Assembly (NCBI GenBank): GCA_021234155.1
Contig: JAJEKV010000034.1
Location: 9,189,614 to 9,253,613 of the forward strand
Source: Isoetes taiwanensis
Lineage: Eukaryota > Streptophyta > Lycopodiopsida > Isoetales > Isoetaceae
Reading direction: 5' to 3'
Length of the DNA: 64,000 bases
Part shown: one piece after another, positions 1 through 64,000 of the stretch
How the letters are laid out: each line of letters begins with the position of its first letter
Position numbering within the stretch: the first letter of the stretch is position 1
The notes under the pieces: generated by a model
The model's database searches: none
The model's input: only the letters and a program-made list of their open reading frames with translations
Told to the model about the DNA's origin: nothing
Position numbers and translations under genes: made by a program

Positions 1-539
1 ACTAAGACCACACTTCTACACCCAATAGAGACTTTGAACATGGAGAAGGTAAAATGCCGAGCTCACCGAGTACATCCAACCAATATTTCAACAACTCTTT
101 CTGACCTTGAAGGATCTTGCTTTACAAAAGATACAAATATAAATAATTTAAAAAAATAGTTGGATTAGTTGCATGAAAAAAATACACTAAGGGGCAGTGT
201 CTCAAATTGATAACCCAAGAGTTCTCTTTGCAAAAAAAGTTGTGACAAAGTTGTGGTATCCTTATGGCGGGATTACCTCATATATATTCTACACCATAGA
301 ATCACCGGGTGATAGCCTCGCATGTCCACAACGTGTTAATATCCTGTCGTCTGGGATGACTCAATCGAGGGCTTCGAATGCATCATATATTTTACATACT
401 TCCTTAAAATTTTCAACCCATGTACAGTAGGGGAAATACAGCTTTGACACCTAGCCATCAATACAATCCCACGAAATCACTGTTGTTTGTTAGCCATGCC
501 TTGGCTCAACGACTTGTTTGACAGTTTGAATTTGTTCTT

Positions 540-1690
540 CAATGAGGGCAGCTGGGAGGTTTCTATGTACATTTTGCAATGGACATCGATGAGAAGATTG
601 AGGAGGGAAGTGCCAAGAACCCTAGACTCAATTATATTTATGTCCCACAAATTCAGACTTTAGATTTACGGCAGCTGCAAGCAGGCATTTGGCCGGTCGA
701 ACCTCTAGAAGGCTCGTTAGCCGACTACCATGGGTAATGGAAGAGCACCAAGTTCTGATTCTTCAGGAGGAGTGGTGGGGTGTTTTTTTTTTGGGGGACC
801 AAGTAGTATGCCTTTGCCATATTCCTACCTCATGGGTTGAGGATTTCATCACTGAAAAGCAAAAATGTAGGTAAGCACCTTGCACCTTCTATATAAGATG
901 CTCCCCGAGGAATAAAGCACTGTCCCAAATGGGGAAAGGTTCACATTTGACATTGATAAGGTATGTATGTCCGTAGTATAGCATCTACTTTTATAGAAAA
1001 GTTCAATGGGAATTCAAGACATTGCTAATTCAATTTGCATTATGCACCAAAGTTATTGGTGTAGCTATGGACATGAAGATAATTGAGAACACCCATGTTG
1101 TGGAAGATCGGTCCATGTAGAAGAAGGAAACATGTTGAGAGAGGTGAGGGTATTCGTAGAGGTTACCAGTGCTCTTTCGCGTTCAAACAGCTTTACTTTC
1201 TTTCGGATCGTGCTCAAATAACTTACCACAAATGGGATCATGTTAACCTAGAAGATGTGGTCTGTCATGGTAAATCATTTGCTCTTGAGAAAAGGTTGAG
1301 ATATAGACTGGCTCCATGGCTCACAACTGAGAAAAAGGAATGGAACCAACAAAAGCTAGTGCATGATTTAACACCTAAAGATGTTATGAACATCCATCGA
1401 GAGAAGGTTAATTTGAAGAAGGAGCGTGTTGGGTTGGATGGGCTTTATAGGGATGACATGTTAAAAATGTATGATACAATATTAATAAGTTTGTGGCTCA
1501 ATCTGTTTGAAAATTGCATGAAGACCTTCCAACAAGCATTCACATGTGGATACAACAACATTAAGAAAATGTCTTCCATTATGAGCACGACAATGTCTTT
1601 CAACTTGGGGTTATGACTCCAATCCAGAGGGATGCCTTGTTGAGATATGGAAAGAATAGAGTTGTATGGATTTGTATGACATATTTTGAA
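540..1690 (+). pseudogene. MULE-type transposase remnant (upstream element)
   Basis: Decayed coding region. A readable stretch at 1083-1616 contains the blocks ITYHKWDHVN, CHGK, APWLTTEKKEW and KKERVGLDGLYRDDML. After a frame change near 1590 the DNA still reads HDNVFQLGVMTPIQRDALL and RYGKNRVVWM, which I read as the start of a Mutator-like transposase core. The same blocks recur at 4440-5460, so both copies derive from one family. The block at 540-620 (DIDEKIEEGSA) matches 4480-4520 in the second copy. Frameshifts, stops and loss of the catalytic core make it non-functional. The MULE assignment rests on pattern resemblance plus the long inverted termini next to it. Confidence 0.55.
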
Positions 1691-1829
1691 GGTACTATCT
1701 CATCACTCTCATTGCCTTTGGCGACTACTATAATGGGATGTCGATTAGCCCTCATGTTTTATCATCGATGATTGTAAAGCTAACATTAATGCAACTAAAA
1801 GGGTAGCACTCTCGCTCTAGCGCCATGAG

Positions 1830-2016
1830 CCACATTGTCTCTAGCGCCTTGGGTCACACTCTTTTTCTCTCTAAGATTAGGGTCTATCTGGATGCTCTAG
1901 ACACATTCTGCCAGGTTCTTGACATGTGCATTAATCTGGCCAAGACTAAGGTGGTCCACATCTCATCTTCACGTCAGTCTGGTCGTTCACCCAAAGTAGC
2001 TAAGCAGTGGAGGTAG
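1830..2016 (+). pseudogene. LINE reverse-transcriptase scrap
   Basis: The frame reads LDALDTFCQVLDMCINLAKTK followed by VVHISSSRQ. This is the stretch after the catalytic YADD box of non-LTR reverse transcriptases, where an L-x2-F-x5-G-x3-N-x2-K-T-K pattern is usual. A closely similar KTKVVLISSSRH segment lies on the minus strand near 54.95-54.99 kb, so both come from one LINE family. Only about 60 codons remain and the YADD box itself is not readable. Confidence 0.5.
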
Positions 2017-2109
2017 TCTCCTCTGCATGAAATGCATACCCAATCAGTTAGAGTGAAAAATAGAAAAAAACTAGCAGTCATAATCGAATACCTACCTTCT
2101 TGTAGAACC

Positions 2110-2590
2110 AGTTAGCTCTCCCGGTTGATGGATCCTTTGCAACACATACCGGAAAATACAAACTCATCATCTGAAGCTGGAAGCTCAAATTCGTCATTAC
2201 CTCGCTTCATCCCACCAGAATGGTTGCATCCCCTACTAGCAGAGTACTTCTTCGAAACATGAGTCCCTTTAATCTAGGCAAACAAGTTCTTGTTCCAGTC
2301 ATCAAATGTTTCATGACTAGGAATTCTAAACTCATTTGAAACCTTTACAAGAACTCGAATACAGTCACAACCGACTGCATCTATCCTGGGTATGGCAATG
2401 GCGGCGGATTGCACTTCCATCAAAAGGGCTGAAAGACGCTCTTGCAAGGGATTCTCCACGGCGTCCTAGGCAGTACTCAATCTCGATATCTATGCTAACT
2501 TCTGTTTCTTTGCTCATTCCTGTTTGTTTGCTAACTACTATTTCCTTTGGCAAGGAGTTTTTTGCTATCGAGCTATCCTCCAAAGATTAG
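2110..2590 (-). pseudogene. Cargo-gene remnant of upstream MULE
   Basis: Minus-strand frames contain LQERLSALL, GCDCIRVLVKVSNEFRIPSHE and TFDDWNKNLFA. They align block by block with the segment at 6314-6837 of the neighbouring MULE (LQERLRSHA, GCECIRIL, VKVSNSSRIPGHETF). The Ulp1 core present in that neighbour is not found here, so this copy has lost most of the cargo. The function of this C-terminal acidic module is unknown. Convergent placement relative to the plus-strand transposase remnant is the same in both elements. Confidence 0.5.
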
Positions 2591-2885
2591 GGAATATCTG
2601 AGAAGCCAGACCAGCATGCTTTGCTTGAGTAGATGAAAAATCATCATCTTTCGGCCCTGTGGCTCCCATTCCACCAAAACCATCACTAAAAGACTTCTTT
2701 CTTACAGGATTTTTCAAAGAGAACTTCACTTCTATATCGGATTACTGGCCAAAGAAAGACTCGGGGACGTCCACTAGGATGTGATACATATTCACTACAG
2801 AACACGTGTCACGATAGGGATTGCAAGTATAATACAATATACACGTGGCAAGTCATGAGTGGCTCATAGAGGAGCAATCACACCT

Positions 2886-3640
2886 TCAGTCAGCGTCCTG
2901 TGTATGACCATTAATGAAAGTTGTCTGAAATTTAGTTTCAAATGTTCTCATGTTCGTGGAAATTAACTCTCGATGCACTTCAGTAATAAAAATTAAGAAT
3001 GGGGCCCGGTGATTCTGCAGGAATATGTACGAGGGAATCCCGAGGTAAGAAATGCACATGGACATGATTCCATGGCAAGAAATAAGACTAGTAGATATCC
3101 CTTTCGAGGGACTGTTTTCGTGTTGATTCCACGGACGAAATCCCAGGAGCAACGACTCCGAATTACATAATCGATTGAACTGCCAAGATGGCATGCAAAG
3201 AACCTGGCATGTGTCAGGTTGGCACCCGGGTCCCCATATTGTGGAGTGATTCCTTCGGAGGGAATTGATTCCATCGCGAGGAATAAAAAAACAGATGATT
3301 CCTTCTAGCGGAATACTTGGCGGATTATTTCGTCTGGTGGAATGTGCCACTGGAGATTCTATGATAGAGAGTATTCTACAGGTGATTCTATCGACAGGGA
3401 TAAGAACTTTGTGATTCTGTCGAGTGGGATTCGTTGTGATTCCATCAAAGGGAATTTTCTTGGATGTCATGGATGCTCCCAGCGAACCAACGGCTAGGAT
3501 CCATCGGAGAGTATCTGACAATGTCAGGTACCTGAAACGGGCTCTCCGGAGAGGAACTCGTTCGAAGAGGGTAGGTGATTTTGCGAGAAGGGCAGTTTTG
3601 AGAAGATATCACTAAAACTAAGGTAAAACTATTTTCACCC
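2886..3640. repeat. Degenerate right terminus of upstream MULE
   Basis: Contains many spaced copies of a GTGATTCC-type motif followed by a GGAAT half (for example near 3385, 3413 and 3435), then a unique stretch ending CTATTTTCACCCC at 3629-3641. The unique part (about 3480-3640) aligns with the right terminus of the next element (about 10390-10580). Orientation matches a right end, so a second element boundary lies directly at 3641. No matching left end lies inside the window, so the upstream element is either truncated or starts before base 1. Confidence 0.55.
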
Positions 3641-3641
3641 C

Positions 3642-3650
3642 ATAGATAGA
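3642..3650 (+). repeat. Candidate 9-bp target-site duplication (left)
   Basis: ATAGATAGA sits between the end of the upstream element and the start of the Ulp1 MULE. An identical 9-mer lies just outside the right end at 10585-10593. It is low complexity, so chance or terminus-derived origin is possible. Confidence 0.4.
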
Positions 3651-4300
3651 TGGATGAAAATAGCTTTATCCCAGTTTTAGTAACTCCGTCGCGGTGAATA
3701 CTCTCCCGTAGAATCACAAGCCCTCTGGGAACGGGATCCGTTCTGGAGTTCCCGTTTTTCGTACTTGACAGAGTCAGGTGTACCCTTTGATGGATCCTAG
3801 CCGTACGTCTGCAGGGTGCATCTTGGCCGTCCATTCTATACCTCTCCGTGGAATCACAACGGCAGAATACCATCGGACGGAATCACCACGCCTTTATTCC
3901 ACGCGATGGATGACACTGCCTTGATACTCCCAAATGGAATCATGTTCTAGCATTCATCCCTGTGGAATCACTAGTCGCAGATTCCACGGGATGGAATACC
4001 GTTGACGATATCCTGCCAGGTGGAATCACCACATGAAGTATTCTGCTGGACGAAATCACCATCTTGTAATTCCGCCCGACGGAATCACCACGTTGCACTT
4101 CTGCGCGCCAGAATCACCACAGTGTAATTCCACCAGACGGAATCACCGATTTGTAATTCTGCCAGACGGAATCACCCCCTTGCACTTCCGCCCGGCGGAA
4201 TCACCACAATGTAATTTCACCCGACGAAATCACCACATTGTAATTCCGCTAAATGAAATCACGTTTTTGTGATTCCGCACGACGGAATCACCCCAGCTAC
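3651..4300. repeat. Left long TIR of Ulp1 MULE, palindromic array
   Basis: The outer ~190 bp is unique sequence. The inner ~450 bp is a tandem array of an imperfect palindrome of the form ATTCCG-N5-CGGAAT followed by CACC and an 8-9 base linker, repeating at about 29 bp. The whole block is the reverse complement of 9930-10584. Apparent reading frames through it (for example 4033-4272) are artefacts of the array. Confidence 0.75.
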
Positions 4301-4439
4301 TACACGTGCATGGCCGACACATGACTAAATCGGGACCATACCAGGACCATGTCGACGACCATTGTGTCGTCATGAGTTCACCCTGCTGGAAATTTTTAAA
4401 TTCTCAGCTCACGTACGGCTGCTCATACCATCCCACAAA

Positions 4440-5460
4440 ATCACCTGCTTTTGTTTTGCCCTGGGCAATGGGGAGTTCGGCATGGACCTGGACGAGAAGA
4501 TTGAGGAGGTAAGTGCCTGGAACAACCCAATTCCATCTCCCTGCAGTGGCGCAAGCTCTAATATCATTTTTAGTGGCAGCTGCAAGCAGGCATTTGGCAA
4601 ACAGACCCTGCAGAAGGGCATTTTGACCATAGTCGACTACCCTGGATCATGTTAGAGCACCAGAGTCCTGATCCTCAAGGGGGAGGTACTCAACTAGTGT
4701 GGGTGTGCCACATTCGCTCCTCACGGTTTGGGGATTACATTGTTGGGAAGCAAAAAAGTGGGGACGCACCATGCACTTTCTACATAAGAAGCTCTCGAAG
4801 GAATAAATAGCTATCCAAACTGGGCAAAGGATCATATCTGACTTTGAAGAGGTGCGCATTTGCTTTCCCTAGTCTATTGTTTATTTGTTTGGAGGATTGC
4901 AGAAGGATTTTAAAGCATGGCTAATTCATTCATTGTGCAACAAAGGTATTGGTGTGCCTCTGGGCCAGAAGACAAATTTGAGAACACTCATGTTGTAGAG
5001 GATCGACGTCCCCCTCCAGGCCAAAGAAGGAAGAGGGTTGAGAGGGGGGAGGATGTTAGAAGGGGCTGCCAATGTCATTTTACTTTGAAACAACTCTACC
5101 TTCTTCCCAATTGCACGCAAATTACCTACCACAAATGGGATCATGTGAACCAGCAAGGTGCAATCTGTCACGGTAAAGCGCTACCTATTGAGAAAGGGTT
5201 GAGACACCATGGCTCATGGCTGAAAAGAAAGAATGGATCAAACAGAAGTTAGCGCATTATATAACACCTAGAATGATGATGAACATGCACCAGGAGAGGG
5301 TGGCCTTGAAGAAGGAGCTAGTTGGGTTGGATGGGCTTTGCAGGGACGACATATTGAAGATGCGTGAAATCTACAACATTGATAAGTTAGTGGCTCAAAC
5401 TGTTTGGAAGTTGCATGAAGATGAAGCAACAAGCATCCATATGTGGGTGCAACAATACCA
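4440..5460 (+). pseudogene. MULE-type transposase remnant (Ulp1 MULE)
   Basis: A second copy of the transposase-related region seen at 540-1690. Readable blocks are MDLDEKIEEVSAW (about 4480), GSCKQAFGKQTLQKG (about 4580), VERGEDVRRGCQCHF and ITYHKWDHVNQQG (4917-5252), then after a frameshift AEKKEWIKQKLAHYITP, GLDGLCRDDILKMR and KLHEDEATSIHMWVQQYQ (5216-5460). Coding similarity stops where a minisatellite begins at 5461, so the catalytic part has been replaced or lost. At least one frameshift and several stops show it is inactive. Confidence 0.6.
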
Positions 5461-5735
5461 AGTATGTACAAATATTGCATGTATAAATACAATATGGATA
5501 AATACTCTATATATAGATACACTATGTATAAATACACTATGTATAAATACTCTATGCATAAAAACTCTATGTTTAATTGCTCTATGTATAACTACTCTAT
5601 GTACAAATACTCTATATAAATATTGCATTTATAAATACAATATGAATAAATACTCTATGTATAAGTATTCTATGCAACACCATACTCTATGTATAAATAA
5701 TTTGTGTTTAAATAATCTGTGTATAAATACTCCAT
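5461..5735 (+). repeat. Minisatellite in transposase remnant
   Basis: About 17 degenerate copies of a 15-16 bp unit of the form CTATGTATAAATACA. It directly follows the last readable transposase codons. The long frames through it (repeats of INTLCINTL) are translation of the repeat, not a gene. Confidence 0.8.
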
Positions 5736-5756
5736 ATACCTTGGATACTTGCATTA

Positions 5757-5845
5757 TTCAATGGTATGGAATCACACATAAATTGGACACATATATTCCA
5801 TCGTATGGAATCACACATAAATTCCATGGTATGGAATCACTCTAG
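5757..5845. repeat. Three interior ATTCCATNGTATGGAAT palindromes
   Basis: Three spaced copies of a perfect or near-perfect palindrome (for example ATTCCATGGTATGGAAT) each followed by CAC. They share the ATTCC-N-GGAATCAC form of the terminal arrays, so the motif also occurs in the element's interior. Confidence 0.6.
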
Positions 5846-6313
5846 ATGGAAAATTGCATTAGACAGAACACATTAGGTAAGAACTGCTTGTGTGCAGGAA
5901 ATCAGAGCGAAGGTGTGTTGAATAGTCCCCTTCCCGGTTGCATGTGCATGTAACCAAATACAATCAGAATGAAATGAGACTAAAAAGACAAAAAGTGTCG
6001 GCATGCAAGTTGAACTGCACAGCTTGAACATCAACTTAAGTTTATATTATCAAAGAACGGCCATAAGCCTGGAAAACAAGGTAGTTAGTAGGAATTCATA
6101 AGCACAGAGGGATTTAGAAATCGCCTGGATTCATAAGCATAGAGGGATTCAAAATAATCATGTCCAACAAAAACTAGAAGACTCTTCGCTTTCATTCATT
6201 CTCGACAGCTGGGCATTGCAGGTGGGGCCGCCCCATATGCAGTGACTTAGTTGTAGCAGAAATAAAAAACATTAAACTAACAACCGTGAATGAAAATATA
6301 CCTTGTTGGTAGA

Positions 6314-6837
6314 CTAGTTAACTCTTCCAGATGTTGGGTCCTTGCAGCAGGCAAACGGGAACACAAACTCATCATCATCTGGCTCAAACTCGAACTCATC
6401 CTTGACTCGCTTCAAACTAGCAGAATCTTTGCAGCCACACTTTGCAAAAAACTCCTTCGGCACTTCAGTTCCATGAACGTAGGCAAATAAATTCTTTGCC
6501 CAATCCTCGTCGAATGTCTCATGCCCAGGGATTCTTGAACTGTTAGAAACTTTCACAGGATCCTGATGCATTCACAACCGTCTCTCCTCGTAATGGTGAC
6601 AGAAAGTGGCGGCACCTCTACCAGAGCATGACTCCGAAGACGTTCCTGTAGGCTCTCAAGCCTGCAGTCTTGGAGAGCCTCAAGAAAGCCGAGCTCCACC
6701 ACGAGGAAGCCGCTGACAAATGTTATGAAGACTTCCATCATTTCCTTAAACAAAGAGCAGGCGAATATGATTCTTACCGAATTATAGAAAACAGAGTGTT
6801 CTGAACTGGATGATAACCACCTGAAACATAATGCCAA
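6314..6837 (-). pseudogene. MULE cargo, acidic C-terminal module
   Basis: Two overlapping minus-strand frames. The upstream one ends in SLQERLRSHALVEV ... GCECIRIL. The downstream one reads VKVSNSSRIPGHETFDEDW, AKNLFAYVHGTEVPKEFF and the very acidic FEPDDDEFVFPFACC. The frame change near 6560 may be an intron or a frameshift. The block is conserved with the relic at 2110-2590, so it was part of the family's coding capacity. It lies downstream of the Ulp1 region on the same strand and may be its C-terminus or a separate small gene. I do not recognise the domain. Confidence 0.45.
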
Positions 6838-7084
6838 CGAGGAAGAAGCAAGCGTTGACTGGCTGGATCGAAGTGCCTTAGAACACCGGAAGCAAAGAAA
6901 CTACGACTAAATACGAAGAAGACGAAGTTGGTCCTATGGGCCTAGATTTGGGCCTAAATACACTGTCAGGCTAGATGCCGACGTGGCACCATTCCATTCC
7001 CCCTTGCATTCGTCGGTCTGAATGACAGGTATTTGACTTGAGAAAGCAATTAATGCCTGCGACTAGCAACGATGCAGGCAGATA

Positions 7085-7160
7085 TTCCACAGCATTGATT
7101 CACCAGCTAGTGATTCCACGGGATGGGCAACACTTTGACAAATACCATATGAAGGAATCA
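7085..7160. repeat. Interior GGAATCACC-type motif cluster
   Basis: A short cluster of TGATTCACC, GTGATTCCACGGGATGG and GGAATCACCG motifs of the same type as the terminal arrays, lying in the non-coding gap between the two cargo modules. Confidence 0.4.
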
Positions 7161-7316
7161 CCGAGCAACGTTTTCGACATATAACTTTTTTTTTCTGTCC
7201 ATAAATTATAATTTGGTATTCATTTTTTGGTGGTGGTGTGCACCACATATTCGAATATTCATTTTTGTTCCTAAAACCCGTTAAATCTTAACCACAAAAT
7301 ATTTCGTGCTCAAACA

Positions 7317-7387
7317 CATTCAAATTCAAATTCAAATTCGAATTCCAATTCGAATTCGTTCGAATTCGTTCGAATTCGAACGAATTC
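7317..7387. repeat. TTCAAA / GAATTC simple repeat
   Basis: A run of 6-8 bp units (TTCAAA, TTCGAATTC, GTTCGAATTC) that is largely self-complementary. It lies between the cargo modules and has no coding sense. Confidence 0.7.
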
Positions 7388-7602
7388 AGATACAGTTGCG
7401 CGTGGAATCCTAAAATAAAAACCAGCAAAGCGGGGAAATTTGCTGTTGTATTCAAACACAGAGTTCAAATCAAGTGCCATTGATCCTTAAACGGGTGAGA
7501 GGGCCACTGGTTTTAGAGCAATCCCCTCGAGCAAATGGAAGGTGCTTTCTCTTTGTTGGACATAGTCATAGAATTTTTGTAGCATCACTACAAATGTGGA
7601 CC

Positions 7603-8197
7603 TCATTTGGTCAATTTCAGCGCGTCCAAACTATTTGAAAGTATCCACAACCTGCAATCGCGAGAATTAGCACGAGGTTGGAATAAAATTAGACAAAATT
7701 GGACATAAAATACTGACAGAATGGTCTTTGGTGTTGCACATATCCAGCAGGAACCTCTTGATGAAACATACGGTGTAAATTCCACAATCTTGGGTGTTTT
7801 CCTGCTGGGGGGCATTCAAAGGGACGCTGGAGGCATTGTGCAATCGTGAGGACTCGAAATTCCACCTCTTCATAATGTCAGGCATGAAGCTGTGGGCAAA
7901 GGAATGAGAGAAAAGCCAAATTCGACCGGAAAGGGGTAGACTTGAACTTACAAAGTGGCGAATTATGTTCGAGTGCATGCCCGGCATTGAATCCAAATGC
8001 AGCAATACTAGACATGGGGTTTCGAGCATCCAACATGTCTCCTGGTCTGAAACCAATATGAATAGGCTCCAGTGATTGCTGCCAACAATTGCACAACCAG
8101 TTTTTAGCATCCAATTGTCCATCAATGAATTTAAAACGGATTGTTTACATGTTGATGACTGGGAAGTAATAGAATTCCATGTTCTGGGGAATAGCAT
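7603..8197 (-). pseudogene. Ulp1-like C48 cysteine protease domain
   Basis: The frame at 7667-8197 carries the papain-like Ulp1/SENP catalytic pattern in order: His in NHWSLFIL (about residue 42), Asp in LLHLDSMPGMHSN (about residue 69), and the oxyanion Gln and nucleophile Cys in PQQENTQDCGIYTVCFIKRFL (about Q132 and C138). Family members cleave SUMO or SUMO conjugates. Plant MULEs of the Kaonashi type carry such domains, with unknown substrate. All catalytic residues are present. However, the reading frame breaks near 8100 (a second frame at 7878-8114 also shows Ulp1-like text), and 7603-7815 reads in another frame. Either unrecognised introns or decay explains this. It is on the minus strand, downstream of the zinc-finger and coiled-coil region. 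Confidence 0.75.
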
Positions 8198-8346
8198 GTA
8201 TTAAGGCCATGTAGATGGCAATGTAGTCAGCGAATGATAGCATTGCAATGCTTTAATAGAACTGAAAAATGTGACTTACAGGAGATAAGCACCGACACAC
8301 TCTTCTTTCATTCTACAATCCACATTATCTCTGGGACCAGGGACCG

Positions 8347-9539
8347 TCATGAAATCTTGGGCAAAGTTGCATAGACATGAAATTCTATTGCTAATAATTT
8401 CTTACCCACCCGAATTGCTGTGCTACATAGTGTCAATGAATACTTGAATGTGAAGTTATAGGTCCACCTCCTGGAAATAAGACCCAATTGATAAGAAAAC
8501 ACAGAATTAAAAAATGTAGCTTCCAGCCGATGCATCATGGGGATCTCAATTAAGGTACTCTCCTCTTCCAATGAAGCTCTGGGTTCGGTGAGACTTGATT
8601 GAACTAGGTCACGCAAACCCTGAATATAGTTGGATGTTTCAAACATTATGTGGTTAGGGGCAAGATCTCCTTCTGCCTGTGCCATTTCTTTGCTGAAATC
8701 ATCGTGATCTACCTGAGCTTGCTCTCTGGATAAAGAAATCTCGGCCCTCATCTCTTCAACCATCAAACCAAACCGGCTAGCGATCTTCTTTATAATTGCC
8801 TCCCTCTTCTAATCCTCCAAAGTTTCCTCTACCGTCTGCCTTATCTCCACCTGTTGATTAACGCAAGCAGTTCTCATTGCCGGATTAAGAAGTCCGTGCT
8901 CAAGCTGCTCGTCTGCCATAGCTTCGGCCCTTCGCTTGACCCTCACCAAAATACGCCTGAGATTGTGCTGCCACATGTAATCTTCATATTCGCGCTCTGC
9001 TCCTGCTAATTTCTGGAGCATTTGGTTTCCTACCTCTTGCGACTGCTGGCAGCTTGTAATCATTGGTCATGCAATGCTTAGTAAGTCTGTGAATCTCCAG
9101 ATCCCACCTCTTGGAGTAGCTACTACTGCACCCACCGAATAGACAATACCATCGGCCATCTCTCTCATCCAATTTTTAATTTGGGATTTTCTCCCTGCTT
9201 TCGGTATTCTCCGGAGAAGGGTTCTCCACGGCATCCTCTTTTAGGCCTCTATGCTATCTTACGCCTCCTTACAATCAACCTTTTCTTTCTCACCGCAGCG
9301 GAACGGACCTACCTCGGGATCTTCGAGGCCCCTCTCCCCAAATACACAGGAATAACTTCGGTCGCCTGACTAACAACCTTAGCCTCCACAAATAGATCCG
9401 CCATGGGACTTGCGCCTCCAACTGCCCCAAAACCTGCCGGAAATTTAGGAGGGGATTCCACCTCCAAATCGACCTGTTCTTCCTGCAAGGATTCTGCCTG
9501 GAAGTTCTCATTAACCGAGGTTCCAAGGCTCTGCTCCAT
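8347..9539 (-). pseudogene. C2H2 finger plus coiled-coil part of MULE cargo
   Basis: Minus-strand segments in different frames that look like exons of one gene. The first (9309-9539, true ATG at 9537-9539) is acidic, starting MEQSLGTSVNENF. The second (8984-9172) has a zinc-finger pattern: Cys pair in YCLFGGC, then RWDLEIHRLTKHC. The third (8809-9063) is charged and helical (GAEREYEDYMWQHNLRRIL) and looks like a coiled coil. The fourth (8347-8766) continues with AEISLSREQAQVDHDDFSKEM. The order finger, coil, protease fits a DNA-binding or SUMO-interacting cargo protein, but this is inference. Frame changes at ~9060 and ~8790 could be introns or frameshifts. Confidence 0.55.
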
Positions 9540-9929
9540 CTGGATCGTGGTTGTGACAGGAAAAAGACAAGATTTCGAGCAGGAGGAGCAAAGGCGCCGG
9601 AATGAAACTCTGAGAGAGAATTTTGGAAACAGAGAGAGAGGGATTTTTTGGCGCTAACTAATGGTTGTGATTCCTTCGGACGGGTTCACTATCCTTAACG
9701 ATTGACGTAGAAGATGGTGATAGGCCAATGTCCCTGCAATCATACACTTTGTTAGGGTACAATGTACGACTATTAATGGCAGTCGTCCGGAATTCAATTC
9801 AAAAGTTCCTTTGAAAAGCTTGGCCTTAAATATTAAAATAGGTTATAATAAAATAAACACGGAGTATACACCATGGATATCCCATGCCGACGTGGCTAGG
9901 ACGGCCTGGATGAGTCCTTCAGGGGCGGT

Positions 9930-10584
9930 GATTCCATCTAGTTGATTCACAGTGTGGTGATTCCGTTTGGCGGATACACAGTGTGGTGATTCCATCTGGC
10001 TGAATTACATTGTGGTGATTCCGTCGGGTGGAAGTGCAACGGGGTGATTCCGTCTGGCGGAATTACAAATCGGTGACTCCGTCTGGCAGAATTACACTGT
10101 GGTGATTGCGTCGCGCAGAAGTGCAATGCGGTGATTCCGTCTGGCGGAATTACAAGGTGGTGATTTCGTCCAGTGGAATATTTCACGTGGTGATTCCATC
10201 TAGCGGGATATCGCCGACGGTATTCCGTCCCGTGGGATCTGCCACTGGTGATTCCACGGGGGCGAATGCTAGAATGTGATTCCATCTGGGGGTATCAAGG
10301 CAGTGTGATTCTGTCGCGTGGAATAAAGGGGTGGTGATTCCGTCCCGCAGTATTCTACCGTTGTGATTTCACCGGGAGGTATAGAATGGATGGCCAGGAT
10401 GCACCCTACAAACGGACGACTGGGATCCATCAGAGGGTACACTTGACACGGTCAGATACGGAAAATGGGACCTCCAGAACGGATCCCGTTCCCGGAGGGT
10501 CTGCGATTCTGCGGGAGAGTATTCACCGAAAACTGCGATAAAGCTATTTTCACCAAAACTGCGATAAAGCTATTTTCACCCTAT
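9930..10584. repeat. Right long TIR of Ulp1 MULE, 29-bp palindrome array
   Basis: GTGATTCC starts at 9928, 9957, 9986, 10015, 10044, 10073, 10102, 10131 and 10160, an exact 29-bp period, before drifting. Each unit carries an ATTCCG-N5-CGGAAT hairpin. The outer part (10390-10584) is unique sequence shared in reverse complement with 3651-3850. It ends at CTATTTTCACCCTAT. Confidence 0.8.
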
Positions 10585-10593
10585 ATAGATAGA
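10585..10593 (+). repeat. Candidate 9-bp target-site duplication (right)
   Basis: ATAGATAGA immediately after the right terminus, identical to 3642-3650. Confidence 0.4.
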
Positions 10594-10858
10594 CAAGGGA
10601 TGTCCCAACATCAGCATCCTTTGACCCAATTTGCCAGCAACGGACGAACGGACGAGATTTAGGACGCCTAGGAACCCTAGGAATCTCACTAGGAGGAGGA
10701 AATAGGAATTTGTGCTCATGAGTGTTTTGAACTCTTTGTACAGTGCGCAGCATCACAAAGAACGGTAAAATGGAGGTCCTAAATAGTGGGAATCGATTTG
10801 GGTCGTCGACCTCATATTGTCCAGAAACAATGTACCAAAACACTAAATACAGAGCGCC
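10594..10858 (+). promoter_or_regulatory. Translocator upstream region next to MULE
   Basis: Only about 265 bp separate the MULE's right end from the first ATG, so the proximal promoter and 5' UTR lie here and the MULE terminus occupies the next upstream position. I see no decisive TATA box or element. Confidence 0.35.
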
Positions 10859-13209
10859 ATGTCGTTCTTAAAAATGGCCTCCTGTAGCTCCTCCGATCAA
10901 ATCTTCGTCATGCCAACCTCCTCTTCTTACACTATCAAAGCCAGCAGTTCCTTTTCTAGCTGCAACACTCATTCCCACTGGCACAAACTGCCTTCTTGCA
11001 AGGCAAGCAGGTTGGGTCTGGTTACACCCAGATTTCCGTTTTCTGTTTTGTCCCGGACCAAGTACCCTTTAAAGCCCGGAATATGGATGCAACATGGTCT
11101 GTCTTCCTTAGTTTCACAAAAAATTTCTGGACTATGCTCTGCTACTGAAGGTGACGGCGAAGAATTGATTTTAGAGCCCAGGTATGTTTCTTATCGCCCT
11201 TAGGCCGTTTGTGTTTTTGTCAGTAATATGTAATTCGAGTCATGTATCTGTTGCAAGGTAGAAATTTTTCTATATCGGAGCTCTCCTGCTATAAAGATGT
11301 TCACCCTCAAGGGCCTCTGATTTTTGAACAGCTACGAAATTCCACAGCTCAGTTTTCTGGACAAACACCCTACAGTGGCGACTGGCTTTCTTTTTTTTGA
11401 GTGGTGATTCCCTAGTCCTCCGTTTTTATTTCCTGTAATATATTAGTTTTTTTTTCTAGATAGTGCTAATGTCAGCTGGAAATGCGATCTGCAGGTCTAT
11501 ATTGAATGCGATTTTCAATGTGTTGAACAAGAAGATCTACTTTTACTTCCCTTACCCATTGTAATTATTCTTGTTACATGAAGGTTTTTGTGGCAATTAA
11601 AATGCCTTGAATATTAGTAATAAGAAAGAAATGTCATTTGCAGCTTCATGTCCGTGGTGCAGTTAACGGTTGGAGGCATTTATAGTGTTGTTTGTTGGAC
11701 ATTGAGGACACCAAAACGGGCTGTAAGTTTGAGACTGTAGCTTAAATTTTCAAATTTTCTGCTTTATGTTTTAAAAGCGGACTGTGCTAATGGTGGTACT
11801 GCAGCCACTTACTAAAGAGCTGATCCACTTGCTATTGCCGCTCTCATTCTGCCATGCTTTTGGGCACATGATGACAAATGTTTCATTTTCCACAGTGGCT
11901 GTTTCCTTCACGCATACCATCAAAGGTGACATATTATAGAAACATGGAATTTTCTTTTGATTCGTGTACATAGAGGAGGTAATCTATAGACACAATTTAA
12001 GATGGGAAAAAGTTTTCTACTTGTTACTGTTACTTGTGGAAACATGTGATTGTTAATGCCTAAGGCTACTGTTTAATTCTTCGTTTCATGCGTTGAACAT
12101 GCAGCCTTGGAGCCTTTCTTCAATGCAGCTGCATCACAATTTTTTCTGAGCTCTCCTGTTCCTCTTACTGTTTGGCTTTCGTTGGTGCCAGTTGTATTGG
12201 GTAAGATTCTGACACCAGATCTTCGCTATACGTTCTCCTTAAAGACTACATTTACATACTTGAAAACTGCCTTTCTAGGTGTTGTGTTAGCATCCGTGAC
12301 AGAAGTTTCATTTAATTGGAAGGGCTTTCTTAGTGCTATTTTATCCAATGTGGCTTACACATATAGAAACATTTATTCAAAGCAAGCAATGGTGAGCATC
12401 AGGGGATGGCATTTGCTTATAGGATATGCAAAATGATATATGTAAGATTTTGGCTTCTTGCAGAAAGGTGTTGATAGCACAAATCTTTATTATTACATCA
12501 CACTCCTATCATTGATCCTGTGTATTCCACCAGCAATTGTGGTAAAAACTTGCACTTATTATACTGAATACTTAAATTTCTGCTTGTATTATGAACTGGT
12601 GCTTACCTTTGTCAATGGTATAGATTGAAGGTCCAGCGCTAATGCAACATGGTCTTCCCAATGTTATAGCAAGTGTTGGATATAAAAAATTTCTTTATGA
12701 TCTCCTTGTGGCAGGACTATTCTATCATTTGTACCAACAGGTAATTCTGGCAGATTAATTACGTGCAAACTGTGCTAGATTTGACGTTGGTAATGTTCAT
12801 TATAGATTGGAAACAACACCCTAGAAAGAGTATCTCCACTGTCTCATGCAGTGGGGAATGTCTTGAAAAGAGTCGTGGTCATTACGTTCTCTATCCTAGT
12901 CTTTGGTAAGTATTCTCTGCCCCCCTCTCCTCCTTTTTTTTAATGTAAGAATAGCAGTTGCAATTGTGGATTGATTATCCTCTCTTTTCGGAACAGGTAA
13001 TAGAATAACTCTGCAAACTGGAGTGGGCACTACTATAGCCATCACTGGAGTTGCACTATACTCTTATTTAAACGCTCAAAAAGAAGCACAAAAAGTGGTA
13101 AATTGTTTATGTCATTACATGTTATTTCAAAAATTTTATGGTTTAAAAAATAATATGGCTATGTTTTTAACAGAAATTGCTACAGAGCATTAAAGGGACG
13201 ATAGAATGA
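10859..13209 (+). CDS. TPT: Plastid triose-phosphate/phosphate translocator
   Basis: Antiporter of the plastid inner envelope that exports triose phosphate or 3-phosphoglycerate in exchange for phosphate. Twelve GT-AG exons: 10859-11181, 11332-11403, 11495-11560, 11644-11722, 11805-11925, 12105-12200, 12279-12391, 12464-12541, 12624-12740, 12806-12905, 12997-13097, 13174-13209. They sum to 1302 nt, an open frame of 433 residues, close to the usual TPT precursor length. Exon 1 encodes a Ser-rich transit peptide. Family landmarks follow: [65 protein letters not shown] and [21 protein letters not shown]. The substrate-binding Lys (HTIK) and Lys-Arg (LKRV) are kept. NAAASQF and [10 protein letters not shown] favour TPT over the PEP or xylulose-5-phosphate translocators. 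ATG at 10859 is preferred; another lies at 10874. Intact. Confidence 0.93.
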
Positions 13210-13546
13210 GAAGTGATTTAAGTGGAGATCAGAATTTTGGCCTCTCTAGAAATCAAAGCAAGAGATAATGATGGTCGACATGTGATAACCAGGCAAGGAA
13301 GATTTTGTAATTCTGAGATTCTCTAGTTTTGGAGATTCTTTGGCTTTGTTGCTCATAACTATTTTATAATTGAGCGCATGTAAATATCACGTTGTTATCA
13401 CGCTAAACACTTGAATAGAGATTCTATGTTTGTTTTCAAGCTTGGTTTTATTGCAGAAGCGGGTCAACTCCATAGTTTATGTCGCATAAGGGATTTAAAG
13501 GATATCTAAATAGAACAAAACCCATATACTTACCACGCCAGATGCT

Positions 13547-14215
13547 CTAACACATGAAACACATCATTTCAAATACAAATAGACAATGACATCCCTCTCC
13601 ACTCCACATGCTGGGGCCCCACATGTTCAAAAACTCGCATGATGTCACGGATAGCCAACTGCTGCCCTGTCGGGTCAGCCCATTCTGCCGCAGCTCCAAC
13701 ACATGCCACAATGCACAAATTGATCTGAAGATCAAAGAGCTCCCAAGAGTTGAGACGCAAAAGCCATAATGTGGTGGTCCGTGGTCTATCGAAGGAACTA
13801 GAGAACCTCATTGAACGCCTCAAGACGCTGGTCCTCGCTTGTATGACGTTCCATATGGCTGTACACATTATGAGCGCCATGACTGCCATCATATTGTCAA
13901 ATTCGCGGTTGCAGATGCACAAATACGAGGAGCATTGTTAGGGCAAGTTGCCATGGTGCTCAGCACCCTGGCCGCACCATATTGCCATATTGTCACATTC
14001 GCAGTCGCGGATGTGCAAGTACGAGGAATTATATTATGCCAGGGCCAGCAGTTGAAACTGTACTTGTATAGAATATACTGGTTGCAGCTTGCAGAAGTGA
14101 TGGCGAAAAACCTAAAAGACTTAGATTTGGCAGCCAAATCAAGCTCCTTTCTTTGACTTCCCATATATTGCACAGTAGAATGTTGGTAGAGAAGACTTGT
14201 AATTTATTCAGCACT
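13547..14215. other. Unrecognised coding-like segment with internal duplication
   Basis: Frames on both strands are open, but none is a recognisable protein. A ~65-bp stretch is duplicated in direct orientation (about 13880-13950 and 13978-14045). Both copies translate to HIVKFAVADAQIRG- and HIVTFAVADVQVRG-like text on the plus strand. It is probably a transposon relic; no function is proposed. Confidence 0.3.
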
Positions 14216-14539
14216 TCTGACTAGATACTTCCCATACAAGTTTACTGTCCTCACAATTTCATCCTGCAAGTAGTATAATTAATCAAATGAACACATGTAT
14301 GCTTCGCAGTCTCAGAGGAGATAGTATACCAGTTTAAAATTTTTCTCCAAAAATAGTGATAATGTTACACTCAGTCAATTTTCCTTGGAGATACGATAGT
14401 GCTGCACCGCGATCTACCACGACCAACAAGTTCCATGACGGTCAAATTCCTTTGCCAATCTTGCTTGATTTATTCATAGACAGCTGATTCTGTGGATTGT
14501 TTGTATAGAGACGACTTCTAGGATCAGATTGATTAGCTC

Positions 14540-14990
14540 CAGCTTCGTGGACTTCGCCAAGGCTTTTGGCACTGTGCCTCAGGAAAAGCTATGGGCAAGA
14601 TTGCAATAGCTGGGGTCTCTGCAGATTATAGTATACAGGCTATACGAGACATGTTCATGCCGCTTGCAGCTGGTCTCCCTAGCGTGGCTTATACCGTGGC
14701 AATGGAGCCGCAATGCCTCAAGGGCTGCTAGAAGGAAAAGCAAGCTCAGTGGCTCGCCAGTTAAGAGCTTGTATTTGTAGAATAACTTTAGATCATGCTA
14801 TCTGCACCCCTCTTCACTGGTTTTGGGCAGACAAATGTAACAGTCTACAATGGGTCGTTTCTTATCTTAACATTGAGTGCGTAGAAATAGTACCTGCAAC
14901 AAATTAGAACTGCTATACTTGAAAATGATGTCTGTCTACCTGCAGGTTGCATGGAATGCGCAAGTTTGACAAGCAATTGATGCTTCAATT
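14540..14990 (+). pseudogene. LINE reverse-transcriptase fragment
   Basis: Plus-strand text reads FVDFAKAFGTVPQEKLWARLQ, then a stop, then IIVYRLYETC. This matches the D-F-x-K-A-F-D-x-V-P block of non-LTR reverse transcriptases, with Asp changed to Gly in the copy. Stops and the missing 3' half show it is dead. A homologous block (CCFVDFLKAF, DAVPRGKVMGRL) is on the minus strand at 55.2-55.5 kb. Confidence 0.6.
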
Positions 14991-14999
14991 TGATGCACC

Positions 15000-16560
15000 A
15001 CAAAAAGCTTGCGACCTGCGACAGAGGGCAACAGAGGTCGTTACTAATAAAAGGACAAGAATAAAATAATTATAAAAACATTAGTTGTTCCAATGTTGTT
15101 GTCAATTGTCTCCCTATGCTATGGAAAATAAAGGAGGATCTCTAACTAGAGGCATCCATGATTGTAGCAGGTCTGAACATTGCTTTTTGAATTGTAGCCT
15201 TTAGCATCTCAAGTGATCCTCTTCCCATTTCCTTGCTAATGTTCATAATCCCTAATAGTCAATGTTCATAAGATGTAACATGTAAATGATTGCTTTTTGG
15301 AAGGGCACTATGGCCATTCTTCAAGCATGATGAGAACAAGGAAGAGTATGCATGCTCGCACTACATCTTGGATAGCCAATGGCAAAGGAAATTGAGTAGT
15401 ATCTGATTATTATGCTTTACTGTAAAGTTACGAACTTACCTTTGGCCTTCCATTTGTGCTCCTCAAACCACAGTCCTTGCATTCTGAGCTTTAATAGGAT
15501 TATGTAGAATTCAAATTAGCATCTCCTTTGATAATCATGGACTTCTTTTCTATATCTAAGCTATCAACATAGCCATGATGAATGGTCCAAGAAAGCTTTG
15601 AATAACAACTCCCGTATAGCAGGATGAAAAACTAACATCTCCTAATATTGAATAAGCTTGGCTGCATTGCTTTGTGCCTGCATTTGTATTAGTAAGTCAC
15701 AATGAGTGTAAGACTAAAAAGATTGTCAAATAAAGAGATTGTGGCTTATGTAATCATGCCAAAAACGTAAGGGAATAGGCTTTAAACAAGTATACAAGAA
15801 TGCACAAGACTCATTATACCATAACCCACAAGATCTCTTCCCAATCTTCTATGAATGAGAGTTTACTGCCTAGGTCCAAAAATGTGACATGTACCTGGCT
15901 GTAGCCAAATGCGAGGTCATTCTATCCTTCTTGTGAGCATCAAACATGCTTGAAAGGCTCTTGTAGGTTCTGCAAATTGCATTTTATTTGTCCATCTTCC
16001 CTTTACATAAAATGTTTGGAATGAGAGCAGAAATGAGAAGCAATAGGAATAAGAAACCTAAACTTGTGTATAAAATGAAAAAGAGCAAAATATAAATGAA
16101 GGCCTAAACCCTTGCCCGGAATTAGCCTCTTCAAACTTAAAACTAGTCGAATCCATTCCAAACTTTATGATTTCATGGTTGAGGCCAAGAAATATATTCT
16201 CGAAGATAAATGAAGGCTTAAAGATAAACTTTTGTCAATGCACTTGTATGGTAAAAGGCGAATCAAGCTCATATCAGATAAGAAGTATAGAAATCTAGGT
16301 GAATAAGACAAATCTTGCCATAGTCTTCTTGGCGACTCCAACCTGGGCGGGAACCTCCATCGTCGAAATGTTGGCGAACCGTTAAAAAAAAAATTTAATA
16401 CAGAGCTTACTCACCATTCATATCCACATTTCAAGAAACCCCTAAATATAGCATCTTTGCAAAGATTCGCCTCTTAAGGAAAACCCTGCTAGCACACCTA
16501 TGGAACCATTGTGATTCTGGAGGGGATTCATCACTTTCTTGTCTCGTCGAACTGGGGAGA
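15000..16560. other. AT-rich stretch, nothing recognised
   Basis: I find no open frame with coding character, RNA gene or clear repeat unit. Confidence 0.4.
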
Positions 16561-17093
16561 TGTAACCCGGAATTAGTCTTTATAGGGTGACTTCATGAGA
16601 TTACGTCACCGAAAGGCTACAACCACGCCATCGCATGATTCAACCAATCTACAAAGTGTGCACAGGAGGGGCGGATAGAGTGGACTACCTAGCCATTGTT
16701 CTATGCCAGCCAATGCCATGTTATGCTTATGTCTGTTGTTATCCAGAGGCCCTAACCATCAGTCGACCCCCTTGAGTCTGAACCGGGGGTAGAAGCCTCA
16801 TTTATGGTGCATTCCTATGTATATTGATATCTTATTGTTGTTTGTAATGATGATGGATGGACCACCCTTCGTGATGGTATATTATTTATTTGTATTGTTG
16901 CCAGGTGCTAACATATATGTAATCTTACGATGTATAGGATTCCCATAGAAGGCGTAGGAGGAATGACACCTCCGTGTCCTTCACCCAGACACTTGCCCAT
17001 CACAAATGGGCCGAGTCAGACGGAGTCGCCATAGGAGGGGAATTTCCCATATTTATACGATGGGAGCATCATATAGGTTCAGGAAGCATCACA
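16561..17093 (+). mobile_element. Candidate 5' LTR of a retroelement
   Basis: The segment starts TGTAACCCGG and ends ...ATCACA, that is TG...CA. One base later comes TAGTATCAGAGC, a one-mismatch match to the TGGTATCAGAGC primer-binding site complementary to initiator Met-tRNA used by plant LTR retrotransposons and pararetroviruses. No second LTR copy is seen downstream in the window, so boundaries are unproven. Confidence 0.45.
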
Positions 17094-17094
17094 A

Positions 17095-17106
17095 TAGTAT
17101 CAGAGC
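17095..17106 (+). promoter_or_regulatory. Met-tRNA primer-binding site
   Basis: TAGTATCAGAGC differs from canonical TGGTATCAGAGC at one base and lies immediately 3' of the candidate LTR end. Confidence 0.5.
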
Positions 17107-17918
17107 CATGATTTTGTAGACCACATCATAACGCTAGCCATATTCTAACTCGTTAGATCGATAGTTAGTGGGGGACTTTTAACTTGGGAAAATTACCCCA
17201 ATTCCATAGGTAGTATGAATTCTGGCCTAGATATATGAGGATTGAGTTAGTTAAAAAGTAGATTGTGAAATATTAGGGTGAAGTTATGTTGAGTTTTTGG
17301 GAGAACAAGGTCTCTTGCTCCCAAGGGCCATAACTTTTTCTAGGTAACTCGGATGGAGGCGATTCTTGCGCCAATGCGTCTGTAAGAATTCAATTGACCA
17401 AGGGGTGAGCCGCGACAAAATCCCATCAAATGGGCTCTGGAGCTAGAGGGGCGTGATCAGGAAATAGCGCTTTAGAATTCGAAAAGAAACACCAAAATCC
17501 ACCATCACGCCCCCGTATCTTTTTCGCATATATAAATTTCTGTCGTATAAAATTTCCGTCATCATATTTTTGCCCTTTCAACACAAATTTGAACTTGCAA
17601 CCTCCCCACTCCACCCTTAGGCGCTTAACACCATGCCAAGCTTCCTTGAATCTGATATATATGTTTCAGTTTTCTTATATACACTTAGTACTCTGCTTTC
17701 TCTGCATAACAACTCTTCTAACAAAAGTTATTATGGGGACTTGAACCCTTGACCTCCCACCACCAAGATAAACCCTTTTCCAACATGGTAAGCTTCCTTT
17801 CAACAAATATAATAGTCTCTTGTTTTACTTAACCAATTGTTTTCTGTAGTAAGACTTCTGTCTAGTAATCACCCTTCCCCCAAACCAATGCTGTGGTAGC
17901 AACAAATCCGTCGGACTT

Positions 17919-20125
17919 GTGCAACCATGGCAAGGTGTGATCACCCTAATGGTTATTATTGTCATTCAGACATGGGCTCTGCCCGAGATTATCGACGATG
18001 AGCGATGGAAGGAAGCTCCTCTAAGTGAGATAGAAGCTTCTAACTTGGACCCCAATCCACTATCCTCTCTGATAAACACAACAATGTCAACACTTTACTC
18101 TAATGTATCTAGAGTACAGACTTTAGTATTATTTTATGCCAAACTTCACTGCCTATATGGCAGTGATTATTTGTCTGCGCCACACACCTATCAAATTGAC
18201 GGTGGCCTACCATCTTTTGGAGTTGTTCTACTGTAATGGTCCAATGGCATCCAACCATTGTTGACTAGTCACCTCCTCCTAGGGGTACCTAGATATGGTT
18301 GGGGCAAAGTGTTTCCAAGTGTTTCCAACCACTACTTTAATGCCTAAGCGTCATTAAGTTCCATAAATGAACTTACATATTCCAAGGGATTGTGTGAATA
18401 TCCCAAAGGATAGTACCACTTAAGGACGTCTCACGAGGGGCCTCTTCTATTACAGTAAGGGCTCTTCGTGATTCAATCCACCATGTTGTTCTAGAAATTG
18501 AAATTCTTTCTACCTAAGCCACGTATTAAATCTTTGAAGATTTTTTTAGACCTCTTGCAGCCTTTCGACACAGATATCTCTCTTCGCTTGCTGGTAGAGA
18601 GCACCCCCTGGCCTACACCTAAAGAATAGTAGTCCTTTATCTTCTTCTTTAACATGTTTTCTACGTCCAAGGTCGATTTTCGTTACCCCGACCCTTGAAG
18701 CGTGTTGCTTATTAATTTCAACAAATCGACTGTACATGTAATACAGCATATCCAATTCACCCTTTAGTTGTGCACCTTATTCTTTAGGGTCACCGTTCTT
18801 TACTCCTTCGGATACTCTTTAACCCACTTGTTGGCTTCTAAGCCATTATTATATGCCATATGGTATAACAGTCTATGTCCAAAGTTTCTTTCAAATCCCC
18901 CTATGTTTCTAACCCGCATATCATTAGAGGTTATGATTCAACGTTGTCACACACCCTGGAAATGTTGGTCATTGGGTTCTTCTATCATGACATCATGCCG
19001 CTGTTGTGGCATTACAAAAGAACTTGCCATACTCTTATAAGCCATAACCATATCCACGAGCTGGATGCCTCAGAGTACATCTACCACGGCACATCCTCGA
19101 GAGCGCCTCAAATCGAGGAGGACTATGAAGAGGAAGCGGAGTACGATCAGGAGGAGGAGAGCAGGTTAGCAACAAGGATGGAGAGGCAAATAGCAAGGCA
19201 TGATGAAGATATCAGAAGGGGAATAAGCCACCAATAGGCATCACTTCCTTGCCTCTAATGGTGATCGAGTGGAGTACCTTTTCGCCAACGACATATTCCA
19301 CCTCTCACACTACTTAGAAGAAGGGCTCAGGATCGTCGAGCTCATGAGGCTGATTGCAGAGGGGCAGCAGAGAGACCTCATCGACTACTCCTACCAAGAA
19401 GTTCCAAGAGAGGTAGCAGAACGACACTCTTATGCTGGGGAAACAATGTCAGACATTGCGACATACGAGTATATAAGGCAGATGTAGCACCACCAACCAC
19501 CAGTCATTCAGATTGAGGAATTCCAAGCAATCCAAAGCAGGTTGTACAAGCCAGGGAGAGGCCCAAGCTCCAGCCATCCCGTCCGAGTAAGAAGCATGCG
19601 AGAGGGATCCAGCAGCATCAACTTGGACAATGCAACCACCACGTGGAGGGACCATGAAGACCTCCTAGCAGTGGATGTTTACGGTGAAGCAACGAAAAGG
19701 AGGGGCACGAGATCACAGGCAACAAGACCTTAGAGGGGAAAGGCCTTTCGATATTATCTTCCGGTCCTAAGCCAAGGCCAGATGATGGTATTCCATAAGG
19801 ACTTCAGCCCAAGAGGAGAAGAGTCCATAGCACTTCTGATTGCACTACAGGCTTTAATAAGCACGCCAAGATAAGGGAGAATACGGATCACATCATCCTC
19901 TTCAAAAGATCCATGGCGCTCCACAGCCTCGACTTCGCCAGGGGTCACCTCAGGGATGCGCCATTGACAATAGTGGCGGCTACGGCACCACCGCTCACAC
20001 CTCCTCAAATAGCCCGAGCGTTAGAAGGTGGATCATCTCGAAACATTTTGCGCAATGTCGGCAAAGGTCTTCAACTAAAGGACGTGAAGAACTTCTTCAA
20101 GTCCATGAAGGGCTCTCGACGATAA
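17919..20125 (+). pseudogene. Unrecognised retroelement-like internal region
   Basis: A series of plus-strand frames (17919-18236, 18875-19237, 19269-19487, 19542-19733, 19913-20125) separated by stops and frame changes. Text includes an acidic stretch EEDYEEEAEYDQEEESRLATRM, and a basic tail KDVKNFFKSMKGSRR just before the last stop. Its position downstream of the candidate LTR and primer-binding site suggests a gag-like internal region, but no protease, reverse transcriptase or zinc knuckle is visible. Identity is unknown. Confidence 0.3.
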
Positions 20126-20299
20126 ACTTTTTCTCCATTCCTTTGTATTAATACATACTAAAATGTTTTCAATTTTCATGTACTATTAATTACATATATA
20201 ATACAAGTTACGCATTGATCCTACGGTGTATGTCCTAATTTCAGCATGTTCTTATGGTGCAAAGGGGGGTAGGTGACAGCAAGGTTTTTAATGTTACAA

Positions 20300-20470
20300 T
20301 TTTCTTAGATTGTACGAAGGCTTATCTAGGTTTCCTAAGGCTTTATGGAGATTCTTCTAGATTCCCTAAGATTTTATCAAGATCCTACTAGATTCCCTTA
20401 GATTTTATGAGATTCTCTTAGTTTCCATGAAGATTTCCCTAAATTCACCAACAATTCTTGAAGACCTTTG
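20300..20470 (+). repeat. Degenerate ~35-bp tandem repeat
   Basis: Four to five imperfect units built around TAGATTCCCTAAGATTTTAT. No coding sense. Confidence 0.5.
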
Positions 20471-20849
20471 CATGTTCCAGCTTTAGCATATTCCTATGCT
20501 GATGGGTAAAACCTTCTTAACTTTCAAGTAAATTGTCACTCTTAAATAGTAAAGGCCAGTTCAATCTTTTCCTCCTTTAGATCACATTATTATGGATCTT
20601 ACGACAGATAATGTCTTACTCTCCATCACACAAAAAGACCATTCCCATTAAGACCTTAAACATAAGAGGCTCTCCATATCTAATTTAAGAATGTAACTTG
20701 AACAAAATGTTTGCTTTCTAAGGATTGTCTGACATGTTTTACCAAATTTAACACCTTAAAAGTAAAACGAAATAATATACTCTCTCTTCTTCAAAACTAT
20801 GCGCATATTTCAGAAAGCCTAATTTTGGTGTTGAGCCTTTTGAATCATG

Positions 20850-21480
20850 TTATGCTGACAAATGTTGACTTCAATTCCCCATTCTTCTGACGTTCTAGAA
20901 CAATATCACAGCCACCCAAAAGCTCTCCGTTGTGGTACAACTGTGGAAATGTTGGCCAATTTGAATTTGATTTAAGCACTTAAAATATCAAAACTACCAA
21001 ATTCAGCGCCAATATCTTTAAGTGATGTTACCACCGTAGAGCTGAATCCACAACGTGGCTGGTCTAGACTACCTTTCATAAACAACATTGTTCTGGATGA
21101 GTTGATAAGCATGTCACACCCACCAACAAGTTCTCCCTTGCAATATGGCTCGGGAAAGGTGACTAAATCCACATTGAGGTTCTTCTTTCGTGTCTTTCAT
21201 GAACAGAATGGCAGAGCTGGAATTCACAAACTTTTCAAGTCAATTTTTGAGATTCTTATTCAGAGCAGGTGGAATTGCAAAATTGCAACCAGAGACTCCA
21301 TTTGTTTAGGCCAATGTTGCAACAGCTTCTAGCACTGATGGTGCTCCACTCATGCTAAACTAGCTGGAGTTGCTGGACCAACTAATGATGGAGGTCCAGC
21401 TACCTTTGCTACCTTATGGGCAAGCTCAGCAGGATTCACACCCTCCAGTTTATCGACTCATTTCCCACCCTGTCAAAATG
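20850..21480 (-). pseudogene. GRXS17: Glutaredoxin S17 pseudogene, intronless
   Basis: Minus-strand text follows plant monothiol glutaredoxin S17, an Fe-S-linked multidomain Grx. First comes the end of the thioredoxin-like domain (VDKLEGVNPAELAHKVAKVAG), then a linker ending [17 protein letters not shown] and the first CGFS site (PQCGF). Next, after an internal deletion, come [15 protein letters not shown] and a second module [19 protein letters not shown] with [15 protein letters not shown], and finally [21 protein letters not shown] and [11 protein letters not shown]. The first module's CGFS runs directly into the second half of a Grx fold, so one repeat was collapsed. Stops interrupt the frame at several places (for example after DILSA). 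No introns are visible, which suggests a retrocopy. The N-terminal thioredoxin domain is missing. Confidence 0.85.
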
Positions 21481-21660
21481 CAACTTCAAGAACTCAAAAG
21501 CAACACAAAAATAAAGCTTGCCAACAAACTTAGGACTAAAACTTATCACACTGCTAACAAATTTTGAATTTTAAAGGTCCTTAATCTTTCCTGTTACTAT
21601 TCCTATCTTATTCAAATTTCCCATCAAAAGTAGTTTTCCAAGTCTTGGAACAATAAGTAG

Positions 21661-21681
21661 TTTTTGAGGTCAAATAAGGGC
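21661..21681 (+). repeat. Left terminal inverted repeat
   Basis: T5 followed by GAGGTCAAATAAGGGC, the exact reverse complement of 34917-34937. Confidence 0.6.
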
Positions 21682-21689
21682 CTCGTAAG

Positions 21690-22900
21690 AATATATTAGG
21701 GGGGCCGCCACGTAGGATCCCAAACCTAGCTTCCCCCCCTCCATACCTAACTTTCACTCTCCCCTAACCTAACTACCTAACCTCCGAACCTAACCCCGTA
21801 GCTAACTTTGTAATCATTATTTCCCTACTTGACACAGATATTTGATGATTATTTACCTTGAGCTTATGCCGCCGAGCTTCGGCGCCATCGTCGAAACTTG
21901 CCTACGCCATCGACCTTGCCGCCAGCCGCCGGCGTAGCGATCTTGCCATGGAGTGCGGGCGGTTTTGAATTTGAATTATGGCGGATTCTTGCCGGCAAAT
22001 AGAGAAGCGAAAATTTTCAATTTAAAATACGTTTTGATTCAACAGAATCTTCTAATCTAATCTACACTCAGTTCATGGAATAAATTACTACTCCTATATT
22101 TTTAATATAGCCAAATAGGTTTAGCTAAACTACCTTCAAATTGGAGCTAGAAGTTTCTAACACTTGGCTAACCTAATTGGTTTTTCTCCATCATGGTTTC
22201 TTGCCTTTGGCTAAACTTCCACAAAATGTAGAGTCAAATATTAGCCATCACACTATCCATATTAAGGATCCAAGCCTTTACACAAAGACATTGAACTTAT
22301 TGTTATTACAGTGTAATTCAATAGAGAAAAATAAATCGTGCATAATGTAACATAAATGGCACAATTATAATCATTGTTATAACTTTGTTAATATAAAAAT
22401 AAAACAAAGACATAAATTAATAAACATATACGCACATGTTCAAAGCTCAAAGAAAAAGTGCAGTGTTCCTTTTAAATGTGATCCTCCCTCAGATAATTCA
22501 ACTTCGTACTTGAGATAAGAAGTTACTACTTCAACTTCGTACTTGAAACAAGAAGTTCTTTGTTGATTTCATAAAGTTTCTGTATATCTTGGTGTTTGAT
22601 ACTAAGCTAATCCATCTATTTTTCCAAGTCCACTCTTTCTTAGGTTTGGCTAATTGTTGTCCTGGTGGAGTTGTCTGGAGGTGGAGGTTTGGCTATCCTA
22701 TCTAGAAAATCACTTAGTCGGCAAAAAAATTGGGCTAAACTTTTCTTTTTTTGGGCAATTTTTTCAATTTACTTTAGCCATTTTTCTTGGCAAAAATGCT
22801 ATAAAATAGCCATTTGGCTAACCTTAGCCGTTATTTTATTCCATGCTCCGGTTCTCGGTCTTTTGCAACGTCAATGGCAAAGGTATTTGGTTTCCGAGTT
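21690..22900. other. AT-rich non-coding left flank of the element
   Basis: Begins with C-rich text containing repeated CCTAAC(T/C)T runs (about 21720-21800), then AT-rich DNA with no coding character. Confidence 0.4.
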
Positions 22901-22918
22901 GTCATTGCATTCCTTTGA

Positions 22919-25372
22919 GTGTTCTTCCTTCTAATACTTCTGTTTCAGGATCAAACTAATTCCGAGGGTCAATTTAGAGTGCAAGTGCCAAAAGAATGCC
23001 TGCCTTATAGGAATAAGTTCACTTGGAAGCAACCAATAGATGAAGATGCATTGCGAGCTTCTGGAGCCATGAATATAGACCTCTGGGCTAAAGGCCAACT
23101 GTATCCATGTGATCCTTTCAGTCGAGCCCATCCAAACTTCCACTCTGCATCCGGTCTTATTGAATTTGCTTGTAAGGGACAGCAAGGGTTACTAGGTTAC
23201 TGTAATAATTTGGTTAATGGTAATACTGATCCACATTTGCGTGCCATGTATAACCACTTGTATGGATTCAATTGCAAAGTTTTATCGATGTTAATCAGCT
23301 CCAACAGCTGAACTATTTTTACGTCTCAACAATGCCGCAAGCTCAATGAATTGGAGGTAGAAAATCAGAAATTGGTGATGAGATGAATGCACCTGCGACA
23401 AAAGGAATGAAGAGGGTTGCGCAAGAAAAAATGATTCCCTTCTACAAGCGGGTCAAACGCTTGAAAAGAACTCCACCGGGATCGGGGAGAAGGCAAAAAA
23501 CCTGAAGCCCATAAATATATTAGCCCCTGGGGGTGGAGGCTCAAAAAAAAGGGTCATGGCTATTAAAAAGCTTGTTGATCCAAATCTTGCAGAAGAAAAT
23601 AAGAGAAAACCTGCTAATATTGCCGGTTTATTAAAGAAATTAGTTACTAAAGATGATGTATTGAGAATGTTAAAGCTTCCTGGTAGCATTCAACTTAGGA
23701 AAGTCGTAGTACATCAACCATGCGTGAGTTGGGGAAACAGTCAAACCTCGAAATCGATTAAAGAACTGTGTGACAATGTCTAATAAGTAGGCAAGCTTAT
23801 ATTGCTTTGTTCAAATGCTTGCAGGATGGCCTTAAACAACAAGGCATTACCAAAACTATTCTACTACCAAGGATGACTAGTGTGAGGACTTGTAGGTCAT
23901 CGAGAAACAGACAAGTGCAAGAGCTTCTTGGTGATATGTATCAGCTGACCAGCAGTGTCAACTTGGATACATTGGCATCCTATACCAAAGGTAAGAAGAA
24001 GTCGAAGTTTGGTGATACTTTCTGCCTTAATGAAAATAACAATTCTTTGGATAGACTTAACTAGAATGCTTCAGCTTTTGGTTCGATTTTATGATATGAA
24101 GGTAGAAGAGTCTTACCGGCAAACTAAGAATTGTTTTGAAGCTGGATGAAATGGAATTGGTGAAAGGCGAGAAGTACGAGGGGTTTCACCGAGTCTAATG
24201 AAACGAGCTTTGAATACAGGGGAATGAAGAGTCAAATCTAGATGGTAAGTTTTCCGTCCAAATCGAAGATCACATTTGGTGGGTTGGTTTATTTCACGCA
24301 CTGCAGGAAAATCACGCGATAATCTTTGAAATGGGTTTTGATCAAACACCCATTCCCACAATGATTGCCTCTCACGGAATCGGAGAAAAAAACTTGCGCC
24401 TCCCTGGATATGGTGAGTCACGAGGTTGAATGGCATCTTCTTTGCCCAGATTTGAAGACAATAAAATACATGTACGTAATGAAGCATGGTGCTGGTAAGA
24501 CTACTCATGCTTGTCCCTACCGCCTCTATGCAAGAAGAGATTCAGCTGGATTGGACAAGAGTACATTAGACTGTGTCCAGGATGAGCCACCAAATAGAGA
24601 AGAGAAGGACACAACCTTGATGCCAATTCGCCAATTCTGTTAAGAAGAGTACACATATGCACCCTTCATGCTTTCTTGAGAACATAGACAAGATGGTTTA
24701 CATGAGTATCCCGTTTGCTTGGAATAAATCACCCCAAAGCTCTAGGGAAGCTGCCATGCATGAAGTTGAAAAGGTGCTATCTAATGTGGGACTTCATGGT
24801 GGGCACTACAAAATATTTCAAGATCCAAAGGTATCCCAAGCAAGGTTCCCCGAAACCCAAAAGATGGGTGGTCCAAAGGCTAAGAGGTTTTGCCTCCCCG
24901 CGAAAGAGAACTTATCCGTGTTTGGGAAGCTTACAAGGATCTTATTGCAGTGAGGATGATCGAAAATGATCGTGGGCGATCACGCTGAAGAAAATCAAGG
25001 CATGGCGAGGATTTCTCCAGACCGGTAAAGGAAATGCGTAGAAAAAGGTAGTGCGGGGAAAATGATGTTGCCAAATTCCGTGAGGCAACATCACAAACTT
25101 CACTAAGTCTTTCCCCGACGGCATGGGGTGAGGCCAATTTGACTCACTATGTCCATATTCTGTTCGCACATAGCGTGTGGTTTGTCAGGGAATATGGAAG
25201 CCTGGGAATTTGGAATACACAGGGAATGAAGAAGTCCCATAAGCAAGCAAAGAATGCATTCTTCCGTTTCACTCAACACGAGGTTCGGTTAAAATTCCTT
25301 GCGGCAGATGTGTCAATGGTTTTGAAAGGATCGCGTGTGCAAATGGGTGAAGAAATCACGGAACCGAAGTGA
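22919..25372 (+). pseudogene. Decayed unknown gene, possibly the element's transposase
   Basis: Plus-strand coding text scattered over three frames. It starts after a possible acceptor at ~22950 with VPKECLPYRNKFTWKQPIDED, then IDLWAKGQLYPCDPFSRAHPN and LVNGNTDPHLRAMYNHLYGF. Later parts include KKLVTKDDVLRMLKLPGS (23556-23783), LTSSVNLDTLASYTKGKKK (to 24064), EVEWHLLCPDLKTIKYMYVM and KHGAGKTTHACPY (24365-24643). The end is REYGSLGIWNTQGMKKSHKQ, AKNAFFRFTQHEVRL (25139-25372). The last block resembles the N-x-G-x-E-x-S-H-x-FFR ending seen in some transposon proteins of animals and algae, but I cannot name the family. Stops and frameshifts make it non-functional. It converges with the minus-strand block. 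Confidence 0.4.
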
Positions 25373-25619
25373 ATCAACACTTGCTAAGTTGTTTAGACAA
25401 AAAACCCAGCGGGAAAAAAAAAGAGGGAAGCTTGGTATAAGTCCGCAGCTGTTGAGCGATCAAGGGAGTAGAGATCAATGAGATGTAGGCAAGGCAAAGG
25501 TTATGTCCGTATTGAGAGCTCTTGATAACGTCTCTACTGTAAAAGAGTTGGTTTATTTATCAGTTCGATAATGCTCAGTGTGCGAAATGCTGTATTGTAA
25601 GTAAATTGGATGCATGTAC

Positions 25620-26005
25620 TGCGCGCCGCGGGCCCGGTGTCGAAAAATATGGGGCCGTAACTAAAACCGATCCGCGTATTTAAGCACCGTAGCCGCGGTG
25701 CGAAAAATAAACCCCTTCAATAATTTGTAATCGAAATCGATTTACGCGACCGTGGCGACGGTGCGAAATATGGGCCTGTAACTAAACTGGATCCACGTAT
25801 TTCGCACCGTAGCCACGGTGCGAAATAGGCCCTTCAATAATTTATAACTCAGTCGATTTCGCACCGTGGCTACGATGCGAAATAGGCCCTTCAATAATTT
25901 GTAACTGAGTCGACTTCGCATCGTGGCTACGATGCGAAATAGGCCCTTCAATAATTTGTACCTGAGTCAATTTCGCACCGTGGCTACGGTGCGAAATATG
26001 GGCCA
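25620..26005. repeat. Palindrome array 1 (57-bp period)
   Basis: About six copies of TTTCGCACCG-N6-CGGTGCGAAA. The last four are exactly 57 bp apart (TCG at 25802, 25859, 25916, 25973). The spacer reads TAGGCCCTTCAATAATTTGT and is specific to arrays 1 and 2. The array lies between the convergent ends of the plus-strand remnant and minus-strand gene A. Confidence 0.9.
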
Positions 26006-26009
26006 GTAA

Positions 26010-26078
26010 CTAGAGAATATTAACATATTAGAGAACATATTAACATATTAGAGAATATTTAGAGAACATATTAACACG
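26010..26078 (+). repeat. AGAGAATATTAACATATT short tandem repeat
   Basis: Four imperfect copies of an AGAGAAYATTAACATATT unit next to array 1. Confidence 0.7.
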
Positions 26079-26161
26079 GTATCATATGAATTATTTATGA
26101 TAGATAGCAAAGGTTACTAAAGACCACGGCAGTATGTCCCTAGTAACCTTCCCCTAGGTTC

Positions 26162-26752
26162 CTAACCCCTTCCCCTTTCCATTCCCCCGCGAGGGGTAAC
26201 CCACGCAGCTGGGTTAGGAAACCAGAGCTCACGCGTATCCCAACCTGATTCTTCCCACCATATGGGGTACCTAGTCATTAGAAAAAGTAATTCCACATGA
26301 TGATACTCATGGAAAAAGAGCGGACCCAACTCCACAAAGTTGTTGTACTCGTTGTAGTACGTCCTAATAAGGCCATACATCTGTCCCTTACAAATTTCAT
26401 GAATGAACTCTGATATGTATTGATCCAGAGAGTGTGCTAAATAACCAGCACGAAGAAGAGGCCTGAACTGCTGTAGCATCTCGTCCAGATAAGGAGGGGG
26501 TTCAAGAATTCCCCTCATTGCAAGTCTCCTATAACATTCAGATGGATTAATTTCCATCAGTGGCTCATGACCACAATCAAATCGCTCCAGAATGAAGTTG
26601 ATCAACTCCATTGCAAGCTCCTTGGTGGGACTGTGGTGCAACCTCCACTCCAAGAAATGGTCAAATAGCTCATCAGTTTTAGGCCGCACAGAATGCCTGG
26701 GGCATGCTTGCAGGCCTTCTGGAGTAGCCCAGGGAGGATTGGGTCCAATCAT
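26162..26752 (-). CDS. Unknown protein A of the duplicated pair
   Basis: A 196-residue open frame starting at the ATG at 26750-26752; the upstream in-frame extension has no ATG and is simple repeat. It aligns over its first ~110 residues with protein B (27896-28243): PWATPEGLQAC / RWADPEYLQAC, PTKELAMELINFILERFD / PTTELARQLINFTIDRYT, then EINPSE / EINSSQ, and ILEPPPYLDEMLQQFRPLL / LLEPPSDLEDRLEQLKDML. The C-terminal part (IWWEESGWDTRELWFPNPA) has a weak counterpart in separated frames at 27738-27920. It is not recognised; no catalytic motif is visible. A CT-rich leader (GA-rich on plus) lies upstream. Confidence 0.5.
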   Translation of the reverse strand: MIGPNPPWATPEGLQACPRHSVRPKTDELFDHFLEWRLHHSPTKELAMELINFILERFDCGHEPLMEINPSECYRRLAMRGILEPPPYLDEMLQQFRPLLRAGYLAHSLDQYISEFIHEICKGQMYGLIRTYYNEYNNFVELGPLFFHEYHHVELLFLMTRYPIWWEESGWDTRELWFPNPAAWVTPRGGMERGRG

Positions 26753-26774
26753 TTGCAAAAGCAAGCAAGGATCA

Positions 26775-27110
26775 CTGACGGCGCAAGGAACAAGGAGCAG
26801 AGCAAGGAACAAGGAGCAAGAAGCAAGGAAGAAGACCAAGTAGCAAGGAACAAGGATCAAGATCAAGTAGCAAGAAGCAAGGAACAAGGAAGATCAAGGA
26901 GCAAGAAGATCAAGGAACAAGGAAGACCAAGTAGCAAGGACCAGGAAGATCAAGTAGCAAGGAACAAGGATCAAGATCAAGTAGCAAGAAGCAAGGAACA
27001 AGGAAGATCATGGAGCAAGGAAGCAAGGAACAAGATCAAGTATCAAGATCAAGAGCAAGGAACAAGACCAAGTAGCATGAAGTAGCACGAAGATGAAGGA
27101 GCAAGAAGCA
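26775..27110 (+). repeat. GA-rich minisatellite upstream of gene A
   Basis: Tandem AGCAAGGAACAAGGA / AGATCAAGTAGCAAG units, almost free of pyrimidines other than C and T in fixed positions. On the minus strand it is a pyrimidine-rich leader just 5' of gene A. Confidence 0.8.
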
Positions 27111-27119
27111 AGGATCACG

Positions 27120-27235
27120 ATCAATTAGCAAAGAACACGGAACACAAGGTGAGAAGTGAAAGCAAGGTGAGAACACGAGAAGTGAAAGCAAGGTGAAAAC
27201 ATGGAACAAAGGTGAGAAGTGAAAGTAAGGTGAAA
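27120..27235 (+). repeat. GTGAGAAGTGAAAGCAAG tandem repeat
   Basis: Four imperfect copies of an ~18-30 bp GTGAGAAGTGAAAGCAAG unit continuing the purine-rich tract. Confidence 0.7.
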
Positions 27236-27344
27236 GAATTTATAGATACGAATCCAATAATGTTGAAGTATAATACTAATACTGTTGAAGTATAATACCA
27301 AGAAAGTTGAAGAATAATACCAATAATGCTGAAGTATTATACCC

Positions 27345-27540
27345 TTTGGTGGTGGCGAAATAGGCCCTTCAATAATTTGTAACTGAGTCGATTTCACACC
27401 GTGGCTACGGTGCGAAAGATGGGCCTGTAACTAAACTGGATCCACGTATTTCGCACTGTAGCCACGGTGCGAAATAGGCCCTTCAATAATTTGTAACTGA
27501 GGCGATTTCGCACCGTGGCCACGGTGCCGAATATGACCAC
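27345..27540. repeat. Palindrome array 2 (57-bp period)
   Basis: Three full copies plus one partial copy of the 26-bp palindrome, at 27394, 27451 and 27508 (exact 57-bp steps), with array 1-type spacers. Confidence 0.9.
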
Positions 27541-27895
27541 AAATAAAACATTCACATGAGAAAATACAAGGAAAATGGTAGAAGAAATCATTCAATTACA
27601 CTAAAAGTGTAAGATTGCCAAGATAATACATGATAATATGAGGATGTTACTTAATTACACGGAAATCACTTGCTTATATACTTAATTTCTATGAAAATCT
27701 TTATACCAGTTTATACACATATTCCAATGGAGTATCTTTACCTGTGATATGTACGTATTATGTGCTGTGTGCTATGTAGCCATAGGTCACGTGTATCCCA
27801 AGGAATTGTATCCCAGGTGCGGCTTACCAATATCCACAAAAGATTTGTAATGGAAGTTCTAAAGTTCAATGAGGATATAAATCCTATTCTTCTCA

Positions 27896-28243
27896 CTAGT
27901 AGGAATGACCAGAGGCACATGAGTAGGCCATGAAACCATGGAAAAGCATGTCCTTCAACTGTTCTAGCCTATCTTCTAAATCTGAGGGGGGTTCAAGAAG
28001 TCCCAAAGCACTTAGAGTGAACCTTGCTTGACTCGAATTGATCTCCTCCAGTGGAGGGAGATGACGAGTATAGCGATCGATGGTGAAGTTGATCAGCTGC
28101 CTTGCAAGCTCTGTGGTTGGACCGTGACGCCATCGATGCTCCCAAAAGTTGCAAAAAAAGTCATCAAAAGTGCACGTATTTCTTCCGCATGCTTGCAGGT
28201 ATTCCGGATCAGCCCAGCGAGGATGTTCTTGCAAAGTTACCAT
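27896..28243 (-). CDS. Unknown protein B of the duplicated pair
   Basis: Open frame of 115 residues from the ATG at 28241-28243 (starts MVTLQEHPRWADPEYLQAC); the extra upstream residues have no ATG. It is paralogous to protein A as listed there, sharing LQAC, the ELxxxLINF helix, EIN and the LEPP motif. The end AYSCASGHSY departs from protein A. Further A-like text (ISSLNFRTSITNLLW, DTRDLWL) continues at 27738-27890 in another frame, so an intron or frameshift is likely. No known domain recognised. Confidence 0.45.
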   Translation of the reverse strand: MVTLQEHPRWADPEYLQACGRNTCTFDDFFCNFWEHRWRHGPTTELARQLINFTIDRYTRHLPPLEEINSSQARFTLSALGLLEPPSDLEDRLEQLKDMLFHGFMAYSCASGHSY

Positions 28244-28254
28244 TTGCAAGAAAT

Positions 28255-28395
28255 TAGTGGAGCAGACAAGAAACAACTAGTGGAGCAGACAGGGAGGCAA
28301 GGAGCATGCAAGAAAGGAGCAGACAGTGAGGCAAAGAGCAACAAGAAGCGGACAGGGAGGCAAGGAGCATGCAAACAAGAAGCAGACAAAGACAA
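28255..28395 (+). repeat. GA-rich repeat upstream of gene B
   Basis: Units of GGAGCAGACAGGGAGGCAA and GGAGCATGCAAACAAG. The position 5' of gene B mirrors the purine-rich leader of gene A, though the units differ. Confidence 0.7.
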
Positions 28396-28578
28396 TGAAG
28401 GCATAGATGCCTATTTAAAGAGAAACCAGGTATATATGCTATATACGTACATTATATTTACATGTGTATTTTGTACATTATGCTCGTATGTATAACCAAT
28501 AATGCTGCTACAGCGCATGTCAATAATTTTGTTCGATATAAGTACGGCTCCACTCAATGCAGAAGGCATCCATTTGCT

Positions 28579-28863
28579 ATGTCTCGGCCTGATTATTCTT
28601 ATTACAGGGGGTCTATCTTGCCTCCTCGTCCCGAAGATATGGACTCCATTACTTGCACTATGACATATAATGATCTTTATAGATGTTCTCAGAGGGGTAT
28701 CCCCCTTGATCCCTGGCTGGAAGGAGTAGCAGAGGGTCGAAATCGTTCTTCTGGAGGGTTTTATCGTATTGTTATCCACCTTTGGAGGGTTCCAGAGCGT
28801 CGCGTCTATGAGATTAATCGCATCACTCAACTACTTGCTCATGATGATCCCGATTGCGAATGA
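28579..28863 (+). CDS. Small unknown plus-strand protein
   Basis: Open frame of 94 residues from the ATG at 28579 (MSRPDYSYYRGSILPPRPED) to the stop at 28861-28863, with MDSITCTMTYNDLYRCSQRG and FYRIVIHLWRVPERRVYEIN. Composition looks coding and the frame is uninterrupted, but I do not recognise it. It is the only plus-strand open frame in this part of the element and is divergent from gene B. Confidence 0.35.
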   Translation: MSRPDYSYYRGSILPPRPEDMDSITCTMTYNDLYRCSQRGIPLDPWLEGVAEGRNRSSGGFYRIVIHLWRVPERRVYEINRITQLLAHDDPDCE

Positions 28864-29065
28864 ACTTCTGCATTCATATATGCTATGCCTCTTATATGAG
28901 TTCTAAGTATATGCTATGCCTCTTATATGAGTTATAAGTATGCAACCATAAGTGATACATGTGATCCGTCTATTTACCGCACATTTTCAATTTGGAAAGC
29001 TCTTGGCCATTTTCCTTACATGTAGATTCTAAATTCAGTTCAGCATTCTCTTCGCAGTGTGTGGA

Positions 29066-29215
29066 ATATTCTGTTTTGCACCGTAGTCACGGTGCGGAAT
29101 TGCGCCCTCCAAAAACTTTGGAACTACTATTTTCGCACCGTGGCCACGGTGCGAAATAGACCTTCCCACAGAATGTGGAATAGTCATTTTCGCACCGTGC
29201 CCACGGTCAACACTA
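29066..29215. repeat. Palindrome array 3 (57-bp period)
   Basis: Two full and one partial copy of the palindrome, at about 29076, 29133 and 29190 (57-bp steps). The spacers (GCCCTCCAAAAACTTTGGAA and similar) are unlike those in the other arrays. Confidence 0.85.
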
Positions 29216-29339
29216 GTAGATAAATACACAGCCGCAATAAATAGAATACCAAATAATTACAGATAAATATAAAACACTCATCACGATAAATATTAAAACA
29301 CTCATATATTAACAACCAAAAAAGGGTTACAAAAGGATG

Positions 29340-29930
29340 CTAAGGGAGGCATCCACGGAAGTATCTAGCTAAGGCATAGTCCCTGTCCTGCACAGTAACA
29401 CGTCCTCTGTGCACACAACAGCGGACACTGTCCTCAAAGAGGCTAATTAGATGAGCCTCTGCTGCCTCTTGCAGTATGTCCAAGGCCTCTGCTTGGATTC
29501 TATTCACCTCCTCCTCCACAATCGGGACGAAGTCTGGTGCTCTGTTTCTCCTCTTCCTCCTTGATTCCTTCCTCCTCTCAATAATTTCCTGCATCTCGTA
29601 CCTGACCATTATAGCGAAGGCAAGCTTGGGAATCAGAGGCTGGGTGCGTGCCTGCCAGTACCTAATCTCCCTCAAAGCCTGAGTGCCAGGAGGAGCACCC
29701 TTTATCTTCTCAGGGCCACCATATCTAACACTAGGCTCCCCTTCCTTAGGCTTCCGCTTATTCCCAAACTTATCTGTCTCCTTGGCTGCATCTCTCTCAG
29801 CTTGTCTCCAACTAGGAACAAGCTTAGGAGGCTTTGCCGGGTCAGATTTCTTCGGCGTGGATTTCCGCTGGCGCCGGGGAATGGGCTTCCTAGTACCAGT
29901 TCCACTAGAACTGGCCTTTCCGTGATCAAC
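29340..29930 (-). CDS. Divergent histone H3-fold protein
   Basis: Reading from a possible AG acceptor at 29931-29932, 196 codons are open. The N-terminus is an H3-like basic tail (GTRKPIPRRQRKSTPKKSD). Then comes PGTQALREIRYWQARTQPLI followed by PKLAFAIMVRYEM, matching H3's PGT-ALREIR start, αN and α1. Next is an extra basic/acidic insert of about 25 residues (RRKESRRKRRNRAPDFVPIV). The end is ALDILQEAAEAHLISLFED, CCVHRGRVTVQDRDYALARYF and RG, matching α2, loop 2 and α3 of H3. No ATG precedes it in frame (TAG at 29931-29933), so an upstream exon is required, perhaps the DUF8039-like segment at 30172-30753. It is too divergent to be a core H3; a CenH3-like or selfish-element histone is possible. 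Confidence 0.75.
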   Translation of the reverse strand, partial: VDHGKASSSGTGTRKPIPRRQRKSTPKKSDPAKPPKLVPSWRQAERDAAKETDKFGNKRKPKEGEPSVRYGGPEKIKGAPPGTQALREIRYWQARTQPLIPKLAFAIMVRYEMQEIIERRKESRRKRRNRAPDFVPIVEEEVNRIQAEALDILQEAAEAHLISLFEDSVRCCVHRGRVTVQDRDYALARYFRGCLP

Positions 29931-29941
29931 CTAATCCTGCT

Positions 29942-30050
29942 GAGCATCTTTGGTTCTGGCGATCGTCTTTGGATCGGTGATCTTTGGTCCGCTGATCTTT
30001 GCTTGATCATCTTTGGACCAGGTGATCTTTGGTCATCTTTGCACTTCCAT
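29942..30050 (+). repeat. GATCTTTGGTC minisatellite
   Basis: Six or seven copies of a 15-19 bp unit around GATCTTTGGTCCG in the gap between the H3-like exon and the upstream DUF8039-like segment. Confidence 0.7.
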
Positions 30051-30171
30051 AATCTGGTGCTGCCCTTGCTCCCCCTCACCACTGCCAAATATTTCGGAAT
30101 GCAGTGATGGTCCCAACGTCATAGACGAGGGGGTTACCTGATTCAATAGCCACTGGGCACCATGGCCCTGG

Positions 30172-30753
30172 TCAACCTGCCACACCACTTGGATGAGAAG
30201 AAGCCCCGGGTTTAATCATGTAATCGATCTCATTTATCAAGAACTGGAATGGCCGTGCCTCCATGCCGGACATGGATGTCATCAACCTGGGCCACATGAC
30301 GTATGACCCGACGGCTTCCTCTACTGTCTCCGCTCCAGGGGTGGGGAAGGGCAGACTGGCTGTTGGATCCAGAGCTGTGTCCACTGATACCACAATACAG
30401 TCGTCTGGAACTGGAATATTGTGGCAGACAGTGGCCTCACGGAAAACTCCTTCCCCAACAACATTACCGGCGCTCAGCAAGGAGACCCGAGTAGGAATCA
30501 CGTTTGGGTTTTGGAAATATTCGTCCACACTATTATTAATAGTGTGGACGACATTTCCGAGGCTTTGCCCGAACCCTTCTGGAAGGACATTCTCATCTAC
30601 GTCCATCTGCTGGCTTGTGATCGGAATAACTGTCTCGGTCTCTGTGATGGTAATAGCAGTCTCGGCGCTGCTAGTAATGACCTCCTCAACATTCTGGCGC
30701 TGGTCAAGCGCCTCATTTTGTGGGATTTCAGAGGTAGCGCCTTCCATGGACAT
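30172..30753 (-). CDS. DUF8039-like segment protein
   Basis: Open frame of 193 residues with a true ATG at 30751-30753 (MSMEGATSEIPQNEALDQRQ). The N-terminal 90 residues are acidic and Thr/Glu-rich. Residues ~95-165 read NVVGEGVFREATVCHNIPV, CIVVSVDTALDPTASLPFP and EEAVGSYVMWPRLM. That spacing (cysteine-His, V-x-VD, then a G-x3-V/I-x-WP end) resembles the DUF8039-type module known in plant CACTA-transposon proteins. This is pattern memory only. It starts 85 bp from palindrome array 4. It may splice to the H3-like exon downstream. Confidence 0.5.
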   Translation of the reverse strand: MSMEGATSEIPQNEALDQRQNVEEVITSSAETAITITETETVIPITSQQMDVDENVLPEGFGQSLGNVVHTINNSVDEYFQNPNVIPTRVSLLSAGNVVGEGVFREATVCHNIPVPDDCIVVSVDTALDPTASLPFPTPGAETVEEAVGSYVMWPRLMTSMSGMEARPFQFLINEIDYMIKPGASSHPSGVAG

Positions 30754-30834
30754 GAGCGGATTTTAGCAAGGGAAAGAAATTCAAATAAGCAATATTGTCT
30801 GTACCGATCCGATAAACCCGTAGACTAAAAAATG

Positions 30835-31075
30835 TTTACAGTAGCCACGGTGCGAAATCGGGCAGTCTAAAAACTGCCGACATCCCGTTTTCGCACCGTA
30901 GCCACGGTGCAAAATAGGGCAGTCCAAAAACTGCCGACAGCCTGTTTTCGCACCGTAGCCACGGTGCGAAATATGGCAGTCCAAAAACTGCCGACAGCCT
31001 GTTTTCGCACCGTAGCCACGGTGCAAAATCGGGCAGTCCAAAAACTGCGGACATCCTGTTTTCGCACCGTAGCCA
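30835..31075. repeat. Palindrome array 4 (57-bp period)
   Basis: Three full copies and two half copies of the palindrome at 30891, 30948, 31005 and 31062 (exact 57-bp steps). Each spacer holds a second hairpin, GGCAGT-N6-ACTGCC. Frames such as HRGYGAK repeats are array artefacts. It lies directly upstream of the ATG at 30753. Confidence 0.9.
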
Positions 31076-31326
31076 ACATTAAAGAATACCTAACATATAC
31101 ATCTAACAAGGATTTATTGCTGACATTGAATTCTAACAATTAATGAATATCATAAATGAACATTCATACAAAAGCAATTTCGTCATATGAAAACAATTGA
31201 TACATTATAGAAAAGACAATTTATAGAAAAGACATTATATTAATACAAAAGTTTTTTAAGTACATTTTCTTTTCTTGGCATCAGGGCCTGGAGTACCCGA
31301 ATCAAATTCTTCTAAGTCCTCTTCTT

Positions 31327-31740
31327 TTACAGATACAATATGTCAGGGTCCTTCTGTGCACAGGACAAGCGCAGTGTTTCCTTGTCCGCTCCACCCAAGC
31401 CTAGAGCTGCTTTATTTGCAAGGACAGAGTACATTTTGAAGCCCCCGAAGATATACATTGCAATAGCCCTATCTACCGCTACCACTCGATCATAGTTTGA
31501 GGCTAGGGGCACGTGGTTGCCAGCTACTTAAGCTTGAGGACCTCCTGTACTCCAGATGGACTATATTTATTGTGAAACACAATAATTTCCCCCTTGTAAA
31601 GGTAGCCCATATAATGTGCAATACTGGCGTCCCGACCTAGGGTGACTCTCTGATGCCTTGCACAGAAGTCATCAATAAATAACTCCCCGCATAAAAAGAA
31701 ACATCGATTCAAGAAGAAATAAAAAATGAAACCAGATAAA
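31327..31740 (-). pseudogene. Unrecognised coding fragment in two frames
   Basis: Minus-strand text LFIDDFCARHQRVTLGRDAS and YLYKGEIIVFHNKYSPSGVQ (31524-31700) continues after a frame change at ~31515 as NYDRVVAVDRAIAMYIFGGF and LANKAALGLGGADKETL (31327-31512). The two look like one protein separated by a frameshift or small intron. No domain recognised. It is part of the same-strand block of the candidate element. Confidence 0.35.
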
Positions 31741-31887
31741 TACCTCTCTTTTGTCCCATTCGACAACAGCTGGGTTTGTTATTTTGAAAGAGGACTTCGA
31801 CATCTCACGTTCTATGAATCTTATTTATCTTTGTATATCTTTAATGTTTGAAGAGCTAGCAGCTTCAAATTTGACATCTTTCACGCT

Positions 31888-32270
31888 TCATACCACATCT
31901 TCAGCTTGCTGCATGACAATTTCAAATGCATCCTCTGGAGGTATTGAGGATCTATCATAAGTCACATCCTCCATCATTTGTCTGGGGACATCAGTCTCAA
32001 AGTCTATAAGTCCTCCCAGGCCTACAACATGCGCATATATCTGGCCCAATATCTTGTCTTCTCTCAACCCTGTCACTTCAGATATGTCCGGCAGCAACAA
32101 GTATGGTTTTCCACCTACATGGATGGGATATGCTTCTGATAGTCTCCAAGTAGACAATTTTTTCTCGGAGACCTCCTCTTCCACAACCTCGATCTCCTCA
32201 TTTTCCAGTGCGAGCTTCTCTTCCTCAGGATCTATCGGCTCCTCTACTGGTGAGGCGAGGCGCTCGCTTT
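31888..32270 (-). CDS. Unknown acidic protein exon
   Basis: Continuous minus-strand frame. It begins with an acidic stretch (SPVEEPIDPEEEKLALENEE, IEVVEEE) and continues LSTWRLSEAYPIHVGGKPYL, LLPDISEVTGLREDKILGQI and VPRQMMEDVTYDRSSIPPED. It ends EIVMQQAEDVV at a stop overlapping a possible GTATG donor. No in-frame ATG was identified at its beginning, so it is probably an internal exon. Not recognised. Confidence 0.4.
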
Positions 32271-32381
32271 GAGCGACACACTTGAAGAAGAACCGGCATC
32301 TTTGCTTGGCTTAGTGTAAATCATGTATGTCTTTGAACATGATATCTAGGCCGAAAAAACTTTCCTTCCCTCTTGCCCGCA

Positions 32382-32744
32382 TTAGCGTAGTTTCTTCAAG
32401 AACCTTCTAATTCGGTCTTGATCAGGTTTCGGAAACATCTTAAGAAAAGCTTGCATGCTTAGTGAAGGCAAACCAGTCACAGAACATGGTTTCACGTCAG
32501 GACCAGCTCCAGCCATGAAGCTATGAAGGATGCCGCCATATGCATCAGTAAACCTGTTACACTCTGTCATAATGTCTACGCTCAGGCAAAAATTATTATA
32601 TACAGTGGTTGCATCCACTGGCTCCTCTAGCTCCTCCTCGAACTCTTCAGGATGCTTCTGACGAAAATCCCGTTCTTTCTCCACTATTTTGTCATACCAT
32701 GCGCTAAACAGCTCCCATGCCTTATCTGACCCGCTATTTGCCAT
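32382..32744 (-). CDS. Small unknown protein next to array 5
   Basis: Open frame of 120 residues from a true ATG at 32742-32744 (MANSGSDKAWELFSAWYDK) to the stop at 32382. Mid-part EEFEEELEEPVDATTVYNNF and DIMTECNRFTDAYGG; end MFPKPDQDRIRRFLKKL with a basic C-terminus. No recognised domain. Its ATG lies about 80 bp from the edge of palindrome array 5, the same arrangement as the DUF8039-like gene and array 4. Confidence 0.45.
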   Translation of the reverse strand: MANSGSDKAWELFSAWYDKIVEKERDFRQKHPEEFEEELEEPVDATTVYNNFCLSVDIMTECNRFTDAYGGILHSFMAGAGPDVKPCSVTGLPSLSMQAFLKMFPKPDQDRIRRFLKKLR

Positions 32745-32821
32745 TCTCGTGGAGCAGCGCCTCGATTTATGACAGTTAGAATGTGAGCGCCTTTGTAGCG
32801 GCTTGATTTGCAAGAGAGACT

Positions 32822-33255
32822 AACAACGTGGCAACGATGCGAAAATAACACTTCCTTAATTTATGCTATGCACAAATTCGCACCGTGACTACAATGCGAA
32901 AACAAGACTTCGATAATTTATTGTATTTACAATAATTGTACCGTAGCCACGGTGCAAAATTGTATTTTGCACCGTGGCTACGGTGCCAAAATACCCCTTC
33001 CATTTTTTATTCTATGCACATTTTCGCACCGTGGCTACGGTGCGAAAACAACCCTTCAATATCTTATTGTATGTATAATTTCGCACCGTGGCTACGGTGC
33101 AAAAATACCCCTTTCATTTTTTATGCTATGGACATTTTCGCACCGTGGCTACGGTGCGAAAATGGCCCTTCCATATTTTATGAGAGCCACAATTTCGCAC
33201 CGTAAGTACGGTGTGAAAACACATCCACAATCAGAGGTGTATATAATTTCGCAAC
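32822..33255. repeat. Palindrome array 5 (57-bp period)
   Basis: Eight or nine copies, including TCG positions 33024, 33081, 33138 and 33195 (exact 57-bp steps), with older degenerate copies at the left edge. The spacer is AT-rich (CCCTTYCATTTTTTATNCTATG) and specific to this array. Confidence 0.9.
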
Positions 33256-33345
33256 ATGGATACTTTAAGTCTTATATCCCAATGAAAGCAAATGTTTGCA
33301 ATTAATATACAATAGATCTCCAATTAACAATCACTTATATTTATA

Positions 33346-33777
33346 TTAGATAGATTCATATACAGATATGACTTTGGGTGGCATGCACCGCTTTCCCACC
33401 TTCTGGCCATCTATCATGAAATGGAAGAAATTTAAGTCTGTCTCAAACTCTAATTGCCGCCGAACATCGAATAGAGACCACTCGCTCTCCGCTCTCAGAC
33501 TTTTGAACAGCTGATTATCCTTATGAATGTTCAAGTCTATGACAACGGAATGAGTGTCATCATTGTCATCTTGTTCGACAGGAATCCAGACGTACTTTCT
33601 TCCTTCACGGACATTTCGCCATCTCCTACACTTAAATGTGACATACAGAGTTTGCTTCCGAATGCAATATCTGAACCGAACCGTGTCTCGACTTATCCTG
33701 CATTCAGTACATTCAGCTCTATCGTGAAGTTGAGCACTCCAACCTTCAAGAAATACACTATCTAAAAAACTATCCAC
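33346..33777 (-). CDS. Unknown Cys-containing protein exon
   Basis: Open minus-strand frame of about 143 codons without an ATG at its start (GTG only), so probably an exon. It contains a Cys pair (ECTEC) with later cysteines in RYCIRKQTLYVTFKCRRWRN, and KYVWIPVEQDDNDDTHSVVI. The end is LFDVRRQLEFETDLNFFHFM and IDGQKVGKRCMPPK, which looks like a small beta-grasp type fold. No confident assignment. Confidence 0.4.
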   Translation of the reverse strand: MDSFLDSVFLEGWSAQLHDRAECTECRISRDTVRFRYCIRKQTLYVTFKCRRWRNVREGRKYVWIPVEQDDNDDTHSVVIDLNIHKDNQLFKSLRAESEWSLFDVRRQLEFETDLNFFHFMIDGQKVGKRCMPPKVISVYESI

Positions 33778-33779
33778 CG

Positions 33780-33992
33780 ACTGTTGAACTGTATCTTCAA
33801 GGTCTTCTTTACATTGTCGGCGCTCTTGAATATGGCAATGAACAGATCAATTCCTAAATTTATCTTCACATGCCCGCAGACTCCTCCCTTCTCCTTCAAT
33901 GCCGTGAACATTTCCTGCGACAACTTACTTCGTGCTAATAAGATAGAAGTGGCATCCAGAGGCCTGCAGTATAAATCGGACAGGCTGGGCAA
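33780..33992 (-). CDS. Unknown exon of minus-strand block
   Basis: Frame reading LSDLYCRPLDATSILLARSK, LSQEMFTALKEKGGVCGHVK and LGIDLFIAIFKSADNVKK. It overlaps the start of the next frame at 33762-33777 in a different phase, consistent with an exon border nearby. Not recognised. Confidence 0.35.
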
Positions 33993-34255
33993 TGGAAGCT
34001 CAGTTAGCTTGGATCTTCGTGGAGAGTATTCATACCTCCAGAACCATATACCCCTTTCTCTGAGCTATACTGGTGTGCTACCTTCGAACAACAAGCAGCC
34101 CATATCTTGGTGAAAGCAATGGAATACACTGCTTATCGAGTGTGAAGAGACAGTGTTCTCCGCATCAGATATACACAAACATGAGAGAATAGGAATGAAC
34201 TGGATAAGTAACAGAACTAATTTGAATATGGATTGCATAGAATTACATTACTCAC

Positions 34256-34526
34256 AATTTGCTTCTAACCGTGGGAAAGTTCGTCGCTTGCTTATTTTTT
34301 CTTTTGCCATATCTGTTGGAGTGTATACATGCCTTACTTGTACAAATATCTCTTTGCCTGATCGAAATCCGACCACCAAAGCCTTCCAAAATGCAGAAAC
34401 ATCATTTCTCCTGCATCTTGTGACTCGCCATTCACCTCGCATTGCAGGTTGAAGTGTAACAAAGCTCCCGGTCGACACCACGAAGCTTTCAAACTCATTT
34501 CCGACTGTGATAAAGCTTATAGCCAT
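34256..34526 (-). CDS. First exon of minus-strand block, BAH-like
   Basis: True ATG at 34524-34526 (MAISFITVGNEFESFVVSTG). The text SFVTLQPAMRGEWRVTRC, then ALVVGFRSGKEIFVQVRHVY and TPTDM, has the order of a BAH domain: a variable G-x2-V start, an interior strand, and a V-x-V-x-H/W-x-Y-x-P-x-D/E end. BAH domains read nucleosomes or mediate chromatin protein contacts. The exon would end at a GTGAGT donor (34250-34255). The assignment is tentative because only part of the domain is on this exon. Confidence 0.4.
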
Positions 34527-34916
34527 CTAGTCACAGAATTCAAATCAGAATGTGGAGTGGAATCGAAATACTAGGAAAGGCTACGCGATTTTACCTTGAT
34601 CAAAGTTTTTTAGTGGTCGAAACTCCCTTTAGCGCAGGTCGAAGCAGTTCCCGAGTGAACCGAAGCTCCCTTGGCGCGGGCAATCGATCTTCGCGCAAAC
34701 TCTGTTGTGGAAAACACCTGAGCGGGAATTGAGGGCGGGAGCTAACGGTTATAATTGCCACGTGTGTAATCTGACACCCGAAGCTAGAGGCACGGATATT
34801 ACCGAAGCTACGTGCAGTTGACACCTGGAAAGGCGAAACCAAGGCTCGGTAAAAAAGTTCTGTACAAGCTCGGCTCCCCATTGGCCGCGAGCTTTTTGAC
34901 GTGGCATCGAGTAAGG

Positions 34917-34937
34917 GCCCTTATTTGACCTCAAAAA
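34917..34937 (-). repeat. Right terminal inverted repeat
   Basis: Reverse complement of 21661-21681; two further A bases and a C follow (34938-34940), giving G-T7-GAGGTC when read inward. Confidence 0.6.
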
Positions 34938-34999
34938 AACTCTAATGCTAAAAATGGCAGTAGAGACATGCTCTAACTGCATAAAGGAAGTCATGGTAT

Positions 35000-37900
35000 C
35001 TGGTCAGACACAAATTCTTCGGACCTTATAAGAGGTGGGGGGAAGCTGAAGCACCCAATCTTCAAACTCAGAGCAAATGCATCAGACAAAGGATGATTAG
35101 TAAGAAAAAGTAATCAAGAACATGTAGCTTCCTGATACTCAATTATCGTGATTGGTGATATTAGTCATCAAAACATCATGGGCATTTATCTTCTAGGCTA
35201 TTTCGATGATCAAAGATATGGTACCCTGATTGACAAAGAAAGCACAACTATCATTACCATTCATTACACAAATGAGTTGAAGGAAACTCTTTCTCACAGA
35301 ATCAATCGTAGGGTGACTCTAATAGGTAAGCAATAATGCGCAAATAATAACAAATTTCCTAAATGGATGTCTACATGTCACTTGCAGCAAAATGACATTG
35401 TACAAATTCTGCAAATCATATATAATATTGCGTGTCTCATCACCTTAAATAACATGCACTTTAACTCCAAAATATGCACATGTTGGCAGCATGTCCCCTT
35501 GAATTCTTCAGGCCTGCAAAAAACACAAGGATGATGATCCCACATAGGAAGAAGAGTATAGATGTCAATATTCTAAGAAAATATGTGCATATGATGATGA
35601 ACTTCATGCAAAACTGAAAAATAGATATATGCCACTATAATGCACAACAATTTGACTTGAGTAAACAAATCTATAAAAACAAATTGAACAATGTGATTCT
35701 TCTAGCCTAGTGGCCTTGAAACCATTTTGCACATACACCTGCATTGTTAGTGCACATTATGGGGTCTATCCTATGACCTTAATGCAAATATACATAAGCC
35801 AAGCAGTAATCAATCGCAATAACTAGTAATTTCATAAAGGTTAAATGTTTCTACTGCATCAGCCCAAAGAAATGGCTAAATCCTTTATTGTAAGAGTTTT
35901 AACCTTTGCCTGGTAACTTGACATGCTTCATTGTTCGAAAACTGTGATTTAAGTCACTGGCCTGTGTGGAAGAAAATAACAGAGAAATAGCTCTTCCATG
36001 AATTGATGAGATAGCCTAACTAAATAGATAGCTCAATGTCTGTTGATTCACATATAAATGCAGGTTTTAATCTGTAATTGAGCTACCCAAATACAGAAGA
36101 AAACTCTTGGGTCAAAGCTCAGAGAATCAAAAGGAATGTATGTCATAAATGTCTCAAGACAAAAATGAGGTTTTGTCTAAACTCATTTTTCTTTGTCTTA
36201 GGCACAGCCTTGTTTATGCAATAATCATAACTAAAAGCATCTAAATTCACCTGTCATATCCATATCATTGGCAGATAACAGATCTAGCAAGTCACCTTGA
36301 CCATTTATTTCTCAACTGGAATCGCAAAAATTTTAACCTGACTAGCAATACTCCTTTAAATACCATATCCATCCCAGAAATAAATGCAAACCTTACCACC
36401 AACACGTGGTTCTCGCTAGAAGCATGCCACCATGATTGATTTAACGTTGAGTTATCCAAATACAAAAGAAAGCTCTCGCCTCAAAGCTCAGGCAATCAAA
36501 GGGGATGTATGCCATGAATGTCTCAACACAAATACTAAGACAGCTCATATGCATGCTCTTTCTCCAGATGCTTATTCTTCCAAAGACCCATAATAGTTTG
36601 CAAATAAGCACATCAGGATCATGCCATATTGCTTCCTAAGATATCCATGTAACACAATAAGTTCCTAAATTCCTAGACCCTTTTCAGCGGTTGAGGGCAA
36701 GAAGAAGAATTGCTTGCAGGCCACATGAGGACAGGCAATCGGTCTGCTACCCATCACTTTCATCATGGTCGAAACATCTGGATTTCCAATTCAAGGCATA
36801 ATTCGCAGCCATCCAACAGCAAGGATAAGCATGATTCGAACTTGGCATTCTTTATATTTCTAACACGTGTTGTGCATATTATTCTCATCTACATAAGCTG
36901 GTCTAAAGTAATTATTGAAGTAACTTATCCTCTGTACCCAACTCAAACAACCTTGTTTATGCAATAATCATAACTAAAAGCATTCAAATTCACCTGTCGT
37001 ATTGACCTTAACCATTTATCCCTCAACTAACTGGAATCCCAAAGATTTTAACCTGATTTACATACCATACGCATCCCAGAAATAAACGGAAACCTTACCA
37101 CTCCTCAGCAGCATCATCTCCTTCAATGCATCAGCCCTGCAATATGAGCATAAATGATGGACTTCATGTAAAACTAGAAAATAGAAGCATGCCACTATGA
37201 TTTGACATGCCCAAACAAATCTATGTAGGCAAATAGAGCAATCTACTTCTCATAGCATAATAATTTACCAGCTTTGTGCTGTCAAAGGGTTCAGTAAGAA
37301 AATGACCCAATAAGCACAAAAATATTTCCATTGTTATTTACCAGCTCTGTACGATCAACAATCCAAGCGTAAGAATTATCTCTGGAGAAATGTGCTTGGA
37401 ATCGCTGGTCTGTATGGAAGACTTACTTGGTAGCGGCACAAATGAGTTCAAGAAAACTCTATTTGGATAAATCGGGTTACAAATATGAGGTCAGAGAACT
37501 TAATGATAGAATTCATAAGCCATAAATACAAACTCGTGCTCACCTCTTGCAATTCATATCCAGAAGCACTGGATTTCTTTTGATCACCAGGTTGAACTCT
37601 GAACCTCTAATCGGATTAAAGACCTGCTATGCAGCATAAACCTAGCCTCTGAATCCCCAATCTGATTAACGGCCTCCTGTGCCGATGCACAAAACCTAAA
37701 GCAACAAATAGACTCTAAAGCTCGATGCCAAGAAAGCAATAACCGGTTCGTTAAGCATCTGCTTCATTGCTCGCCATTTGCTCTAGCAAAGCAAGGAAGC
37801 AACGACACGACCCGATCTTCCCCTATCGTCCGATACGCCACGTCACCAAAAACCTAGGGCCACAATCCTTCTAATTATCGACGATGTCCTCGTCCTTCTC

Positions 37901-38090
37901 CCACACAATTTCAACCGTCTAATATAGCCACGTGGCAACTTCAAGGGCTCGGATTGCCGCAAACATCAAATGGTAGTCACGTCATGCAGCCTCTATAATA
38001 ATATATACTACAAGAAATTTATCGCGGCGGAACGTTTCTCTTCTCCAATGCGTCTATACATGCTAGAACATGCAGAATTTGAACCTGCAT
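35000..38090. other. Non-coding region with internal direct duplications
   Basis: No convincing gene. Three pairs of diverged direct repeats occur. They are 35580-35690 with 37150-37240, 36090-36170 with 36456-36540, and 36205-36400 with 36950-37100 (shared CTTGTTTATGCAATAATCAT and CATCCCAGAAATAAA text). They imply segmental duplication of an older sequence. Confidence 0.5.
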
Positions 38091-38139
38091 TTTTTTGTCT
38101 TGTGTTCAGTGCCCGCACGATAGAAGAATATTGACCATA

Positions 38140-38405
38140 ACAATTCGTTACCCCCCCTCCCTCTTTTCTCATGTCATTTCATTTCTCTTCTCGCAACCTG
38201 CCTTTTTTTCCCTTCCATTTTCCTCGTGTCCTCACCCTTTCCCTATTCCCCTCTTCTTGGTGTCCTCTTTCCCTCCTTTTCTTTTTCTTTCCCCTTATAT
38301 TTTCCTATGGCTTTTTCCCTTCTTTTTCCCCTTTCCCTCTTTCCCTTTTTCCTGCGCCTTTTTGCCCTTCAATTTTCCACTTTCCTCCTCCCTTTTCCTT
38401 TTCCC
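38140..38405 (+). repeat. Pyrimidine-rich tract
   Basis: About 260 bp almost wholly C and T (CCCTTTTCCTTTTCCC-like). Open frames across it (F/P/S/L only) are compositional artefacts. Confidence 0.85.
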
Positions 38406-39261
38406 GGTCAAAGCATGATCAATCATGGTGGTGGGAAGTCGTGCTATAAATCTCGACCTTTGGATGCATTCAGATGATCTCAACCGTCTAAATTAGGGTT
38501 TGATTCATGGCATACTTACGCTAAAATTTTATAATATAAAATTTTACTTGCCATCATAATTCCTGGTAGTGCAAATGCAACATGGTATAATTCCATAGGA
38601 AATTGCCTACCTTCGGTGGGCAGTCCGTGGCATAGCTTAATATTGTACCTGTGAATGATAGGCCCATGGCAATATGAATACTATGCATTAGCTACACTCT
38701 CGTAATTCGTGTAGATTGTAACTTGTGTTGCCAATGGGATCTGAAAGCCCCGCCAAGTTTTTCGTCCACTCAACCTTGGCCCACTCATAATGTGTGCAGG
38801 TTGTATTTGTGTAGCCAATGGAATTTGAACCCCATTAAGGTTTAGAATTACCATATAAGATACTTACCTATATGTGCATATTTGTAGCTTTATTGACGTG
38901 AATATGGGATTGACATTGAACATTCAGCTCTATATCATTTTTATCTTTTAACCAAACGATACAGGTACGCATTGGAGAGCTTTACCATATCAATGTGGTC
39001 AAGTGTTTCAACTACTTATTTTCCATTATATTGCTACTTGCAAAACATGGGAGGGTTATTTTGATAGAGCACATATATTTTTAAGACTCAAAATATACCA
39101 CCTCTATTGTTTATTAGTGACATTAAGACCTAAGCAATAAAATTTAATAATCCCCTTAAAAAAAATATAGTGATAATGTCTACTGGTTTGCAAAGCTAGG
39201 GGTTTCCACATGACTCGGCATTTGTGGCGGCAAGAATAAACACAGATTTCTGGTAACCAAT

Positions 39262-40292
39262 TCAAGTCGGATAACCTGGATCAGTATCTTTATGGCTGCT
39301 TTGGGCAGCATATAGAAATCCAAAGGATCCAACTATAGCTCCAGCCTTGCTGGAAGCTGCAGAAATACCATGGCATGTTGATCTGAGTTCTGCCGGAATG
39401 ATGAAAGTGGTAGCATTGGGCCCAAAATTAGCGAAGAAGAAAGTGAAGGCATATAAGACTAGAAATGTTGTATGATGCCCGCCGCACCAACCTTGGCTGC
39501 ATTTAGTACCTCTGAGAGAGTAATATGGAATAGAAATTGCCAGCATGAAGGCAGTCATGAAGAAAAATCCGAGCAGCTGGATGGGTTTTCTTCCGATTCT
39601 GTCTACCAATGCAATTGTGAAAAAGTAACCTGGAACTGTGGCACAGAAGGCAATCAAAGCCTGAGCACTGGCTACTCTATACAGCTCCGTTAAAGCACTC
39701 ATGGCTATTACAGGTGGAAGCCAGCCTATAGCAGTCAGCACATCTTTCTGGAACAAATTTTGACTGTAAAATGCAATATCCAGAAAGAACCAAGTCGTTG
39801 CAGTGCCCATGAGCTGAATTCCATGTTTCCTTGCAAATTCCCAGCTAAATAACTCATATTGTTATTTTTCAGCCTCTTTGTCAGGGTTTTAAATTTGCGG
39901 AGAACTACGGTCATGACCACAGCCATGTCTGCGGTGGCTTTACGTATGTTGCCTTCAACCGGGCGATTAATGTCATCCGGTTCAAGGCATCCTCATTAAG
40001 CCCCAACCATGAAAATAATTCTCCACGCAAAAGTCGACTGTGGAGCGATTAGACGAACCGGATTTTCGGCAAAAGTTGGTCTTGGAAATTCGTTCTTAAA
40101 AGCCGTAGAAACAATAATCGAGATGGTTGCAGCGACTAGAATTCCAATTCCTTGCATGGCAAACATAGCAGCGACAAAAGAGCCCCTGGTTTTGGTGTTA
40201 GAATATTCTGACATAATAATAGCAGAAAGGGGATAATCTCCCCTGATTCCAAAGCCAAGCCAGAATCTGAAGAAACAGAGGGTAGTCATCAC
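39262..40292 (-). pseudogene. PHT1 phosphate transporter pseudogene
   Basis: Minus-strand text of a plant PHT1 high-affinity H+/phosphate symporter (major facilitator family). First comes [20 protein letters not shown] with the adjacent [14 protein letters not shown] (39996-40292). Next is NRPVEGNIRKATADMA near 39930, and [20 protein letters not shown], then [13 protein letters not shown] (39740-39870). Last are [38 protein letters not shown] and [11 protein letters not shown] (39262-39810). The first ~110 residues, the loop after MVGA, and everything after GYP are missing. A frameshift at ~39850 and stops near 39990 break the frame. The signature GGDYPLS is changed to RGDYPLS. Not functional. 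Confidence 0.85.
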
Positions 40293-40634
40293 GGATCAAC
40301 CTGGTTCAAAGCATCTGGGAAGCCTTGGATTTTGGTGCTGACGGGAAGCAAAAAACAGACAGAAATGGAGCTTTCTGAGTGCTTGTGAACTTCAGCTCCA
40401 TCTGCCATAGCCGAGCTTCACAAGCCAAGGAGCCGTAACAGTTGCAGAGGCGATAAGCATTACCTGTAACAGTTGAGAATGGGCCATTGAAGCAGAAGCC
40501 ATAGAGCTAGGAGGCGCCGGAAGACGGATTTACCATAGCCAGAGCAGAGCAAGAGCAAGAAAGATTGCCACGGATTGCTTGCAGAGCGAGAAAGGACGTC
40601 ACATTTTTTTTACTTTTCATTTATGCCTTTTTAA

Positions 40635-40686
40635 AGACACGTGTCTCTCTCAGGTTTTTAAAGACACGTGTCTCTCTCAGGTTTTT
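40635..40686 (+). repeat. Tandem 26-bp duplication with G-box
   Basis: Two perfect copies of a unit containing AAAGACACGTGTCTCTCTCAG, each with the palindrome GACACGTGTC (CACGTG G-box core). Confidence 0.85.
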
Positions 40687-41689
40687 TCCTGGGGAAAAAA
40701 TATTAGCATCAAACAGAAAATGTAACTGCCTTATATATGTTGAGATAAGGTAGATATTTCAAGCTTCCAGTTGTATGATAATGTTAGCAATTAATATAAT
40801 TCGTTGTTAACTTATAAGTTGAACTTCAACTTGATTTCTTTTGTGGCCAACAAGAATTAACATATAAATGACATCATGATGTATAGCTTTGAATAACAAT
40901 CATGGTGACTAATACATGCAGCCAGGAATTCCGGCTCAGGCTTCCAGGGTCAGGGCAGAATGCGTAACCAGATGCAGCAACTAATACATAGAAGGGCATA
41001 AAACGTTAGCATCGTTTCGACATCTGAAAGCAACGTAACCAATTCAATTGTCTTGTCCTCATCCTTCAAATCAGCGCATGTTCCTGCAATAGATATGTAC
41101 TCCTCACACAATCTAAGTACCGATAATGCTGTTACGAACCAAAGGTTAGCTAGTAATCAAAAGATCAAACATCTAGTAAACCAACATTAAAACATTAAAG
41201 ATTCTCAAAACCAAGCCTTTAGCCCAAAGCTCTCCATCCAACCGGACTAGCGAAAGCAAGAAAGTCCATGCGCAATTTATGTCAAGCAAAAAGTGATTTA
41301 GAATAAACCATCCTTAGAGAATCCTCTCTAAAGAACAAATACAGAGTCTATGGAAGCAAGCAAGCGGGGTTGAAGGAGCAAAAGATGATGGAGATGGGTC
41401 CCCCCAATAAGCGCACCTCTTCCCCTTATATAAGGATCAAGGAGCCTTTTTGGGAAAAGGTAAAGTTACGTGGGCCAATTATAGAATCTCAACCTTTTCC
41501 AAGGTTCCATAATATTCCAATGGTTCAAGTCTTATGTTCAATTCCCATGCAACTATCTTGTTCTTGCTTTTCGAAGCACTCCCCCGAGCACCACCATATC
41601 AATTCCTCCCCTTCCCGGGATTGATCGTCCTCAATCAAGAAATTATATGGCAAATTAGCATAATTAAGTCCAATGGCCACAGCCTGCAC

Positions 41690-41800
41690 AATCAGAAATA
41701 GTCAAGTCCAGCCCCTTTAGGCTAAAAATTTCCAAGTCCAGCCTTTTAGGCTAAATTTTTTCAAATCCAGCCCTTTAGGCTAAAAATTTTCAAGTTAAGT
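41690..41800 (+). repeat. Three ~32-bp tandem repeats
   Basis: Units of TCAAGTCCAGCCCTTTAGGC followed by TAAAAATTT, with an internal AGCC-N6-GGCT dyad. Confidence 0.8.
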
Positions 41801-42709
41801 TAGCCAGTGAACCTTCGTAAGAATTTCCCTGGCTTGTATCGATGTTCTAGCCCTGTATGTTCTAATTTACACCTCCTTGTAACCCATGGGGTTCACCTCT
41901 ACCTGATCCAAGCAAGGATCATGTGGGAGATCTAGTCTTCGGTGTCTATGCAAGACACATTCGAGCTTCTAGCAGGTAATTGCTATTCGCTACCCGCCCT
42001 GGAATTGTACTATTGTACTATTCAACCCCATTATCTTGAGCTTTATCCTATTGCGCGTTGACATTTATTTCAAGTGCCAACTGCAACTCTACCTTAACAT
42101 GCAACAGATTGACTGTTCCAGGTGATCCATTAACCAGGACAATGGATTGAGCTCGACAATTGAGTTCCAAATTAACTCAATCAATTTTGGAGGGAAACCA
42201 ATTTTCTTGAGGACCAACTCTAAACAGTCCCACCTAATTGTATCAATGGCTTTGGAAAAATCAAGCCTCAAGGGAAAACATTTTTTATTAAAAGTTTGAG
42301 CTCAATGTAATCCTTCCATTGTAGCAATATGGTTGTCAAGAATGAATCTATTTGGCAAAAGGCAGATTGATGTAGGCTGATATTTTTCTGTAAGAAGCTC
42401 TTATTTCTATTTGCCAAGATTTTGCACAAATCTTGTAAGAGGTATTGGTCAAAGAGATTGGCCTCAAATCACTAAAAGAACTCTAAGTTATCAAACCACG
42501 ATTTTCTTAATTTGAAATTATTTTACATTTCGTTTTTTTGAAAATGGCATAAAAATGCGTCTTTCACACTTGATTTTGTGGTTCTTTGGAGTAAAAAATA
42601 GGATTTTACGGCTTCAATTTCCAAAGAAATCTGGTTTAAGATTGATCAAAACATTAAAATACGAACATAAAATACGCATTCAAAATAAATTTTATGTCGC
42701 AAATATATA

Positions 42710-43200
42710 GTAGAAAAGTGGCCTATTTACATGAACTTTAGTTGTAGAAAAGTTAAGATTCTAACCTTTTAGACCAATATATTAGGTCCAATTTGAGGTC
42801 GCGTTGCAAGGATAGAGGTCCTTCTTTGTCACATCTCGTGTTTAGCACGAGAATTGATGCAAAAATACAAATTTTAGCTGTGAAAAAATTAAGATTCTGA
42901 CCTTTCAGATCAATATACTATGTCCAATTGGAGGTGGCATGGCAAGGATAGCATACTCTTCTTTGACACATCTCGCGCTAAACGCGAGGGTTAATGCAAG
43001 AATTTAAATTTTAGTTGTACAAATTAGATGCCACATGGCAAGAATAGCAACCCATTCTCTGTCACATCTCGCGCGACGCACGAGGGTTAATGCAAAAATG
43101 CAAATTCATGTCGTACAAAACTAAGATTTTAACCTTTCATATCAATATGTTGAGACCAATTGGATTCTCTGCCACATCTCGTGCTTAGCGTGTCAAGGCA
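42710..43200 (+). repeat. ~130-160-bp degenerate tandem repeats
   Basis: Four units, each with TAAGATTCTAACCTTTNAGA, then CAATATATTAGGTCCAATT-type text, and CACATCTCGYGCTTAGCACG ending in GAGGGTTAATGCAAAAAT. They lie inside the TIR element. Confidence 0.75.
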
Positions 43201-43301
43201 AAATAGGTTTTTTTTTTTTTTTTTTTTTTGGGGGGGAGGGAGAAAAATCTTCCTCCCCCTCCTTCCCCTTTTCACCGCTAAGCGCGGGATGTGGCAGAGA
43301 A
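43165..43301. repeat. Long hairpin around poly-T/G loop
   Basis: Arms 43165-43190 and 43276-43301 are inverted repeats with 2 mismatches in 26 bp (TTCTCTGCCACATC...GCTTAGCG). The loop holds a T run followed by a G run at about 43208-43240. Confidence 0.7.
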
Positions 43302-45872
43302 GGGTCTACTATTCACCTTTGGCTTCCCCTCATTTCTCATATAATCTGAAAGCAGATAATTAAAAGCATTCCAAGAGTATTATACAGGAACTTTTCGCAA
43401 AAGAATCGATTTGACAATACCCATTTCTCAATTTCAAGTCTGAACGCACCCATGTCATCCATTATAGCTAAGAATTTCAGGATAGATGAAGAAAAGATGT
43501 GATTTTCTTATCTCAATTTCCAAAGAGCTGAAGAGCTTTGATTTCTCTTGCCTGGCTGCAGGTAAATTTGGCAAACACTTGCCAAACTAGAACCCATCGA
43601 ACTCATAGAAGGTAAGAATATGAGTTCGTGCCTTGAGGCTCCAGTTGAGGTGCCAAGATTGGTGTCAGGCGACAGGAGCTTATTCAGCGCTAGGCGCCAG
43701 GAACTCGCATTGGCCGCCAGGCGCCAGGGGAAGAAAAAAGAGAGAAACAATAAAACTCGCTTGGCCGCTAGACGACAAGCGCCAGATAGAGACGTTCCCA
43801 TTCAAGCAGAAAAAAGAACCAACTTAACCCCAAAATTTGTACTCTGTGGAAAGCCTATAACACTCAGCGGGAAATCCAAATTTTAGTAGTAAGCGGGAAA
43901 CTCAAAAGTAACACTGGGCGGAAGCTTAAAACCAACACTCGGGGGAAAACCAAAACTTAGAACTAGGCGAGAACCCTGAAACTGACAACCCCAAGACTGA
44001 CAACCGTGAAACTGACACACGGGGACCCCGAAACTAACAACCTCGAAACTCACACCCAGTGGGTTCAAAATCGTGGAATAATTTCGAATTAATAGAATCG
44101 TGGTTCATAACTGGGTGTAAATGATTAGAAAGCCAGAAAGCATGGATTATATGAATAAGATCACTTTTAATCACATCCCAAAAAGTAATGTAAAACTCTG
44201 GTGGAAGACCATCAAGTCCAGGACCTTACTGCTAGTTAAACTTTGGACAATAGATCTAATTTCATTTTCGAAAGGCAAGTCCACAATATTAGTTAAGAAA
44301 GGATCAACAATATTGGCAGGCAAAGTTCCATAAGGTGTAAGAACTCATTACCAAGTGTTCTGCCAAGATGCTTTATTATGAGCAGAGAAAATATTTAAAT
44401 AGTTCAGATATAAAAATTTCGCAATATCCTTTGGATCATTAATAACAATATTCTGATCATTTTTAATAGCAGAAATTTAGCTTCTGAGCATCCTAAATTT
44501 TGCTATTTAAAAAAAGAACTTTGAGTTGTTGCTATCCATATTGGAGTAGTATTTGATTTTGCTCCTAATGGCATCACCTTTGACCTCATATTCTTCCATA
44601 GTTTTGATAGCATACTCAAGATTCCCCTCTTGCAAATGAAGATCAAGGTTTAAGGGGTCATTTTGTAGTTTGAGTTTTACTATTTTCATTTTCAGTAAAT
44701 AAAATTTCCTTTCAGTTTTTCTATGATCGTAATGATCTTTAGACCAATGTTTAATCCATTTTGAAGATTTGATTTTAGAGTAGAAGTCTCTCATGGTATT
44801 TACATTCTGCACTCTTGGGAAGCTATCATAAAATTGCTTAAAATCCTCACAGAAGTTCTCATTGCTAAGAAGGGCACAACTTATATTAGGAGCATTTCCT
44901 TGTCTCTTAATGGTAAGCACATGCTTGATTTCAAGTTACTGAGGCCGATGGTCACACATGGTGGTACTCTAATCACTGAAAACAATGCTATTATCCCAAA
45001 AGGAGTTATCGGAGTTACTGATATAAAATTTATCGAAAGCAAGAAGACCTTTGAGTTACCATCTTGTTTGTTTAACCATGTAAACTTAGCAGTTGAAAAG
45101 GGAATGTGACTGAATAATTGAGAGTCAAGGGGACTGTCCCAATTGGATTTCTCAGTGCTACTCATATTCAAATTTTTACCAACTTTTAAGTTTTAACTTG
45201 GAGTATTATTAAAGTGTTCCCAACCATTATCCATATCATAGGGCTTTGGTTATGCAACTAACTATTGATTTGAGGCCAAATACTCTCTCTTTCCTTGGAA
45301 CTAGTAGAAGCATAAATATTTAAAACACCAAAGGTTAAGTCTTTGTGTTTAAATATTATTGATACTTCTACATGGACTGTTGTAAAAATGCAAATACCTC
45401 CAGAGGTGCCAGTAGCTTCTATCTAAATAGAGGAATAACCCAAGCCAATCCAATCAGCAAGATACAAACACTCAAAATTAGGAAGCCTAAACTCTTGTAA
45501 CATAATAACATCAGCATGATATTCTTTAATTTGAGAGATTGCTCTTTTTCTCTTCAAGGGTCCTTTAATTCCCCTTAGATTTCAAGAAAGAATTTTTATA
45601 AGAAAGTTAAAAGGAGAGAGAGCCAGAGAAAAGAAAAAGAGCTAGAGATGTTTTTTCAATTGGCTTCCTGTGCTTCTCTTCGTTTGATGTCTGGTATCAA
45701 GAGCAGGGGTGCCGAGCAAATCGGAAGATCTCTTAGACTTCTTAGATTGCTTGGAAATAACCATTTTCATATTAGGATAGCTTATCTTAGAATAAGACAA
45801 GAATTGATTCCTTCCAAGAATTAATGGATGGAGAGCAGTCATTCTCCTTATCAGATCTGTGTCAATATGTGA

Positions 45873-45960
45873 AGAAGATGAGGACATGGCCAAATTTTAG
45901 ATTAGCATCAATCATTAGAAGATGAGGACATGGCCAAATTTTAGATTAGCATCAATCATT
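45873..45960 (+). repeat. Perfect 44-bp tandem duplication
   Basis: 45873-45916 and 45917-45960 are identical (start AGAAGATGAGGACATGG). They lie at the 5' edge of the LINE relic. Confidence 0.9.
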
Positions 45961-47217
45961 ATTAACCTCAGAATCTCCAATATCTATACATAATATTAAA
46001 GCCGAAATTAGATGATAGTTGTGTAGCATCTTGGCCCTTATGTTTATGTGTTTCACAACTTTTATTTTAGGCATTAGATTGTAAAAATAGTTGGAAAGGG
46101 TTGCATTGGGAAATCGTCGCCTTTACTTGCGAGTTCCCCAATGCCAAATTGGTATGGAGCTAATGCCAAATGCCTAATGCTGATTGGGAATTGAAAAGGA
46201 ACATGAAAAAGAAACAATTGAAAAGCTACAGTATTGATTTTGGAGTTTGTATATTTTGCGGAAACTGTGTCGAATATTGTCCCACGAACTGTTTGTCAAG
46301 CCAAGAAAGGGGTTTAAACTGAAATAACCTGTCTTTTTCCAAAAGGGCGCTCAACATTTTTCTCCTTTCCAAAAAATCTTATCTTTTTTACCCTGATCTT
46401 CTTCATTCTCATGTTTGAATGTGTTTCTATCCCGAGCTCCAACCTAGAAATCATCCTCTTTATAAAGGCATTGCTGCATGGATGGAAACAAAATGGATAC
46501 AAGTTTTTCATGGCAAAGCTATGAACCTTCACAAATTTAGTTCTTCTATAATGCAATATTGGGACTTCCACCGCACTACTGAAGAAGGATATGGGGACTT
46601 GTTCAAGTTTGTATTATCATTTCTAAGCCTTGACGCTGGTTCCAATGTTCATCTCTAGAACTTTTTCCGACCCATTCTAGGATTAATTACTTTGACAGCC
46701 ATGGATGCATAAGCAATTGCATGGACATAAATTATATTTATTTTGCATACACAAAAAGATCCTGTTGATTTTGTCTACTCTCATCCCATTTTGACAGCAT
46801 TCTTGAACGTCATTATCACAAATTCCTACCAGCATGGTACTTCTTCCATTGATCTAGTATTTGAATCTCACGAAATTAACAACTTGCAGATCACCTTGCC
46901 ATTTGTTTGCCATGTAAAATGAGCTTGGAAAGCAGTTGTAAGGATGCGAAATTCAAGTTCCTCTGTATATTTGCATCCCATGCACCACAAACTATCCCCT
47001 GTTTTATTCTATTGTGCTGCACCAATATTTACAAGACCTCTTAGAGGAATGTTATGTATAACAAACAAGCAAAGGATCCTAGATTATTATTCCTTTTCCA
47101 ATCATTTGTAGTGTACAAATCGAAAACTCCTTTAATGGTCCCAATCTGAATGAATGAATGTGCCGACGTGTGACTGCTTCATTTTCGCGTGCTTTGCAGT
47201 CATCAGCAACTACAATG
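45961..47217. other. No convincing gene
   Basis: An isolated plus-strand frame at 46419-46658 (ELQPRNHPLYKGIAAWMETK) looks coding in composition, but I do not recognise it and found no flanking exons. The last ~200 bp before 47217 are likely the isomerase gene's 3' UTR. Confidence 0.3.
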
Positions 47218-48566
47218 CTACAATCCAGCACTGACAAGACCGTGCAATGTCACAATACCTATGACCACATTCTCCTGATCCACAACAGGCAAGAATGAAA
47301 CTGGTGATGGTGGAGATTCCATTTTTTGCATGGCATCAACAGCCATTGCATTTTCTCGAATTGAACGTGGCGACCTGTAGTGGTTAGGATTAGGATCACC
47401 GCGTTTTATAATGATTGACCATTAAAATCCAAAACTATCTTACCTGTTACACCTTTCTCCAACTGTCAACTTGAAAATCTCCTCCCCTTTAGATTCAAGA
47501 GCACGCCTAAGATCACCATCTGTAAATGTTCCAAGAAGGCGCTTGTCTTCGTCCACAACTATAAGACAACCACATCCTTTCATACTAAGCTCCACGAGCT
47601 TATCCATAATAAAGTCATTCTCTTTGCAGATAGGTACTTCTTCTTTCTTCTTCATGACATCCTGAACCTGCACAATAAATTTCTTACTTGATCAAGCATT
47701 CCACAGTTCCAATAAAAGTCTTGGTACTCTTCTGATTAGTAATAGAGGATAAGGGCATAATTCGTGATAGCTCTTATTACATCATATTATATAAATCAAC
47801 ATATACAGAACATTTACACCTAGAATGTATCCACCAATTCATCTTTTTAGTCTAAACAGAAATAAATTAGATACTAGACACAATTAGGCACTCCCAAACC
47901 AGCTGGAAAAGGAAGTGAACTGACCCTGAAGATAAGGCGTCTACCAATCCGTCCTGCTGGGTGGTTTAATGCATATTCTTCTTTGGTTAAGTTCTTGGCT
48001 TGCATAAGAGCAATTGCAACAGTGTCTCCAAACAGCATCTGGATGGCAGTAGATGTGACTGGGGCAAGGTCAAAGGGGCAAAGTTCACGTTCAAGAGGCA
48101 GATATACATGCATATCACAAACCCTCTTCAAGTGTGAATTGCTGAGGGAGGAAACTGCTACAACATATGCTCCCTTGGCTTTTAAACAAGGAACCAGCTT
48201 CAAAAGCTCTTCTGTTTCGCCACTCTTGCTAAATAGCACTACGACATCTTTGGGCTTAACAATGCCAATGTCACCATGTAATGCATCAGTTGGGGATAAG
48301 TAGACGGATTTAATTCCTGTAGACACAAATGTTTGGGAGATCTTTTGTGCAATGCAGCCACTTTTCCCTACACCAGAAAAGAAAATAACTCCGCTGGTGT
48401 CCAGACAGAGCTGTACAAACGTCTGCACTTGGGCATAATCTAGGTGCTGGAAAAAGAAATCTAAGTACCTTTTTTGCTCCTGAAACAGACATCGGAGCTG
48501 TTCAATTCCACATTCTGCAGAGTTTTTTGCGCCAACTAGTATTACAGGTTCCGGTAGAGCTCCCAT
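47218..48566 (-). CDS. SETH3: Arabinose-5-phosphate isomerase (SIS plus CBS)
   Basis: Interconverts ribulose 5-phosphate and arabinose 5-phosphate, the first step toward KDO used in pectin RG-II. Three GT-AG exons: 47925-48566, 47444-47667 and 47218-47374, totalling 1023 nt (340 residues), the usual plant length. The N-terminal SIS domain has [71 protein letters not shown] and [19 protein letters not shown]. Two CBS repeats follow: [20 protein letters not shown] with [12 protein letters not shown], and [18 protein letters not shown] with [20 protein letters not shown]. The ATG at 48564-48566 ([12 protein letters not shown]) is the first in frame. About 76 codons upstream are open without an ATG. 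The frame is intact with conserved catalytic regions. Confidence 0.92.
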
Positions 48567-49439
48567 GGGGCTAGATCCAGAAATAAAACTCGAAACGGCA
48601 ATGCTGTATTGCTCCGCAGAAGCAGTATTGGGCTTAAATATACACAAAAATTGCGCAGCACCTGAAAGACCGGCAATGATAGAAACCGCAAGTACAGAGA
48701 GGGAGAAGAGAGGGCTCAGCCATAGCCAGAGAGCTCCCAACACGATGGCTCTAATTGCGGCTTTCTTTTTTCTTTTTCTTTTTTCCGGGACCAAAATACC
48801 CTTTCAAGTTTTTGCTAAAATTGCGTTCGCTGAAAGTCAAGATGGGGTAAGCCCCATGTTGACCCGATTTTTAAGGGGGCAATTAAAAGTACAAATCCAA
48901 TGGTTCTCTCACATCAAGCGCACAGCACAGCAAGCATGCAATATAGCAAACTGAACTTCTCACAGCAAACCTTTCTTGCTTCTATTTCTTTAGAGGAATT
49001 GAACCCCTGTGTTCCTGTCGAAATTAGCAAGGTCAGGCCCTAACATGGTTTTCCTCTGTGGAAACCTCATTTCTTACTGAAACACTGCAGACGCCGATCC
49101 TGCTATGGTATGCCCTAAGGAACGTGGCTTAAGCTTGCAGCAGAACACCAAAAGCCTGGCTATGGCTATGGCCGAACATGCAACTGCGGCAGAGGCCTGG
49201 CCGCCTCCACAAGACCCGTCGCCGCCTTCCTACAAGAATACCATGCTGACAATAGAAAACATCTGAAACCCTAGATGCGCGCGTTTGGAATCCAGGATGC
49301 CACTGTCAGCTTATACGGTATTCTGATACGAATACCAACAATAACCTTCAGAAATCTTAGGTTATAAAAGATACGGTTTGTGATTTCGGCCACATTATTG
49401 ATTTATGGATAAAGGACAGACCTTTGGGAAGTAGGTCGA

Positions 49440-50690
49440 TGGCTTAGACGACCGAGATTGACGGTTGTTTGGACGGCCGAGGTTGGTTTGTGGAACCGCG
49501 TTAGTCAGCATGAGAGGAGGGCTCGCTTGCTATCCATTAGCGTTATATCAAGTTACGCATGCACTCATAGATTAAACCCATGGTTGAGCCTTCCCTATCC
49601 GCTAGTCTCAATACTTTCAACAATGGAGTTAGCACATAAACAATCTTCTTAGCATGGATAAAAAATTCAGCGCTTCTAATCAATGCATATACTTCCTTGC
49701 CATTGGGTTTTCTTGAGTGTTTCCAAGCACTCCGCTCATCGCTCATGATCATCTTCACCAATGCTTTCTCTACTTCCTCACTTGTCAATTGCTCCAAAAC
49801 TATGAACAAGTATGAGAATCTAGTAGCTGCTGGTTTCAACAAAGACTTCTTACAAAACTTATGCCATAAAGAAATACCAGACTCCTTGCACATGAGGAAG
49901 GTCACAATCTTCTCGGCACCCTTAACGGATGGAGCTACCCAATCCAATTGACCTATATCTTCAAAGAGAATATCCAAGCAGTGGCATGCACAACTAATGT
50001 AAAATATAGATGGGAACTACAATTCTAGCATGTCACCAGATTTTACACAATTGGAACCTTTATCAGTAATAACTTGAACAATGTTCTCAACGCCAACTAC
50101 TTCAATTACCTTTTTTAACTCCTCAAACAAAAACATAACATCTTTCTTCTTGCCACTTGCATCCACGGATTTCAAAAACATAGAGCCAAAACAATTTGAG
50201 GCCACAAAGTTAATAATGGGTCTCTTTCTTACATCAGACCACCCATCTGAACAAATTGAAACACCATACCTCTTCCACATGTTCTTCACAGGCTGCAATC
50301 TTTTTTCCACAGAATTGTATTCAGCTTTTAAATGTTTTCCTCTTAAATCACCATAGCTCAAAGGTTGGTATCCTGGCCCAGCTTTAACCACTGCCTTACA
50401 ATACTCTTTGAAAAGCTTACTTTGTGCAATATTGTAGAATTCCACAGCCATAGAACAACCTACATTGTGCTTCATCTGCATGATTCCTATAAGTATGGCC
50501 GAAAAGCTCCTGAATGGAGGATCCTCCCTCAACATTATCCTCTTGGCGCCTCTTACGTGAAATATTATTATCATAAACACTTGATAAAGAGAGTCCACCT
50601 AAAGAAAGAAGAATACAATTAAAAAAGAATAGTATATGACATGAGAAAACATGTCATTTCAATCAAGAAACGATTCCTTGCTATTCTTCA
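49440..50690 (-). pseudogene. hAT-family (DUF659) transposase, truncated
   Basis: Minus-strand frames carry the conserved DUF659/hAT block: GPGYQPLSYGDLRGKHL, VEKRLQPVKNMWKRYGVSIC, then SDGWSDVRKRPIINFVA, LFEELKKVIEVVGVENIVQV and ITDKGSNC (50017-50598). A break at ~50010 leads to ACHCLDILFEDIGQLDWV (49543-49977) and ERSAWKHSRKPNGKEVYALI. These are the DNA-cleavage domain parts with catalytic-region SDGWSD and ITD motifs. The N-terminal BED finger and C-terminal hATC dimerisation domain are not found. No ATG starts the frame. Confidence 0.75.
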
Positions 50691-51150
50691 CGGTTTCTCT
50701 GAGCTAGCGCCATCTAACCGACCATTGCTGCGGGATCAGTTAAGATCATTTCAAAAAAATCCTAAAAACTGTTTGTTATTTGGTAACTTCTCTAATTTGC
50801 TTTTGGATGATCAGAAAATGAATCTTAGAACCTCTAAAGTACCGATCTGAGATAATTTCTCAAAAGACCTGGATCTTTATGGGTATTAACGCTGTGGTGT
50901 TCCAATTCGGCTGTCCCCCCTGTCCCCCCAAAATGTGGCGTTGCATCCACCACTTTTGTGGTATGAAAGTATAATTATGGCACCGCTCAACTGCCAGTAT
51001 TTAAGAATAGAGTCCCAATTTGTGGAGGAAATTCTAATTTCAAAAACTAAAATTCAAATTCAAATTCCTATTCTTTGGCTTCTTCCTGTTCTTTGCCTAC
51101 GTCCTGTTCTTTGGCTCCCTCCCTGCTGTGAGCTCCAATCCATTGTGGAT

Positions 51151-51375
51151 ATGGATGTCAATGAGGTAATCTGTACACAAACCGGCATTTCAGACAGGAG
51201 AAAACGAAGAAGAACCAAGGAACAAGAAATGTTGAAGAAAAGACGCCAGAGGAAAAGAAGAAGAGAAGAAAAATTGAGCTTGCGGAGGTGGCGTAAGGAT
51301 CCGGTTCATCAAGAAGTGCAAGCAAGAACGCCAGATATTATCCTTAGTTTGCTAACGCCTTTCCATAAAATGTAA
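51151..51375 (+). other. Small basic open frame, unrecognised
   Basis: From ATG 51151 (MDVNEVICTQTGISDRRKRR) to the stop at 51373-51375, 74 residues, very rich in Arg and Lys. Composition could be non-coding purine bias. No domain. Confidence 0.2.
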
Positions 51376-51399
51376 TTCAAAAGAATGGAGGATAGCACG

Positions 51400-52170
51400 A
51401 AGAAAGAAATTTTACTTGATTTTTGAGGGATAAAACATTGGAAAAATTCATAGGTGAAGAATTAAAGGATTTGGAAGCCAAGAGCATCGTTATAAGGAGC
51501 CTCCGGGACTCCATGCGGTATCAAACTCTCTACCAAAGAACGACCGCCTAGCGACCAAGAATAGCCGCCTTGCAATAACAGACCACGCCGTCTGCATTCT
51601 CAAACAAGTGACAAAATCAGCCAATGAGATCTTGGAAAGGTATTAGGTGTTCACCCAATAAACCCCGCAAAAGGCAAAGAAAAAGAGGGAAGAGATCGAT
51701 TACAATGGTGGGAAATGGGTTTCTTACAAGAGGGCTAAAAGATTCGATGCAATTTCGGATGAACATATAGAAAAGATTCAAAAATTTTGGATTGAGAACA
51801 CCGTGAGTGTCTCCTAACACAAAGGATGTTAGAACTAGAAGATTGAGAGAAATGTAAGAGAAGAACATGTTGCGCCCACTATCCGGAGGAATCACGTGTT
51901 AGTTTATTTCAATCATGTTTTTCTTAGTTATGGTGCTTAGTGTGGTGGTGCATGTGGTGGTTATTGTATTGTACAGTGATTGTGGTGTACTGTATGCAGC
52001 ATGTGAATTGTGTGTAGTTGACTCTAGTCTGAAATGCAATATTTAATGTTTGGAATATTATTAGAACATGACAGAATTGAGTACTCCTTTATTGGGTGTG
52101 TGTACAGTCTAAAAATATTTGAGCTATAACTAACTGATCCTGAGATACAAATTTTTGTTGAATAAAGACA
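51400..52170. other. Nothing recognised
   Basis: AT-rich DNA with GTGGT-rich text near 51940-51990; no coding or repeat structure I can support. Confidence 0.35.
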
Positions 52171-52179
52171 ATCAGATTC

Positions 52180-52800
52180 AAGCACAGCTCTGTTGGAAAG
52201 TATGATATATTAAAAAAAGGATCTTACAAAATTTGGCTTTACAAAATTTGGCTTTCCATTGAAAGCTCTGTACCCCAGAACTAAATTTACATGCATGATT
52301 TCCTAAGCAACAGGAAATGCTGGTATGACTGGCTCGAGAACTGGTGCATCCAAAATTATTGTTTTCTGCACTAAAGCATCTAAGCTTTCGCGCGGTCATC
52401 CCGAATTTAACAGGATGAGGTTTGCCCGGTGCTTCCCTCGCATCCCCCGGTGGTAAGTACGCAATTACGCCATAAAACCCGTTGCGCTCGAGTCGCATTG
52501 AAACAAATATACCAGTGCCCTTGCAAAGAAGATGTAACATAAGCCGATGGACCTTGTCTAAGAGCTCTCTTCCCAATCAATCGACTCCAAGCATAGCCAT
52601 TGAAGGCCCAAATCCGGTCACGTTGTATGCCTTTAGGTTGGATTCAAATCAGCAAAGAAGGTGGATTTAGGCATATCCACCTTCAGAGATTGATCACGAG
52701 CCCTGTTTAACATGTGCCGAATGCCCTCCTCGGTCACCCTACAATAGCCATAGTGATCTCTGAACATGGATCCTACCATGTTGCCTTAATGAACTTTGTT
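52180..52800 (-). pseudogene. Decayed unknown coding remnant
   Basis: Minus-strand text MVGSMFRDHYGYCRVTEEGI and HMLNRARDQSLKVDMPKSTF (52630-52800) continues after a frame change as LGRELLDKVHRLMLHLLCKG, IFVSMRLERNGFYGVIAYLP and PGDAREAPGKPHPVKFG (52360-52576), then in a third frame as VQKTIILDAPVLEPVIPAF. It looks like one protein with two frameshifts or short introns. I do not recognise it. Confidence 0.4.
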
Positions 52801-52982
52801 TCTATTTGGCGAATTGGGAATGAAACGCCAAAAAATCGACGTAGGGAACAGGATTTAGGACCCGTGATCCTTTTCTAATGATTAGAAGAGGAATGTAATT
52901 ATTATCACGGTGTACCTAATTTCGAAGTGTTTATGAGAGCTAAGCAGGCAGATTTTTTATGTCGATATTTAAATAGGATAAA

Positions 52983-53650
52983 AGTGATGTGATGTGATGT
53001 GTGGTGTCGTGATGGTGTGGTGTGGTGTGGTGTGGTGTGGTGTGGGTTGCGTTATTTCCATTGTGTCATGTGGGTGTGTGCATGTTAATGTATGATCTGG
53101 AGAATCTCCCCCTCACCCCACCACACCCCATCTATCCCACCACCATAGACTACCACCACATCTTAGCTACCTCCACATTACCCACACAAGCACACACATC
53201 CCACCACATCCCACACCACACCCCTCCACCACCACCACCACACTCCACCACCACCACATCACACCACAATCCACAATCCACAACACCACACCACACCACC
53301 ACCACTACACCCCCACCACACCCACCACCACCACACACCACCACGACCACCACACCCCACCACCACACTCCACCACACCACATCATAGCACCACACACCA
53401 CCACCACCACCCCCACCACCACACCACACCACTCCACCACACTCCACCACCACCACCCCCCCCACCACCACCCCCACCACCACACCACACACCACTCCGC
53501 CACACTCCACCACCACCACACACCACCACCCACCCCCCCACCACCACAATCCACCACCACCCCCCCACCACCACACTCCACCACCACTCCACACTCCACC
53601 ATTTGGTATGGCATGGTGAATGGCATGGTGTGGTGGTGTTACACAAAGAC
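52983..53650 (+). repeat. Large TGG/CCA simple-repeat tract
   Basis: Starts with TGATG and TGGTG repeats (52985-53045), then ~500 bp of CCACCA/CACACC repeats (53100-53600), then TGGTATGGCATGG repeats to ~53720. Long open frames on both strands (Thr/Pro/His or Val/Trp/Gly only) are artefacts. Confidence 0.95.
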
Positions 53651-54188
53651 CAAGGTGCCTGCCTCCGGTGAATAGCGTGATGTGAGTGTGTGGGGCATGG
53701 TATGGCATGGTTTGCGTGGTATACACATCCCAATAATTAGTGTTCATTTCATGCATTAAAGGTAACCAAGACCCGTTATCAGCCCATTAATAGAATAGAA
53801 TAGAATTGTTTTTATCGGGCCCATCGAGACCAATCTACTTATGGGACCTAATAAAGCGCAGCAGTCACATTACCTTTCCTGATTAAAAACCCCTACCAAG
53901 GGTTTTTAGGAACCGCGGGCGCACAGATCATATCAATTAAATGGTTGACTGGGACATATCTAAGCCCCTAAGTCCAAGATTTCGAATGTATGATCCGAGT
54001 GAGCGCGACCGAAGTCGCGCTTCCAAGATCATGTGTAGCGCTCATCAGTTCAATCAACTCGAGTATACAAGTCCGAACTGATCATATGTCATGTACCGGA
54101 AAGTGTGACACCTTATCCTCATCAGCCTCCCGTCCGCAAAGACTGACAAACCCTATCCCGACGTGGCTCCCCCAATCCATCGACTGCC

Positions 54189-57100
54189 TCAATCCGTAGA
54201 TGGTGGGCACTGTGGCGAATGGAGGCGAGCATGCCCGCGCTTTTCATGGGCGTATGTGAACGAGGTGTTGTGGGCCTCGCTCTCTAATGTGTGGGATTCA
54301 TGTGTCGCTTTGTAATGTGTTGTTTTGACTTGCTCCAGAGCCCTCGGGAATCCCAAAGCTTGTTGGAGAAATACATCAAGGTAACATCTCGCATCGTCAC
54401 GATCTCGCCTCGCTTTCACCGATGCACATAAAGCTCCCTCGAGATTCCATCTAGTTAGCCAACGACTTTTATCCTTCCAACAATTTTTGAGTCGTTGTGG
54501 TCCTATCACATCGTGATAAGCCAAGCAAGTGAGGGTGATCACTGTTCATATTTACCACCTTCTAGAAACAGAGACGATGTGTCTACTGGAGGTCATTGGT
54601 CAAGTGGCAGGAAACCCGCTCGCAAATAAAATTTGATATGGGACTTGGATTTCACTCCGAAAGGCTCGTGCTGGGGCCTTCTCCTCGCACTGCCTAAGTC
54701 GCCCAAGTAGCAAGGACACCGCCCTGTACTCAACTCCGTGACAAAAAGAACGCCGCCTACCAATACCTCATCAGATGTGCCTCGATGCCCCAATCATATA
54801 GTTCTCGCCTGCGGGTTATTGTTCCCATCGATGAAAGTGCTTTCCACCGCTACACGCAATCTTATGAAGTGTCCCAAAGATAGTAGAAGGAAACCTCCAC
54901 CCTGCATACTTCAGGTAGGTGTCACCTCCACTTGTTGCCCCCGATAAGTGAATGAAGGGGGCCTCTGATGGCGCGAGGATGAGATTAGGACCACCTTAGT
55001 CTGCTAGATTTGACATTCATGTCTCCGTGGCCTCGACAGTAATGTATCCAGCATCTAAGTGAGATCGTGACATCCTCCGGAGGTGAGCTAAGAGGTCAAC
55101 ACGGCTCCGTGATGTATGAGTTGTCCGATGACCGATGCAAAAGTTGGGTCCCCGCCACCCTATCATTCATGAGCTGTGTTGGTTCCAACTGGTCAATGTA
55201 TGTACCCAAACAATGTTGGGGAAAGAGAACATCCAAGTGGACGCTAATATCATGAACAATGGTTGTCCCGCTATCCGTGATCCTGCCCATAACCTCGACA
55301 ACCTCAGATAACGATTTTGCATATCCAGGAACTCTAGTTGCCGTAATCTTCCCATAACTTTTCCCCGAGGCACTGCGTCAGTAAAAGCCTTCAAGAAGTC
55401 AACAAAGCAACAATATGGTGTCCTACCGACCTGCCTCGCCATCTCAACCAAAGTCCTCAATGAAGATATGATCAATGGTTGGAATGCCGAGGTCTCAACC
55501 TCGCTTTGTGTGAGAGTCAGACACTGCTGTTTCACCCGTCAATCATGCTCAATAATGCCAGCTAGCGCTGGCAAACACCAACCCACTCATGATTGTTCTA
55601 AGAATTGGCTGACTATGATCTCCATTTGTAAATGGGGACAACTCTCGCTTGTGGTCCATCACTGGGGAATCCTTCCTCAGAAGGCCTCGTTGAACATATA
55701 GTGGTTAGGATTGGTACCATAGCCCCGCCCACTCGAAAGCAACTCTCGCCTTTATTACCATCCAACTGCTTTCCCATCGCTGCCAAGCACTGCAACATCA
55801 TCCTCCATTTCTAATGCTCCACTTCATCTCTGTAAAAGGAGTGCTCGTGGTCCTCGAGGATCATAAAGAGTTGCCGCAGTATTGTTCTGACCGCTCATTA
55901 GTGTGATGTCTCTAGGCCTAGAAATGGCTTTCAAGAACCTTGCGCCTAAAAGATCTTAGGATGGCTTTTTCAACATGGAAAACATTTTTCCTTTGATGAC
56001 ATGCAATGTAATTCTAGATTTCTTTGCCTTCAAGAAAAGCACGACACTGTGGTGGCATGTGCTTTTATCAGTGAGTCTCAGATCCGGCAGAGCCAGATTT
56101 GTATTCCTTGGTACCCGTGATCAAACCATCGACAGGTGAATGTTGCACTCTGGATACCTCCTGTGCATGCTATCCCAAAACATTCGCGAACAAGACCAAG
56201 GAGCCCAACTGGCCTGGACCCGCTTGTCGCTTCCAGCGTGGGGGCCTCAAAATTTCAAAGGTCATCTATGAGTATATCACAAAGATAATCCTTTGCCTGC
56301 CTATAATCCAATCGCAAGCGAGGTATACAAGGACGCCAGAGAGTGGGGTTCCCCAGCACCGCCAAGCCAACCGCAGTAGAGTGGAGGTGATCCAGTCTGC
56401 CTCTCATTCCCCACTGCCCTGCGTTTCACCAAAGTGGTTGATCAAATGTACATCCCGTCAGCCGATCAATAGATAATGTCCACCACGCTTAGATCCTCCA
56501 CCCCCATTCTCTTGTCCGCAGTGCACCATGTGAGGAAGGCCACCGTACAGCTACTAAATTACCAAGTCAAAAGACACCCACAAGAGAAGCAACCGCCTCC
56601 GCCAGCTGCAGGACCGACTATCTTCAGGCTGAAGCACTGCACATCCCGAGCCAAAGGATCAAGTCTCATGGGTCAAGCCTACCCCGTCCGCATTGAAGTC
56701 CCCAAGGAGTATCACACTACCCAACTGCCTATGTTACCAGATGTCATCATACAGATCGATGGAGCTGTGGCCCACATCCGAGTAAGTATGGTAAAAGTTG
56801 TCAAGATGTGGAAAGCAGCAAGCGTACCAAGAAGAGAGGGCTACTACACCTCCGCACTCCGCACCCACAAGTACCCCTGCTGTATCACGCCAATCTTCAG
56901 GTGAAGACCGGATCGCGCAAAGACTCCCAGAATAACAGCAACCCCTCCATGTCCCCTCTCGCTCGCGGGCAAATATTGAAGACCGAGAAATGTCGAGGCC
57001 TAAAGATCGTGAGTAGCCTCAGGTCCCAAGGGTGGCCCTACAAGTTCCAAGGAGGAAGATGAGATTCAATCAAGCAGCAATGGTAGAAGTTGAGACTATC

Positions 57101-57520
57101 CCCCTTCCTCGCCATGGGAAACCCTCAACTTGGTGAGACCACCCAAGGCACATCCTGTATGTAGAGGGGCTAAAGTGCAGGCAGCTGTGAGGAGTTGGGG
57201 TGGCATAAGGACCCGAGGAGTAGTGGCAAAGTGGCAAAGAAAGGAATGGGAGCAGTACTTGGAGGACATGATCACGTGAGGGATGTGCAAACGAATGGGT
57301 CTGTGAGGGTCTCAAGTAGCAATATCTCTATGAAATGTGCATCTTGCCTCGATCATCCTTCCAGCCTCCTCCCTTGATGTGCCGGGATGTCTCGAACCTT
57401 GGTGAGCCCAATACCAGACTCTTGTTGCGCTGGGTGAGGTCTCGGTCCACATACAAGGATGTTCCTTCAATTGCTCGCTCGGCGCTAGTGATGGCATCCC
57501 GCATTTCGTACATATGCTAA
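54189..57520 (-). mobile_element. LINE relic with reverse-transcriptase remains
   Basis: Read on the minus strand. Text near 57330-57513 (ITSAERAIEGTSLYVDRDLT) may be part of the upstream ORF. The start of the reverse transcriptase is at 55613-55801 (GFPSDGPQARVVPIYKWRS). Its central block is at 55167-55535 (RTPYCCFVDFLKAF, DAVPRGKVMGRLRQLE). Text after the YADD region is at 54900-55000 (QTKVVLISSSRHQRPPSFTY, RGQQVEVT). Stops are frequent. The region is noticeably richer in G and C than its neighbours. The fragments at 1.83-2.02 and 14.54-14.99 kb belong to the same or a close family. The limits are approximate. Confidence 0.55.
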
Positions 57521-58810
57521 CGTGGAATATGACAATACGGCTAGGCGTAACGCCGAAAGCACCATGACTACCGCTCGAGCAATGTGTACAGCCCGTGCAA
57601 TGTCATACGATTGATGATCTCGATCTAGAGCCTGAATGAGATTCTCCTTCTTCCTAAGCAGCTACCTGATCACCAACAAGACCTCCGTCAAGGCTCACTA
57701 AGCTCACGGATCAACGCTACTGGACAAGATGTACCTCTGGGCCATTGGCTTAAGTGGAGTTGGAAGGCGCTTATCCGATGTCCATGAATGTGAGGGTCCC
57801 GTTGGCGTGGAGGGAATGGTGAAGTAGGGCTGGTGCCCGCTTAGACTGACTTCATGGGTGCTTGAGCATGGTGGCACTGAGGTGCCTCGATTGCCTCCCG
57901 CCCGGTTGAAAGCGCCCGCCTCCGCTGGAATTGTTTCTGGCCCAATGGATACACACTTTGCAAGGCCTCGTGGTGCATTGGCATGAAGTCCTTCCTCGTT
58001 GGATCAGGCTTCAGAGTTTGTGCTCTTGTTTCGAACAAGGGAACGATGTTCCAACTTCAGATCCTAGAGGCAATTACATCATCGATGAAGGATCAGCCAG
58101 GCCGATCCTGCTCAAGGGTTCAACAGAAAGCAACCGACTTAGTTGCTATCCGGAATGCCCCGAGTGGCAAATGACATCCGCAATATCTCGATCAAGACGG
58201 AGATATCATGACCATCTCCTCGCCTAATTTTCTCCTTGTCCTTCATTATAACTTCATCTCGTAGACATGGTGTATATTTAGGCCCGGAGCGCAAGAGTCC
58301 TGGAAGTTATCCTCGCCCTTTCAACTGCAACAAGCTAATAATTGCCAAGCAATTGTTGCACTTGGTTTCAATGCCCCGCAACCTATGTTTTACTATAGCC
58401 GCTTGCTTCTTGCTCCTTGGGGGACTGGGAGGCTTACAGTTGCTCTTCCCGCTGTGTGTGAGATCCGAGGTGTGATCCTCAACCATCACCGTATTTGTCT
58501 CCCCACCTCATGGCATGACTGGTGTGCCATCCTTGTGGAATCAGTCCGAGGTCTCGGGTGAAAGTCGGGTCTCACGATCAGGCCGTCGAGCCGAGCTTGT
58601 CATCGAGCTCTTTGCACGAGCCTCCTTCTTCTGGAAGAGGCTTCCCTGGCCTCGACTGCTAGGTCTAGGTCTCAGACGGGTGGGTCACCAGATGCTCCTC
58701 CCAAGTGGGCATGTCGCAACTGTGGTCTCGAGTCTCATCTCTGGGTCCGGGTTCTCGAGTTGGGTTGGGGATGTCCTAGAGTGTCCATGGGTACCTAGAT
58801 GATCTTGAAT
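57520..58810. other. GC-richer region, unrecognised
   Basis: Open frames on both strands without recognisable motifs. It probably continues the LINE relic upstream, but I see no supporting domain. Confidence 0.25.
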
Positions 58811-61200
58811 CAAACGACCAACAAATTAGGGCAAGTCAAGGGAATATGTGAAGCCCTAATCCGTAATCCAAAAAGAGCAAACCGCTTCTGAAATTGATGT
58901 TATCACGTAAATAACATGAAATCGTGGATCGAGTACCCCGCTATCAACCATTAAAATTCTAAAGGAGGTCTTTATTGGTTTATTACTTAGCTTAGTTAAT
59001 CAATCTTGTTAATTTAGGATTTTCAAAGTTCATTTGAAACATTTTTGGAATTTATTTTAATTTTAATTTCTATATGATTTTATGTTCCGAGCAGTTTAAA
59101 ACTTATGGGTTTCCAAAAAAATCGGGAGAAGCTTGCACTATGATTTTTCTTCCTAATTTTCACTATGAATGTATGCTATTAATCTGGAATTCCTTTGCAC
59201 CATGGCATCGATGACCGCTTCTTCTAAGCTTACAATAGTCGTGAGTGCATCTTCATGCTCGTATGCATCTTCAAGCCGTATAGGCCGTAACTTTTACAGA
59301 TATAGGAGCTTTTGAACCATGGGTCGGCTTTTTGTTCGAGCGCAGTATGTATGGTGATCCGTCATTAGACTGGATTTTGATAGATGTTTGGTCGACTGTC
59401 ATTCGCAATTCTGGCATTTGTGATGCATGCTTCAATTTATGATTTTATTTTTGTGAGATATTTTTTATTATAGAGTTCAGTCGGAATAGATATTTTGCAT
59501 CCAAGGGTGATACCATGTAATCGAGTTTATGGAGCTTAAGGAGAATCACGAGATCCGCAGAGGTGAGGATGAGCACACACACATGCATTACAAGGTAAGA
59601 AATGTAATTTTTGTATTCACAAGATGTAATTGTGAGGTTCTCAAGAAGTTCCATTTGTTTGTCTCTTTAACGATTTGCACAAGGTTCTATTTCCATTCAA
59701 TTCTATTTGTAAGATCATCATCGTTGAAACATTTTGCCAAAGAAGAAGTCACAAAGCAAGCTCTATCGTACTCAAAATTTGCAAAGATTCCATCGCTATG
59801 GAACATGTTCACCACTAATCTATCATTTACTATAAATGCATTCGATAGAGATGTCATCATCCGTATTAATTTCATACATCCAAAAGTTGTGGGACTCTTG
59901 GAGTTCGTCGTAAGTTAAGGTTCTACTTTGATCGCTTTGGGACCTTTGAAGTTTAGTCGACATTTAAGGTTTCCCATTGACGTTTTGAATATTCGCTTCA
60001 GACAGTAGAAGCATCTTCAAATGCATATTCGTGTGGTAAATGTGTGCAATTTGGTAAGGTAAAAGTTCCATGTTATTCGTACCCAACTTTTATTTGGCGG
60101 CATCACAGTAATAAATTGCTTTCCAAGGTTTTGTCTTTTTCTACCCTAGATTGTTCGGTTTATGATTATTGTCAATGAGATAAGGTTATTTTCTCTTTGC
60201 GCCCAAAGTCGAAACGTTCGATGGTCAATGTTCATCCAAAGTTTCGTAACCGCACTTTTGGTCGGATACAATGTGAAGATTCTGCAATCTCAAAGCCGTG
60301 GAGATGACCATATCATTTCTATTATTTCGTGCCTACATATTTGCTACATCTTTTGTTTGCCATAAATACTACACTGCCATTAAGAGGATCATAAGGCTTC
60401 TAGCATATTTCTAATATTGTACCCGACTATTGTTTGGGCTAGAGTATGTGAATAGTATTAGATATCAATTTTGTGTTGTCGCTGAATTGGATCCGAAGAG
60501 TAAGGATATATCAGGCTTATTATGTAGGAACATAACATTTGCTATAGCTGAATTTCTCGATGTAGAGTAACTCTGAATCATATTTTGCAAAATTTGGACA
60601 TCATTTTGTTCTTGCTTCAAGGATTAGTAGGTTATTGCGTATGATAAAAGTCAGAACCGGATATGCACTGGCCGATTCTCTACATATATCCAAACATCAT
60701 TGCACTGGCCTATCTTTCCAAGTAGTGTCACCAATTTTACTTTTGGCAAGATTGAGATGCGCCTAGAGGCAACAAAACCTATTGATCAAGTCTAAGAAGG
60801 TATCACATTATTAGTATTGGAGTTCCAAGAAAGCAAAAGTGTCAATGATATTATTGAGAAATTGTGAGATAATCAACATTATTAGAAGCTTGAAGACCGC
60901 GATTAACCTTGTAGTTTGAAGATTATCAAGACATCTAGTAAAGTGCTATCACAACAATAAGAAATAAGTAAGGGTAAGGAGGATGCAACCGCCTCACCTC
61001 TTTGGCAAGGGGGAAGAAATTTGTTGGGGATACATCGATAATGACAATGTTAGACGAGAGTTTAAACCATGAATGAGAGATATAAATTTAGGATGAAAGC
61101 TACAAATTTTCAAAGTAATGTCAATAAAATCTCATCTAACTATACTGTGCTCTTAAAATCTAGATGACAGGACATAAGTCTGCTTAGAAATTTGATTCCA
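58810..61200. other. AT-rich stretch, nothing recognised
   Basis: A plus-strand frame at 59529-59918 (MELKENHEIRRGEDEHTHMH) is open but unrecognised. No RNA gene or repeat structure is visible. Confidence 0.3.
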
Positions 61201-63800
61201 ATGGAGACCTTCCATGCTTATATAATTGTCCGTGATAAATCTATTAAAGGAAAAACAGATTGCTTATCACAATTATATGTTTTTGCGTAAAGGGTTGACT
61301 CGAGCAATGATTTTAGCACATAGCTCAGAGGTAGCATTAATCAAAGAAATTGCCTCCATTCAAAGAAAGGAACCTGATTTTCAACTTTAGGCACCAAGGC
61401 AATAAACTTGGTGTAGGATAGAAGGATGCATGGTTTGAGTTCCAAAAGCCGCACAGACTAACTCAACTGCCCTATAATATCTCCAAAAAGTGAAGAGAAC
61501 CTAGTGAAACCATCAGCCAAGTGATTTACCTTACTAAAGCTCTCGAGAGTTCTAGCGCTTGGGATACTTGCAAGAGATGCATCCATAATATCGCCTGGAT
61601 TAGCCATGAGATATTGTCCAATGAAATGAATCTATCTTATTCATAATCTCATTTGGTGTAAGGGTTTGAGCTAAAAGAGAGGCACCTCAAAAAAAGATTT
61701 TTTTGATATAGAGTTTATGTAAGGCGTGACCTGTAGCCGGCCTCTTAACATGGGTAATTGGAATTCTCGAGTAGCTCATTCTGCAACCTCAAGAAGAATT
61801 TTGACGCCAGATCTAAATCACTATCAGATTTATTTTGCACCCCATAGCAGCACAATTAGCCGCTTCTCTTCATAATAATATTTCTTCAAATGTCTCTCAA
61901 GCAATCTCCCTCCAATTTGAAGGCTTATGGATAAAGGGATCATCCTAAGCATTGATTCAATTTCCTTCATTTGGGTAAAAAGGTAGTTTCTTTCACTCTA
62001 TTTTGATGTCATATTTATTTAGCCATCCAATCTTTAGCTTTCTTGATCTTGGAATAAAAAGATTTCATGGAGCCAATAGAATATCCAGCGTCAATGTTCA
62101 AATAAAATTCAGCAAGGTCTTTATTGAACTCTTCATTGAGGAGAAGAGAGCAATTAAACTTGAAAGATATATTGCCATCTCTAGGAATAGTAAGTAAATG
62201 CGTAGTATGAAGGTTGATGATCAGATATGGATGTGCCTTCATCACTCATGACAAAACAATTGTCCCAAAACTCAGAATTAGGATTAGATATATAAAACAT
62301 GTCCAAGGCACAAAAAACTCTAGCTTGTTGCTTCTGCTTATTAGACCACGTGTAGTTTGAAGTAGAGGAAGGAATGTAAATCAAGGCAGAATCATTGATC
62401 ATAATTATCCCATCTCAGTTTATCATTTGAGGTCATATTGATTTTGTTTCCAAGTTTCATATCCCACCAGGGGTGTTATTGAAGCTAGTATCCAATCAAT
62501 AGAAGGGTTGTTTCTAATCCATGAGCAAATATCAGGGCACAGAATTTCTCTTTCTTTGGGATTTGTAGAGGCATAAACATTAATGACCCCGAAATTAGCA
62601 TTATTAACAGAGAAAGTAACAGCCTGCCACATTTTAAAAATTCTATTGCAAAAAGAGAGAGGATTTATGTTTTTCCAGATAATGGCCACCCCCCCTTAGT
62701 TCCATTAGCTTCAATCCAAATAGAGGAGGCTTCTGGATAAATCCAATCCCCTAGATTTGAGGCTTCAAATTTAGGAAGTTTAATTGAAGCAGGATAATAT
62801 CTGCATTGTATTGTTTTAACTGAGAAATTGCTCTCCTCCTCTTCAAGGTTGCCCCTAAGGTTCCAACTTACAATCTTCATCAAAATAAGGGACAAACCAG
62901 ATGGAAAGATCAATTAGATCTCCCAGATTTCCCGTTCTTAAGCTTACTTTTTTTGCTTCTTGTGTTATTGGCTGGGGCACTAACAGAGTTAGGAGTAGAA
63001 TTATTATATCTACCAAGATTCCTTTTGGATTTAACACTCAAAGTCTTATCTCTCAAGTGCTCATCATCCCCCCAATTTTTCTTGTCATTTTCTAGAATTC
63101 AAACATTTTATTCAAACAATTTATTCACATTGTCATTGAAAAAACATTTCTTAGTATTTTTATGAAGAGGTACTTGCCTGGATGGTTGGCATTCCTTGTC
63201 AATGCTGTGTTTGATGCCAAGAATATCTGGACTGAGACTACTAGGAACCATCTGTTTATCGAGCATTTTATCTCTCTCTAGAGTATCCCACACCATCTCA
63301 TCAGCAGTCTCTTTGGTCTTCAAAGCTTGATTTTGACTGTCCTGTTCATCCTCAATGTGACAGAATTCCTTTGTATTCTCAAACATTTCTTCTTGCAGAG
63401 AGGCTAATTGCTCTTTAATGTCAGGAGATGTAACTAGAGATATTTGGTTTGATGGGGTATGATTGTGATCTAAGTCAATAAGAGGATCAATGTGCATCAA
63501 AGATGGAGAATTATTGGCATAGTTGGATTAATGATAGAAGGATTGGCAGTAGTATTGACCATTTTTTCTTGATTAGTTCCAAAGTTCAACATTAAATCAG
63601 AGTCATGGTCAATATTTATACTTGCAAGTACATGATATTGATTCGAGCAGATAATATTGTCAACCATTGAATTGTCATTTAATTTGCAAGTATCTTTCTC
63701 AGGAGATTGCAGCATAACTTGTCCCTTCTTGAAAGTCTCATCTCCTCTTGTAATTTTGTTTGCATCCATATTTGCTGAATAAGTTGATGCAACCGAGCTT
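61200..63800 (-). mobile_element. L1-type LINE relic (second copy)
   Basis: Read downward from 63800. An ORF1-like frame comes first (63108-63769, MDANKITRGDETFKKGQVML). Then the endonuclease start MKIVSWNLRG (about 62850-62880), WIYPEASSIWIEANGTKGG, VTFSVNNANFGVINVYASTN and SNYTWSNKQKQQARVF with SDEGTSISDHQPS (62181-62913). The linker SMKSFYSKIKKAKDWMAK is at 62015-62245. Reverse-transcriptase text FIALVPKVENQVPFFEWR, then QFL, is near 61390. Order and text match the LINE at 42-45.9 kb (GVLNIYAST, KIKSSKWIKHW), so both belong to one plant L1 lineage. Stops and frame changes show it is inactive. Confidence 0.75.
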
Positions 63801-64000
63801 TTATCTAGTAGATGCTTTCCACCAAAATTGGATTATGTTTTTTTAACTGGAGGATCCTTTTCCTTGAGTGTTTGCCTCTTGTTTATTGGATTATAGCAGG
63901 CATGGCTTTTCCTAATTAATGAATCTCCCTTACTTTGGATTTGGACAGAGAAATCCATTAATGATAAAGGCTTAGCTTTATATAAACCTTTAGCATCACT

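Follow-up and report, generated by a model that had tools for sequence, protein, structure and literature searches.

Positions 21651-34947 of the window, as we call the whole 64,000-nucleotide stretch analysed here, are a DNA transposon copy, now decayed, of an old multigene family with a high copy number in the 1.66-Gb plant genome of Isoetes taiwanensis, and a divergent histone H3 gene is a resident of this element. The best explanation of the whole, to which we give a probability of roughly 0.45, would be a transposon that combines a DDE-type transposase with palindrome-targeted anti-silencing by a histone variant, a mechanism that is wholly inferred. The initial annotation had proposed a large element with terminal inverted repeats and chromatin-type cargo; the element itself is borne out by many copies, by colinear elements and by the linkage of H3 to the ends, while a second chromatin protein, a possible BAH domain protein, found no profile support.

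The interval had been delimited by a perfect 21-bp inverted repeat. The longest exact inverted match is in fact 22 bp (21661-21682 against 34916-34937), and comparison with other copies extends the terminal inverted repeat to 32 bp starting CATTAGAG, which gives the limits of the element. Searches for the ends gave 281 and 515 candidates, 40 of which were scored in each case. Paired ends recur across the genome, colinear copies of 13-15 kb are bracketed by the same ends elsewhere, and three copies, C930, C907 and C1072, were read end to end. Target-site duplications had also been suggested as a mark of the element, and all nine element pairs showed a direct flank repeat of 0-2 bp only. Insertion at CATG with AT duplicated, or duplication of a single base, was weighed, and no flank match was general among these pairs. 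The element is thus a DNA transposon with terminal inverted repeats by its ends and copies only, no target-site duplication above 2 bp having been found; Helitrons are defined by ends that lack inverted repeats, and here 32-bp inverted repeats are present. By our own reading, the C930 element lies inside an open frame whose two halves share a reading frame once one base is removed from the join or two are added to it. A segment at 22024-22844, which the initial annotation did not mention, is missing from 8 of the 10 copies compared with the window element; C1013 carries a different, longer insert at this place and C1067 gave no alignment there. Rfam yielded no match at the gathering score anywhere in the window.

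Table 1. Features of the window element; positions are those of the window.
Feature	Position	Strand	Basis or remark
Left terminal inverted repeat, 32 bp	21651..21682	+	6 mismatches to family form
Decayed long gene, probable transposase (role inferred)	22919..25400	+	Open frame in C930; relatives
Palindrome array 1, 3' of gene A and of the long plus-strand gene	25645..26012	no strand	
Gene A, paralogue of B	26162..26752	-	No known family
Palindrome array 2, 3' of gene B	27355..27546	no strand	
Gene B, paralogue of A	27741..28243	-	Broken in window copy
Small gene C	28579..28863	+	Paralogue C2 in other copies
Palindrome array 3, 3' of H3 gene and of C	29060..29207	no strand	
Divergent histone H3 gene, open part	29340..29930	-	Pfam, PDB, genome copies, link to ends; extends further 5' in other copies
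Gene D, directly 5' of H3	30172..30753	-	No Pfam match
Palindrome array 4, 3' of gene E, 5' of gene D	30838..31075	no strand	
Gene E, apparently multi-exon	31259..32744	-	No known family; no Pfam match at cut-off
Palindrome array 5, 3' of gene F, 5' of gene E	32824..33263	no strand	
Gene F, two exons	33346..34526	-	No Pfam or PDB match
Right terminal inverted repeat, 32 bp	34916..34947	-	Perfect match to family form

The long plus-strand gene, rightly described as decayed in the window, is open over 797 aa in the C930 copy. This protein matched no Pfam family at cut-off and no PDB chain, and Pfam returned neither a TNP2-type (CACTA) nor a MULE transposase domain; coiled-coil-like Pfam matches below cut-off (best 0.005) were set aside. 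Relatives of the protein share conserved D, D, CxxC and E blocks, and because of these blocks and its position we consider the gene probably to be a transposase. DDE transposases have an RNase H-like fold with catalytic D, D and E residues; the predicted structure of the core (11 sequences) was useless for recognizing it, with a pLDDT of 39.

The frame at 29340..29930, for which a histone H3 fold had been suggested, was confirmed by profile to be a histone H3: it matched Pfam PF00125 at an E-value of 2.2e-15 and 57.4 bits (cut-off 26.4), and PDB H3 chains at 1.4e-16. An AlphaFold model (3 sequences; pLDDT 56) was too weak to add to the profile evidence, matching no PDB entry at E 0.001 and giving a single match, at E 0.73, to a nucleosome entry. 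A listed H3 lay inside 27 of the 40 scored right ends on the expected strand, and in 24 of these 27 there was one at 5.0-5.9 kb; no right end had a listed H3 inside on the opposite strand, one had it outside, and 13 had no H3 among the matches listed. Like the window frame, many genome H3 copies sit in decayed elements, and several full-length open copies exist. The canonical-tail motifs ARTKQ and ARKS were absent from all four H3 stretches checked; ARKS is the motif found around K9 and K27 of normal H3. Gene D and H3 are possibly one gene. A DUF8039-like reading of gene D drew no such match in Pfam at E up to 10.

The frames of the interval had been read as mostly minus-strand, which agrees with the gene set recovered: A, B, H3, D, E and F on the minus strand and the small gene C on the plus strand. 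Matches of gene E to NRD1_2 (0.0038), and of its subfamily II counterpart to Cnl2_NKP2 (0.024), were below the Pfam cut-off and were set aside. Part of gene F exon 2 may resemble plant BAH domains; neither the exons nor two spliced models of the gene gave a BAH match in Pfam. Among these genes, it is the H3 match on whose basis the cargo may act on chromatin. Pooled dN/dS was lowest for C2 (0.29), followed by H3 (0.46), E1 (0.52), B (0.54), D and F1 (both 0.58) and the plus-strand gene (0.61), values that speak for the best explanation. E2 (0.69) counts against it, as do F exon 1, F2, E3, A and C, which were near neutral at 0.79-0.89.

Left ends start CATTAGAG in four transposase subfamilies, chosen by protein, and we read gene content in three of them (I, II and III). 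The long plus-strand gene and gene F are conserved in the family; a resident H3 and intergenic palindrome arrays occur in subfamilies I and II and are lacking from III. One element of subfamily II, in which the plus-strand protein is 66% identical, retains D and H3 in reversed orientation at a different place, flanked on either side by palindromes. The subfamily III element is short and of these genes has only the transposase candidate and F; with no H3 and no palindromes in it, neither is needed for mobility.

The palindrome arrays had been reported as five in number and unique to the interval. Indeed, a scan of the window with up to 3 mismatches gave 30 matches (a site may count on both strands), all within 25680-33161, and 100 shuffles gave none. 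All five arrays are built of one 26-bp palindrome, and five of the six minus-strand genes have an array at their 3' side, gene D being the one that does not. Gaps of exactly 57 bp make up 60 of 75, a mostly 57-bp register. Between arrays the palindrome consensus is identical at 24-26 of 26 positions and the spacers at 10-20 of 31; the spacers have thus drifted and the palindromes are nearly unchanged, which makes the palindromes plausible protein-binding sites. The arrays also keep company with the element elsewhere in the genome: for 21 of 50 listed palindrome sites (of 570) a listed end, transposase or H3 lay no more than 12 kb away, where about 0.2 would be expected, and the other 29 had no listed marker at that distance. 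The outcomes that the initial annotation had named as refuting it, ends with no further copy or ends and arrays scattered independently, were not observed.

In the explanation that we favor, the product of the long plus-strand gene would be a transposase of the DDE type, working on the ends without leaving a lasting target-site duplication. A protein of the element (A/B, D, E or F) would bind the 26-bp palindromes as a dimer on the 57-bp grid and, where element genes end at their 3' side, place nucleosomes that contain the H3 encoded by the element. As this H3 has no ARKS around K9 and K27, its nucleosomes would be unable to acquire the methyl marks used in plant silencing, which would keep the element transcribable. 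Counting against this explanation, besides the dN/dS values given above, are the subfamily III element with neither H3 nor palindromes, the weak structure models, the right ends with no listed H3 and palindrome sites with no listed marker, and the decay around the window H3 frame and many other copies; Arabidopsis H3.15 and the VANC proteins and tandem motif arrays of plant transposons offer precedents for it. A broader claim, that these plant DNA transposons form a superfamily not described before, marked by ends CATTAGAG and integration with no target-site duplication, whose larger forms defend themselves through their own H3 loaded at palindrome arrays, is possible but doubtful.

The palindromes could instead serve transposition, with H3 unrelated to them. 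In CACTA elements the TnpA sites are those of an accessory transposition protein, and a conserved palindrome held mostly in one register in both subfamilies I and II would suit such a role; however, the arrays are intergenic and not near the ends (in the window element the closest array is separated from the left end by 4.0 kb and from the right by 1.7 kb), and the subfamily III element does without them, so we regard this reading as rather unlikely. It is unlikely, too, that they are 3'-end signals or insulators between packed genes, acting as DNA or RNA hairpins, with H3 a separate passenger. Their placement argues for it, since the stop codons of genes A, H3, E and F are each followed by an array 83-184 bp downstream, and another array lies 3' of B, 350 bp from its broken frame. 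Yet gene D has no array on its 3' side, termination does not explain the 57-bp register, and among 65 distinct units stem changes are overwhelmingly one-sided (128, against 6 two-sided, of which 2 preserve pairing), which indicates that RNA pairing is not what is kept.

Two further readings concern origins. Plant DNA transposons often capture gene pieces, which are usually non-functional (PMC13317346, in excerpt), and many H3 copies here are broken, so H3 could be a captured host fragment and a functionless passenger. We consider this improbable, given that the gene holds the same place and strand in those 27 right-end copies, is retained in subfamily II (plus-strand protein 66% identical), has a pooled dN/dS of 0.46 and is full-length and open in several copies. 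That the interval is an integrated virus, as its histone gene and the dense packing of many small genes might suggest, is highly improbable: hundreds of candidate copies are bracketed by inverted repeats, no viral Pfam family was found at cut-off among the frames scanned, and no relative of the 797-aa protein was confirmed in IMG/VR contigs by the patterns used.

The preferred reading, histone-variant anti-silencing at the palindromes, would mean that a histone variant encoded by a transposon serves it as a weapon against silencing by chromatin. The question of how large plant genomes come to have active transposons would then be directly testable, in a natural case of a sequence-targeted histone variant with candidate sites already known. 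The ends and the putative transposase may further define a transposon group missed by current Pfam models. The searches made of the open PMC literature gave no description of a transposon-encoded histone; subscription papers, preprints and Repbase lie outside that scope, and an earlier description is possible. The H3 gene and the palindrome rows hint at a new way for a transposon to resist silencing.

Among known systems, CACTA (En/Spm) elements are plant elements whose inverted repeats begin with CA and which have palindromic sites in arrays, all of which the element shares. Subterminal arrays of the CACTA kind were our first reading of the palindromes, and were ruled out by the ends, the duplication and the transposase domain: the element has ends CATTAGAG rather than CACTA, no 3-bp duplication and no Pfam match to a transposase of that family. 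Its arrays, moreover, are internal. The Mutator-like VANDAL elements of Arabidopsis are, in the excerpts of PMC5735166 and PMC13317346, likewise multigene plant DNA transposons with tandem arrays of short motifs in their non-coding parts, and an element-made escape from silencing, there through VANC proteins (PMC5735166), is proposed in both systems. VANDALs are described in these excerpts as non-TIR, with a histone gene unmentioned, whereas the element here has 32-bp inverted repeats, an H3 gene and a palindrome; unlike Mutator-like elements (MULE, VANDAL) generally, it shows no 9-10 bp target-site duplication, its flanks matching over at most 2 bp in the nine pairs. Arabidopsis H3.15, in which K27 is replaced, removes H3K27me3 and de-represses genes (PMC10426802, in excerpt), and the element's H3 resembles it and other divergent variants as an H3 without a silencing lysine that would resist a repressive mark. 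H3.15 is a host gene, in contrast to the transposon-borne H3 described here, which differs in its tail and has helix 1 and helix 2 joined by a much longer loop.

The window element is a repeated DNA transposon, and a histone H3 gene is one of its resident genes. Re-analysis of the window sequence bore out where the initial annotation had placed an inverted repeat and five palindrome arrays, and the longest exact inverted repeat at the element ends was 22 bp. In the 1.66-Gb assembly, which contains the window contig, the left 100 bp of the element returned 281 candidates (40 scored, all at least 96% identical) and the right 113 bp returned 515 (40 scored, all at least 97%). When 20 kb was taken from each of ten left ends, the copies on contigs C930, C907 and C1072 were colinear with the window element from end to end (about 81-94% identity per block, with local insertions); the remaining fetched copies were partial or broken, and C1067 had only 190 bp in common with it. 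The terminal repeat was perfect over 32 bp in most ends seen, a figure biased upward because ends were ranked by similarity to those of the window. The segment that we list as a probable later insertion was absent from eight of the ten fetched copies.

Positions of features in the window
Feature	Position	Strand	Remark
29-bp-unit array	4022-4292		opposite orientation to the next array, about 6 kb apart
29-bp-unit array	9927-10255
Open frame	7667-8200	minus	presumably resembles a ULP1-type protease
Element, decayed copy	21651-34947		subfamily I
Segment within element	22024-22844		probable later insertion
Putative transposase gene	22919-25400	plus	decayed
Five palindrome arrays	25645-33263		26-bp palindrome
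Purine-rich and 22-bp tandem repeats	26784-27233, 27254-27343		upstream of gene A; similar in subfamily II element
AGCAGACA-type repeats	28282-28388		upstream of gene B; similar in subfamily II element
H3 frame	29340-29930	minus
Open frame	39262-39861		like plant phosphate transporter; closest PDB match inorganic phosphate transporter 1-11, a rice protein, which suggests a plant host
Open frame	47874-48803		presumably resembles a sugar-phosphate isomerase
Long low-complexity repeat	53191-53593		CAC-rich

The H3 frame matched the Pfam Histone profile at 2.2e-15 (57.4 bits against a cut-off of 26.4) and PDB H3 chains at 1.4e-16, with 29 residues between its two matched blocks versus 6 in the best PDB chain; the motifs ARKS and ARTKQ were absent from all four element H3 stretches checked. 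Genome-wide, the element H3 yielded 5556 candidates, of which 150 were scored and several were open and full-length. Among the matches listed, where a miss does not signify absence, 27 of the 40 scored right ends had an H3 inside the element in the expected orientation and no more than 12 kb away, at 5.0-5.9 kb for 24 of these; none of the 40 had one inside on the other strand, and one had an H3 outside. Counted in the same way, the transposase lay inside 9/40 left ends and outside none. Gene D adjoins H3 in subfamilies I and II, and the two may be one gene.

The long plus-strand gene had no Pfam match at cut-off and no PDB match. Its C930 copy is open over 797 aa with a head that lacks an in-frame start, and we read the gene as probably having a short first exon. 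In its own genome it returned 4451 candidates, 57 of them scored, with identity down to 49%. D, D, CxxC and E fall within conserved blocks of the protein when relatives are aligned, which suggests a DDE transposase. Ten further relatives comprised six of group II (66-70% identical), two of group III, one (L053) 74% identical to III in DNA and one (L054) forming a fourth group, IV. CATTAGAG heads the element in four of the ten (L050, L051, L054 and L057), and L050 and L057 are 98% alike precisely up to it and not beyond; no exact copy was present in L052 or L053, stretches expected to reach the element head, and the other four stretches begin inside the element.

The palindromes are conserved. 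The window and the ten fetched stretches held 114 units, 65 of them distinct, with none in the C1067 stretch. Over 63 consecutive units, the majority base was kept at 91% on average in the 26-bp palindrome and at 59% in the 31-bp spacer. When the five arrays were compared, using the window, C930, C907, C1072 and C1013, agreement was 24-26 of 26 positions for the palindrome and 10-20 of 31 for the spacer, and spacer agreement exceeded that of shuffled spacers at 5% in 7 of 10 array comparisons. In this set the gap was exactly 57 bp in 60 of 75 cases. Because palindromes agree and spacers agree less, yet mostly above shuffled ones, the five arrays probably descend from one ancestral unit whose spacer has drifted. 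Stem changes were mostly one-sided (128, against 6 two-sided, of which 2 still pair), and so it seems that a DNA site, rather than RNA pairing, has been kept. Genes A, B, H3, E and F each have an array on their 3' side; D does not. Exact palindromes, with two loop bases free, occurred at 570 sites genome-wide against none for the reversed control; of the first 50 sites, 21 had a listed end, transposase or H3 no more than 12 kb away, against 0.2 expected by chance placement, and the other 29 had none of these listed markers at that distance. Some of the 29 recur at a spacing of about 1.2 kb (C3, C35, C394, C479 and C904), with about 2.2 kb also seen on C35 and C479, and these sites could be part of a different repeat, either derived or unrelated.

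The content of subfamilies II and III was taken from one element each, on C1026 (12.1 kb) and C1084 (8.25 kb). The subfamily II element carries D and H3 in plus orientation, placed after the transposase and before A; in subfamily I they lie on the minus strand between C and E. The D-H3 block was thus inverted and relocated between the two subfamilies. The C1026 palindromes stand at stretch positions 3844-4015, 5668 and again 10947-11129, and none was found, at up to 8 mismatches, between C and E or between A and B; the arrays may have moved along with D-H3. C1084 yielded the plus-strand gene and F but none of the other element genes, and no palindrome. Right and left terminal repeats differ by 9 mismatches in each of these two elements.

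Direct flank matches in nine elements were 0-2 bp (C1068 2; C930 and C1084 1; window, C907, C1072, C1013, C243 and C1026 0), with no target-site duplication seen; for C1013, C243 and C1068, the two ends were assigned to each other from contig, strand and distance rather than by reading through. The elements are old, and in some of them end rearrangement may mask a duplication. These flanks point to insertion without target-site duplication. The C930 element (near 10897668 and 10910623) is nested in another open frame, whose two halves would read through in one frame with one base lost, or two gained, at the join.

Among the other genes, A and B are paralogous (40%, 4e-40), and C2 is a paralogue of C (31%, 2e-9). 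F is present in subfamilies I, II and III, and the IV transposase has an F match about 2 kb away, in opposite orientation; genome-wide, F gave 2213 candidates (135 scored, many open, 45-62% identity). Pooled dN/dS, from matches of at least 65% identity in non-independent pairs sharing one reference and drawn towards 1 by dead copies, was 0.29 for C2, 0.46 for H3, 0.52 for E1, 0.54 for B, 0.58 for D and F1, 0.61 for the plus-strand gene, 0.69 for E2, 0.79 for A, 0.82 for C, 0.86 for F2, 0.88 for E3 and 0.89 for F exon 1. Elsewhere in the window, the two 29-bp-unit arrays and the frame between them are probably another transposon.

In the mechanism we propose, the plus-strand gene would act as transposase, a protein would bind the palindromes, the element's H3 variant would be loaded onto chromatin and the element would escape silencing. 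Among the papers listed from the open literature, none appeared from its title or abstract opening to describe such an element, and no paper listed for the phrase "transposon-encoded histone" contained it; the group may already be named in Repbase. Published work offers comparisons: a gene-capture review covers Ulp1 and VANC, the word histone being absent from its main text (PMC13317346); VANC motifs sit in tandem arrays (PMC5735166); and H3.15 removes H3K27me3 (PMC10426802).
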